Part shown: positions 1 through 64,000 of the stretch, one piece after another | Layout of the letters: the number at the start of each line of letters is the position of its first letter | Numbering within the stretch: position 1 is the first letter of the stretch | NCBI RefSeq assembly: GCF_018446385.1 | Contig: NC_055987.1 | Location: 6,595,705 to 6,659,704 of the forward strand | Reading direction: 5' to 3' | DNA length: 64,000 nucleotides | Source: Zingiber officinale | Taxonomy: Eukaryota; Streptophyta; Magnoliopsida; Zingiberales; Zingiberaceae | Made by a program: the position numbers and the translations under genes | The notes under the pieces: generated by a model | Seen by the model: only the letters and a program-made list of their open reading frames with translations | What the model was told of the DNA's origin: nothing | Database searches by the model: none

Positions 1-77
1 CTAGAAGTACCAACCCTAGAATTAATTCATCTAAGGTTAAGGAAAACCTAGATAGGAATCCCAAAACAACTAGACAT

Positions 78-524
78 ATGCCTAGGAATACCTCAAAGAA
101 AAATGACAAATTAAAACTTGAGGTATTAGAGAAGGAAAATCAAGTCTTAAGGTCAAGACTTGACACTTTAGAAAAGGCCCTTAAGAATTTGGAGAAGTCA
201 ACTCTAGGGTCTAAGAGTCAAAAGCAAAAGCCCAAGGACATGAGAGGTTTGAGTCACAAACCTAAGTCTCAAGTGGTCAAACCCACTTACCATAATGTTC
301 CATTCGATTATGGAACAAGACCTAGGGCTAGGAAGACCATCACCAAGGTCACAAGGGGAGTCAACCCTAGAGTTGATCTTGATGAGTCTCAAATGACCAA
401 GGCTTTAAAGCCTAGGAGGGTCATTAGGAGGGTTGCTAGGGAAGTCATCCCTAGTGAATATTTAGTAAACCCAATGAGCTCAAATAGGTATTGGGTTCCT
501 AGGAGCGTGATTCCTTCACGCTAG
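78..524 (+). CDS. Copia gag/linker region remnant
   Basis: A 148-residue frame, basic and rich in Lys/Arg, with an N-terminal coiled-coil-like stretch (residues about 10-45, heptad-like Leu/Glu/Lys). It ends with the NRYWVPRSV-type motif that I associate with the C-terminal gag/linker region of SIRE-type Copia elements. A related motif (LYWVPKSLL) occurs in a second element at about 5017-5043. It is part of the fossil at 1-3892 and not a host gene. The true 5' start of this frame lies off the window. Confidence 0.7.
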   Translation: MPRNTSKKNDKLKLEVLEKENQVLRSRLDTLEKALKNLEKSTLGSKSQKQKPKDMRGLSHKPKSQVVKPTYHNVPFDYGTRPRARKTITKVTRGVNPRVDLDESQMTKALKPRRVIRRVAREVIPSEYLVNPMSSNRYWVPRSVIPSR

Positions 525-2067
525 ATGGTTTAGGGTGTGCCCACCTTATTTGGATAGGTAGTTAACCTAATCATGGCAAAAGGTGGCATTTTAGGAAGTT
601 TCAAGGTATAACCAAGCCTTGAAAATGAAATTAAAAATTATTCCTAAGGTGATTAGGATGTGCCAATCACATTTGAGGAATCTTCTAGGGTCAATCTAAT
701 TGGCACATAGTGATCTAAAAATCGTTAGTATATGATTTTAGGTCTATTACACTTAGGAATATAGAATTTATGGCAAAATGATCAAAATTATCAAAAATGG
801 CAACTAAAGCTAGAATTAGGTATTTTCCATACCTTTATACGTTATTTGCCATATATTGTTTGTCATATGCCATGTCATGACATCATATCTAATTTACTAT
901 CATTTGAAATGTCATGATAATGCTTAGGTTAGTTATATGTCATGCCTTATTTAACTTTCATACTTTATGCCATGACATCATGACATTGGCACATGTTTCC
1001 ACTTATGATATTATTTTATGTCATGTCATCATCTCTTGCATGTATGATCAATTGAATTGATTTAAGGATAAAAACTCAATTTGTGTACCTAGATGAGCCT
1101 AATTAGAAATTGAGGATCATAGGGAAAGCTTGTGTACAAGTCATGTACATTTAGCCCTAAGATTGTGATCCTAAATTGAATGGTTTAAAATCATTTCAAA
1201 ATTGATTTGAAAAACCTTGATGAAGCTTTTCTAGTGATAGCATTCATCATTGAGCAAGTTGATACAAAGATGGATTAACCTTGAACTATTTCAAAGTCTT
1301 TCGAACTTTGTATCAAGATTTAAAAATGGAAGTTATTTTCATAGAAAACTATTTTTCCATGATAATATATGTTATGAGGAATGTATCCTCAAAGTTTTAC
1401 AATTTTTGGAATTTTCTGTGATTTTTTAGGGGTTTCTGAATTTCGGGAGAAAAATCAGAAATTCCTATCAGAGCTTTGTGGACCGATCAGAGGGGATGCT
1501 GATCGGTCCAGGGAGGTCTGGATCGGTCACTGGACCGATCTAGGGAAGTGTGGATCAGTCTGGTGACCGATCCAGTAAAGGGCTGATTTTCGACTGATTG
1601 TCTGAAATTTCAGCTGGAAGTTGGTATTTTAGATTTCTAAAGGATTGAAACTCTCCAAGACATTGTTGGTGCAATGGTCAAGGGGGAGTTGACCTTTAGG
1701 GGGAGTTTTACCTATTGGTCAAAGGGGAGTTGACTTTTAGGGGGAGTTTTTACTCGATTTCTGAGGATGGGTGATATGGGATTATCACTAAGTTGATTAT
1801 TGTCTTTAGTATCAAGGGGGAAATTAAGGGTTTCAATGAAAGGTATGGGACTTTCATTATGAAGAAACTCTTAACCTTGATTCACTCTTTTTGATGTGTG
1901 TCAAAAAGGGGGAGAATGGTTAGAAAATGTTCAAGGAAAAACATTGGAGTTTGGGGAGAATGTTCAAGGAAGAACATTCATTGGAGAACTATTGGAAAAC
2001 CTAAGTTAGGTTATCGGGTTAACCTAACTTGATTATGGTTTTTGTCAAACATCAAAAAGGGGGAGAT

Positions 2068-3892
2068 TGTTGGTGCAACCTTAGGTCAAGGTTGACCTGG
2101 TTGACCCGACTCGAGTTGACCTGACTCGAGTTGTATTTTGATGTTTGACGAGAATAGAAAAGTTCTATTCTGATGTTTGACGAGAGTAGAAAAGTTGTAT
2201 TCTGATGATTGACAGAATACAAACTTGGGAGATTGTGGGTGCAATCTTTGGTCAAGGTTGACCTGGTTGACCCGAGGTGAGTCGACCTGATTCGGGAAAT
2301 CCTGGTGAGTGAAGCCAGGTGAAAGTCCTGGTGAGTGAAGCCAGGCAAGGGAAAGTCCTGGTGAGTGAAGCCAGGCAGTTGGAAAGTCCTGGTGAGTGAA
2401 GCCAGGCAGGAAATCCAGATAGGTCAAGATTGACCAGACATCCGGTGAAAAGTCCAAGCAGGAGCTTGGCACGAGAAAAGTCCAAGTATGGAGACATGGC
2501 ACGGAAAAGTCCAAGCAGGAGCTTGGCACGGAAAAGTCCAAGTATGGAGACTTGGCACGGAAAAGTCAAGTATGGAAACTTGGCATGGGAAGTCGGAGGG
2601 GGCTCATTCTCCGAACTGTGGTCAAAGAGGGCTCGGTAGCTCGATCGGTTGACCAGTCGGAGAGGGCTCGGTAGCTCGTTCTCCGGACTAGGTCAGAGAG
2701 GGCTCGGTAGCTCGTTCTCTGGACCAAACGAAGTCGGAGAGGGCTCGGTAGCTCGTTCTCCGGACTAGGTCAGAGAGGGCTCGGTAACTCGTTCTCTAGA
2801 CCGGATGAAGTCGGAGGCTCGTAGCTCGTTCTCGGACTAGGTCGAGATAGGGCTCAGTGGCTCGTTCTCTGGACCCGGACATGGGAGGTCGGAGAGGGCT
2901 CGGTAGCTCGTTCTCCGGACTAGGTCCGAGAGGGCTCGGTAGCTCATTCTCTAGACCGGTGAGGGTTTAGGGTGGGAGCTCTAAACACGGATCGATCAGT
3001 GACCGATCGATGATACGCTTCGTTGGTGATCGGTGCGGTGGTGATCGGTAACCAAGCAGTGTGTTTACGTGAATTACGATCGGTCGGTGACCGATCGGTA
3101 ATCCTCTGACGAAGAAGATCGGGAGAAGAAGATGCACAACCACTCTGTGGAATCTGATCGGTCCACGGACCGTTCCACGACACTGCACGGTGAAGAGTCT
3201 TTGGATCCGATCGGCATAGGTCTGATCGGTCCCGGACCGATCGAGAAAGTCTGACCGATCGGTGGAACTGATCGGTCCGGCTCTAGATTAGTCTGACGGC
3301 TAGCTTTCTGCTGTATCCTCTGCCCTCTTCGCAGGTTCGCAGGTTCAGGGATATAAAGGGGTCGAGTGCCTCTACAGTAGGAGGAAGCCTCTCTTTTCTT
3401 TCTGATCTTACTACAATCAGAGCTTTGCTGAGCTCTCATTTTCCTGAAGCTTCGTGGAAGCTTCCTTCGGCTGGTTCCTGCTGTTGTAGGTGTTTCGTGA
3501 AGTTGCTGCTTCATCCAGTCGACGAGAAGGCAAGCTGTGTTTTTACATTCTTACTGCCTTTGTATTGTGCTGTATCTTTGTACTTCTATCTTGCTATTGC
3601 AAGTAGTTTGTGGCGAGGTTTCTCCACCCAGAAGGAGTTTCTATTAGCCGATTTTCCGGGGTCTCATCCACCGACGGATTGATAGGCTTCGTCCACCTTA
3701 CGGACACGCCGAGGAGTAGGAGTATCATCTCCGAACCTCGTTACATCATCGTGTTTGAGGTTTGATCTTCTCCACTTTCGTTTCTACATTGTATTTCCGC
3801 TGCGCTAACCTAAATTGTAGGAAGAAACGTGAATTTGAGGTCGGCTATTCACACCCCCCCCCCTCTCTAGCCGCTATCCGAAGGTCCTAACA
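2068..3892 (+). repeat. Copia 3' LTR with internal hairpin repeats
   Basis: Starts TGTTGGTGCAACC directly after a polypurine tract and ends CCTAACA (TG...CA ends). It contains four CCTGG..CCAGG hairpin units (about 2300-2410), several CCAAGC..GCTTGG and CCAAGT..ACTTGG units (2454-2585), about seven ~48-bp units around GAGGGCTCGGTAGCTCGTTC (2590-2960), then a cluster of self-complementary GATCGGTC/GACCGATC motifs (about 2990-3290). A TATA-like ATATAAAG follows at 3351-3358. The order suggests U3 with the promoter near 3350. Confidence 0.85.
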
Positions 3893-4170
3893 CTTCTCGC
3901 TAGCTGAGTCTCTTGCTCCCCGAGCAATCTTCCGCTCCGGCTTTCGTCCCTCGGAACCACCGCACGCTTCCTTCTCATCCGCCGGTGTACTCTTCCGCAG
4001 CACCTCGTCCCTCGGACTGTCGTCCTTCTCACTAGCTACATCTTCCGCTCAACTACCTATGTTCCTAAGCTCCTGCACACTTAGACACAAGGTTAGAAAC
4101 AAACAGGACCTAACTTAACTTGTTGATCACACCAAAACAACCTTGAGATTTCAACAAGTAGTTTAGAAAG
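3893..4170 (-). repeat. inverted fragment of the Copia LTR family found at 5623-6513
   Basis: Read on the minus strand, this stretch matches the first ~280 bp of the LTR at 5623: both share GTCCTGTTTGTTT, TGTCTAAGTGTGCAGGAGC, GAAGAGTACACCGG and the surrounding order. It is therefore an LTR piece in the opposite orientation to the gag and 3' LTR that follow, pointing to rearrangement or nested insertion. It abuts the end of the LTR at 3892 with no gap. Confidence 0.75.
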
Positions 4171-4798
4171 TTTGTTTTCTACCTTCGAACTTCACGAGTC
4201 TCGACTTGCATAGCCTAAACAAGTAGAGAATTCGAACCTCAACATTGCCCTACAAGCCGAAAAAGACGATCCCGACTCCGAAGCGTCGATCGACGAAACT
4301 GAAGCGGCGCTACTGGTAAGACATTTCAATAAATTTCTTAAAACTAATAAATTTCGATCACAGTCGAGAAAGCATCAGCGCAACAGAAGAACGGTTCGGT
4401 GCTATAATTGCAACGAAGAAGGGCATATCAAGGATGACTGCCCAAGAATAAAGCAAAAGACAAAAGACAAGGAGAAGGTAAAGTACAAGTCAAATTCCTC
4501 CAAGCACAAAATCTTGAAGGTCACGTGGGACGATTCAACATCCTCCGAATATGAAGTCGAAGCCTTCTCGGGACTAGTGTTGATGGCGAACCACCAGCTA
4601 GAAGAAGAGTCAAGTTCATAAATGAGCATAGATGAAGGAGGAGGAACATCAGAAGAGGAAAGCCTTGATGAAGGGGGAGCATCATAAAGTAAGGTAAGTA
4701 AGGTACGTGCTCTAAACCCTAAACAGTCGATTCAATTTATTAAAGCTCTTTCTAAAGACTTAGCTGAATCAGAAAAAGAAATTACTAATTTAGATAAA

Positions 4799-5092
4799 AT
4801 GTTAGTTTATATCAAATCTGAAAATGATGAATTGAAACTCCAAATTGAAAAGTTAAAATCTGATGCATGTTTAAAAACTAATGTTTTTCAAAAATCAAAA
4901 ATAAAGATCTATGGAAAATTAAATTGGTATATAAGAAAACATCAGGGTCAACTTAAAAGAATACCTAAGGGATATGTACCCCCTATGTTTTTAACCAACT
5001 CTGTAGCAAGGAATCTATACTGGGTTCCAAAATCTTTACTGAATCAAAATCTCTTTAACTTAGCGCTTTCAGAGAAGAAAATTAAACAGTGA
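4799..5092 (+). CDS. Copia gag C-terminal/linker remnant
   Basis: A 97-residue frame starting with a coiled-coil-like Lys/Glu/Leu stretch and ending in the LYWVPKSLL motif, the counterpart of the NRYWVPRSV motif at 78-524. It lies 3' of the zinc-knuckle part of gag and directly precedes non-coding sequence and the 3' LTR. It belongs to the fossil at 4180-6513. Confidence 0.6.
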   Translation: MLVYIKSENDELKLQIEKLKSDACLKTNVFQKSKIKIYGKLNWYIRKHQGQLKRIPKGYVPPMFLTNSVARNLYWVPKSLLNQNLFNLALSEKKIKQ

Positions 5093-5622
5093 GTTTCTTT
5101 ATAAGTCTTTGTCTAAGGAAGTGGTTGTTGTTCCAAAAATCAAAAAGACCTAGTGCCTCGCCACGACCTGGAAGCCGAAACATCAAAACAAAATGTTTAA
5201 TTAACTTTCTGATAAAAGTATTAAAATTAGAATAAAATAATACTTTGAAAAGTTTTTAAACATTTCCTTGGAAATTCTTCAAAAAAAAATTTCTCATAAA
5301 ATTTACTTAGAATTTTTTTTTCTTGAAATTTCGGCGCAAGAAAAATTTTTCCTTTAACTTGAAATTTTTACTTCGAAAATCATTTTTGAAATGACTTGGA
5401 AAAATTTTTTTAACCCCGTTTTTGCTGTGATCAAAAAGGGAGAGTTAGGTAACAAGTTTAGGGGAAGTTAGGAAAATTAAATTTTTTTTCTAACTTATGC
5501 AAATTTTATTATTACAATTTTTTGTGCTTTAAATGTTAGTTTAGTAATTTTCTTAAAATTACTATTTGTTTGTTTTTACCCTAACTTGAACTTGGGTTGA
5601 TACACATCAAAAAGGGGGAGAT

Positions 5623-6513
5623 TGTTGGACCCCGTAGTTGTTTTGATGTGATCAACCAAGTCAGTTAGGTCCTGTTTGTTTTTGATCCCTGTGTCTAAGT
5701 GTGCAGGAGCTTAGGAGCGCAAGAAGTCGAGCGGAAGACGCAGTTAGCGAGAAGGACGGCACGGGAAGGGAGTCGATGGGCTCGGTGCGTCCGAAGGACA
5801 AGAGAGCTGCGGAAGAGTACACCGGTGGGATAGAAGAACGTGCACGACATTCGAGGGACGTAAAGCCGGGATGGAAGACTGCTTGAGGAAAAGGCCGGAA
5901 ATTGGGTTCGGGTGAGCCCTATTTCGGTTGGTCAGAATCATCCAAACGCATGGAGTTTCGGAAGTCAAAACAAAAGAGAAAGTGAGCTGGAAGTAAGGCC
6001 CAAGGCGCCTTCATTGATCAATGGAGGCGCCTTCACCTTGAAGGCGCCCTCATTGCTTAATGGAGGCGCCTCAGACAGGTCAAAGACAACCGTTTGTGCA
6101 ATGGATAAAGTTTTATCCATCCACTTGTTGGAGTCGCCTTGGACCTTTATTGGAGGCGCCTTGGACCTTCGAGATAAGATTTCCAGGAGCTATAAAATGT
6201 CTCATGGAGCTAGGAAATAGAATCCAATCAAGCAATCAACTCTGTATTCATTTCTAGCAATAGTTCTGAGCTTCTAGTGTATAAAAGGCTTCTCCACCTT
6301 AAGAAAAGGAGATCTTTCAGAGCTTTTTTCTACTGCTTTGGATTAACAACCTTCTTGGTTGTAACCAAGTAAATTGCTAAGTCTTTTTCTTTATTTCTGT
6401 TAGTTTACTTTATTACTATTGCACTATTTGAGTTGAAAGAATCGAGGAAGGTATACTCTTATTTTGCAGGCAATTCACCCCCCCCCCCTCTTGCCGACCC
6501 CGCTGCACTAACA
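5623..6513 (+). repeat. Copia 3' LTR with GGCGCC clusters
   Basis: TGTTGG...CTAACA ends, 891 bp, directly after a polypurine tract. About six copies of the self-complementary GGCGCC lie at 6005-6162, with flanking bases that extend the inverted symmetry. A TATA-like TATAAAAT at 6191-6198 follows. A C-rich stretch near 6478-6489 precedes the end. Confidence 0.85.
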
Positions 6514-8195
6514 TAACGTACCTGACCAAGGAGTCGTGCCAACCGATTGAGGGTTTCTCTCGGTCCCTTGACTCCCGAATACCCGTGGAGTCAGGGAAAA
6601 AATATAATGGAAAAACTAACCTGTCGGCCAGCTGAACCTCCAACTCAATCCCTCGACTCCCGAACACCCGTGGAGTGAGGGTAGAAGATAATATGTTCGT
6701 CAAGATCCTCCGAGATGGTGATGATGGTAGAGAACCTCCCAACGTCGTCCATCTTCATGTTTCAGAACAGGTGGAGAAAGTTCCCACAGACTGCGCCAAA
6801 TTGATCCTGTCTGGAAACTGAGTTAGATGGACCACCGAGTGAGGTGGATGAAATGTTGACCGAATTGCGATGTCCCAGAGGGGGGTATGTTGAGATGGCT
6901 TCTGTGTTGACCAAGTCGTCAAAGGTCCTCTGGTCAACGCTACCTACAGCCAACGACCGGGTTGTCCCGGTCCCTGGTACCCCGAGACTTGAGGCAGATC
7001 CAACGAATATATGAGTAACAAATTAATACTAGAATAATAAAATGAATGGGAAGTGAGTACGAGAACGCACCCTGGCCAGGGGGCGCCCTTGGATGGGACG
7101 CTGCTCGAGTGGTCGTGACCAAGAAGAGCAGATGACTCCGAGTCAAATGAAGAGATGGATCTGACGGTGCCTAACCGAGCATGACTTGGATCCGGTTGGA
7201 AGACGACACGCAGATTGGGCTATGACATCAGCACATAGATCATGATATGATATCGACACGTAGACCGAGATATGACACTAGCACACAAATCAGAATAGGA
7301 TATCGACACACAGGCCGAGATGTGATAGCGACACGCGGGAAGGAATAAGATCTCGGCACGTAGACCGGACTATAACAACAACCCGAAGGCTAGACACAAA
7401 GCACACAATCTGAAATACAACCGCGGCTCGTAGGCCGGGACACAATGACGATGACACATAGATCGACATTCAACCATAGCTCGAAGGCCAAAACATAGTA
7501 GTGATGTGCACTATGGTTGTAGCTCGGGATACGACACACAATTGGATCGGCACGGGAGTCGGCATACAACAACAACAACACAGAATCAGATCCGAGGTGG
7601 AGTCGGCACATGGACTGTTGACACGTGGACTGCCAGTGTGTGGTGGATGTCGGCGAGGAAGGTTGCGGCAAATGGAGACAGCCGACGAAGGGGATATTGT
7701 ACGTGGAGACTGCCGGCAAAGGGGGGAGGAAGAGATGGCAGCGAGAAGCAACACGAGGAGAAGCGGCTCCCAAGCGACGTTGGCGGTCAGAGTGAAGAAG
7801 GGAGGAGGTGGCGACCGAAGTGTTTGTCGGCTAGAGGAGAGGGAGAGCAGAGGACGGGAGCGGCCGGCATCAATGAGGAGAGGAGCATGGAAGGGAGAGG
7901 GAGGTTGTGGTCGGCGTCGCGAGGCGAAAGAGGAAGAGGAAGGCTGTAGTCGGCATCGCGAGGAGGAGAAGGAAGAGGAAGGAGATGGTCGTCGCCGGCA
8001 ACCGTCGCTCGAGGGTGGCGACTAGAGAGGAAGCTGCCCCCCCCTCCCATTCCTCTTGGTGGCGGAGAAAAAACCCCGCCGCCTCCTTTTTGTTAATGGT
8101 CTACAGTACCCTAAAAAGGGGCTCCTCTCAAATGACCAAACTGTCCTTCCTCCTCCTCCTAATTACTACTCTGCCCTTAGGATATCTCCGTATCA
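6514..8195 (-). mobile_element. Gypsy (Tat-like) 5' end fragment: leader plus LTR
   Basis: Minus-strand fossil. 6802-8195 is an LTR (TGATCC... to ...GTATCA on the plus strand). It is preceded on the plus strand by the reverse complement of the leader typical of this group (element strand: TTTGGCGCAGTCTGTGGGAA, about 6781-6800). The same leader and LTR start occur in the complete element at 9620-14193. The GA-rich stretch at 7650-8030 lies inside the LTR. The rest of the element is missing, so it is broken. Confidence 0.75.
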
Positions 8196-8398
8196 ATTAA
8201 CTAAGATTAAATAAAAAAAAAGACAGTCTGGTACACGAAGCTCCTGTCATATAGGATCCCTGGGAAGGATTCATTGTACATAGTCTTATCTTATTTTTTA
8301 CAAAAGATTATTTTCAGAATTTGAATCCATGATTTTTTTATCATATAATAATAATTTTATCGTTATGCAAGATTCTTTTTCAATTAACTAAGATTAAA
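8193..8398 (-). mobile_element. Au-type SINE with 19-bp target-site duplication
   Basis: The insert (8212-8379) is flanked by direct repeats TCAATTAACTAAGATTAAA at 8193-8211 and 8380-8398. Read on the minus strand it has the order of the plant Au SINE: a tRNA-like head (AACGATAAAATTATTAT), a box-B-like ATGGATTCAAATTC, then GTAAAAAATAAGATAAGACT, ATGTACAATG, and a GGGATCC...GGAGCTTCGTGTACC tail followed by a T-rich 3' end. The duplicated NPF promoter at about 47680-47700 has the single uninterrupted site, so this insertion came after the duplication. It lies about 480 bp upstream of the NPF start. Confidence 0.8.
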
Positions 8399-8860
8399 AA
8401 AATACTCACTGCTTTATAAATGAGCGAGCGAATGATTTAGATATTTATACATTTAAAAAATAGAGTAAATATTTAAATCTTGGATAATACAAATGTAATA
8501 ATAAAATAACAAATTTAGGAGATATAATTCAATTAAATATCAGAGGGCCATTTGGAATAAATATTTATCTTAACCTTATAGAGTTTGAGCTGTAGGGCAT
8601 ATCCATGGGGCAGGGACTATTAAGATAACAGATTTATTTATTTATAAAATTTGAGCATCATAAAATATATTTATATAAATGAAGTGGGAAATAAATATCT
8701 TCCCATATAATGGTATATTTGTTTGGTTTCCTAATTACTTCTTTACGATCACGCGACCAGAGACGTCTGGAGTGACATTTTACATAAACATTATTGTAAT
8801 GTTTGACTCGATTCCCCTTCTCCCTATAAAACATCGTCACTGTTCACTATTTTGTATCAT
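8399..8860 (+). promoter_or_regulatory. NPF copy 1 upstream region with TATA box
   Basis: AT-rich upstream region shared with the NPF copy at 48208. A TATA box (CTATAAAAC at 8824-8832) lies ~35 bp before the first ATG, and both copies share the pyrimidine-rich CCCCTTCTCC run just upstream. No other elements could be assigned with confidence. Confidence 0.55.
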
Positions 8861-9311
8861 ATGAGCATGGAAGCTCCGGCGTTAGCGCTGCATCAGGAGA
8901 TGGTCGGCAGGCGGCCGCAGTGGAAGAAGGGCGGCCTCATTACCATCCCCTTCATCATCGGTAACTCCTCGTCGGCGAACTCTTAATTATTTCCACTTGT
9001 ATATTTATGGGATCATGAGCAGTTGAAGTGGGTGGACGATGCATACAGCGAATGAAGTCCTGGAGAAGGTGGCGAGCTTTGGACTGCTTGCAAATATGAT
9101 CATCTACTGACAGCGACGTACCACATGAAGCCTGCGGCGGCGGCGGCACTGCTGCTCCTTTGGGGAGCCACCTCCAATTTTCTCCCCATTTTCGGAGCTT
9201 TCCTGGCTGATTCCTGGCTAGGCAAGTTCCGAGTCATCGCAGCCGGCTCCTTCTTCAGCCTGACTGTGAGTAGACTCCAATCTCTCTCTACTGGATCTCC
9301 ACATATACCCT

Positions 9312-9414
9312 CAATTTATGCAGAATATTATTTACTCCCTCTGGAATCTTGTGGGGTCGAGGCCAGGAGGTCGCTAGGGTAGCGGTTCCACCTTTTGCCA
9401 ATTTATGCAGAATA
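9312..9414. mobile_element. small insertion with 16-bp target-site duplication
   Basis: The direct repeat CAATTTATGCAGAATA occurs at 9312-9327 and 9399-9414, bracketing 71 bp absent from the matching intron of NPF copy 2 (single site near 48651). The long duplication suggests a SINE/LINE-type insertion, but the insert is too short to classify and has no obvious poly-A or box motifs. Confidence 0.6.
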
Positions 9415-9619
9415 CTAATTAATCTTTCAATGTGGAAAAGAAATTCGTAGAAATCAATAGGGGAGAGAAAGAAATAATATCCATTTTTTTTTATAATCTT
9501 AAAACAATAATGGAAAGATTAAATAAGACATACAATTATAATAATTATAAACATAGTAATATAATAGACTTGGAAATATTATTTTTATTATTTGATTCAT
9601 GTCAATCTTGATTGTGTGT

Positions 9620-10618
9620 TGATCCTGTCTGGAATCTGAGTTAGATGAAGGACGGGTGAGCTATTGCGGACGTTGATGGAGGGGCGACTGAGACGCCTTT
9701 CTCGTATACGCTTCCAAAAATAGACTCCCATGTGGTGCTGACGGAAGACGATGACTGAACTGATGGTACCTGAGCTTTGCGCACACTCAGACAAGCACAC
9801 GGACGTTAGAGACTAGAAACTAGGGAAAAAGTCTCTGGAGCAGGCCCTCCAACGCTCAAGTCAAGTACTTTTTCCCAAGAAAAACAGTGTACGAAGAAGA
9901 AAGAAAGTAGAAGATAAGTGCGAATATATGTGCGAGAGAGTGTACTTGCGTGAAGGAGAGGTCCTCCCTTTTTATACGATAGTGCGTACCTTCTGGAGGC
10001 TGACTGATGCCAGAGAATGTTGGATGTTAGGACTTGTTGGGCGGTGAAGGACACATGACATCCTCTTATAGCCTGAAGGAAGGTTTCACTCGCAGGTGAC
10101 TACAGACCATGGGAATATTCCCTAACACTTAGCAGTTATTCTCTGATAGGTAGTTACGATTCTCTGACCTTGTTGTCCTGTAGCGCTTTCTGTCCCGATC
10201 GGGAAGGAATAGGACAGCCCTGGATGATCAGTCAGGTATAACGCCTGGCCTAGACCTTGGGGGGTCGGGACCGTGGAAAGATAGTCCCAGCGCTGACCGG
10301 GAGTTAGCTGACCGGGAGTTAGCTAACTGAGAGTTTTAGCTTACTGAGAGCATCGGGCCAAAGTACCGCTAGGCCATGAAAGCCTAACCCATCAAATCCT
10401 GGTCAGGTGTCCTTCGACTGTCTTCCTAGGTGTCTCATATCTGGAGTCCTGGTCTGTGGGAACCCGGCCAGGAATCAAGTGGCTGACGTCGTTTCTCGAT
10501 CTTGCTTCCTCTTTCTATACCTGTTGACTGTCACGCCCCCCTTGACTTCTGACTGTCACATCCCCTTGACTTCTGACTGCTCCGTCCCTTATTAGACCCC
10601 CGCCCCCATCATGCATCA
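9620..10618 (-). repeat. Gypsy 3' LTR
   Basis: Left member of the LTR pair of the intronic Gypsy element. It is followed on the plus strand by the reverse complement of a purine-rich tract (GGGAGGAGGCTTGTAATA on the element strand), the expected priming site next to a 3' LTR. Confidence 0.8.
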
Positions 10619-13191
10619 TATTACAAGCCTCCTCCCAAATCTAGTTGAAAAAGGCTCAAGTCCGACTAACTAAACTCAGCTCTAGTTTACTCGTTCCACC
10701 ATGACGTTCTTAAATGTTGCATCTTTTCCTAGCTCCTTGGCTATGCAACCTGATTAATTACCCAATCAACCTTGGGAGAAGAGCCTCATAAACGCCTTGA
10801 GGTCGTATCTTTCCACCTTCCTCTTTAAAAGGACTGAGTCCCCCTGCATCATTGTACTTTTCTGACTGACTTCTTCTGACCATGGAATCCACCCCTAACT
10901 CTGATGAGGTGTTATCTCTACGCCAACAATTGGCCACCTCGGGCTTAACCCCAGGCAGCTCCTCAGGGGACCAGGCGAAGACATCTCTATTGCGAGTCAA
11001 GTATTGGACCAGGTCCATCTTGACCTGAATAGGCAAGTTACTTGATATGCGGGTGAGGCTATTCGGGCGATCAGGATAAAGTTGTACCTCCTCCCAAGGG
11101 ATGGGCTCCTCTGTTACAGGCAATGACTCCTCTTGAATGACGGGGATCTCGCCATCCTAGGTTCACTGAGCCTTGCGAGCATCCACCTTCACCATGTCAA
11201 TGTAACACCCATGAGAGACTAGTTGCTCACCCCTAACTTCTCCGACTTGGTCTCCCACAGGAAATTTGATCTTCTAATGAAAAGTAGAGATCGCCGCCCA
11301 GAACTTGTGTAGTGTCGGTCTTCCTAAGATGACGTTGTATGAGGACGGCGAATCCACCACTATGAAGGTGCTCCTCCTCGTCCTCACCAAGGGCTCACTA
11401 CCTAAAGATATGGCTAGCTTGATTTGGCTCATGGGTCGTACTTCATTGTCGGTGAAGCCATACAATGAAGTAGCCACGGGCTAGAGTTCACTGGCCTCGA
11501 TTTGCATGCTTTCAAATGCGCTATTGAACAACACGTTGATAGAGCTTCCGGTATCCATGAAAACTCTGGCCACGCGACTGTTGGCGATAACATCCTTGAT
11601 TATCATGGCATCGTCATGTGGAAGCTCTAACCCCTCCAGGTCTTGGGGCCCAAAACTGATGACGGGTCCTGCAGGTTGCTCCTTGCTGCACCCTACTGCG
11701 TGTATTTCCAGGTGCCGCTCATGAGACTTCTGAGCCCTAGCGAAGTCTCCATTGGTGGGCCCTCCTGAGATCATATCGGTCTCACGAATAGTCGTGTTTC
11801 CCCTGTTTTCCTCTTCTTAAGTCTCCCCGAGCTTCTGGTTGAGATCGGGCTGTTGATTTCCTTGCCCCACATTGTCGAGCTGGGGTCTACCAGGCTGACA
11901 TGCTCCGGCCTGTTAGTTGGCCAGTATCCTCTGCTGAGTCTCGGACGCGATCTCATGTGGAGGTAGGCCCAACACAGCTGCGCGTCGATTGTCTTTGGCG
12001 AATTGGAAGCAATCACTTGTGGCATGGGTGTGGGACCGATGGTAAGTGCAATAGCTCGACCCTCATGGTCTAGATCTTGGGGGCTTGAACCGCTGCCACA
12101 CGTTGTGCTGGCCTGGGATCCTGACAGGGAGCGAAGGGCGGTCAGGCATCCTGGGCGTGCGGAAGAGGTTGAGCTAGTGGTTGGGGTGACCTCTTCTCTA
12201 GCTTGTTGGTGGGAGTAGGTGCCTTGTCTGCTTTGCGTCGAACAGCTTGAGCCTCTTTCACATTGATATAGCTGGCTGCCTTCCTGAACATCCCGTCGAA
12301 GTTCTTCAAAGGGTCTCAAATGAGATCTCAGAAGAACTCCCCCTCTACTAGTCCATGAGAGAAGACGCTCATCTGTATTTTAGAGGTGGCAAATGAGACG
12401 TCCCAAGCCACCTGGTTGAAGCACTTGATATAACTTCACAAGGGCTCGGTCAGCTCCTGCTTAAGAGTGAAAAGACAGTGGTCTGTCTTCTAGTACTTCT
12501 TGTTGCTGGCAAAGTGATGCAAGAAAACAGTTTTGAAATCATGAAAATAGGTGATGGAACCATTCGACAATCCATCAAACTATTTCTGTGCCTAGCCAGA
12601 TAGAGTATTCAGAAACACTCGACACTTAATTGCATCGTTGTATTGATGTAACAACGTCGCATTCCAGAACTTGCGGAGATGGTCTTCCAGATCCTTACTA
12701 TCATCGTACTCTTCAATGGTCGGGGACTTGTACCCCTTCGGTAGTTTCTCCTCTAGTACCCTTAAAGAGAAGGGCATCTGTTCATCAGGTTCCCCTCGGG
12801 GCTCCTCCCGGAGGACTATAGCCTTTCCCTTCTATGAGTCCCTGGGCGGGAAGCTTTCCGCCATAGAGGCATGTGGTTGCTCTTCCTTGTTATGATAGTC
12901 CGGGCCCTTATGGTAGTAGTCCGGGACTGGTTCCCGGTAGAAGGCCGGGGGGGGGATTCCTCGGGTTGCTTCCTCTTTGACCCCCTTTCTAAGACGTGAG
13001 TCAAGTCTTTAGAAACTGTCGGCATCTTGTATGGTCTCAAGGCAGTGGCCTGTTTGTCGGAAGTCACTCATCTCTTAGTTTCCTTGAACAACTCGTACTC
13101 CCTTGCCGTTATGGTCACGTTGATTTGTCCAGTCTCCTCTATCTTCACGCTCCAGAACAAGTGAAGAAAGTTCCCACAGACGGTGTCAAAT

Positions 13192-14193
13192 TGATCCTGT
13201 CCGGAATCTGAGTCGGATGAAGGACGAATGAGCTGTTGTGGATGTTGACGGAGGGGCGACTGAGACGCCTTTCTCGTATACGCTTCCAAAAATGGACTCC
13301 CACGTGGTGTTGACGGAAGACGATGACTGAGCCAGTGGTACCTGAGTTCCGCGCACACTCAGACAAGTACACAGACGTTAGAGGCCAGAAATCAGGAAAA
13401 AAGTCCCCGGAGCAGGCCCTCTGACGCTCAAGTCAGGTACTTTTTCCCCAGAAAACAGTGTATGAAGAAGAAAGAAAGTAGAAGATAAGTACGAATGTGC
13501 GAGAGAGTATACCTGCATGAGGGACATGCCCTCTCTTTTTATACGACAGTGCGTACCTTCTAGAGTCTGACCGATGTCAGAGAATGTTGGGTATCAGGAC
13601 TTGTTGGGCAGTGAAGGACACGTGGCATTCTCTTATAGCCTGAAGGAAGGTTCCACTCGTAGGTAACTACAGACCGTGGGAATATTCCTTAACACTTAGC
13701 AGTTATTCTCTGACAAGCGGTTACGATTCCCTGACCTTGTTGTCCTGTAGCGCTTTCTGTCCCGACCGAGAAGGAATAGGACAACCCTGGATGATCAGTC
13801 GGGTATAACGCCTGGCCTAGACCTTGGGGGCCGAGGCCGTGGAAAGATAGTCCCATCGCTAATCGGGAGTTAGCTGACCGGAAGTTTTAGCTTACTGAGA
13901 GCACCGGGCTTAAGTACCACCAGGCCGTGAAAGTCTAACCCATCAAATCCTGGTCAGGTGTCCTCCGACTGTCTTTCCAGGTGTCTCAGATCTAGAGTCC
14001 CGGTCTGTGGGAACTCGGTCGGGAATCAGCTGGCTGACGTCATTCCCCGATCTTGCTTCCTCTTTCCATACCTGTTGATTGTCACGCCCCCTTGACTTCT
14101 GACTACCACATCTCTTTGACTTCTGGCTGCCACGTCCCCTTCACTTCTGACTGTCCCATCCCTTATCAGACCCCTCTATCATACACCGTATCA
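13192..14193 (-). repeat. Gypsy 5' LTR
   Basis: Right member of the pair. It is preceded on the plus strand by the leader/primer-binding region. It shares the GACGCCTTTCTCGTATACG segment and the repeated CTTGACTTCTGACTG units near its end with the left LTR. Confidence 0.8.
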
Positions 14194-16699
14194 TATGCCA
14201 AATATAATATATCTCAATTAATTAAAACCAACTTAAAAATTATTTCTATTATTATCATTAATAACCAACACGAGAAATCATCACGGGAAATTAATGATCA
14301 TTTATAACCAACATTCTCCAACAAATTCTACTAATTAAATCTGTTTCTCTCTCTCTCTGCAGTGTATCGAATCAGCCTGATCACATATTTTAAGTGTGGT
14401 TCTTAATTTTTAATGGATTTTGAAACTGATTTTTACATGTTTTTTTTTTAATTTGAAAAAATTTGAAAAACAAGTCATGAACCAAATAAGACGTAGGTGG
14501 CTCATGTTTGTGGCGTTAAAAGTTTTGAGTTATTATGAGGACTCGTTCAAAGGGAAGAAAAGAAATAATTAGTTGGTGTGTGGTCTTTGACCAATGTTTA
14601 AAATCTGGCTATATAGTGCTCCCTTTTGTCGTTGGATCCTTTAAGATAGATTGTGAAGCTTGGTTCAAGTCAACTTAGTGTCATGTATATCTCATCATTT
14701 TGTAAGATCACAAATGAAGCCTCGAAGGCCAAGTGAAAGAGCAATTTTAATAATTGATGGCAATTGTTTCATTTAAGGCTACAACAGAAATGTTTAAGTT
14801 GCCCCCGGGACTTAATGTCATCGTTAAGCTTTTTCATAGATTAGTGATTTTGAAATTCAACGTGATTACCTGACTCAGCTCAGATTTTTTGGACCATTTT
14901 TTATAGTCTAGAGAATGATCCTTTGATATGGATTGATGGAAATAAATGGTCACATCTATTTTATGAATGAGGATCATTCATTTCACTAATCCATACTAAG
15001 AGATCATTTCTCGGTCCAGAGGATCTGCCATCTACCTGACTGATTAATTGAATAACTAGATTATATAAAAAAATTTGAATGAGCAACGAACTGTTACTTT
15101 TTTATTATTGTTTTCTACTTTTTGATTCAGCCACAAAATACATTGTCTAGAAATTTTGTCATGAAAAATCATTTGTAAATTGTAATTATGAATTTTATCA
15201 TCGTTAAATTTGAGTTTGTGTTCTTGAGAAAGGGGATGGTGCTACTTTGGCTAACCGCCATGATTCCCGGAGCTCAGCCACCCGCTTGCAGTGCCGGTAG
15301 CCATTGCCTCGGCGCCACCTCCTCGCAGCTCGCCCTCCTCCTCGGCGCGTTCGCATTCATGGCCATAGGCACCGGCGGCGTCCGTCCCTGTTCCCTCGCC
15401 TTTGGCGCTGACCAGTTCGACCGCCGCAAATCCCAACCCCATGCCGACAACGTCCGCGTCCTCCAGACTTTCTTTAGCTGGTACTACGTCTCCGTCGGTG
15501 TCTCCCTCGTCCTCGCGACCACCGTCATCATCTATATCCAAGACCATGGGGGCTGGCGCATCGGCTTAGGCGTCCCCGTCGCGCTCATGGTCGTCTCCAC
15601 CCTTTTCTTCCTCCTCGGCTCCGCCATGTACATCAAGGTGAAGCCCAACAAGAGCGTCCTCTCCGGCCTCGCTCAGGTCGCTGTGGTAGCGATCAAGAAC
15701 CGCAACATCATCCTCCCCCCCAACTCCTCCGACTCGTGGTACCACAAGAAGAAGGGCTCCAAGCTCACGGTGCCTTCCAAGAGCTTGAGATTCCTGAACA
15801 AAGCTTGCGTCATCCGAATCCCCGAGAAGGACCTCAACCCCGACGGCACTGCGGCTGACCCGTGGCGGCTGTGCACGGTGGAGCAGGTGGAGGTGCTAAA
15901 GGCGGTGGTCCGGGTGCTTCCCATCTGGTCCACCGGCATCATGGTGGCTATCATCATCAGCCAGAGCTTCCCGGTGCTGCAGGCATCGACCATGGACCGC
16001 CACCTAGGCCCCCACTTCCAGATCCCACCCGGCTCCGTGGTCGTCTTCTCCATCGTCACCCTCTCGCTGTGGGTTGCCATTTACGACCGCCTCCTCGTGG
16101 CTCCTCTCGCGCGGCTCACCGGGCGGCCGCGCGGCCTGGGGCTGAAACAAAGGATGGGCTTCGGGCTGGTGCTCTTGAGCATCGCCACCGTCGTCATGGC
16201 CATCACAGAGCACATCCGTCGGCGAAGGGCGATCGATCAGGGACTGATGGACAAAGGAATAGTGCACATGTCGGCGATGTGGCTGATACCGCAGTACTGC
16301 CTGACGGGATTGGCGGAGGCGTTCAACGCCATCGGACAAATCGAGTTCTACTATTCGGAGTTCCCTCGCAGCATGACAAGCGTAGGGTTGTCGCTGCTGT
16401 CGCTGACGAGTGGGATGGGGAGCTTGGTGGGGGCGGTGATCGTGGCAGTGGTGGACAAGGTGACGGAGACGAACGGGAGCGTGAGTTGGCTGGACAGGAA
16501 CTTGAACAAGGGGCGATACGATTACTACTACTGGATGCTGGCGGCGATGTCGGTGGCCAATGTGTTCTACTTCATGCTCTGTAGTCAGATCTATGGGGAG
16601 GAAGGGAAGAGTAAGGTTTGGGAGGAAGAAGAAGAGGAGAAGAAGAAGGAGATGGAAGAAGAGCAGCAAGCGAGCACAGAGTTGTCGATGATGCCTTGA

Positions 16700-16804
16700 T
16701 CAACAAAAAAAATAAAATAATAATATATATATAGATGATATGCTAGGCGCTTACTGCACGACCATAGGGACGCTATGGTCATGCAGATATGGGATTACCA
16801 GTTT
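16700..16804. other. NPF copy 1 3' flank with a short hairpin
   Basis: Downstream flank of the NPF stop codon. It holds a perfect 8-bp stem (GACCATAG 16760-16767, CTATGGTC 16773-16780) with a 5-base loop, extended imperfectly by TGCA on both sides. It may belong to the edge of the fold-back element. No function is assigned. Confidence 0.3.
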
Positions 16805-17360
16805 GATTTTTTTATAAAAAAATAATTCTTTTATTTTCTCTTCTCTTCTGCCATATATTGAAATTGACGGTGAGAGAAATTTCTCTTGCCGCATTCTCTC
16901 GCTCTCACTCTCGCTCTTGCTCTCGCCTCTTCCTTCGTCGCCATCTTCCTTTGCACTTGTTAGGCAAGTAAAAGCAAAGACGCTGCAAACTACTTGGACA
17001 ACTTACAGTTGCATGCTTGTTCTCAGGCTAACTGGAAGCTCGAGAAACTGCCACCGAACACATACCTTATGCCAATTTTCTTACCACCCCCTCTCCATTC
17101 TCGATCGTAAGTTTTTCTCCATTCCACTGTCTGGTTTTCAGCTTGTTCAATAATATATCCAACAATGTACAAACCCTAACTGATTTCTTACCGGCTTTTG
17201 CCTATATAATTTGCAAGGAATTGCCCAATCATCAATTCCCACATTTCATAACCAATGATAATTCGTTTCATTTTAATTTGTAATTCTCGACTGTGATCCT
17301 AATATATATTAGAAGGATTTATGCTACAATGTACAAGGTCGACACCTGTTACAACGCCTG
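16805..17360 (+). repeat. left terminal inverted repeat of fold-back element
   Basis: Matches the reverse complement of about 22400-22950, with small insertions and deletions. Strongest shared block: TATATAATTTGCA, CATTTCATAACCA, TAATTC, CCTAATATATATTAGAAGGA, then ATTTATGCTACAA (about 17200-17330). Confidence 0.75.
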
Positions 17361-17400
17361 CAACCACTTCCTACATATGTTCTCTTTATTGGATGTATAG

Positions 17401-19176
17401 CTGCTACAACATTGTAGCAGCTACTTGGAATGTTAACTGCTACAACGGTGTAGCAGCTACTTCGACGACTAGATGCTACAACGTTGTAACAGCTACTTGG
17501 AATGTTAACTTCTACAACAGTGTAGCAGCTACTTCGAAAGCTAGCTGCTATAATATTATAGCAGCTACTTTGATAGATAACTGCTACAACGATGTAACAG
17601 TTACTTCGACGGCTAGCTGCTACAACGTTGTAGCAGATACTTCGAATGTTAACTGCTACAGTAGTGTAGTAGCTATTTCGATGACTAGCTGCTACAATGT
17701 TGTTGCAACTATTTTGACAGGTAACTACTGTAAGACCGTTAGATTCGATAGAGGGGGGGTGAATATCGATTCGAAAATCTCGAGTTAAAACGCAGCGGAA
17801 AAGTAAGGAAGTAAAGAAATGAACACGGTTGATTTTTACTTCGTTCGGAGCCTGTGACGACTCCTACTCGAAGGCCCGTACTCCTTGAGTACCTTCGTTG
17901 GGCAATTCACTAGCAATTCGGATAATTACAATTTACGTACAAATATTGCTAATGAAAAGAAAGAAAACAAAGCTAACCGACAAACAATGAATTAAAAGGA
18001 GAGCCGGAGTGAGTCGTCGGAGCTTTGTGAACGTTGTTGGGCCGAGCGGCGAGTGATTGGACTCGAGTTCTCGGCGATGTGTTGAAGCTCTGCACAGGGC
18101 TTCTTTATATCTTGCTCCGGGCGCTGGGTGTGACGTAACACTCCCAACCTGCTCAAGTGTCAGCGTCGTCACAGGATAAATTTGCCTCAGGCGCTGGATC
18201 CCTTCAGGGCCGGACTTCCGGCCCGGGCCATTCAGGCGACCTTCCCTACCAAAGCGGTGTTAGTCCGAGACAAATAAACCCTGCAGCACAGTTTGTTAGC
18301 ACATTTTTACAGATCGCTAAGTAATAAAATTAGCATCAAGAGTATGACTTAGATTCCGTCCACAAGAGAATGAATTAGTCACGATCTCGACTTAGATATC
18401 GAAATGGATCTAAGCCGGATCGGCGCCTAATGTTCCTTCAAGGCAGCGTCCTCATGATCCTCCCCTCGGTGACTTACCTTGCCAGACGTCCGGTCGCCCG
18501 TCGACCGTCGGACTTCTTGCCAAGCGTCCGGTCAGCCCGTCGACCCGCTTGGACTTCTCGCCAGCTATCCGGTCAGCCCGTCGACCTAGCTGGACTTCTC
18601 GCCAAGCGTCCGGTCAGCCCGTCGACCCGCTTGGACTTCTCGCCAGCTATCCGGTCAGCCCGTCGACCTAGCTGGACTTTTCCTGCACACTTGATCAAAG
18701 TGTCAGACAACAACACAACTAACTTAACCTATTTGTCATTCATCAAAACCTGGGTTAGACCGTTAGTGCTACCCGCACCAACAATTACTACAATGGTGTA
18801 ACAACTATTTCGAAGGCTTGCTGCTATAATGTTGTAATAGTTAATTAGAATGTTAACTGCTACAATGGTGTAGTAGTAACTTCGATAGCTAGCTGCTACA
18901 GCGTTGTAACAGCTACTTCGACGGGTAGCTGCTACAACGTTGCAGCAGCTACTTCGACGGATAGCTACTACAACGTTGTAGCAGTTACTTAGAATGTTAA
19001 CTGCTGCAACAGTGTAGCAACTACTTCGAATGTTAACTGCTATAACAGTATAGCAGTTACTTTGACAGCTAGCTGCTACAACGTTATAGCAGCTACTTCG
19101 ACAGGTAATTGCTATAATAGTGTAGCAGCTGCGTCGATAGCTAGTTGCTATAACGTTGTAACAGCTACTTCAACGA
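17401..19176 (+). repeat. 36-bp palindromic minisatellite, left array
   Basis: About 20 units of 36 bp, interrupted by a solo LTR (17729-18783). The core is CTGCTACAACGTTGTAGCAG, a perfect 20-bp palindrome in the best units. The 16-bp spacer alternates between a CTACTTCGACGGCTAG type and a CTACTTGGAATGTTAA type, giving a 72-bp higher-order unit. Because 36 is divisible by three, some frames stay open by chance; they are not genes. Confidence 0.9.
17729..18783 (-). repeat. Copia solo LTR inside the minisatellite
   Basis: TGTAAGACC...CACCAACA ends, 1055 bp, with flanking 5-mers ACTAC and ATTAC (one mismatch). Removing it restores the 36-bp repeat phase. It is related to the LTRs at 34264 and 39834: shared ACGACTCCTACTCGAAGGCC stretch and 41-bp hairpin units (18482-18675). 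A TATA-like TTTATA (minus strand) near 18104 and GGCGCTG motifs (18116-18200) follow the same layout. A solo LTR implies recombination between the two LTRs of a former full element. Confidence 0.85.
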
Positions 19177-20160
19177 TCTACGGCCCAAATAAATGAGCTT
19201 CCATTTATCAACTCCATATGTCGGTCGTTTATATGTAGTGATGATAAAAATGCCTTGAAGTGAGGGTAATTACTTTTCCAATGCACTTTCTTACGATATG
19301 CACGGAAAGCAGAGGTTCTCTGGCTTGCCATTTAATTTTGTCAAATAAATACATCATATCTTAGTGATACTCATTTGGCTTCATTATAATGTTGTTAGTT
19401 TTCAACCATAATATGATACATTACACTGTTATTTTTTAACCATAATATGATACATTATAATGTCTATAATTTTTCCTAGCTATTATAATATGATTAGTAG
19501 CTGCTACAACATGACTACTTATCACGTTGTAATAGTTAGGGTCAAGTATTTGCTATAATAATGAGAAAACCAATATGGGCTATAGGGTTTAACCACATTG
19601 TATCAATCATTAGGGTTTAACTATATTGTAGCACCTGCTGTTGCGTAGCTGCTACAACAAAGATAATTTTTTTTAAACCCTCTATTCCCTGAAAGTAAAT
19701 CTTTAATCCAAAGACCTATAATCATTAAATACCATTGTCGCAACTAGGAGATGAATCAAAATCCTAAAAATTCAAACCCCTAAATAAAACGAGAAGAATC
19801 AAAACTTTAAAACCTAACACAATACTTATGATGGAGGCGAAGGTTTAGATGAGAAACAAGTCGTCGTGGTGAGATTGATTGACGAAGACACCGTGGAGTA
19901 CCAATCTACTATCAATGAAATTCTTTCGGAATATTTGTCACACGACTAGTTTAGGGGTTAAAACTTTGGCCGATGAGGGCAAAAATTAATTGCACAATAT
20001 ATTTTCACTTTCTCCGCCCGTGCATGATAATAGATATTAAGATTAGAGGTATTTACAACTTATATTGAAAAAACTTACCATTGAAAGGTTTGTGGGAAAT
20101 AATGTTTGCCAAGTTTCCTGCAACCTATATAACAAAAAATAGGTAAGAAATATTTGTTTG
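19177..20160. other. central spacer of the fold-back element
   Basis: About 1 kb without repeats of the 36-bp family except scattered half-units (about 19500 and 19625-19660). It holds a short direct repeat of CCATAATATGATACATTA (about 19405-19455). I see no gene and no transposase motif. Confidence 0.5.
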
Positions 20161-22395
20161 GAGTGTCAAAGTAGTTGCTATAACATGTAGCAACTATTGT
20201 AGGGTAGCTGCTATAACGTGGAGCAGCTATTGAAGAGTAGCTGCTACATTGTGTAACAGCTACTGTCAGATAGCTGGTACAAGGTGTTACAGTTACCCGA
20301 TTGAAAGCTGATATATGTTGTAGCTGTTACAACTTAAATCATAAAAAATTAAAACCCTAAACCCTAAATATAAATGTCTACTACCTACTTAGTATAGTAT
20401 CATCTAAGTAGCTACTTTGAAACTACCATCAAATGGTTTGTGGAAAATGATGTTTGGCAAGTTTTCTGCAAATTTTATAACAAAAAAATTGTAAGAAAAG
20501 GTTGTTTGGAGTGTAGAGATAGTTGATACAATGTTGTGGCACCCACACTGTGGAGGTTGTTGCTACAACGTTGTAGCAGCTAACCGTTGAATTAACTACT
20601 ACAATGTTGTAGTAGCTATTATTCCAAGTAGCTGCTATAATATTGTAGCAGCTAACCGTCGAATTAGCTACTACAATGTTGTAGCAGCTAATATTCCAAG
20701 TAACTGCTACAACATTGTAGCAACTACAACATTGTAGCAGCTAGTTATGGAATTAATTAACAATTTAACACCTGAGACTTCCAATAAAGATAATCACATA
20801 TAAATGGTATATAATAGGAATAGAGGAGAGGAATTACAATTTAAAATGAAATAACTTACCAAGTAGCTACTACACATTGTAATACCTACTTGGACAATTA
20901 GTTGCTACAAGGTCTAACAACTACTTGGACAGTTAACTGCTACACCTTGTAGCAGTTAACTGTCCAAGTAGCAGCTACAGCGTTGTAGCAGTTAACATTC
21001 CAAGTAACTGCTACAACGTTGTAGCAGCTAGTTATGGAATTAATTAACAATTTAACACTAGAGACGTCCAATAAAGATAATTACGTATAAATGGTATATA
21101 ATAGGAATAGAGGATAGGGAATTACAACTTAAAATAAAACGACTTACCAAGTAGCAGCTAGCTATAGACAGCTAACTGCTACAACACTATAGTAGCTAGC
21201 ATTCCAAGTAACTGCTACAATGTTGTAGCAGCTAGCTGTGGAATTAATTAACTGTAACGACCCAGCCCTTTGGCCTCTTCGGCGGCCCTTGTGGCGGCCC
21301 AACTGGCGGCCCTTATGTCGTCGGCCCATTTGGCGACCTCTCATGTCGTCGACCGACGACCTTTGGCCGTGTCGTTACTCACTAGGACTTTCCACCCCTG
21401 GCAGTAGATTTTTGCCTCCCGAGTTGAACCGAAGCAAGTGTTTATTCAAGGCAAAGAGTGGACGATTTCTCGGGTACATCGTGACTGAGGGGTGAATAGA
21501 GGGAAATCTGAGTAAAGTGAAGGCGCTGCGGGATATGCCCCCGCCCCACAACTTAAAGGAGGCCCAACAGCTGACCGGACGGATCACTGCATAGTCAAGG
21601 TTCATCTCCAAATCGTCCAATCGGAGTCACCCATTCTTCAAGATACTCCGCCATGTGATAAAATTCTAATGGGACGCGAAATGTGACAAGGCGCTGAAGG
21701 AACTTAAGAAATACTTTACCTCCCTACCTGTACTGCAAAGCCCATTGTCGGCGAGCCACTCTGACTCGTTTGTCGACCCTCTCATGTCATCGGCCCATTT
21801 GGCGACCTCGTCGGCGACGTCGTTACTTTTCACTGGCGATGGATTTTGCCTTTCAGTTCGAACTCAATAGTGAGATCATCTCAGGTTGGGATTCGTAAAC
21901 TCTACTACTTAGCCTGGAGGTCTAGAGTTCGAATCCTGGGGAAGGCAAAAATCCACTGCCAGGGGTGGAAAGTCCTAGTGAGTAACGACACGACCAAAGG
22001 GTCGTCGGTCGACGACATAAGAGGTCGCCAAATGGGCCGATGACATAAGGGCCGACGGTCGACGACTTGAGAGGTCGCCAAATGGGCCGCCAAATGGGCC
22101 AAGAGGGTCGGGTCGTTACATTAACAGTTTAACACCTGAGACGTCTAATAAAGATAATCACGTATAAATGGTATAGAATAGGAATAGAGAAGAGGGAATT
22201 ACAGCTTAAAATGAAACGACTTACCAAATAGTTGTTATACATTGTAACAACTACTTGGATAGTTAGCTTCTATAAGGTGTAGCAACTATTTGGACAATTG
22301 ACTGCTACAAAGTGTAGCAGTTAATTGTCGAAGTAGCTGCTACAACGTGTAACAGCTAACTGTCCAAGTGGCTGCACCGTGTGTAGCAGGCGTCG
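20161..22395 (-). repeat. 36-bp palindromic minisatellite, right array, with ~290-bp duplications
   Basis: Same 20-bp palindromic core, but the spacers are the reverse complements of those on the left (CTAACCGTCGAATTAG and CTAATATTCCAAGTAA types), proving inverted orientation. A ~130-bp AT-rich block (GAATTAATTAACAATTTAAC...GGTATATAATAGGAATAGAG) recurs at about 20750, 21030 and, split by an insert, 21241/22121. The right arm therefore grew by direct duplication. Confidence 0.85.
21248..22125. mobile_element. 868-bp inverted-repeat insert carrying a Gypsy pol piece
   Basis: Element 21253-22120 has ends TGTAACGACC / GGTCGTTACA and a 5-bp target duplication TTAAC (21248-21252, 22121-22125). Sister copies of the host repeat at 20755 and 21035 show the empty site. 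Arms of ~170-190 bp are inverted (21253-21419 against about 21935-22120), and a further partial left-arm copy lies near 21775-21870. The middle (about 21420-21775) resembles the RT/RNase H region of a Tat-like Gypsy element (GRFLGYIVTEG, PPPHNLKEAQQLTGRITA); it is a broken fossil. TG/CA ends with a 5-bp duplication point to integrase-type insertion, although the arms are inverted and not direct. Confidence 0.75.
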
Positions 22396-22950
22396 GCTTT
22401 GCACGTTGTAGCATAAATCCTTCATTCCTTCTAATATATATTAGGAACATGGTCAGGAATTACAACTTAAAATTAAATGAATTACCAATGGTTATGAAAT
22501 ATAGGAATTGATATTTGGCAAATTCTCTGCAAATTATATAAGCAAAAACTAGTAAGAAAACAGATAGGGCTTATGCATTATAGGATCTATCAGGGCTAAA
22601 AATTATTGTATAGAGCTGAACAACAGACACTGGAGTGGAAATGCTTACGATAGAGAATGGAGAGGGGTGTTAAGCAAACCGACATCGACTATGTATTCGG
22701 CGGCAGTTTGGGGAGCTGCCAGCCAACTAATGAACAAGCAAGTGACTATAACATGGGTTTAGCTTGTAGCGCCTTTCTTTGCTTTCTCGACAGGAGCGCG
22801 AGGTCCAACGGACGAAGGCTGAAAAGGAAGGAGCGAGAGTGAGAGAGAGAGAGAGAGCGAGGGAAATTTAGATTTAGCCAAATTCCTTCGCCGTTGTTTT
22901 GAATAGAAGGTGGAAAGGGTGAGAGAATAAAAAAAATATTTGATCTTGTC
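22396..22950 (-). repeat. right terminal inverted repeat of fold-back element
   Basis: Reverse-complement partner of 16805-17360. Relative to the left copy it has an 8-bp extra segment (ATGAAGGA type, near 22425-22432). Confidence 0.75.
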
Positions 22951-22989
22951 AGAGATTTGAGGCAATGGATGATGGGGGATGTGTCACTC

Positions 22990-23820
22990 CTGTTGATCGT
23001 TGGTGGACTCCGAGCTAGAGGATATTGCAATCACAGCAGTGTCAGTGCCGAGCTATGGAGGGGTTCCCAGGCGATGACCCTCCTACGCTCAAGTCAGTCT
23101 CCGGCGATGTGTAAGTAAGGAAGCAGAGAAACAGAGTAATAGTGTAGGTACAGTAGAAATTATGCATACTGCCGTTGAAGCTTGGGGCCCTTTATATAGA
23201 GCTCTAGGGCGTGTGTGCATACTTCTCGAGGTGTGCATGTTTCTCAAAGCTTTTCTTGAAAAGACATGTCAGGAAAGCGTCTCTAACATTATATCTTAAT
23301 GACCCGAGCATATCTCTGATATGACAGTGGAAACTTCCGTCGTACGATCCTCTGCCTGACCATGCCGCCAACTATGTCGTTTGTCAGTGGCACGAGTTCC
23401 CACAAGGATATCGGTTGATCCTCCTTTTGTCTGTTAGTGGGCCGAGCGGGATGGCCGCTCGGCCAGACCTCAGCCGTCCGGATGGTTTGGACCTTGAGCC
23501 GAGTGAAGTGGTCGCTCGACCAACATTCCATCATCCGAGCTCCGTTGTTGTGTCGAGCTATATCTGAGTGATTGCTCGGCTGCACTCCCGTTTCGCCAGT
23601 TCTGAGGTTCAATGTAAATCCGAGCGGGGCTGGTTGCTCGGCGTGTGCTTCTCTGGTACTCCTATGAGCATCAGAAGTTCGGTATGTGGTCGAGCTGTGA
23701 TGATGTTGGGTCGGACCTTCTCTATCCTGGTCGGGCGAGTGAGCCACCCGATCGACCGATGATACCGAGACGTTGACCGCCCTAACTTTGACCTCTGATC
23801 TCCACCGTAGCAATGACCCT
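22990..23820 (-). repeat. Gypsy LTR, probably solo
   Basis: Begins near TGTTGATCG/TGATCG, like the Tat-type LTRs at 6802 and 9620, and carries GCCGAGCGGGATGGCCGCTC and related CGCTCGGC motifs typical of plant Gypsy LTRs. The right edge lies just before the TCX5 upstream sequence (about 23826). No internal region is attached. I could not match a target duplication, so the edges are ±15 bp. Confidence 0.6.
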
Positions 23821-23825
23821 CTCAC

Positions 23826-26545
23826 GGTGTGAATTTAGATTTAGACCGCTCGATCTCTACGGCTATATGTGCCCGTACGATCCGTCCTTACTTCGAGATC
23901 GGACCGTCCGTTATTGGAATCTGATTTCAGAAGTAGAGAGAGAGAGGCATTCGCGTCTTCATCGTCTCTCGTGCTCCAAAGATTTCCAGCATCCGAACAA
24001 TAAAAAACCCATCTTTATCTCCATGCGATTTAGCCTCCCCGGCCCGCCGTCTCTTCTTGCGGCGGATCTCCTCCTCTTGACTGTCTCTCAGACTCTGGAG
24101 ATCCCCGGAGACTAACTCCCCTCGTTGCCCCCTTTCCAGATTTGGCTTCTTGGTCTAAGATGTGTTTGCTCGTCCCGACTTGGGGAGGGTTTTAGATACT
24201 TCACTAAGGAGTACAATTGGGAAGGAATTATTCGGAGGGCTTGACGAATAGATCCTCAGATCGGCGTTGCGAACGCCAATGGAGCAAATTTCTCAACCTA
24301 AGTCAACGTCGCCCGATGTCCCTCCTAGAAAACTCGTTCGCCAGCTGGATTTCACGGCCTCGGTCTATGGTGGAGGTTCCACTACGGCGACACTACCTGT
24401 GGCCCTTGATCCGTCGCAGTCACAGTGGCTACCTCTGCACCCGCCGGCTTCTCTGCCCATGTCGCTTTCGTCAATTTCTTCGATTTTTGTAGCCACGTGA
24501 GTTTTACTTTACTTAATTGTATTGATATTTGAATCATTTTCTGGATATGATAGCTTCTTCAAATTTTAGGCTATTTTCCATTGCGTTAACTTTTCAAGCG
24601 TTTCGTAGTTTCTAGGTTTTTTTTTCTAGTTTCATACTTCACAGGACAGAAGACTTATTCCTTTTGCTTTGAATTTTGCATCGTAATGAAAAATAAAATT
24701 TCTCAGGCTCCTTCTTTATTTTATTTTAAATTTTGGAGAAAGCAACTTTTGTTAATAGATGTTTAAAATGAATAGTTGCTTTATTTCAATTGGAAGTAAA
24801 GAAGTTCATGAAATATCACATCAAAAGGACGAATTTTATATAAAAGATATGGGAATCTTTTATAAGAAACTCTTCCTATAGTTATTGATTGAATTACCTA
24901 TAATAGACTATTTTTGAGTAATAGTGGACTGGGTTAATTTCTGTATGACAACCAAGATGGTTAGATCCATGAGCATTCTCTCACAGTGACCTTTGAAAGC
25001 TCAGTAGGATTCTAAATTCTAAAGCGCTTGATTAAAATGATTGTTTACTCTCACAATGACCTCTGAAAGCTCAATACTAGGGATCAAAACTAAAGTGGTT
25101 GATTGAAATAATTTTTTTTTAGTCTTTTTGTTTCAACATTTATGTTCTTGTGAAAGTCATAATTTCTGGCACTTATTTTGTGCAGTGATTTCTTCTCTAC
25201 CTATTTCTTCTCATTGACAAAGTTCTCTTAAGCGTCAGAATTTAGTTCTGAGAAATTCTGGTATCGTGGTTACGGTTAATTCGATCCTGCCTGTACAGGC
25301 ACTGTCCCAACCTCTCACATTGGGATGGTGGGACCCACACTTAAGTACTGAGTCCCACCATCTCATTGTGAGAGGTTAGGGCAGTGCCTGTACAGGCAGG
25401 GTGAAATTTACCCGTGGTTACATAGATATTTCTTATACTAGGGTTATGGATTGGTACTAAGAGTGAGTCTAGGCAAGCAGTTCTAATTTTAACAGCCTAT
25501 ACTGTATCATTGAAAAATGACTCATTTAGTAAGATTATAAGAGTAAATTCCTAAACCAATATATATCAATTGAACATCCAATGATCTGTTTGCTATGTAA
25601 TTTTAAAATTACATCAACTCTTGATACTTACCAATCACCATTCCCTTAAAGTTATCAGTGTTGAAGCTTTATCCATACATGATGTCTGCCTCTCTTATAT
25701 TTTTAAATTTTAAAGACCCTTCTTAATTATCATCTTATCACGGATCTCTGTAGAAAGCCACAATCACCCAAGTCAAGACAAGACACGCAACCAGTCTACA
25801 ATACTAAAGATGATACACCAACAAGAAAGAGGAATTGCAACTGCAAACATTCAAAATGCTTGAAGCTGTAAGTTGAATTCTCATTGATATGCAAGTCCTG
25901 TCAAAGCATTTCTTAGTAAATGTGTCTTAACTACTTGTGGTCGGTTACATGGATCTTATCATGCATTTGGCAATATGGAAGGTCACACCACTTGGTAATT
26001 TTATGGTTATACATGAAGCCAATGCCGTTAATATTACATGATTTTTTCACATTGAAAATCTGCTATTTGTTGTATGCTAATTCTTGGTTAGCATAATTAT
26101 AATTATTTCCTTCTAGTAGTCCATACTCCATATTGCTATGCATTTGTAGACAACAAATGTCAAATGCCATAAGATTGTGTTTTGGAAGGACAGCAAGGGG
26201 CTATGAATTTTTTGGATCAATTATAAGCATTAACTGGACCCAGTTTTTTTTTAACCTCGTGCCATCGTCCTCTCAAGGATTAGCTAAAGTAGTTAAAGCA
26301 TCATCTTAGCTGGAGTTCTCACTAGTCATATAGTCGTGCGAAGATTTTAAAGGTCATATGTATTTTATCTTTGTTGTTTTTCCCCACTTTTTTTTGACTT
26401 GTCTTCTGTGTTAAGAAGTCTTCTGGAACTTTTATAAGTCACTTAAACACTTGAAAGTGACAGTTACAGGAATATGCAAAAATTAGTAGTTACTTCGAAG
26501 AACCCAGGTTGTCTTTCTTAGAGTTCAACTTATTTTTGTAATTAA
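23826..26545 (+). pseudogene. truncated TCX5-like gene copy (exons 1-2 only)
   Basis: Duplicate of the 5' part of the TCX5-like gene at 52000. Exon 1 is 24279-24496 (ATG 24279) and exon 2 is 25754-25867; both keep open frames and consensus borders. The sequence is collinear with the complete gene until about 26545 and then stops, ~75 bp before the position of exon 3, replaced by a Copia LTR. The second half of CXC domain 1, all of CXC 2 and the C-terminal part are missing, so DNA binding is not expected. It could at most yield a ~110-residue N-terminal peptide. The upstream region (about 23826-24278) is retained, so transcription is possible. Confidence 0.88.
25265..25421. mobile_element. 139-bp fold-back MITE with 9-bp target duplication
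   Basis: Element 25274-25412 is flanked by CGTGGTTAC at 25265-25273 and 25413-25421. The two halves are almost perfect inverted copies: GATCCTGCCTGTACAGGCAC and CCAACCTCTCACA on the left pair with GTGCCTGTACAGGCAGGGTG and TGTGAGAGGTTAGG on the right. The duplicate intron near 52988-53000 has the site once and no insert. Nine-bp duplications fit Mutator-like MITEs. Confidence 0.92.
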
Positions 26546-27410
26546 TGTTTGAGCAATCGTTATATCCTAGATTTTGATGTTTAGACAAAAAGTTTAAATT
26601 AGGGTTTGTATTTGTATTTGATATGTGTTATTGAGTGTGTAGGTGACAGATGCAAAATAAAGTCCAAGTGTGACTTGGCAAAAGTGAAGTCCCGGAGGTG
26701 AGGAGGCTCTTGGCAAAGAAAGACCTGACAACAAGGACAAAGCCAAAGGAAGCTGTTGAAGGTAAGGCGTGAAGGATGGGAAAGCATCGAGGGACACAAG
26801 GCTGATGGAGGAAACTAGAAGGCAAGGTCAAAGTTGTAAAGGCAAGTTTGGGTTCTACTAGTTGACTGGTATATCAATCGATTGCCCAGTCGATTGGGGA
26901 GCGAATAGAAGGTTCTGTTCGCTCAGCCCATGAAGGCCAGTCGACTGATTGGGTTGATGACGTATAGAATCCACAAATCCTGAATACAGCAGTAACCATT
27001 ACCTACATGTTTATCAATTGATTGGTGATCGAGATTTAGTGTATCTCAATATAAAAGCTTTAGAACTTGGAGAAGAGCATACACTTTCATTTGATACATC
27101 TGATAAGCTCTCAAACTGATTCTAAAGCTCAAATTCTCATTCTCTTCTTCCTAAGCTAAAATTCCATCTTGTAAGAAGAAGAGGGAACTTCTTGTTGTGA
27201 AGGTTTCTCCACCAAAAAAGAGGTGATAATCGGAGTGCTAGAGATTGATCCATTGACAGATTGTGAGATCGTCCACCTCAAGGACACGTCATGGAGTAGG
27301 AGTTCTCATCTCCGAACGATGTTACATCCTCGAGTTAGAGTTTGTGTTGTATTTCATTCTAGCGTTCAATTTTGTTTTTGCTTTAGCTAACAAAGCCATG
27401 TTGGAAAAAA
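26546..27410 (+). repeat. Copia LTR fragment (SIRE-like)
   Basis: Begins where TCX5 similarity ends. Typical SIRE-like LTR content: TTTTGATGTTTAGACAAA near the start, GTCCAAGTGTGACTTGGC (a CCAAGT/ACTTGG hairpin), a cluster of AGTCGATTG/CAGTCGACTG motifs (26870-27030), TATAAAAG at 27050-27057, and GAAGGTTTCTCCACC further on. The 3' edge is unclear. No internal region is attached on either side. Confidence 0.65.
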
Positions 27411-27486
27411 ATAATTTGTTGCAGGAGATTTACGGGGTATTAGTTAAATCTAAATCACACTGAATTAAATTCAACTTACAGTCGAA

Positions 27487-28567
27487 ATGACCTGAGCGGA
27501 TAATCTCAGGCTGCCAGTAGAGGCTGGTTTCTGCTAAGTGTCAAAGAGTGGACTGAGTCGCCGAGTGGGCAGATCAGCCGAGAAGCAGGTCTGTGTTGTC
27601 GATTGGACAGACTGAGCAGTAGGTCTGTATTGCCGAGCGGGCAGATCGGTTGAACTGCAGGTCTGTATTGCCAAGTGGCAGATCAGCTAAGCTACAGGTC
27701 TGTGTGCAGAGAGATAGATTGGCTGAATAGTAGGTATGTGTTGCCGAGCAGACAGATCGACTGAGTTATAGGTTTGTGTTGCAAAGCGGCAGAGCAGCAG
27801 GTCTGTATTGCTGAAAGGGCAGACTGCCCGAGGCTTGCGAGAGTCGCAGTTTCCTTGAAACAGATTTGCCCCACCTTCGACTGTGCTTCGAGGCTTACTA
27901 GGGTCGTTTGTTTCTCAGGATACAACGGTTGTTCGTGATTCCCACCAAGCACTGATGGTCACGGCAAAATGAGTGGCACCTGATTACTATCACGGGCACT
28001 CTGCCAAGCAAGAGTTACACGACAGAGGAAGAGGGGAATGAAGGTGGAGAGTTTCTGCTTATTTTTTCAGTGTGTGTAAACCTATGATCGCAGCCTCCTT
28101 ATATAGGAGCTCAGATCAACGACAGCGTTAATGGTTAATTAATGACCATTACTCGCGCGAGCAGTGAAACGCCCACTGTTTCACTCGTTATCAATCGATC
28201 GTTTCGACTCTGCATTAATCTCAAATTTAATGCATCCGTTACACAGCAGCAAAAGGTTTACGTGGCAAAATGTTAGTTATTCCACTTGGGTAAATTTTGT
28301 CCCGACCGGTACGGCATTCGACGCGCACAGGTAGTACCTGCATACGAGTCAACATGTTTCAGTGCAATACGGGCCCTGAATTTGCACCCCCTGCGCACCC
28401 ATGCGTGAGAGAGAGCCTCTCCCCATGCATTTGTTCACATTCTCAATGCATGTGAATCAATATAAACCAACTAATATGCCAAGAAACTCCCAATGTGGGA
28501 CTAAAATCCCATTCACAATGGAGCTTCTATCCTCTTCCACCTCTTCTCTATTCACGAATATTCAACA
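27487..28567 (-). repeat. 3' LTR of the Tork-like Copia element
   Basis: Contains many repeats of CAGGTCTGTGTTGCCGAGC-type units (about 27550-27810). The segment at 28136-28371 is matched by the 5' LTR remnant at 32085-32245 (CAGCAGCAAAAGGTTTA, CCCGACCGGT, ACGAGTCAACATG). Confidence 0.7.
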
Positions 28568-31500
28568 ATCTCCCACATGAATGTAGATAGGGTATGTGAT
28601 AACATTCAGCAGTTGAGTCAAGTATAGGATAGATAGGTTTTACTCTTTGAACCTTCCTTTATCAAGATTTGGTTGCTTACTGGTTGATGGTAGACACGAT
28701 GTCCTTGAACTATATTGTTGTCTGTGTAAGCAGTGACAAATCTCATCCAACACTCTCCCTGATACAACTTAGTTCTCATGAGTATGTTCGTTCTTGGCCA
28801 TGAACACACCTAGTTCTGTGAGAAGCTCTAAGAATTGTGCCTCCAATTCTCTTCGAAGCGGCCCCACTTGTTTCTCATATAGGTGATCCCTCAAGAGTTG
28901 TCATCTACTCATTTTGATCATTAAAAGTCCATCGACTTACGCTGGTCCAGTCACTGTTTCATTGGGTTATCTCTCACAGTGTGTCTGGTCAATGCATATT
29001 AGTTGTTTCTTTGAACTTAGTTCTTGGGATCTCTAGTCAGCATAGGTTGGGTGTCCTCTACATTATCGTTGACAACGACATCAAGCTCATTCCTCATGAT
29101 GAGCTAGCAACTAACTCTCGATTTAACCCTTTGGTTAGCGGATCCACTATGTTATCCTTTAACTTCACATAGTCAACCGTGATAACTCCCATTGAGAGTA
29201 GTTGTCTAATAGTATTATGTCTACAACGTATATGCTTAGACTTATCATTATACAGATGGCTCTGTGTCCGACTGATTGCCGATAGATTATCATAATGTAT
29301 GCAAATTGCTAGCATCGATTTTGGCTATCTCAGAATATCTTCTAAGAATTGTCGTAGTTATTCAGCCTCTTCACCACATTTGTCAAGAGCTACAAACTCA
29401 GACTTCATCATGGATCTGGTTATTACGGTTTGCTTAGAAGATTTTCAGGAAATAACTGCACCTTCTAGAGTTAATACATATCCACTCGTAGACTTAGAGT
29501 CTGTTATAGGAAATATCCAACTCGCATTGTTGTATCCTTCGATCACAACGGTATATCTCATATAGTGCAGTCCATATTCACGAGTATACCTTAAGTACCT
29601 TAGTACTCTTGTTATCCCTTTCTAGTGCTCAACACTGGGATTACTCGTGTATCTACTCAGTTTACTTACTATGTAGGTCAAGTCTGGTCGTGTATAACTC
29701 ATCAGATACATCAGACTTCCAATCACTCGAGAGTACTCTATCTGAGAGATATTTTTGCCTTGATTTTTTGATAGATGTTGACTCATATCTATCGGCGCTC
29801 GTGCCAGCGCAGTATCATCCTTGGTGAATTTCTCAAGAATCTTGTCCACGTAATGAGACTGACTAAGAACAAGTCATTCTATTGTTCTAAGAATTTTGAT
29901 TCCTAGAATCACATCAGCTAGGCCCGTGTCTTTCATGTCAAATCTTGAGTTCAACATATCTTTAGTGGATTTGATTATCTTATCATTACTCCTAATGATA
30001 AGTATATTATCTAGGCACAAGATGACATAGTCATTCTCTGTGATTTTCATGTAGACACATTTATCACATTCATTAATCTTGAATCTATATTCCTTCACGG
30101 CATTATCAAAATTTTCATATCACTGTTTTGGTGCTTGTTTCAAGCCATATAATAACTTCACTAATCTACATACCTTGTTTTTCTATCTTGACACAGAAAA
30201 CCCCACAGGTTGCTCCATGTAGATTTCCTCTTCTAAATCTCCGTTTAGAAAGGCAGTTTTTACATACATCTGATATATTTCGAGGTTTCTTAGAGCAGCA
30301 ATAGCCAATAATACTCTAATGAAAGTTATTCTCAACACCGGAGAATACGTATCAAAGTAATCGAGGCTTTCTCATTGTCAGTATCCTTTGATTACCAATC
30401 TGGCCTTATACTTATCAATTGTGTCATCTGACTTCATTTTCTTCTTGAAGATCCACTTGCAACCTAGTGGTTTACTTCCAGGAGGAAGATCCACAAGTTC
30501 CCAAGTGTAATTTTGCAAGATAGAGTCTATCTCAGATGTAATTGTCTCTCACTAGTGAGGTCCATCAGAAGAGTCTACAGCTTCTGAGTAACTTCGGGGC
30601 TCACTTTCCAACATGAAAGTAATAAAATCTGATCCATAGGGTTTTTCTATCCAAGCTCTTTTGCTCCGTCTAAGCTCAACCTCTACTGGTTCCTCATCAT
30701 CATCTTAACCTTGTGTTTCATATGCCCGCTTTGAGGAGCTAGCATCCTCTCGGGTCTTATATGGAAACACATGCTCGAAGAACGAAACATTTCTCGATTT
30801 TATTATCGAGTTTTTGTATATTTCCGGTATTTGTGATTCATACACAACAAACCGATACGCACTGTTGTTCTGTACATAATCAATAAATATGCAATCAACA
30901 GTCTTTGGTCCTATCTTAATCCTTTTCGGATCAGGCACCAACATTTTGGCTAGACACCCCCACATTCGTAAATATTTGTAGAATGATTGTCTTCCATTCC
31001 ACAACTTTTAAGGACTCTTATCTATTTCTTCCGGGACACCTTATTTAAAAGGTAATTACTTGTTAACACAGCTTCCCTCACATGAACTCTGACAATCCAG
31101 AACTCAATAAAAGAACATTTATCATCTCCTTTAGATTTTGATTCTTTCGCTCAGCAACTTTATTTTGCTGAGGAGTATAAGGAGTTATTATTTCGTGTCT
31201 GATCTCATGTTCAGCACACAACTCAACAAATGGTGATACATATTCACCGCTCGGTCATTTCGAACCACCTTAATCTTTCTATTAAGTTGGTTTTCAACCT
31301 CATTCTTATAGAGAGCAAATTTCTCTATAGCTTTATCCTTACTTTTGATAAAATACACATAACAGTATTTTGTATTATCATCTACAAAAGTGATGAAGTA
31401 TTTATTACCACCACGTGTTGGCGTACCTTTTAGGTCGCACACATCAGTGTGGATTAGGTCAAGTGATTCGTTACTTCTTTCAATATGTTGAAAGAATGAC

Positions 31501-32245
31501 CTTGTGATTTTCGCTTCAACACAAATCTTACACTTGTGTGTTGGGTCAAGGTGGAATGTAAGTATGCATTTCATATTTAAAAATCTATGTAACACATCGT
31601 AGTTAACATGTCCTAGTCTACCATGTCACAAGTGGAAGAACTTTCATTTTTATTTATCTTAGGTCTAATGACCATTACATTAAGCTTGAATAGTCCATCA
31701 CATACATAGTCCCTTCCTACAAACATTCCATTCTGGGACAATACAACTCTGTCCGACTCAAAAATAATGCGAAAGTCATGCTTGCTTAATAGTGATCCAA
31801 ACACTAGATTCTTCCGAATCTCCGAAACATACAACACATTGTTCATAGCAAGGTCCTTGCCCGAGGTCATCTTCAGCACCACTTTTCCTTGACCCATGAT
31901 GTCTGAGGTTGCTGAGTTCCCCATGAACAGTTTGTCCCTAGTGACTTCTTCGAAGTTGTGGAGCAGCTCCTTGTTGCAGCACACATGTCTGGTGGCTCCA
32001 GTATCGATCCACCATTATCGTGGGTTTGAACCGACCAGGTTCAATTTTGAGACCACTACGCAGAGGTTGTCCATTTCTGGTCCCTCGATTAATGACCATT
32101 ACTCGCCAATGCATCCATTGCATAGCAGCAAAAGGTTTATGTGGTAAAATGTTGATTGTTCCACTTGGACAAATTTTGCCCCGACCGGTTCGGCATTTGG
32201 CACGCACAAGTCGTACCCGCACACGAGTCAACATGATTCAGTGCA
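27487..32245 (-). mobile_element. Copia element, Tork/TNT1-like, broken
   Basis: Minus-strand Ty1/Copia fossil. The 3' LTR is 27487-28567 (ending ...ATTCAACA, followed by the polypurine tract as CTCCCACATG on the plus strand). Recognisable parts in element order: gag-pre/protease side (31613-31984), integrase (30705-31595, with IHTDVCDLKG-type core and a zinc-binding CKICVEAK segment), reverse transcriptase (about 29622-30480, GSLMYLMSYTRPDL near its end) and RNase H (29094-29315). Only part of the 5' LTR remains at 32085-32245. It has several breaks and looks old. Confidence 0.85.
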
Positions 32246-33560
32246 ATCTAGTGATCAATCCAAATGCCCGAATCGATCCAGTGATCGATCCAGATGCCCT
32301 GGATTGATCCAGTGATCGATCCAGATGTCCTGGATCGATCCAGTGATCGATCTAGATCCTTTCTGTTCGAACAAAAAGGATCTCAATCGATCACTCAATC
32401 GATCCAGATGCCCGACTTCTGGAAATCGCGAAATCGCTTTTGCTCCTTCGAGAAACAACAAATGAAAAGGAAAAACTAAATGAAGAAAACGAAAGGAAGG
32501 AAAAAAGCTGACCTCCAATCGTTTTCCCTCGCCGCCGCTCACAGGTTATCGCTCACCGCTGACAAGTCGCCGATCGCCCGTCGCTAGTCGCCTCTGCTCT
32601 ACCTTCTCGACAGTCACAATTCCACTCGTCTTTGCCTCCTCGCCTTTGCCCTAGCTATTTTGTAAGCAATTATAGCGCCCGCTATGTGCCGCTAGGTCAC
32701 AATAGCACACGTTATGTGCGCTATCAACGCTTTTGTCCCGAATAGTGTGGGTTATTCGAGACAATTGCTAGAGTGTTCGCTGATCGTAGCACGCGATAAC
32801 ACGCTATATAGCACGCTATTCGCCGCTATTGAAACCCCTAAAAATTATAGAGCATCGCATATCTTCGCCTATAGATGGAGACCTCTTTTTATAATATCAT
32901 CGTTGTGTCTATGTACGCATGCTAAAGTACTCCTAAGAAAGGGCAAGTCATAAAGTGCCTCTGACACATTTCCAAAAATGAGCCCACAAATCTTTGTAAT
33001 TTGATAGGTTGGAAGTTTCGGACGTGCAATTTATCTGCAAGGTATTCTCTGTCCTTTATGTTACAAACTTCCAAAAAAGAGTACGAAGTCGCAGGTCCAT
33101 GGGTCCCACATTAGGCCGACCAGTCGTTATTCAGAGGGACAACTAGCTCGGCCTAACGGAATGTCGTCAACGACTCGGTCTTCACTCGATTTCTCCATTT
33201 ATCGTAAAGGAGTAGCATGTCTAATCAGCCCATAGTCGATCGTTGATCGACTGAAGCAGTCGATTGAGTTACTTAACACTTGGCAATGAGGTTTGACCGC
33301 TTGTCTCAGGTTGGGTCACGAAATCCAGCTGAGCGGGAAGCCCGATCGACCACTCGCGCACGATCGGCCATCCCAAGGCATGATCAACCATGTGGCCGGT
33401 CTAAGCATGCCCATGCTCTTGTTAGTGACTTTGATTGTTTCTTAACTTTGAATGTCATGCTAGTCGGTCTTCTTTACTTTAACCCGCTTTTGAGGGGTTC
33501 AATATCAAGAACCTTCATTCTATAAAGGTCAGTGCTACTTCTGCATCCTTAGTATCTCTC
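32246..33560. other. composite repeat-derived sequence
   Basis: About 2.7 tandem copies of a 31-bp unit built on GATCCAGTGATCGATCCAGA lie at 32275-32355, followed by related ATCGATCC motifs to 32410. The rest (to ~33560) looks LTR-like (TCGGCC/GACCGA motifs near 33110-33420), but I cannot define ends or a family. No gene is seen. Confidence 0.4.
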
Positions 33561-34263
33561 CTATACACCAGTAGCATGGATGAGTATTCTCTTTGTAGGG
33601 ATCTTATTGAATTACAATTTTCGTTGGTTTCTTAATTCTTTTGCGGTACCTTATTTCTTTAGTTTCTCTTCTTTAGAAAATGCAAGCTTGTTCTTTGATT
33701 TTTATGCATTTTGATGTTGGCATATAGTTTGTCTCCTTCCAACTAGCGTAACATATAAAGGTAACATATAAAGTGACAGTGACAAAAAAAAAATAAAAAT
33801 AAACCCTTTTGTTTTTTGTTGCAATTTAAATCAGAAGGATAAAATTTTTAGATGGTCAATTCTATTTTTACATGCAAAATAGCAATAACAAGTCTTATTT
33901 TATTAGATGGGTCAGTTATATGAATTCATTAAATTAGTCTTTCATAACAAAAATAAGAGGAGAGAGTTTAGTTGAATTGAATGAAGCGTTTAATTCAAAT
34001 AGATTCATTTTAATAATTATATTATATAATAATAATGACAATCAAATCTTAACCTACTAGGTGAGATTAGTTATATGGATCCTTTTATTATTGGGCATTA
34101 TCATCTATTATATTTATATTTAAATAAACATTATCTTATTTTATTATTGCTAACTAAGTTTTTTTTATCTTCCTCATTTAATGTGTACATTTATCATAAT
34201 TTTACAACCCCTAATTAGAGTATTTAGTGATCATCTAAATACATGTCTGTATTATCTTAAACA
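33561..34263. other. AT-rich intergenic stretch, nothing recognised
   Basis: AT-rich sequence with no convincing reading frame or terminal repeats. It ends at the AAACA target-site base run of the Copia element that follows. Confidence 0.5.
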
Positions 34264-35367
34264 TGTTGGATCGTGAAACGTCGATAGAGAGGGGGTGAAT
34301 ATCGATTCGAAACAATCGCGTTAATAAGAGTTAAGCGCAGCGGAATAACAAAAACTTAGGCCAACTGAACAAGGTGTTTTTTACTTCGTTCGGAGTCTGT
34401 GACGACTCCTACTCGAAGGCCCGTACTCCTTGAGTACTTTCGTTGGGCAATCACTATCAATTTGAATATTACAGAGTTAAGTACAAGAATTGACAGATAA
34501 AGAAAATACCGACAATAGAATTAAAACAAAACCAGCACTGAGTCGGAGAGCTTTTCGTGGCGTCGCAAGAGCACAGAGCAGCAGATCTTGGATTCTAAGT
34601 TCATATTGAAGCTCTACCCTTGCCCCTTCTTTTATATGAAGCTCAGGGCGCCCCGGATCCCTTCCAGGCGCCCTGGTGAGACGTGGCAGGTCCAACCAGT
34701 GAGCTCCACGTGGCGACGCGCAATCGGGATAAAACTTGCCTCCCGGGCGCCCGGACCTCCGGGAGCCCGGATCCCCTCCGGGCGCCCGGACCACCTTTCT
34801 CCAGAACAGGTCCTTCTCCTGCAAGACAAGGTTAGTCCGAGGCAAGTATAATAAATTTCCTGCAAAACAAAGTGTTAGCACAGTTCATGAGTTTGACATG
34901 AAAAAGTATGACTTAGATTCCGTCTTTCCGAGACCGAAATCTAGTCACGATCTCGACTTAGATATCCGAAATTGATCTAAACCGGATCGACGCCTAATGT
35001 TCCCTTCCCGGGAACGCGTCCTCACAGTCACTCCCTTCCAGTGACTTATCTTTACTCACCTGCCAGACGTCCGGTCAGCCCTTCGACCCGTCTGGACTTC
35101 TCGCCAGCTATCTGGTCAGCCCGTCGACCTAGCTGGACTTCTCGCCAAGCGTCCGGTCAGCCCGTCGACCCGCTTGGACTTCTCGCCAGCTATCCGGTCA
35201 GCCCGTCGACCTAGCTGGGCTTCGTGCCAGACATCCGGTCAGCCCGTCGACCTGTCTGGACTTCTCCTACACACTCGATCAGAGTGTTAGACAACAACAG
35301 ACTAACTTAACCTGATTTGTCATTCATCAAAACCCGGGTTAAATCATTAGTGCTAACCGCACCAACA
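34264..35367 (-). repeat. 3' LTR of young Copia element
   Basis: 1104 bp. Promoter-like TATAAAAG (minus strand; 34629-34636) with adjacent GGCGCC motifs (34647-34800). Five 41-bp hairpin units lie at 35063-35259. It has 43 bp (about 34745-34788) of GC-rich, partly self-complementary sequence absent from the other LTR. Confidence 0.9.
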
Positions 35368-37339
35368 ATCTCCCCCCTTTTGATGGAATGATAACCTGGT
35401 TAAGTTAGTGAAAACATATGCAAGAAAAAACAAGCATTTAAGTTAGTTTGTATTTTCAACTCTGGTTTAGCTAACTTAACCACCTAACCCTCCCCCTTTG
35501 ACATTCATCAAAAATAAGCATTGATTAAATAAGCATAGATTTTTTGAAATGTCAAGATAATCTGGGGGAGTTTAAACTTTTGAAAAACTTGTTTAAAGCA
35601 TTAGCTTTTAGTTTTTAGAAAAATAACTAAGTCTAAATAGACAAAATCTCAAACACAAGTGTATAAGTTCTAAATTTCAAGATCAAATTTTAAATTTTCA
35701 AAACTAGTTTCAATTTTGAAATGCTTTTCAAATAAGTTTTTGAAACTCAATTTTGAAACTTAATTTGAAATGCTAAGAAATTTATTTTTCAACACTAAGT
35801 TTGTAAAAGATTCAATTAAGAAAAATAATTTTGAGAAACTTAGGTTTTGAAAAACTCTAATTTCCACAATTTCAAAGAAATTTTGAAAACTAAAATTTAA
35901 CTTTCAAATTGTCAAAATTAAGTAAAGTCAAATTTTGAGAACTAGATTTTTGAATTTAATTTTCAAAACTAAGTTAAATCTAATATTCAAAATCAATTTT
36001 CAATAAAAAGTGAAGCCCAAAACAACTTGATTGTATAAGAGTTAGTTTGCAAACATAGTTTTAAAATATTCAAAGTAGACAAAGGAGTTTTCAAAATAAT
36101 TTTGTAAAATTCTTTTTCAGAATCAACTTTTCAAAAAAAAATTGCACATTTTTAATCAAGTTGAGTCAAAAATAATTTTAAAGTTTAATTTGAAAAACTG
36201 AAGTAGTTTTATTTCTCCCCCTGAACCTGACATTAAATGTTGAAAATATTTGCTAAAAATATTCAAACTAGAATTTTTTTATTTTTTTTTTAAATGAGGT
36301 AGAATTTTCTAGAGAGATTTTAAAGAGAAGATTAAACAATAACACTTAAGGAGATAATTAAAAAATAAACCTCCCCCTAAATTTGATACTCCTTTAATTT
36401 ATTAATCCTCCTTATTTATTACTCCCCCTTAATATAAAATTTTACAACCGTAACATATTTTCATACCTAAGTGTTTTAGGCGATTGTATAATTATCTTTA
36501 TAAAATTGTTCATTTAAATTTGACTAACCATAATTAATGTTAGATTAAGTTGAAATAAATTAACCTTTAGTGTAATGTTAAGTAAGATAAGTTGTTATTA
36601 ATTCAATAATTGAACAATATTAATAATTTATTGATTAAATTTTGCTATAATCTAAATTTTGTATTAATTGATGAAGGTGTTAATTATAATTTAACTTTTC
36701 ATTTACTTCCTTTTAAGTTGGATTAACTTAGTTTAAAGTTGGTGGTAATTTGAAGTTAAACTCGTTATTAAACAAGGTTAAGTAAGGTTGAAGTCTAAAT
36801 TTGAAGTTTAAAGTTAGTTCAATTTAAGTCAAACTTTAATTATGTTTTAATAAAAATGATTAATATTTTAAAGGTTGATTAAAAAAAATGACTTAGAGTA
36901 ATTTTAATATTTTTAATAAGGTTAAACTTAGGTTCTAATCAAATCAAGCTTAGTTTTCAAATAAGGTTAGATTTAAAGAATTAGTTATTTACTTATTAAT
37001 TACTTGATTAAGTTTAAAGTCAAAATTTTTTGTTTTAAGTTTTATCTTAGGTATGAATTTAAAGTTTTAATTCTAAGTTATATTAAGTCTTAAATTTAAG
37101 TTTTAAATTTAAGTTTTAAGTAATTTAAGTGCCTTAGTATTAAAATAATTTTTAACTAGATTTTTTTTTTAATAATTTAGAAATAATTTTTAAAAGAATT
37201 TTTAAAATAGTTTAAAACAAAATAGTTTTTAAAGGATTTTTTAAGATAGTTTTGAAAGAATTTTGAAAATAATTTTTAAGTTTAGAATAAAAATTTTTAA
37301 AGTTAAATTTTTAAGTTAAATATAAAATTTTTAAAATAT

Positions 37340-37755
37340 TTTTAAGTTTAAAATAATTTTTAAAGTTAATTTAATTTTAAAAGAATTTTTAAAGTTAATT
37401 TAATTTTAAAATAAAATTTTAAAGTTAATTTAATTTTAAAATAATTTTTAAAGTTAATTTAATTAAAATAATTTTTAAAATTAATTTAATTTTAAAATAA
37501 TTTTTAAAGTTAATTTAAAATTTAACATAAATTAATCGTAGTTCTGGTTAGTTATTTAATTCGAAGTTTAATTTAATTGATTTAATTCGAAATTTAATTT
37601 AATTAATTTAGTTCGAAATTTAATTTAATTAACTTAATTCGAAATTTATTTTAATTAACTTAATTCGAAATTTAATTTAATTAATTTAATTCAAAATTTA
37701 ATTCAATTAATTTAATTCGAAATTTAATTTAATTAATTTAATTCGAAATTTGGTT
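37340..37755. repeat. AT-only tandem repeats in the gag-only Copia element
   Basis: Two neighbouring arrays: ~28-bp units of the type TTTAAAGTTAATTTAATTTT (37340-37520), and ~26-bp units TTCGAAATTTAATTTAATTAA (37560-37755), about seven copies. They lie in the non-coding internal part of the element. Confidence 0.8.
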
Positions 37756-38919
37756 TTGATCGTTAGTCATCTCACCCGATCTAAGTTTTCAATCAGGGAA
37801 TCCTATAATTTTGTGAGATGAATTAGATTTAATTACAGAGTTTGGTTTAACTTGTGTTAGATTCAAGTTTAGCTTTGGTCTCAATAAATAGACATTCTTC
37901 GGATAAACTTCTAAGCTTGGTGAGTCACTTGGACGTCATTAGAAGTAACCAACCTTTCGAGGTTTTCCGAATAGTCCTATCCACGGAGCTTAGTACTAAA
38001 CCTTGGTCTAACTAGTTAGGATCCATTTAAAGGTAGCTTCGGTCGGTTCCACTTGGCCAAATGCACCAGATTGAATCCATATCTTTCTAGACATGCGATG
38101 CCCAAATTTCCCCAACGTACTATCATCAAAAAACTTCACCAGTACCATGATTCAAGTTAAACTTGAACCCTCTTTAACTAGTCATAATTACCCTGTCGGG
38201 TAGGTTGGTTGGGGTTACCCTTTTCGGGTAGATTAGTTTTAGATGTGCCAGCTATTCTGGAGCCTCCCCCTGAATTATTGGCCATTAATTTAAGATTTTT
38301 TTTATAATTAGAGTTGATTTTAGTTAAGTTTTAATGTTTAATTTGTAATTTAAATTTAAGTTTTTAATTTTGAATTAATTAAATTGGTCAAATTATCTTT
38401 CTTTAATAGTTTATTTTTAAAGTTTAAGTTTTTATTTATTTTTAAATTTGAATTAACTAAACTGTTTGAATTATATTTTCTTAACGGTTTATCTTTTAGC
38501 TTTTTATTAATTGTTAATTTTGAAATTTATAGATTATTTTTGTTTAATTTGTTATCTTTAACATTTAATTTTAAGTTTGTTAAATTCTGTTTTGATTTTA
38601 TCAAAGTGTATGATTTTATCCTTATATTTTCTTTGCCTTTTAAATTGATATGGTTAATTGAATTTATTAGATTAGTTTTATCTTTAAAGTTTAATTTTTT
38701 ATTAATTAAATTATCTTGGTTTTGGATAGCATTTTCTAGACTGATTTTATCTTGATTATTAAATATTTTATCAGGGTATTTATTGATTTTATCCATTTTC
38801 TCATTTTTAGCATTTAATTTCAAATTTATTTTAATGTTTGACTTATTTATGTCTAAATGCTCACCTAATTTTAAATTTTCTGAATTAATTAAATTATTTG
38901 AATTGATTTGGTCATTGTT

Positions 38920-39516
38920 CTATTTGACCAAGTCAAGGTTGATGCCAAATTGATCAGAGTCTTGATTAACTTGATCAGAGTTTAGATTATTTTGTGATTT
39001 TGAATTTAAATCATTTAAATCTAGATTATCATGCACCATACTTGGACTAATTTCATACTTATCATCATGTCGATTATTTAAACTACTATTAGCAGGGGTA
39101 TTTTGATAAATATTACTAACCTTGAGCGCAACCCCTAATTCAGTAGGCTTCTCCGTTGGATTTGACTCGAGTCCATATTTGACTTTAACTTGATCTTCTA
39201 GCTCCATCGGCGTCTCGTGAAGCTTGATCAACTGGGTCCACAGCTCATATGCATTCTTGTACTTTCCTAATCTGCATAAAATATTGTTAGGTAAAACATT
39301 ACAAATAATGTTACTTACCTTTTTGTTCAGTTCCGAGTTTTGAGAAGGTTTCCTCAAAATTAGCATATAATCGATGTTTACGCTTCCTAAGAAGCATTCC
39401 ATTAATCGCTTCCAGTAGTTGAAGTTTTCATGATCGTATGGTGGTGGTTCGCAGGGGTTCCTTCCTTCTTGAAGAGTCATTATTCTTGCACACAGAGAAA
39501 CAGAAAAAAATCCCAA
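38920..39516 (-). CDS. Copia gag N-terminal region
   Basis: A 198-residue frame with the Copia gag start pattern (PPYDHENFNYWKRLMECFL), an Asn/Asp-rich tail, and position just 3' of the 5' LTR and primer-binding site. It belongs to the young Copia element and is not a host gene. A further Asn/Lys-rich frame continues downstream (to about 38500). Confidence 0.8.
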   Translation of the reverse strand: MGFFSVSLCARIMTLQEGRNPCEPPPYDHENFNYWKRLMECFLGSVNIDYMLILRKPSQNSELNKKVSNIICNVLPNNILCRLGKYKNAYELWTQLIKLHETPMELEDQVKVKYGLESNPTEKPTELGVALKVSNIYQNTPANSSLNNRHDDKYEISPSMVHDNLDLNDLNSKSQNNLNSDQVNQDSDQFGINLDLVK

Positions 39517-39833
39517 GACTTGGTCTTGGATTAGCAGTGCTGAAAAAAATAATATTTCACTATTTTCGGAAAAAAATAATAAAATAAAATATTAATAAAA
39601 TATTTGAAAAAAATATTATTTCAAAATTTTGAAAATGTAATATTTTTTAAATACTAAATAATGGTGAAAAGATGGTGATGTATTTTTCAAAAATCGTTTT
39701 GGAGGGAAAAAACGTAAGGCGTAAGGTTTTATTTAAAAGACAAACAATATCTAATTTTTTTAAAAAAAAACGACCCCCCTTTGCTCGATTGGTGGTTGCA
39801 CCAAATCAGAGCGGTACCTGCTCTGATACCACT

Positions 39834-40894
39834 TGTTGGATCGTGAAACGTCGATAGAGGGGGGGTGAATATCAATTCGAAACAATCGCGTTAATAAGAG
39901 TTAAGCGCAGCGGAATAAAAAAAACTTAGGCCAACTGAACAAGGTGTTTTTTACTTCGTTCGGAGCCTGTGACGACTCCTACTCGAAGGCCCGTACTCCT
40001 TGAGTACTTTCGTTGGGCAATCACTATCAATTTGAATATTACAGAGTTAAGTACAAGAATTGACAGATAAAGAAAATACCGACAATAGAATTAAAACAAA
40101 ACCAGCACTGAGTCGGAGAGCTTTTCGTGACGTCGCAAGAGCACAGAGCAGTAGATCTTGGATTCTAAATTCATATTGAAGCTCTACCCTTGCCCCTTCT
40201 TTTATATGAAGCTCAGGGCGCCCCGGATCCCTTCCAGGCGCCCTGGTGAGACGTGGCAGGTCCAGCCAGTGAGCTCCACGTGGCGACGCGCAATCGGGAT
40301 AAAACTTGCCTCCCGGACCACCTTTCTCCAGAACAGGTCCTTCTCCTGCAAGACAAGGTTAGTCCGAGGCAAGTATAATAAATTTCCTGCAAAACAAAGT
40401 GTTAGCACAGTTCATGAGTTTGACATGAAAAAGTATGACTTAGATTTCGTCTTTCCGAGACCGGAATCTAGTCACGATCTCGACTTAGATATCCGAAATG
40501 GATCTAAGCAGGATCGACGCCTAATGTTCCCTTCTCGGGAACGCGTCCTCACAGTCACTCCCTTCCAGTGACTTAACCTTACTCACCTGCCAGACGTCCG
40601 GTCAGCCCTTCGACCCGTCTGGACTTCTCGCCAGCTATCCGGTCAGCCCGTCGACCTAGCTGGACTTCTCGCCAAGCGTCCGGTCAGCCCGTCGACCCGC
40701 TTGGACTTCTCGCCAGCTATCCGGTCAGCCCGTCGACCTAGCTGGGCTTCGTGCCAGACATCCGGTCAGCCCGTCGACCTGTCTGGACTTCTCCTGCACA
40801 CTCGATCAGAGTGTTAGACAACAACAAACTAACTTAACTTGATTTGTCATTCATCAAAACCTGGGTTAAATCATTAGTGCTAACCGCACCAACA
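39834..40894 (-). repeat. 5' LTR of young Copia element
   Basis: 1061 bp, near-identical to the LTR at 34264. TATAAAAG (minus) at 40199-40206; five hairpin units at 40590-40786. Confidence 0.9.
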
Positions 40895-41363
40895 AAACGT
40901 ACCTTCTAGAATTTTCCCTCAAAAAGGGTAAGCTCGACTTTCTCTCTAATATTAATATCTCCATCTATGTAACTCACATCTTTTATATTTTTATCTATAG
41001 AAGGATAATGAAAATGAGAATGGAATTAGTTAATTTAAGTTGCTTGTTTATGCTTGATGCTAATGACAAATCTACATCCTAAAACTAATGTCGGATCTTG
41101 CTTGAATTGCATATGCTATCAATTTTATTGTCTTTAGTGGGAGTTTGATGCAATCTAATAGTTCATTGTGAATATACTACGACTCTTATGGCACTGTCAT
41201 ATATGATGGTATATTAAAAGTCAATATGAGCATGGCGCTGCACTTTGTTTATTTGCATCAAATTTTGAATAAATTGATATCTATTCTTCATTGATTGCCT
41301 TGATGTTGAACTAGTATAGCTTCGAGAGTCTTGACCCTTGTTGACAATCCACTTTGTTTAATG
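40895..41363. other. intergenic, nothing recognised
   Basis: Unique-looking AT-rich sequence between the young Copia element and an exon-like segment. No repeat or gene is recognised. A CTTTGTTTAATGTAG 3' splice-site-like stretch lies at its end. Confidence 0.4.
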
Positions 41364-41773
41364 TAGGAGGTGGACACAGCTGCTTCATAGAGAGCGATGA
41401 AGCGAGGATTAGGATGAAAAGGAAAAAGTTCTGGGAGAAAGTTGTGGACCGATATGAACTTTGTGGAAGTGGTGAAAATTGGTGGGGTGTCCAGGGTTAT
41501 ATGCGAGACAATTTCAACCATAGCAACCAGGCGATCTCCTATGAAGAACATTTTCAAAACAGCAGGTTCGTGGAGTCTGTATTGGATGTTTACTGGGAAC
41601 TCCCACCAGTTGCTGATCCTTCACTTACTCATCAAACAAGGTACGACCCCGCCTGTGCCTTAGATCCAATTATTGAAGATGGAAGATTCGGCTTGTTCCA
41701 AAGGCTTGGTCTAACAAAATTTGAAACTTCAGTTTTCAATGGATATACACAAATGGTATATCTTCAAGTATCT
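41364..41773 (+). pseudogene. unrecognised exon-like gene fragment
   Basis: An open stretch of ~135 codons with normal amino-acid composition, preceded by a plausible acceptor (TTTAATGTAG, about 41368) and followed by a plausible donor (AAATG|GTATAT near 41758). It encodes a charged, Trp/Tyr/Phe-rich segment including FWEKVVDRYELCGSGENWW, NFNHSNQAISYEEHFQNSRF and DGRFGLFQRLGLTKFE. I do not recognise the family. No neighbouring exon could be found, so it is probably a captured or orphaned single exon. It could instead be a real exon of a gene broken by the surrounding repeats. Confidence 0.4.
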
Positions 41774-41844
41774 CCTCCGACCTCTTAAGATCACACAAAA
41801 ATCTAACTTGTTTTTCTAACTATAAAGTAATCGACAAACAGATG

Positions 41845-41985
41845 CACTAGCGCACGCGTACACACCCAGGACAGCGACACACGACCATGTATGCGAGCGC
41901 GCGTACACACGACCCAGGACAAAGCGACGCACAGCCATGAATCATGTATGCGAGCAGCGCGCGTACACACCCAGCCATTTCCTAG
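41845..41985. repeat. short GC-rich tandem repeat
   Basis: About 2.5 copies of a ~55-bp unit containing GCGCGCGTACACAC, CCAGGACA and ATGTATGCGAG. Confidence 0.6.
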
Positions 41986-42551
41986 TAAAAATCAATTAAT
42001 TTAATTTTAATAATAATTTAATTTCTAAGAATCCTACACGACACAAATGGGAAAACTCGCTTAGTATTTGTATTTTTTTCGCTTATCCACGTGGATAATT
42101 GAATATGATCTATGACAATTGCTGATGACGTGATAAGATAATGACCCAACTGCAGCATCCACCAACACTGGTCGTCCACAAGTAGTAAGCCCACTATCAT
42201 TAAGCAAATCACGAGGTAAAGAGGAAGAAGAAGAAGAAGAGGAAGAGGAAGAGGAAGAAGAAGAAGAGCAACAGAAACTAATGTGGATTGGAGGGCCAAA
42301 GATGACGACGAGTTCTGACCCTGAGACAACCCACGCTTGTACCTTCGAGTTGACTTATTGCGTAGATCTGAGCATTTTGATATCCAAGAAGACTTTTGAG
42401 TAAAATGATATTTGGACCACCAAGTTGGGGTTGGACATGGAGGAGTTGTTTTCACTTTTCCATCCATCCAACGAAAACCTCGTTCCACATGATCGATCCA
42501 TATATAGCACTCGCTAAGGTCAATAGAATCAGAGCAAATCATGAATTAGTG

Positions 42552-43287
42552 AAAATATAAAGGGTAACTTTGCATGCACTCCGTATTGGGAAACAAAATT
42601 TTGCATGTAGTCCCTAGTGGTAAAAATTTTTATTTTCACTCCCTAGTCAAAATACATTACCTAATTGTCCATGATACTTTTAGTTATAAAAAGTCCAAAA
42701 ATCAATTTTATTTCTCTTAAATTCAGTACATTAAATTAGAATCTAGTATATTTTCTATCAAATTGAGTACGATTCTTTTTTCACTTTAATTGGATGAAAA
42801 CTATACTAGATTTTTTTTTTTTAAATGATACTCAATTTGATGAAAAATCTACTATATTTTCTTTAAATGGTAAATGATGCTAAATTTTTAAGTAATTATA
42901 TTAAGCAGGAAAAAAGTCGTGCTCAATTTAATAGAAAATATACTCAATTTTAGTTTAATGTGGTGAATTTAATAAGAATTATACTCATTTTAGACTATTT
43001 GTACCGAACAAATATCAGGGTTAATTTTGATAGAAAATATACTCAATTCTAGTATAAAATACTGAATTCTAGTTATAAAGTATTGAATTTAACCGGAATT
43101 ATACTCATTTTTAAACTTTTTATACCTAAAATATATGAGGGATAATTTAGGTAACAAAATTTACATGAGGGAGTTGAAAGTAATACTTTGCATGCAGGGA
43201 GTGGAAATAAAGTTTTTTATGATTGGGGATTGCATGTAAAATTGTGATTGTGATTAGAGATTTTTCTCTAATTTACCAAAATATAAA
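42552..43287. mobile_element. Mutator-like non-autonomous element
   Basis: Element about 42562-43277 (716 bp) between direct repeats AAAATATAAA (42552-42561, 43278-43287). The ends are GGGTAA / TTACC and the terminal ~110 bp are imperfect inverted copies (TTTGCATG, TCACTCCCTAG, TTACCTAATT on the left; matching complements on the right). No transposase is present. The duplication is AT-rich, so its length (10 bp) is only suggestive of a Mutator-like element. Confidence 0.55.
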
Positions 43288-44655
43288 AGGAGAATAGAAA
43301 AAATTAAAAATATCATGAAAATAATTCCATCTAGAAACCATATCATCTTAAGTCCACAGTGATCATTCTTTAATGAGCCACAATTGACTCGTTTTCGCGT
43401 CGCAATCCAAGTCTTCATCGGTAGATTAACCATGCCCCAATAGAATATTCTTCCCATCACGACATTGATGATTTATGTTTTTTTCCTCTCTATTTTCCAA
43501 CAATCTATTTGTCACATTGCTCTCTCGAAATCCTAAACTTCAAGTAATTGTTGAGAATTTGTGAATTTTGGGAATCCTTTAATCTCACCAGCTCAACTCA
43601 ATAATGGAACGAAGCTTTCAAACGTCAGCTCTTCCTTGCGAATTGATGATGACTTTAATTAATTGCGAGATGGGACAGCCATTTTTTTAATTAATTAATT
43701 AATTAATCAATCAAATCTCGTAGCAAATGAGCACATATTTTCTTTAATTCCAGATTAAATTCCAGATTAATTATTTACTAGAATGAAAAATCCGAATTCC
43801 CAAAAAAAAAAAATTGCCCATCTTGGTTTTTTTTCCTCCTCTAATAATTTAATTATTTCAAGGATTGAGGCCGACAACATAGAAGCCTTTGGACACATCT
43901 TGCAACAAAGTCCAATCATTGTTGCGACCAATTATGATGGGGTAGGTTAGCGGGTGTAATTTTTTTAAAAAATCTTCAACTTTACCCTACTTTTTTTTTT
44001 TATGTGAGATAAAACAATAGATAAAAAAAATTCTATTATTTTTCTAATTTTACTTTTTGTCTCATTTGTGGCCTCAATCAAGTGGTCTAGATGTGGTGGA
44101 TCGTAACATGATAATAAATTTTAATAAACAATAAAGTCGCAATGAGTCAAATTCTCTTAATCATATGTCCATCGATTGAAATGATTGCAAAAATAATCAA
44201 TAATAGAAAGAATGAAATCTAAGATTGCTAATCATAGGCACGCGTTAATTCAAACGGGGGAAAACAATTAACTAGTAAACAAGCGTGTGCATCTAAATTA
44301 GTCGGAATCACAAGTACCTATGGAACTTTGCTATCGTTATTGTTCGGACACTTTGAAAGTTAAAGAGGATAATTAACTTCCATCATTTCATCATTTATTA
44401 TAGTGGAAACTCAAAGTAATACTAACTCATTATATTTTACTTGATATTTACTTTTTTGAGCTGATTAATAAATATATTTACTTTTTTGAGCTGATTAATC
44501 TAATGCCCGCTCCTCACACTCACAGTTCCATTATGAATATCTCATTCCCAAAGACGGAGAAGTCTCGTTAAAACCCAGATACAAAAAAACATGAGAAAAT
44601 ATAACAAGAATATAATAAAAACAAAAAAATAAATACAATAAGGAAGAACGTCCTT
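43288..44655. other. AT-rich intergenic sequence, nothing recognised
   Basis: No convincing gene. It contains short direct repeats (TTTTTGAGCTGATTAAT at about 44453-44500) and homopolymer runs. Confidence 0.4.
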
Positions 44656-45930
44656 GCTCTAGATCTCTTATTGCTATAGATTGTCTCTTGTTGATTCGGC
44701 AGCACTTTATTCTGAATTGTCCAAGAATCATCGGCCAAAAACATTGCGAGATAGATGCTTCAAAATGTCCAAAATACTCTTTTCTAGGATTTTTCAATGC
44801 CTCCCAATCGATTAAGCCTACTTCTAGTTGATTGCTACGTCATCATTGGACAATTCACTTGTAGAATGGTTCTTTTTCGAAACCTTAATCGATTGACGAG
44901 CCCTACCAATCGATTAGACAAGGCCTTAATCGATTACCTAATTGATTCCTAACATTTTTATTCTCTCATGAAATGTCTTAATTGATTAGCTCAGTCGATT
45001 AAGAAATACTGAATCGATTGCCTCAATCGATTCTCAACCTTCAGTGTTTCATGAACTAGCCCTTGATTGATTGTCTCAATCAATTAGGAATGTTAGAATC
45101 CATTAACCTAATCGATTATGGCTCTTCACGACAAACTACTTCTAACCAATTGACCCAATCGATTATTATTGGATGAATCAATTGAGTCAATCGATTTAGC
45201 ACTATTCTCGTGATTTTCCTTTGCAAAACTCCCAATTAATTAGGAATCCATCCTAATCGATTCGAGCCAACCCTAATCTATTAGCTTAGAGTCAATTGAT
45301 TGTCCTAATCGATTGTCTAATCCTAACTTACTCGATCCAAGTTTTAAGTTCTCTCGCCCAACATCTGGTTAATCGTGACTTGTTAGAACTTCCCGTTGCC
45401 TAGCATCCGATTAACGTTGACCTGTTAAGACTTCTTCACCAAGTGTCCAATCCTCCTTGACATACTCAGTCTTTCTTTTTGCCAACTTTCCGTTGGACTT
45501 TTGATTACCAAGTGTGATTTTCCTTGGTCCACTTGGATTTTTCTCTTGTCTAACATTAGTTAGAACTTTCCTTTACCAATGTGCAATCCTCCTTGACTCA
45601 CTTGAACTTTCTTTTGCCTAACCCATAAGTTAGAACTAGTCACTCGGAAGACTTTCATGGCTTTTCTTTACCTTACCGCAGTTATAACTTTCCTTTGTCA
45701 ACGTATGATCTTTCTTGATCCACTTGGACTTTTCTTAATCTAACTGTAGTTATAACTAGTCACTTGGTAGACTTTCACCTTACTTAATCTCAGTTAGAAC
45801 TTTTCTCTGTCAATATGCAGTCCTCCTTGATCCAGTTAAACTTTCCTCTCACATATTGTTAAGTATAATCTTGACATACTTGATTTCTTCTTACATATTA
45901 TTCAAATATCAAAACTCATGTTTAAATTTA
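44656..45930 (-). repeat. Copia-type LTR remnant with AATCGATT clusters
   Basis: A cluster of ~25 TAATCGATT-like self-complementary motifs (44805-45310) is followed by repeated CCTTGACCACTTGGACTTT / TTAGAACTTTCC units (45330-45870), the minus-strand pattern of SIRE-type LTRs. It ends near ATATTCAAATATCAAAACTCAT (reverse of TTTGATATTTGA). Exact ends and target duplication were not found. No internal region is attached. Confidence 0.5.
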
Positions 45931-46380
45931 TTTAAGCTTAATTAAACAGGTTAATCTTTATCAAGAAAGATTACACTAATAATCTTCTAACGATTATTTG
46001 GATCTAAAAATAATAGAATCATACTTGACCACTACATGAATTAGACGGTCACTTTTATGAAAAATAATCAACAAAATTAAATTAAAATGCATGTGGTTCA
46101 CACATTTAATTCATTGACTTCTACTCAAGATGCATTCTTGATATCTTAAATTTTAGTTAATTAATATGGGGGCAAAACTTGTTATAATAGGTGGGAATTA
46201 ATCTTTGATAAAGTCGAACGAATAACTTTCTCTATGGTAGTCAACTATAAATTCTCAATTTATCTTCTTACTAATAGCCGTGGGATTGATCATGAGGATC
46301 ACTAAAATGACGGATTCCAATTTTTACCTATTATTACTAGTTTGATTGATTTGGCCTATGGTCAACACGTTTAACTCATC

Positions 46381-46987
46381 TAAGAGGGTGTTTGACTGAG
46401 TTTATAAGCTCTCTAAAACAACTATAAGCTGTTTTGGAGCTTATAAACTCTTCAAATTTGTTTGGTAAAATTTTTTTCAAACAACTTATAAGCTGTCAAA
46501 ATAAGCTGTTTTGGAGTTTATAAGCTGTTTTTAAAAAAGTATGGAAGACCATACTTTTTTAAAAAGATCTTATTTTAATAATTTGTTTCTCTAAAATAAC
46601 CTTATATAATTTCATAAATCTCCATCTTATCCTCCATAAATTTTTATAAGCCTAATATCTTTTTATCTCAGCCGACTTTTTTTCCAACGTTGTGTCATCT
46701 TCTCCGCCAACACCTCTTTCTAATTTTCTCTCCCCCGGTGCAGGAATTCGCCTAAAACCCTCTATTAATAAAAATCTCAAAACCCTCTATTAATAGTTTT
46801 ATACCCTTGTTTTATAATTTTATTAATAAAAAGATCTTATAATACCAAACACATCAATATTTTTAAGTTGATTGTAATAAGTTCACCCAAACACTTTAAC
46901 AACTTATTTTTAAAATAAGACCTAATAACTTATAAATTGTACGAGCTTATAAGCTGTTTTTAATAAGTTTAGCCAATCACCCTCTAA
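46381..46987. mobile_element. Harbinger/Tourist-like MITE
   Basis: Element 46384-46984 (601 bp) has terminal inverted repeats GAGGGTGTTTGACTGAG / (reverse) GAGGGTGATTGGCTAAA and is flanked by TAA on both sides (46381-46383, 46985-46987). Subterminal ACTTATAAGC/GCTTATAAGT motifs recur on both sides. No coding capacity. The trinucleotide TAA flank fits PIF/Harbinger. Confidence 0.65.
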
Positions 46988-48207
46988 ATAAGACAGAGTA
47001 ATTGGTCCAAAATGAAACTGACCGAATCTAGTTTAATTGAAATTAGAAAAATATTTTTTTTCTAAAATAACTGAATCGATTAAATTTTTTTAAAAGTTAA
47101 ATAAATTGAATCAATAAAATATCAATTAGTTTAATTTTTACCGAATTAATTTAATTTTTTAACAATAATTTCTATCTGATTTTAACTCATGAGTTGACAA
47201 ATTTGAGAATTTGTGCTTGTTTATTATTGCTAACGACAATTTTAAAAATAATGTATCATTAGAGATCATGCAAAATCACAGGTTGTATATTATCTCTCAT
47301 TCAAATATCTAATAATTGTGATAGTTGTAAGGGGAATAAAATAAATAAGTTTATTCGATTTAGCTAAATTATTAGTACAATAAATACATTTTTAAAATAA
47401 CTGAACGGAAGTTTTAAATTCAATTTGTTTAATTATTTAACTTGATTTAATCAAATTTTATTTATCCCTACTTATAAATAAGTCAAGGATGGTAATTAAA
47501 TTGATCATTTTAACCCAATGAGCACCGTCTAATCTCTTTTATTTGTTCATAATATATAAAGGCTAAAATAAAATAATAATAACATATATGCACATAACAA
47601 CATATGTACATATTTAACATATAGTCATTTTTAAAATTCAATAAAAATAAACATTTCAGAATTATAATTATTTATTAATTAATTAGCTAAGATTAAATAG
47701 TTAGTCATCCTAAAACACTCACTATTTTAGTGTTTTATTATGAATATGACCTTTAATAATTAATTTTAGTGTAGTCTAAAATTAAATTATATTAATATTT
47801 TTTCCTTTTTATATTAAAAATTATTTTAAAATTTATTAATAATTTTCTCTAGCTATTTTATATAAAAAATATGTAATGTTATGATTTTCTTTATCCTATA
47901 TTTTAAAATTGATAATATCCTAATGGAGAAATTTATATAAATATCTTTACTCGGTATATATATATTGGCTATGATATATTAAATTTGTTCTACTGCATGT
48001 GCCTTACCCAATCCAAGTAAATAATAAGATAACAAATTTAAAAAGATATAATACAATTTTAATAATAAAATAACAAAGTTAGGAGATATAATACAATTAA
48101 ATATTGGAGGCGATTTAATAATAAAATAACAAAGTTAGGGGATATAATACAATTTAATCCCCCCTTCTCCCTATAAAACACCGTCGGCGCTCACTATTTT
48201 GTATCAT
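46988..48207 (+). promoter_or_regulatory. NPF copy 2 upstream region with duplicated block and TATA box
   Basis: AT-rich. Similarity to the NPF copy 1 promoter starts near 47682 (TTAGCTAAGATTAAA). A ~47-bp block (TTAATAATAAAATAACAAAG...GATATAATACAATT) occurs twice in tandem (about 48058-48107 and 48113-48160) but once in copy 1 (near 8497). The TATA box CTATAAAAC is at 48171-48179, ~35 bp before the first ATG. Confidence 0.6.
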
Positions 48208-51146
48208 ATGGGCATGGAAGCTCCGGTGGCAGCGCTGCATCAGGAGATGGTCGGCGGGCGGCCGCAGCGGAAGAAGGGCGGCCTCAAGACCATCCCCTGC
48301 ATCATCGGTAACTCGTCGTCGGCGAACTCTTAATTAATTATTTCCACTTGTATATTTATGGGATCATGAGCAGTTGAAGTGGGTGGACGGTGCATGCAGC
48401 GAATGAAGTCCTGGAGAAGGTGGCGAGCTTTGGACTGCTTGCAAATATGATCATCTACCTGACGGCGACGTACCACATGAAGCCTGCGGCGGCGGCGGCG
48501 GTGCTGCTCCTTTGGGGAGCCACCTCCAATTTTCTCCCCATTTTCGGAGCCTTCCTGGCCGATTCCTGGCTCGGCAAGTTCCGAGTCATCGCAGCCGGCT
48601 CCTTCTTTAGCCTGACTGTGAGTAGACTTCAATCACTCTCTGCATATACCCTCAATTTCTGCAGAATACTAATTAGTCTTTCAGTGTGGAAAAGAAATCA
48701 TTACGGGAAATTAATGATCATTTATAACCAACATTAATTCTCAACAAATTCTAGTAATTAAATCTGTTTCTTTAATTTCTCTGGCTCTCTCTCTCTCCAC
48801 TGTATCAAATCAGCTTTATCACATATTTTAAGTGTGGTTCTTAATTTTTCATGGATTTTGAAATTGATTTTGAAATGTTTTTTTTTATTTTTTTGGGTGC
48901 CTATTAAAAATATACCATTCACATATCAGATATACTCATTATATTAACATTTCTTTTTTCTATAATACACAACATTCATTTTGACATTAATTTTCATTAT
49001 TTATGGGTTCTACTAAATTATTTTTTTAATAAAAACTATTCATTAACACGATGTTAATTAATGTGTCATTGTCATAACAATATGCATTGATATTGATTGT
49101 AACACCATTTGAACACCCACCTATTAATATATATCAACGCGGATTCTTTTAATTGTCCAATCAGTCTACCAGAAAAAAAAAAACTAAACAACAAAATTTA
49201 TAAAAAAAAAATCAATGAAAATGCTTATTCGGTTTTCTTTGAGAATTTGAAGTTTTTTTCCCTGAAAAAAAAAATTGAAAAACAAGTCATGAACCGAATA
49301 AGGGCTCGTTTTTGTTGCGTTAAAAGTTTGAGTTATTATGAAGACTCGTTCAAAGTGAAGAAAAGCAATAATTAGTTGGCATGTCGGCCTTGACTAGATG
49401 TTTAGTGAGCACAATTAGGAAGCATGCCCACTTTTGTCGTTGGGTCCTTTAAGATAGATGGTGAAGCTTTGATCGGTCAACTTAGTGTCATGTATATCAC
49501 ATCATTTGGTAAGACCACAAATGAGTGAGAGCAATTTTAATAAGTGATGGCAAATGTTTTCATCCAAGATTTATTTACTTTTTTATTATTGTTTTCGATC
49601 TCCTTTCGATCGTCATGCAAAATCATTTGTAATTATGAATTTGATCGTGATTAAATTTGCGTTTGTGTTCTCGATCAAGGGGATGGTGCTACTTTGGCTA
49701 ACCGCCATGATTCCCGGAGCTCAGCCACCCGCCTGCAGCGCCGGCAGCCATTGCCTCGGCGCCACCTCCTCGCAGCTCGCCCTCCTCCTCGGCGCGTTCG
49801 CATTCATGGCCATAGGCACCGGCGGCGTCCGTCCCTGTTCCCTCGCCTTCGGCGCCGACCAGTTCGACCGCCGCAAATCCCAACCCGACGCCGACGACGT
49901 CCGCGTCCTCCAGACTTTCTTCAACTGGTACTACGTCTCCGTCGGTGTCTCCCTCGTCCTCGCGCTCACCGTCATCATCTACATCCAAGACCATGCGGGC
50001 TGGCGCATCGGCTTAGGCGTCCCCGTCACGCTCATGGCCGTCTCCACCCTTTTCTTCCTCCTCGGCTCCGACATGTACATCAAGGTGAAGCCCAACAAGA
50101 GCGGCCTCTCCGGCCTCGCTCAGGTCGCCGTGGTAGCGATCAAGAACCGCAACATCATCCTCCCCCCCAACTCCTCCGACTCGTGGTACCACAAGAAGAA
50201 GGGCTCCAAGCTCACGGTGCCTTCCAAGAGCTTGAGATTCCTGAACAAAGCTTGCGTCATCCGAAATCCCGAGAAGGACCTCAACCCCGACGGCACTGCG
50301 GCCGACCCGTGGCGGCTGTGCACGGTGGAGCAGGTGGAGGTGCTAAAGGCTGTGGTCCGGGTGCTTCCCATCTGCTCCACCGGCATCATGGCGGCTATCA
50401 CCATCAGCCAGAGCTTCCCGGTGCTGCAGGCATCGTCCATGGACCGCCACCTAGGCCCCCACTTCCAGATCCCAGCCGCCTCCGTGGTCGTCTGCTCCAT
50501 CGTCGCCCTCTCGCTCTGGGTCGCCGTTTACGACCGCCTCCTCGTGGCTCCTCTCGCGCGGCTCACCGGGCGCCCGCGCGGCCTGGGGCTGAAACAGAGG
50601 ATGGGCTTCGGGCTGGTGCTCTCGAGCATCGCCACCGTCGTCATGGCCATCACAGAGCACATCCGTCGGCGAAGGGCGATCGATCAGGGACTGATGGACA
50701 AAGGAATAGTGCACATGTCGGCCATGTGGCTGATACCGCAGTACTGCCTGACGGGATTGGCGGAGGCGTTCAACATCATCGGACAGATCGAGTTCTACTA
50801 CTCTGAGTTCCCTCGCAGCATGACCAGCGTGGGGTTGTCGCTTCTGTCGCTGACGTTTGGGACGGGGAGCTTGGTCGGGGCGGTGATCGTGGCGGTGGTG
50901 GACAGAGTGACGGAGGCGAATGGGGGCGTGAGTTGGCTGGACAGGAACTTGAACAAGGGGCGATACGATTACTACTACTGGATGCTGGCAGCGATGTCGG
51001 TGGCCAATGTGTTCTACTTCGTGCTCTGTAGTCAGATCTATGGGGAGGAAGGGAAGAGTAAGATTTGGGAGGAGGAGGAAGAGGAGGAGAAGGAGGAGAT
51101 GGAAGAAGATCAGCAAGCGAGCAAAGAGTTGTCGATGATGCCTTAA
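48208..51146 (+). CDS. NRT1/PTR family (NPF1-type) transporter, intact copy
   Basis: Three exons: 48208-48307, 48400-48617 and 49680-51146, GT-AG borders, 594 residues, normal for the family. It is a proton-coupled plasma- or tonoplast-membrane transporter with 12 predicted helices and a hydrophilic central loop (about residues 230-320). Visible family marks: the ExxEK proton-coupling motif in helix 1 (residues 36-40, in ANEVLEKVASFGLL), GGVRPCSLAFGADQFD in the fifth-helix region, the IPQYCLTGLAEAF segment and FYYSEFPRSM near the C-terminal bundle. By memory it is closest to NPF1 (Arabidopsis NPF1.1/1.2, nitrate transport); the substrate cannot be read from sequence. Two in-frame ATGs (48208, 48214) are conserved in both copies; the second has the better context (GGCATGG). 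The C-terminus is a Glu-rich tail. Exon 3 is GC-rich, as in many monocot genes. Confidence 0.93.
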
Positions 51147-51999
51147 TGATATATATATATCTCTCTCTCTATATATCCATCCTAGATATCCTACACATCC
51201 TTATCCTTATAGTTATAGATCATGATAATTGATAATATTAGCTGGAGAAAGAAGAACTTGTTTCCAAAGGTTTCAGAACTTTCAATATCAAGCATAAACA
51301 ATCGCCCACAGATCTTTGCACTCCTGTCGCAAATGTGCATAAACCGACGTGCTAACCCGCACTCCTTGCCATTTGCCAGCGGAGGCGGTCCCGCTTTGGT
51401 CGAATTCTGGGCATGAATTTATACAAATGGTGTCGACGAAATTTAACTGTCAGGATAAAATGACGTGGCAGTTGATCGTCTTTTTTATGGCTAAGGTCAT
51501 CATATTCGGATCCGACAGCAGCGAGCTCCACACCTCGAATCCTATGAATTTAGACCGCTCGATCTCTACCGCTATCTTTGACCGTACGATCTGTCCCTAC
51601 TTCGAGATCCGACCGTCCAATATTGGAATTTGATTTCAAAAGTAGAGAGGGAGAGAGAGAAAGAAGGAGAAAGGCATTCGCGTCTTCGTCGTCGCTCTAT
51701 AGATTTCCAGCATCCGAACAATAAAAATCCCATCTTTATCTCCCTGCGATTTAGCCTCTCCGGCCCGCCGCCGCTTCTTGCGGCGGATCTCCTCCTCTCG
51801 ACTGTCTCTCGGACTCTGGAGATTCCCGGAGACTAACTCCCCTCTTTGCCCCCTTTCCAGCTTTGGCTTCTTGGTCTAAGATGTGTTTGCTCGTTCCGAC
51901 TTGGGGAGGGTTTTAGATACTTCGCTAAGGAGTACAATTGGGAAGGAATTATTCGGAGGGATTGACGAATTGATCCTCAGATCGGCGTTACGAACGCCA
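51147..51999. promoter_or_regulatory. NPF 3' flank and TCX5-like upstream/5' UTR
   Basis: The first ~390 bp have no recognised feature. From about 51543 the sequence is shared with the truncated copy (from 23826): GAATTTAGACCGCTCGATCTC, a GA-rich run (51645-51670), then a conserved pyrimidine-rich leader up to the ATG at 52000. The conservation suggests this is the promoter and 5' UTR. No intron or uORF was assigned. Confidence 0.5.
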
Positions 52000-54900
52000 A
52001 TGGAGCAAATTGATCAACCTACGTCAACGCCGCCCGATGTCCCTCCTAGAAAACTCGTCCGCCAGCTGGATTTCACGGCCTCGGTCTATGGTGGAGGTTC
52101 CACTTCGGCGACAGTACCGGTGGCCTTTGATCCGTCGCAGTCGCACTGGCTACCTCTGCACCCGCCGGCTTCTCTGCCCATGTCGCTTTCGTCAATTTCT
52201 TCGATTTCTGTATCCACGTGAGTTTTTCTTTTCTTAATTGTATTGATATTTGAATCATTTTCTGGATTGGATAGCTTCTTCAAATTTTAGGCTATTTTCC
52301 ATTGCGTTAACTTTTTAAGCGTTTCGTAGTTTCTAGGTTTTTTTTTCTAGCTTCATACTTCACAGGACAGAAGACTTATGCCTTTTGCTTTGATTTTGCA
52401 TTGTAATGAAAAATAAAATCTCTCAGGCTCCTTCTTTATTTTAATTTAAATTTTGGAGAAAGCAGCTTTTGTTAATAGATGTTTAAAATGAATAGTTGCT
52501 TTATTTCACTTGGAAGTAAAGAAGTTCATGAAATATCACATCAAAAGGACGAATTTTAAGTAAAAGATATGGGAATCTTTTGTAAGAAACTCTTCCTATA
52601 GTTATTGATTGAATTACCTATAATAGACTATTTTTGAGTAATAGTGGACTGGGTTAATTTCTGTACGACAACCAAGATGGTTAGATCCATGAGCATTCTC
52701 TCACAGTGACCTTTGAAAGCTCAGTAGGATTCTAAATTCTAAAGCGCTCGATTAAAATGATTGTTGACTCTCACAATGACCTCTGAAAGCTCAATACTAG
52801 GGATCAAAACTCTAAAGTGACTGATTGAAATAATTTTTTATTTTAGTCTTTTTGTTTCAACCTTTATGTTCTTGTGAAAGTCATAATTTCTGGCACTTAA
52901 TTTTGTGCAGCGATTTCTTCTCAACCTATTTCTTCTCAATGGCAAAGTTCTCTTAAGCGTCACAATTTAGTTCTGAGGAATTCTGGTATCGTGGTTACAT
53001 AGATATTTCATGTACTAGGGTTATGGATTGGTACCAAGAGTGAGTCTAGGCAAACAGTTCTAATTTTAACAGCCTGTACTGTATCATTGAAAAATGACTC
53101 ATTTAGTAAGATTATAAGAGCAAATTCCTAAACCAAAATATATCAATTTGAACATCCAACGATCTGTTTGCTATGAAATTTTAAAATTACATCAACTCTT
53201 GATACTTACCAATCACCATTGTCATAAGGTTATCAGTGTTGAAGCTTTATCCATACATGACCTCTCTTATATTTTTAAATTTTAAAGACCCTTTCTTATC
53301 ATCTTATCAGGGATCTCTGCAGAAAGCCACAATCACCCAAGTCAAGACAAGACACGCAACCAGTCTACAATACTAAAGAGGGTACACCAACTAGAAAGAG
53401 GAATTGCAACTGCAAACATTCAAAATGCTTGAAACTGTAAGTTGAATTCTCATTGATATGCAAGTCCTGTCAAATTATTTCTTAGTAGTGGAGTAACTGA
53501 AGCATTTTCAATAAAGATAGGGTTACATCAAGGATCAGCTCTAATCCCTATCTTTTTACACTAATTATGGACGAACTGACTGTACACATTCAAGACACAG
53601 TACTGTGGTGCATGTTGTTTGCAGATGATATTATTTTGGTAGATGAGACATGTGAAGGAGTAAATGTTAAACTAAAATCTTGGAGGGAAACACTAGAAGG
53701 GAAAGATTTTAAGCTTAGTAGATTAAAGACAGAATATATGGAATTTAAGTTTAGCAATATTAGAAGTAATGAAATAATTGTTAAGATAGGAGAGGACGAG
53801 TTGCCCGGAACCGAGAGATTTAAATATTTAGGATCATTTTTACAAAATGATGGAGGGATTGAGAGAGATGTCTTACATAGAATACAAGCAGGATGAGTGA
53901 AATGGAGGGAAGCATCGAGTGTTTTATGTGACCGTAAAGTACCTCTTAAACTTAAAGGTAAGTTCTATAAAACAGCAGTTAGACTTGCTATATTATATGA
54001 AGCTGAATGTTGGGCTATGACTCGAGCACATGAGCAGAAGATGAGAGTTGCAGAGATGAGGATGTTAAGGTGGATGTGTGGACATACGAAGATGGACAAA
54101 ATAAGGAATGAGAGCATTAGAGAGAAAGTCGGAGTTGCATCTATTGAGGAAAAACTCCAAGAGACACGTTTAAGATGGTACGGACATGTACTTAGACGAC
54201 CAATAAATGCTCTAGTTAGGCGATGTGAAACTATAATAAACATGCATATCAAACGAGGAAGAGGAAGACCAAAAAAGACTTGGTTATCAACAATAAAACA
54301 AGATAAAATTTATTTAAATATAGATGATGATATAATAGGAGATAGAGCTCAATGGCGTAAAAGGATTCATACAGCCGACCCCACCTAGTGCGAAAAGACT
54401 TGGTTGTTGTTGTTGTTGTTGTTGTTGTTTGGGATCTATAAAACAATAAGTAAATGTGTTCTAACTATTTGTGGTCAGTTACATGGATCTTATCATGCGG
54501 CAATGGAAGGTGTTTCCCGAAAGTAGGAGTAATCCTCCCATTGCGTATTGGTACTTATCGGATATAGAATAGATCCGCTTCTCTTTGTTCTTATGAACAG
54601 AATTTTTACCTTATTTTCAATGAAACGGAATAAATATTGACCTGTTCTCATACAGAATTCACTGAGAAGTTAGGTACATAGTATAGTCTTTTCCAATTCC
54701 AATGCGATAAAATAAAGTGGCATAGTGTCTAGTTTTTTTTTTTTTTTTGATAAAGGGGTATTTCCATGGGTTTGCCTTGGTATCGTGGAGCCTATGCTGT
54801 TAATATTACATGATTTCTTCACATTGAAAATCTGCTATTTGTTGTATGCTAATTCTTGGTTAGCATAATTATAATTATTTCCTTCTAGTAGTCCGTACTC

Positions 54901-57900
54901 CATATTGCTATGCATTTGTAGACAACAGGTGTCAAATGGCATAAGATTGTGTTTTGGAAGGACAGCAAGGGGCTATGAATTTTTTTGGATCAATTATAAG
55001 CATTAACTGGAGCCAGTTTTTTTGTTTTTTTTTTAACCTCTTGCCATTGTCCTCACGAGGATTAGCTAAAGTAGTTAAGCCATCATCTTAGCTGGAGTTG
55101 CCTCACTAGTCATATATTAGTGTGAAGATTTTAATGGTCATAGGTATTTTAGCTTTGTTTTTTTCCCACTTTTTTTGACTTGTCTTCTGTGTTAAGAAGT
55201 CTTCTAGAACTTTTTTAAGTCACTTAAACAGTTGGAGTGACAGTTGCAGGAATATGCAAAAATTAGTAGTTACTTCGAAGAATCTAGGTTGTCTTTCTTA
55301 GAGTTCAACTTAATTTTGTAATTAATTGCTTGATCATATAATTGTGGTCTAATATCTCTTTTCCAAATTTGTCATTGTTCTTATTGTTCACTATTTCGTG
55401 TAGGTATTGTGAATGTTTTGCATCTGGAGTTTATTGTGATGGCTGCAACTGTACAAACTGCTGTAATAATGTTGAGAATGAAACTGTTAGGCATGAGGCT
55501 GTTGAAGCTATTCTAGAGCGCAATCCTAATGCCTTTAGGCCTAAGATTGGTAGTAGCCCATATGCACTTCGAGATAATAGGGTAAGTACTTTGATCTGTC
55601 GATTATTTCAGTTTAGATACTTCAACTGAGATGTTTTGAGGTTTGGGATCTTGATATGCGATTGACCTTCTAGAGTTCTGGTAATGACCGTGGAAATCGT
55701 TCTACATTCAGTCTATAATGTTATTAGTTCCTTTTGATTCAATTGTCAAATATTTTATTTATTCAATTGTTGTGCATTTCTCAGCATTATGAAATAGTAA
55801 GTCAAAGGCCCAGCATGAATTTCTTTGCAATGCTAAATTAATCACAGGATGAGATGAAATGAAGACAAGAAAAGAGGTCAAAGAAGTGAGTCATAATATA
55901 CAAACAAAAAACAGGAGAAAATCAAGGTGAAAAAGGAAGGTGTGGTCTACGGACCGCCTTCTCTTTGTTGGTCTCAGTTTGGACTCATATGCTTCACTTC
56001 ATTGAAGTAGAGAAGAATATAATGGTCCATGTTTGTGTTAGATACTAAACTTAATCAGGCCACAATGACATTGCTCATAGCCATCTCTCCCAATTATTTG
56101 TTAAAATAAAACTTCATACTTGTAGGAGTAGAAATATGTAACATTTAGCCAAAGCACTGTACTAGTGAAAGTTAAATCCATCCAATAATGAGCTTAATTG
56201 AGAGAGTGGATAGAGAGTAATTTTTTTCCCAGTGATCATCCAATTTTTGAATAAGTCTTCTACGATACTTGGTTATACTGCATCAGGCAAATAAATGAAT
56301 CCTCTCATGTAGGTTTTCCACTGAGATTTGTTACTAGTTTGTGTATTTGTTGGATTCATGGGATTTTCCTTTTCCATTCAAATTGAATGGCAAAAGGAGA
56401 CCATTTATTGTACAAATATTCCTCTTTCAGAAGCTAATCAATTAGGGTTGACGGTATAAGGGATTAATGTGACTAAAGCAGTTTCTAGTTGATTGCATAA
56501 AGAGAAATTTAATGGATTTGTTACTAGTAATGTGGCCATAAAGTTCAATGGAGGGATAGTATCCATGTAATCACCCCTAAATAGCTGGGACTAACCTGCT
56601 TGATAATGATAGCATGCACATAATCATTGTCTTTTGAACTTTTACATTCCTGACAGGCTGACACGGTTTCAATGAACAAGAGACCGAGCCAATCAAATAA
56701 TGACACTAGTGCTTGGCTATCCTGTGTAATGATCACATTTTATTATAAGATTCATATTAGCTACACTTGGAATGAGAAGCTACAATTGTCATTCTGAGCA
56801 AAGATTTTCTTTATCACTTGTTTGTTAAATACTAACATCATTAATATCATGATATATGATAGGATGAATCAGTAGAACCTCCTTTGGTAGGACGGCACAA
56901 TAAAGGATGTCACTGTAAGAAATCTGGGTGCCTCAAGAGATATTGTGAGTGTTTTCAAGCCAATATTCTCTGCTCTGATAATTGCAAATGTATGGATTGT
57001 AAGAACTTTGAGGGAAGTGGAGAGAGGAAAGCTCTATTTCGTGGTGATCATGGAAGTGCACTTTACATGCAACAGACGACCAATGATAGACAAAATGAGG
57101 ATATTGGTGCTCCCTTATTACTTTCTCCTTCAGCATCTAAGAAAAGGAAAAATCAGGACCGATTATTTTCTACATCATCAAAGGATCAGCCCGCTAAAAG
57201 TCTTGCACCCTTGGTACAGGTAATTTTCTGATTTTGTAGACGTCCATATTGTTCTATTACATGGGTAAAATCAAATCTGGATTAAATAATGGGACAAAAT
57301 TTTAATATTCTCATTTTGCATGTATCTGTATGTTGTTGCCTGTAGAAGGGTCAATATCAGTTTCTTTGTTGCAAGGGATCTGTGAACTTTGAATTTCCTC
57401 TTTTAAGCACTGAAAAAGAAATGAAATCATTATTATCACACTTATATTTGCCTATAGCCTACTTGACAAATGAGTGCTGGAGAAGAGAATTTGTATGCTT
57501 GATGTTGATATCACTGAATCTATTTTCTACTTATCAGGCTAAGAGGTCTGCACAGCTTCATTCTTCTACTTCCATTCCTGTAGCTAGTTCTGTTGCTGCT
57601 CCAGTGGCATCTAATAAGGTTACATATAGGTATGGAACTATTTTCCAATAGTATAAAGTTTTCTTTAATGTTGTCAATATACATATGTGATTGTTGTATA
57701 ATAACTTTTAAGATCTAGTTTTGATTTGCCATCCCAGGTCTCTTCTGGCAGATGTAATCCAACCAGAGCATGCTAGGGATCTGTGTAAGGTTTTGGTGGT
57801 GATGTCTGAAGAGGTTGCCAAAAAGATTGCTGGTAAGATTGATGCTATACAGATAAAATCTTAGATAAGTAATCTAGTGCTGCCATATAAATTTCATAGG

Positions 57901-59703
57901 ATGTGTTAACTAATCTGTTAAAATGAATTAAGTAGGCAATCAACATAAGGATTCATTCTTTTTGTTCTTCACAATCCAAACTCCTAGTAATCTGGTCATT
58001 CATGTGCTTAATGCTTCTATTTACAGGGGCATTAGATCAGCATAATTCTCTATTGGTCCCAACTTGCAACTTTCTTTATTTCTTTTACAGATTTATGAAA
58101 AGCATTCCGTACCATGTATTCTCTAAATGTTCTCCTGTCATAAATTTGCACTATGAAAATCCTTACATAATGAAAGTAAAGCAGGCTATATTTGAAATAA
58201 ACTGGTGCAATAAAGTAAATCAGTTCAGATCTAAAATTACAATTGTATTTGTTTCTACTCAGTCTAGAACAAAATATTATTTATTCTTATTTCTACAATT
58301 CTCAATGCACCTTGTTTACTTTGCTCAATTTATGGGGCAAGGTTATTGTAACCTACAGCGTTTAGAAATGACCTCCCTATGGTTCTATTCGTTAGAGGCT
58401 TAAAGCAATAATAGACCTTTTTCCTAGTATATTCTCTTTTCCGATTGGGACACATGAATCTATCTTGCATCATGTAAAATGGTACCATAGCCCAACCTCA
58501 ATCATGGCATCAGATCTACCTTGTGTTTGTTCTCCTTCGCTCTCAATTAACTTCTCTTGCTAGTTGCAAAAGGGAGTGTTGGTTCATAATTATATACAAT
58601 ACATAGGACGTAAAATTAATTATCTCTTGTGAAAAAATTGAACTCTATCAAAATTATATTTTTTAAAAAATTATCTTGAGATATATGTGGTTAATTATTC
58701 TGAATTCCATGAATATTAGAAATTAAGCTACTTCTATTATAAAATTTTCCTTTGGCTGTTTAGGTAGTTGATTAATTCCTATTTGGTCAGAAATAATTTT
58801 TGCTAACCATTGATGGTGATTCTGTTCTCTAAATATTTTTGTTTCGTGTGTTGAGAAATGTGCAAATCATTAGCCTCTGAGAGGGTTGTTTTATTTATAC
58901 ACTCTCCATCAACTTTTTCAGAGAGGCGAGTTCAAGAGTCGGCCGAGCAGGAAGGTCATGTTGAAAGTTTCCAGCACTCAGATAATGACAGCGATACAAG
59001 ACAGAAAGATTCAGCTACGCAGAGCACTTTGGCAGACGAGTGTTCAAATGGAATTCCTATTAACCAACCTATCACCGAAGAAACTGGGTCTGAATGTGGG
59101 GAAGCAGAAAAGGGAGGAAGGGTTATGTCTCCTGGAACATTAGCGCTATTGTGTGATGAGCAAGACATGATTTTTGCAACGTCTCAAGCTATTGCCAAAG
59201 ATCCAAGATCCTCCAGCAACCAGAGTACATCAGAGGTTTATGCTGAGCAAGAGCGGGCTGTACTGATTGAGTTCAGAGAATATCTCCTTAAGTTAGTCAC
59301 CTATGGACGAAGGAAAGGTAAGCATCTAGAAAAAAGTGATCTATTATCACCAGAAAAATATGATCTGAGAAATACTTCCAATTGGTCAATCAGACTGTTT
59401 ACTAATTATAATTTGGAAGTTTGTCATGTCTAATGAATGGTTAGCATAATTTATTTTTCCTATACCAACTTTGTAACTAATACTTTCATTTGACTAGTTG
59501 CAGAAGAGAAATACACATCTTTGTCTTCTCAGTATGAAAAGCCTTGCCATATGGAATCGGCTCTCAATGGCATTGCTACAGCTTCAGTTCCACTAACTGT
59601 GGAGATAGCTCAGACAAGAAAAGTAGGTCTTCCTTATTCTAAATATCCACCACCAGTTGGATCTCAAATCATAGGAAATGGAGACATAAAAGCTGAGATG
59701 TAA
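52000..59703 (+). CDS. TCX5: TCX5/TCX6-like CXC (CPP) transcription regulator
   Basis: Eight exons: 52000-52217, 53323-53436, 55404-55581, 56863-57219, 57538-57629, 57738-57832, 58922-59317, 59504-59703; 549 residues. It is a nuclear DNA-binding protein of the tesmin/TSO1-like family. CXC repeat 1 (residues about 99-133, [19 protein letters not shown]) and CXC 2 (186-218, [20 protein letters not shown]) bind zinc and DNA. The linker holds the conserved [10 protein letters not shown] motif (150-159). A KKRK nuclear-signal-like run follows CXC 2, and the [14 protein letters not shown] block in exon 7 is typical of TCX5/TCX6. In Arabidopsis these proteins are DREAM-complex members repressing genes including DNA-methylation genes (family knowledge, not shown here). 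Intron 2 carries a LINE and plastid DNA. Exon 8 is the least certain, as the C-terminus is poorly conserved. Confidence 0.9.
53484..54452 (+). mobile_element. 5'-truncated RTE-type LINE in TCX5 intron 2
   Basis: Insert 53488-54448, target duplication AGTA (53484-53487, 54449-54452), absent from the duplicate intron near 25920. It encodes the C-terminal half of a LINE ORF2: the RT catalytic FADDI box (about 53621-53635), then [12 protein letters not shown], the [20 protein letters not shown] region and the [10 protein letters not shown] segment, ending THTADPT-like just before the tail. An in-frame TGA at 53894-53896 replaces an expected Trp codon, so it is dead. The 3' end has the (TTG)n run (54402-54429) typical of plant RTE LINEs. 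Confidence 0.9.
54513..54787 (+). other. nuclear insertion of plastid DNA (psbB 5' region)
   Basis: Sequence recognised as the chloroplast region upstream of psbB, ending with the first codons of psbB (ATG 54766; MGLPWYR). It includes the upstream stretch TTGGTACTTATCGGATATAG and the leader. It replaces ~35 bp present in the duplicate copy (near 25984-26018). It is intronic, in the same sense as the host gene, and only 60 bp from the LINE. No plastid gene product can come from it. Confidence 0.88.
57833..58921. other. TCX5 intron 6, nothing further recognised
   Basis: 1.09-kb intron, AT-rich. A long open stretch at 58002-58403 has composition typical of AT-rich intron and no family resemblance. 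No transposon ends were found. Confidence 0.4.
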
Positions 59704-60561
59704 TCAATTGGGCAAAGCTAAACAATGCATTTCTCAGAGGTCATAACTGAATCCTGTAATTTTAATGCAGCTGATACATGCTATTAGAAGCTTATATTTG
59801 GTTGATTAGGTAGATTCAATGTTTATTCTACATAGTATATTTATCCAATTTTAGCATCAGTTGTGGCATACCTGCCCAATTGCATCTTCTCCATAGAAAG
59901 ATTACAGGCTCTTTTCTTAAACACTCACAGATTGCTCTTATGTGTGGAATATTGATCAGTGTTCCTCTATTTAGTAATTGTGCCATGCAACTGGATAGTT
60001 TGATTCTAGCAGTGTACCAAAACCATTGTTTGGTTGATATAAGATTTTATTAGTTTTTTTGTTGTCGTATATTAATATGTGATAATTCTAATAGCAGATA
60101 AACGCATGCCTCATGGAACAAAACTTATGTGTGGATCAGAGTGTGGACTATGAAAAATAGATGCACTTGACGTGAAAATGAAAGTTGATATTGAAGATAA
60201 AAGAGCCACACTGAGTATTGAAGGAGTGCATCAGGACAGTGATGCATTTACTGGCATCTTTAGAATTGTTTATTTTTTTTAATCACGAATTACAGATTCA
60301 ATGAGATGTATGTTGTTAAATTCAAAAAAACAATCCGGTATTTATTCATAACGAATAAGAAAACAAGTTGGGTTTATGAAGTTGAACTTTTACAGAGTTT
60401 TTTTTTAGTTAGCATCAAGTGTACTTGTTGATGGATTCTGTGTCATGCATTTTTAAAATTCACATCAATATTAAGTGCTTATTCTGGTTTTTCAGTACAC
60501 GATATCTCACTTATATTACAGGAATCCACTTTAAATTGCAGCAGATGTCTTTTGCAGCCTC

Positions 60562-62245
60562 TCACTTGCCAAGAACACTTGAAATTGCATCCTTAACAAT
60601 TTTTGAAAATTCTTCCCTGAACAAGATCAATGCAACAAATGAGCAATGTAAGAAGATGAATCACGGTAACTCAAAAGATGTGCCAGCAAGAAGCGATAGA
60701 AATACAAGAGATTATATCTCTTGATCAATCTGGCTAGTTTGCAAAGTTATCTTCAAGTGGCCTTAGAATTGCTTCAGTTGTTTATCATTATTACCAAGGA
60801 TTTTCACTTGGGGATTCTTTAACCAAGGAGTTAAAATCATGGTTGGAAACCTTCTCACCTGTCCGGTCTAAACAAAAGGTAGCGATAGATGAACCACTGT
60901 AAACATTGGAAGAATCGAAATGGTTAGACAAGTTTCTAGAAGCCAAAGTTTTAGCCCCAGACTTTGCAGACTTACCCAGGTGAATAGTAGGCCTATGACT
61001 TCGAAGACGATTGGTACCACAGGAAGCTTGTCGATAGCCTGCATGATTACTAGTCCAGATTAAAGAAAGAAACATCATCCAAGAGGGGCACACTAACTAC
61101 TGCAGAAGGTGTGGAAAACCTCTTAGAATATTGTTCTAACTACAACATGATTTAGGTGCAGTTACCCCAATAAGATTACTAGAGGCCCAAACTGCAACAA
61201 TTGCTGCAAATCCAAGACCAGCAACGCCAATTAGATTTTCCGAGCTGCTCCACTGAGTCAAAGAATCAGCAAGTTTTAGTTCAGAAAGCAACAACAACAG
61301 AGCCATAGATGCATTAATCACCATATGAATCTAATTCATTTTTGTAATAGACTAATTTCCAAAGCCTCTTATTCTTTGATATTGTACGGGGAAGCAAGCC
61401 CTAATGAAGCAAAAGTAGGACCTTGGCAACAACTTCCACCATACAAAACCATTTGGACAATGAGGAACTAAACTATAGATGTTTGCCCTTTTTGCATTGT
61501 TAGTGTAAAATTTCTCATATCTTCATTCTTTTTGGCAGTTCTGAGGAGCTAACCTTCATGTGTGACACAGAGTGGAGGTGAATTTTCCCTTCCAATTGCT
61601 TATAAGAAAGGGCTTATATATGTTTCAGCATTGTCAAGGTAAGAGAATATAGATATACTGAACACTAGAGCATAATTAGTTGATTTCCAGAAAATTCAGT
61701 GATAACCAGTGCATCTATCTTTCCTTGCCTTGAAAACTGGTTTCTGAACTATAGATATAGAGAGAGAATATCTGCAGAGTCAATATAGGCATGGATCATG
61801 TTCATTTTAGTTACCATCATGCAGTGACTTTGCAATCCTGGTTAGGATGTTCTAGACAAAGGAATCATAATTAGCTCAGATGAATATACAAATTGAAACT
61901 GTGACTCACAGCATCTTGGACAGATTTCACAATGCTGCCATCAGAAGTGTCAGAGTTATCTCCCACAGCCTTGGCAACAATAGACGTGCACCTCCCTCCA
62001 CCTAATAGGAATTAAATCAAACACTAGAGATGCAATAAATTGAGCAGAAAACCCAGATTGCTGCATGTAAGCTACTTCAAAAATTGAGCAGAAATAATCA
62101 ATTTCAAGCCGTGCGCACTCGGAGAAGAAGCAAGGATTCGAGTACCTGTGAACGTAGGGGATGGAAACCTTCGAGTAATTGCGGAAAGGGGACGAGTTGG
62201 AACCGGAAATAGAGATGGCGGCGTCACGGCAGTAGCAAAAGCCAT
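60562..62245 (-). CDS. CURT1: CURVATURE THYLAKOID 1 family protein (CURT1D-like)
   Basis: Six exons on the minus strand: 62146-62245, 61910-62001, 61166-61252, 60976-61038, 60859-60896 and 60562-60616. Total 435 nt, 144 residues, with GT-AG borders and consistent phases. It is a small thylakoid grana-margin protein that oligomerises and bends the membrane. The N-terminus (about 1-50) is Ser/Thr/Arg-rich with few acids, a chloroplast transit peptide. Two helices follow: residues about 74-96 (LIGVAGLGFAAIVAVWASSN) and 101-120. The family motif AIDKLP lies between them, then YRYLLFRPDREE, and a C-terminal amphipathic helix ends ...SVLGK. The very short exons 5 (38 nt) and 6 (55 nt) were placed by motif and phase. 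It is tail to tail with the TCX5-like gene (stops 858 bp apart) and head to head with ABIL. The D subtype is a guess from the C-terminus. Confidence 0.9.
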
Positions 62246-62914
62246 TACTTCTCCACAAGCGAGAATCTAGAGATATAAAAAGGATCCTTTGCTGGAGTTG
62301 GTACCTCGTCTTGAATTCGTGGGGGTTGAATTTTAGCAGCTCGAGCAGAAAAACTCGCTGCTTTCGTGCCTGTCCTTTTTAGTGGCGAAAACTAGCTCTT
62401 TTATCCGAAATATTGCAGATTGCTCCCTAAGTTTTTGGAGAATCTAGTTCACGTGAGCCATGCATGTTATGGTGTCGGATGAAATTGTTCCTTCTCGACA
62501 CAGACAGTCGCAGACAGTTCACAGGATAGAGCTGCTATATATGATGCAAGTGGCAGCCATGAGTGACACAAGAGAACGATCAGTCGGCTAATGGTCACAC
62601 CTGCGCCAGTGGACCTAACTTCGACTTTAGTTGTGCAAGTGATTGACCTAAAAATTCGGTCGTGATGTCTAATTACTGCATAATGATTCGATAGCAAAAG
62701 ATACATAGAATTTTATCTGCCTCCATTGCTGTATTACTGTGAGCTTTTTAACAAAGTGCTCCTTGTCTCCGGCTTCATTTAAGGTTATAGGCCTCACGGG
62801 ATTCTACACTTTTTGTCGTCTTCTCGTCCTCCATCTCGTGCCTCCCTCGACTCTCAAAGCACTCAATCCTCAGTTCCCCACGCAGCCACTCTTCTTCCAC
62901 CTCTGTGCACATCT
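62246..62914. promoter_or_regulatory. shared upstream region of CURT1 and ABIL
   Basis: 669 bp separate the two start codons of these divergently transcribed genes. It has to hold both promoters and 5' UTRs. No clear TATA box in either direction. The ABIL-side leader is CT-rich (62800-62910). Confidence 0.55.
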
Positions 62915-64000
62915 ATGGAGGAAGGCAAAGACGTGGAGCACTCCAGAGCAACAGCCAGCTCCGTAATGCCATTGCCTAAATCTCCATCCACACAGTATGA
63001 AGAGAATGGGAGAGAGGAGGAGGGCTTCCACAACGCTTTGCTGGTCTTACAACATCTCTATTTTTTTCCCCTGCTAAATTAAATTGTTTCTGCTACTAAT
63101 TTCTAGTTGCAGGAGCTGAAAGACCTGCGGTCTCAGCTTCACCATGCGGCAGAACATTGTGAGCGTGCATTTTCCTCAGCCCAGCAGAAGAAGATGTGAG
63201 CTGTTAATTTCTTCTTCCTTTCTTTTCTTTTCTTTTCTTTTCCCTGTATCAACAAACAATTTCGGGAGGTTGATGTGCATTAGTGTAAAATTAGGATTTT
63301 GGAGGGGACAAAGAGCTACATATGTGAAGCAGTTGTGGCAATAGTCGACCATTTAGGAACTGTCTCATCCAAACTCGAGCAGAGTCTCCTTGCAAATGCT
63401 GTGGTTAAGCAGACTGAACAAAGAATTGGTTGCTTGAAGCAGGTGAAGAAGTTTCTTCAATGCCATACATTAATTTTTAACACAGTAAACAATGATGGTG
63501 CCTGCCATTAACGCAAATGATATAATATTCTCATAGCTTATTAGAAACTGGAATTTCAAACTTACGCGCAGAGAATCCTTGCTTGCCAACAATATGCCAT
63601 GTGTCTTGAGCTGTGTAACATGCAACTGGACATCAAATTCCCTCAACACCATCAGCATTATGTCTCACCAGGTACATGTTTGTTCTTCCATTACTAGATT
63701 CTTCATGCAACGCTTAAAATATATATGCAGAATGAAAAGGATGCCCTTTCAGTATCATAATTTAGGTGAAGCTTGCAGACACAAAATGAGGACCTACTTC
63801 CTTAATTTACAGATTACTTGATCTAATCTTAATGACATGCAGGAGCAGATTTTGCTAAGGCAATTCCAGTTCTTGCAAAACCTAGCAAACCTGCATGCAG
63901 ATGCAAGACTGAGGTAAGAACCTAACCGACTGTCAAATTCTTCTTTAAGACGATAAAGACATTCTCCATTTCTTTTGAAAGGTTTTATATGTTTTCAAAT
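62915..64000 (+). CDS. ABIL1: ABI-like (ABIL) protein, SCAR/WAVE complex subunit, partial
   Basis: Five exons seen: 62915-63043, 63107-63195, 63295-63442, 63572-63671 and 63843-63913; the gene continues beyond the window. ABIL proteins are the plant Abi subunits of the SCAR/WAVE complex that activates ARP2/3 and actin branching, affecting trichome and epidermal cell shape. Seen: LQELKDLRSQLHHAAEHCER (residues 45-64), then the conserved helical region with AVVAIVDHLGTVSSKLEQ, the TEQRIGCLKQRILACQQYA segment and the basic HHQHYVSP motif that closes the Abi homology region. The start at 62915 is the first in-frame ATG; a longer open stretch upstream lacks one. Exon 1 ends ...GCTTTGCTG|GTCTTA and joins TTGCAGGAGCTG. 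The ABIL1 assignment rests on similarity recalled from Arabidopsis ABIL1 and could be another member. Confidence 0.85.

Follow-up and report, generated by a model that had tools for sequence, protein, structure and literature searches.

A probable regulatory palindrome array with a constant centre and several compensated stem versions in the LTRs of a Sirevirus-type retrotransposon of Zingiber officinale

Sirevirus LTRs contain palindromic repeated motifs (RM), which sit before the TATA box in the upper LTR half, according to the sections of Bousios et al. 2010 (PMC2829016) that deal with them. A promoter action has been suggested in print for these palindromes, and in maize the palindrome region of Sireviruses is a hotspot of small RNAs (Bousios et al. 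2016, in the passages of PMC5311732 and PMC10760457 that cite it). The question that we addressed is whether the pairing itself is selected. Among the titles and abstract openings listed in a literature search, none dealt with compensated stem versions in LTR palindromes. The array described here is of this known kind, with an unusual twist: a constant centre is combined with several compensated versions of the stem. With more than 40,000 copies of the unit, several stem versions and many decayed copies, the family constitutes a natural experiment, in which retention in the lineage can be compared with later decay in the chromosome.

We examined a window of 64,000 nucleotides of the Z. officinale genome, to which all coordinates refer. 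An earlier note on this DNA had reported five 41-bp units with perfect 7-bp stems in each of the two LTRs of a Copia element, and the same array, mostly intact, in a solo LTR. Both claims were confirmed, positions and stems included (10 out of 10 units in the two LTRs), the first unit of the solo LTR being decayed, and the pattern stands well above chance. The arrays comprised the following features:

35063–35095, minus strand: unit of class G, CCAGACG/CGTCTGG, the last unit in element sense
35104–35136, minus strand: unit of class T, CCAGCTA/TAGCTGG, with one centre base changed
35145–35177, minus strand: unit of class C, CCAAGCG/CGCTTGG
35186–35218, minus strand: unit of class T
35227–35259, minus strand: unit of class A, CCAGACA/TGTCTGG, the first unit in element sense
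40590–40786, minus strand: partner array in the 5' LTR, in the window order G-T-C-T-A
18482–18675, minus strand: solo-LTR array, one decayed unit followed by C-T-C-T

Tandem periods of 41 bp and 82 bp were detected with TRF. In window orientation, each 41-bp unit consists of an outer arm of 7 bases, the centre TCCGGTCAGCCCGTCGACC with its GGTC/GACC inner arms, a second outer arm of 7 bases and a linker of 8. The outer three stem pairs, CCA/TGG, were invariant in the main classes and the inner four were variable, with the versions GCTA (class T), AGCG (class C), GACA (class A) and GACG (class G), and with GATA in older copies. The two tiers of the unit are asymmetric: on the sense strand, the 3' side is three bases longer than the 5' side.

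The carrier element lies on the minus strand, which is a correction to the earlier note. Its LTRs were delimited by their similarity to each other and their ends were counted by hand:

34264–35367, minus strand: 3' LTR (TG...CA)
39834–40894, minus strand: 5' LTR (TG...CA)
39820–39833, minus strand: AGTGG spacer and PBS TATCAGAGC, directly 3' of the 5' LTR
35368–35378, minus strand: terminal PPT AGGGGGGAG and AT before the TG, the octamer plus one G
35490–35497, minus strand: upstream PPT octamer AGGGGGAG
40201–40206, minus strand: candidate TATA box CTTCATATAAAAG; in element sense it follows the array at a distance of about 380 bp

The two LTRs were 98.1% identical over 486 bp and 97.8% over 584 bp, and the flanking CGTTT and TGTTT resemble a target duplication of 5 bp in which one base has changed. 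At the rice substitution rate of 1.3e-8 per site and year, the insertion would be about 0.8 million years old. Based on its non-coding hallmarks, the element is probably of the Sirevirus type (Ty1/Copia). The junction CA/AGTGG/TATCAGAGC at 39835–39820 (minus strand) agrees with the Sirevirus junction given in the relevant section of PMC2829016, namely CA / A(T or G)TGG / TATCAGAGC. The PPT-AT/TG arrangement was also present, as AGGGGGGAG-AT-TG in the focal copy and as the exact AGGGGGAG-AT-TG at 2058 in a second LTR family of the window. Multiple PPTs were found as well: five exact AGGGGGAG octamers upstream of the 3' LTR (35490, 36215, 36371, 36422 and 38264). In addition, the C-rich TTCACCCCCCCTCTATCG stands about 18 bp before the LTR end, as in the description of the integrase signal, with which it was compared by description and not by alignment. 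Another TATCAGAGC, at 1466, was discarded as a PBS, given that no LTR end precedes it.

In a longer copy, a piece of 2.8 kb, read without the RT, contained the domains Pol_BBD, gag_pre-integrs, rve and SH3_retrovirus in this order. Two frames of the short internal region of the focal copy matched 0 Pfam families, and the longer of them may be a gag remnant. Among 40 places in the genome, the same-strand array pairs were about 8.1 kb apart in three cases and 6.9 kb apart in one, compared with 5.5 kb in the window; the copy in the window has thus probably been shortened by deletion.

The array occupies positions 109–305 of the 1061-bp LTR and the TATA box lies near position 690, so the array is in the upper half of the LTR and before the TATA box, as in Sireviruses. 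According to the description of the repeated motifs in PMC2829016, several of them have CGGTC..GACCG as a common core, which resembles the inner arms GGTC/GACC found here. Differences were also observed. The CGG-CCG core of the RM is present in part: CGGTC stands on one side, and on the other GACC continues into CG or T, which gives a CCG, displaced by one base, in classes C and G alone. The same description comprises 13 motifs with one consensus each (66–100% identity), whereas here a constant centre is combined with several outer stems; it places the motifs 200–400 bp from the LTR start, whereas the array starts at about 110 bp; and it gives at least eight copies per element, whereas we counted five per LTR. 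The distance of about 380 bp to the TATA box is likewise larger than that described there. As for the small-RNA hotspot of maize Sireviruses, it is characterized in the pertinent passages of PMC5311732 and PMC10760457 as a palindrome-rich part of the LTR with predicted structure and high sequence variability, like the array studied here. A single palindrome, AGGGCGCC...GGCGCCCT, lies just before the TATA box of the 5' LTR (40206–40300), and the 3' LTR exceeds the 5' LTR by about 43 bp and has additional GC-rich sequence in this region.

The exact unit centre occurred 41,825 times in the 3.09-Gb genome, and 0 times when it was searched backward as a control. About five stem classes dominated, all of them Watson-Crick paired. 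In a sample of 187 units chosen by the centre only, with no filter for similarity to a class, 131 were fully paired: 128 had one of four exact paired stems and three had further perfect stems, seen once each. The earlier note had named the duplication of whole stems from a few ancestors as the explanation that would undo its own reading of the stems, and these 128 units are of precisely that kind. A second, local sample (first 10 Mb of one contig, exact centre, not chosen for class) yielded 162 units in 36 arrays, 94 of them of the exact classes; the remaining 68 comprised 38 with one broken pair, 6 fully paired and 24 in worse condition, all within six mismatches of a known class, a range which wholly new stems would escape. 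Our guess is that 6 fully paired off-class units out of 68 is somewhat above chance, and at least one of them belongs to the inherited GATA class.

The usual order of the units was G, then alternating T and C, and finally A. We tallied 75 arrays, of which 66 had 4–8 units, in most cases below the eight or more of the described Sirevirus motifs; GTCTA was found in 18, CTCT in 10, CTCTA in 7 and GCTCTA in 6, tallies that are biased by the make-up of the set (36 near relatives of two window arrays, the 3 window arrays and 36 others).

We then compared the inherited classes with each other. Along the shortest path that joins the five classes there are about seven differing pairs, all of them compensated. 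Classes A and G differ at the innermost pair (A-T and G-C, respectively), and crossed combinations were found in 1 out of 49 and 1 out of 51 of the matches listed, hybrids aside. For the left arm CCAGATA, the partner A was present in 34 out of 73 matches listed (5 hybrids are included in the denominator), compared with 1 out of 49 for CCAGACA (p 9e-9). The paired CCAGATA units had other changes in the arm in 14 out of 34 cases, compared with 4 out of 34 for the units retaining G; since they carry more changes elsewhere in the arm, we read GATA/TATC as an older inherited class.

The second LTR family of the window showed a comparable pattern. Its copy near 2068 contains the following feature:

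2295–2960, plus strand: LTR of the second family with three hairpin arrays (CCTGG/CCAGG; CCAAG[C/T]/[G/A]CTTGG; [A/G]GTC.[G/A]GAGA/TCTC[C/T].GAC[T/C])

The earlier note had presented this LTR as an unrelated one that follows the same principle. The principle holds, with the stems CCTGG/CCAGG, CCAAGC/GCTTGG and CCAAGT/ACTTGG, but to call the two LTRs unrelated is too simple: the sense frame AAGTCC...GGCA is common to both. In 21 copies of the family, CCAAGC/GCTTGG was found in 32 units, CCAAGT/ACTTGG in 56 and crossed combinations in 5, so that 88 out of the 93 units were matched at the variable pair. The third array (2602–2959), which the note had not mentioned, alternates between AGTC.GGAGA/TCTCCGGACT and GGTC.AGAGA/TCTCTGGACC, represented by 47 and 42 units, respectively (together 89 out of the 112 units matching the search expression). 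A further unit, CCAGAT-A-GGTC-AAG[A/G]TT-GACC-AGAC-ATCTGG, has a two-tier plan like that of the 41-bp unit, including the surplus of three bases on the 3' side of the sense strand; it was intact in 12 out of the 21 copies and had one outer-arm base changed in the window copy. We read the two-tier module of both LTR families as a sign of common descent. One unit pattern of this family occurred 24,401 times in the genome.

The reading of the earlier note is supported in so far as the stems differ and stay complementary between classes, in two LTR families; the support does not extend to covariation among many independent copies. Most of the apparent covariation is whole-unit inheritance, historical and bound to the lineage. 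The few classes, the inheritance of whole units and the free decay of the copies would all fit a neutral relic, that is, a few palindromic units of single origin that spread by duplication with their pairing unmaintained. So would some recurrent uncompensated states, namely GAC[A/G] with AGTC in old copies, CCATCTA with TAGCTGG in 2 out of 43 units that have an older centre and, in the second LTR family, TCAGG in place of CCAGG. Such a relic, however, would predict uncompensated classes to be as common as compensated ones, and the frequent classes are compensated at every differing pair in two LTR families, for which reason we hold it very unlikely.

Resident, decayed copies behaved differently from the classes. 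We searched the genome with the exact centre and one arm fixed, left the other arm free and tallied the complementary partner; 100 matches were listed per pattern, taken from the first contigs and not drawn at random, and the right arms were counted by hand. For CCAACTA (594 places), the complementary T was present in 5 out of the 100 matches listed (95% interval 2–11%), and for the control CCAGCTA (13,758 places) the same T was present in 4 out of the 100 listed, including one arm with a second change. Similarly, CCAGATG had the partner A in 1 out of 27 matches listed, compared with 2 out of 51 for CCAGACG. Compensation was therefore not found in decayed copies, among the matches listed, for two of the three stem changes tested. 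Hybrids of CCAGCTA with CGCTTGG amounted to 4 out of the 100 matches listed; such hybrid arms are to be expected from exchange inside the constant centre. The older-centre units, which were listed completely (n=43), comprised 19 of a known class and 24 incompletely paired ones, with no new compensated stem among them. Based on the matches listed in the conditional searches and on these 43 units, we rejected covariation at the level of the copies. In the cases tested, the near equality of mutants and controls (5 and 4 out of 100) points to pairing that is maintained while the lineage replicates and goes unrepaired once a copy sits in the chromosome.

These counts also bear on the main rival explanation, template switching between the arms during reverse transcription or replication, in which one arm rewrites the other and no functional selection is needed; the stems would stay perfect and would change several bases at a time. 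The mechanism has been proposed for RNA hairpins (PMC8794818) and for inverted repeats (PMC8604942), in the portions of these papers that deal with it. The stems treated in the former show two-sided changes with few intermediates, as here, where the classes differ by one to three pairs on the shortest path, also with few intermediates. However, the former infers it, in that portion, for rRNA and microRNA genes, whereas the resident copies studied here showed no correction at the two positions tested. We also found 0 inverted spacers beside 356 units in 75 arrays, allowing up to 5 mismatches, though an intrastrand switch need not invert the spacer. Finally, the 36-bp palindromic arrays of another element of the window (17392–17711 and 18788–19171; 20 units) had paired changes that were not above shuffles (fractions 0.15 and 0.13). 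This control array indicates that covariation is not a default property of palindromic arrays in this genome, which speaks against correction as a default process. A copying mechanism that preserves the pairs, which the earlier note had offered beside selection, may act during element replication and left no sign in resident copies; as the explanation of the array we regard template switching as unlikely.

Another explanation is that the units work as RNA hairpins in the part of the transcript that comes from the 3' LTR, with a role in RNA packaging, in reverse transcription or in making small RNAs. Folded one at a time, all five 3' LTR units did well (z -2.0 to -3.2, most of 200 dinucleotide shuffles beaten; n=5), small RNAs map to the palindrome region of maize Sireviruses in the passages of PMC5311732 and PMC10760457 on that region, and one variant of the second LTR family leans toward RNA: the right arm TCAGG, found in 5 out of 57 units of the CCTGG/CCAGG array, keeps a G-U pair in the sense RNA. 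On the other hand, the five-unit array as sense RNA had an ordinary fold (z -1.55, with 15 out of 200 shuffles as good). Of the 75 arrays, 39 contained three or more exact units near each other; in these, a unit formed its own stem with a mean probability of 0.38 in sense and 0.50 in antisense, because of pairing between like units. G-U pairs were absent from all five 41-bp classes, on either strand, and Rfam gave no match in 34200–41000. Moreover, with the array on the upstream side of the TATA box, the transcript is expected to lack it at the 5' end and to carry it solely within U3 of the 3' LTR. This makes RNA packaging, one of the roles suggested before, less likely. RNA hairpins as a whole seem to us quite unlikely. 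The position upstream of the TATA box and the ordinary RNA fold appear to favour DNA dyads in the promoter over RNA hairpins.

We consider it moderately probable that the array is a U3 cluster of palindromic repeated motifs of a high-copy Sirevirus-type Copia family, in which the palindromes serve as dyad sites of the promoter and the symmetry of the arms is under selection in the source elements. The unit would be a DNA dyad with a constant centre, GGTC/GACC inner arms and outer arms of 7 bp, of which about five versions are inherited, and the cluster of dyads upstream of the TATA box would provide putative cis-regulatory binding sites, presumably for a protein. Selection would keep the arms symmetric in a small number of transposing source elements, further versions of the stem would arise as compensated pairs in this lineage, and the length of the array would change, often in two-unit (82-bp) steps. 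Each insertion would afterwards decay freely and uncompensated. Several findings stand against this reading. The two-tier asymmetry, with three extra bases on one side, would not be needed by a plain dimer site. Compensated events of independent origin are few in number (about seven in the 41-bp family and three in the 2068 family), uncompensated states recur as well, and 6 out of 68 off-class units of the local sample were fully paired. The array also departs from the described Sirevirus motifs in its position and number of units.

Like neighbours were rare within the arrays: in the 36 arrays of the local sample, 9 out of 117 adjacent pairs were alike, compared with 24.4 expected and with a minimum of 14 in 5,000 shuffles. 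Neighbouring stems might be deliberately kept unlike, as a set of words that do not pair with each other. Each palindrome would then close on itself, or the array would nest with G and A outermost, T paired with T and C innermost, and unequal exchange from one unit to the next would be damped. We rate this idea lowest of all, as a long shot; growth of the array by two units could equally yield rare like neighbours, and the own stem was not favoured in the RNA folds.

Other repeats were observed in the window. The region 17032–22722 has inverted-repeat flanks (17032–17369 against 22722–22366 inverted, 76%) and carries the palindromic 36-bp arrays near both ends; it is possibly a DNA transposon with subterminal repeats. 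We had considered the 36-bp arrays as a further LTR case and ruled this out, the flanks being inverted and not direct repeats. The solo LTR (about 17730–18780) is inserted within a 36-bp array of this element. Two copies of a large repeat were found at 8814–26552 and 48161–55333, in the same order and with pieces 82–95% identical, and the inverted-repeat element looks nested in the first copy, since it is present only there. Finally, we found a tandem array of 37–38 bp at 27620–27782, the units of which may hold a short inverted repeat (TCTGT/ACAGA), and a 31-bp tandem array at 32246–32357 with many GATCGATC-like palindromes.
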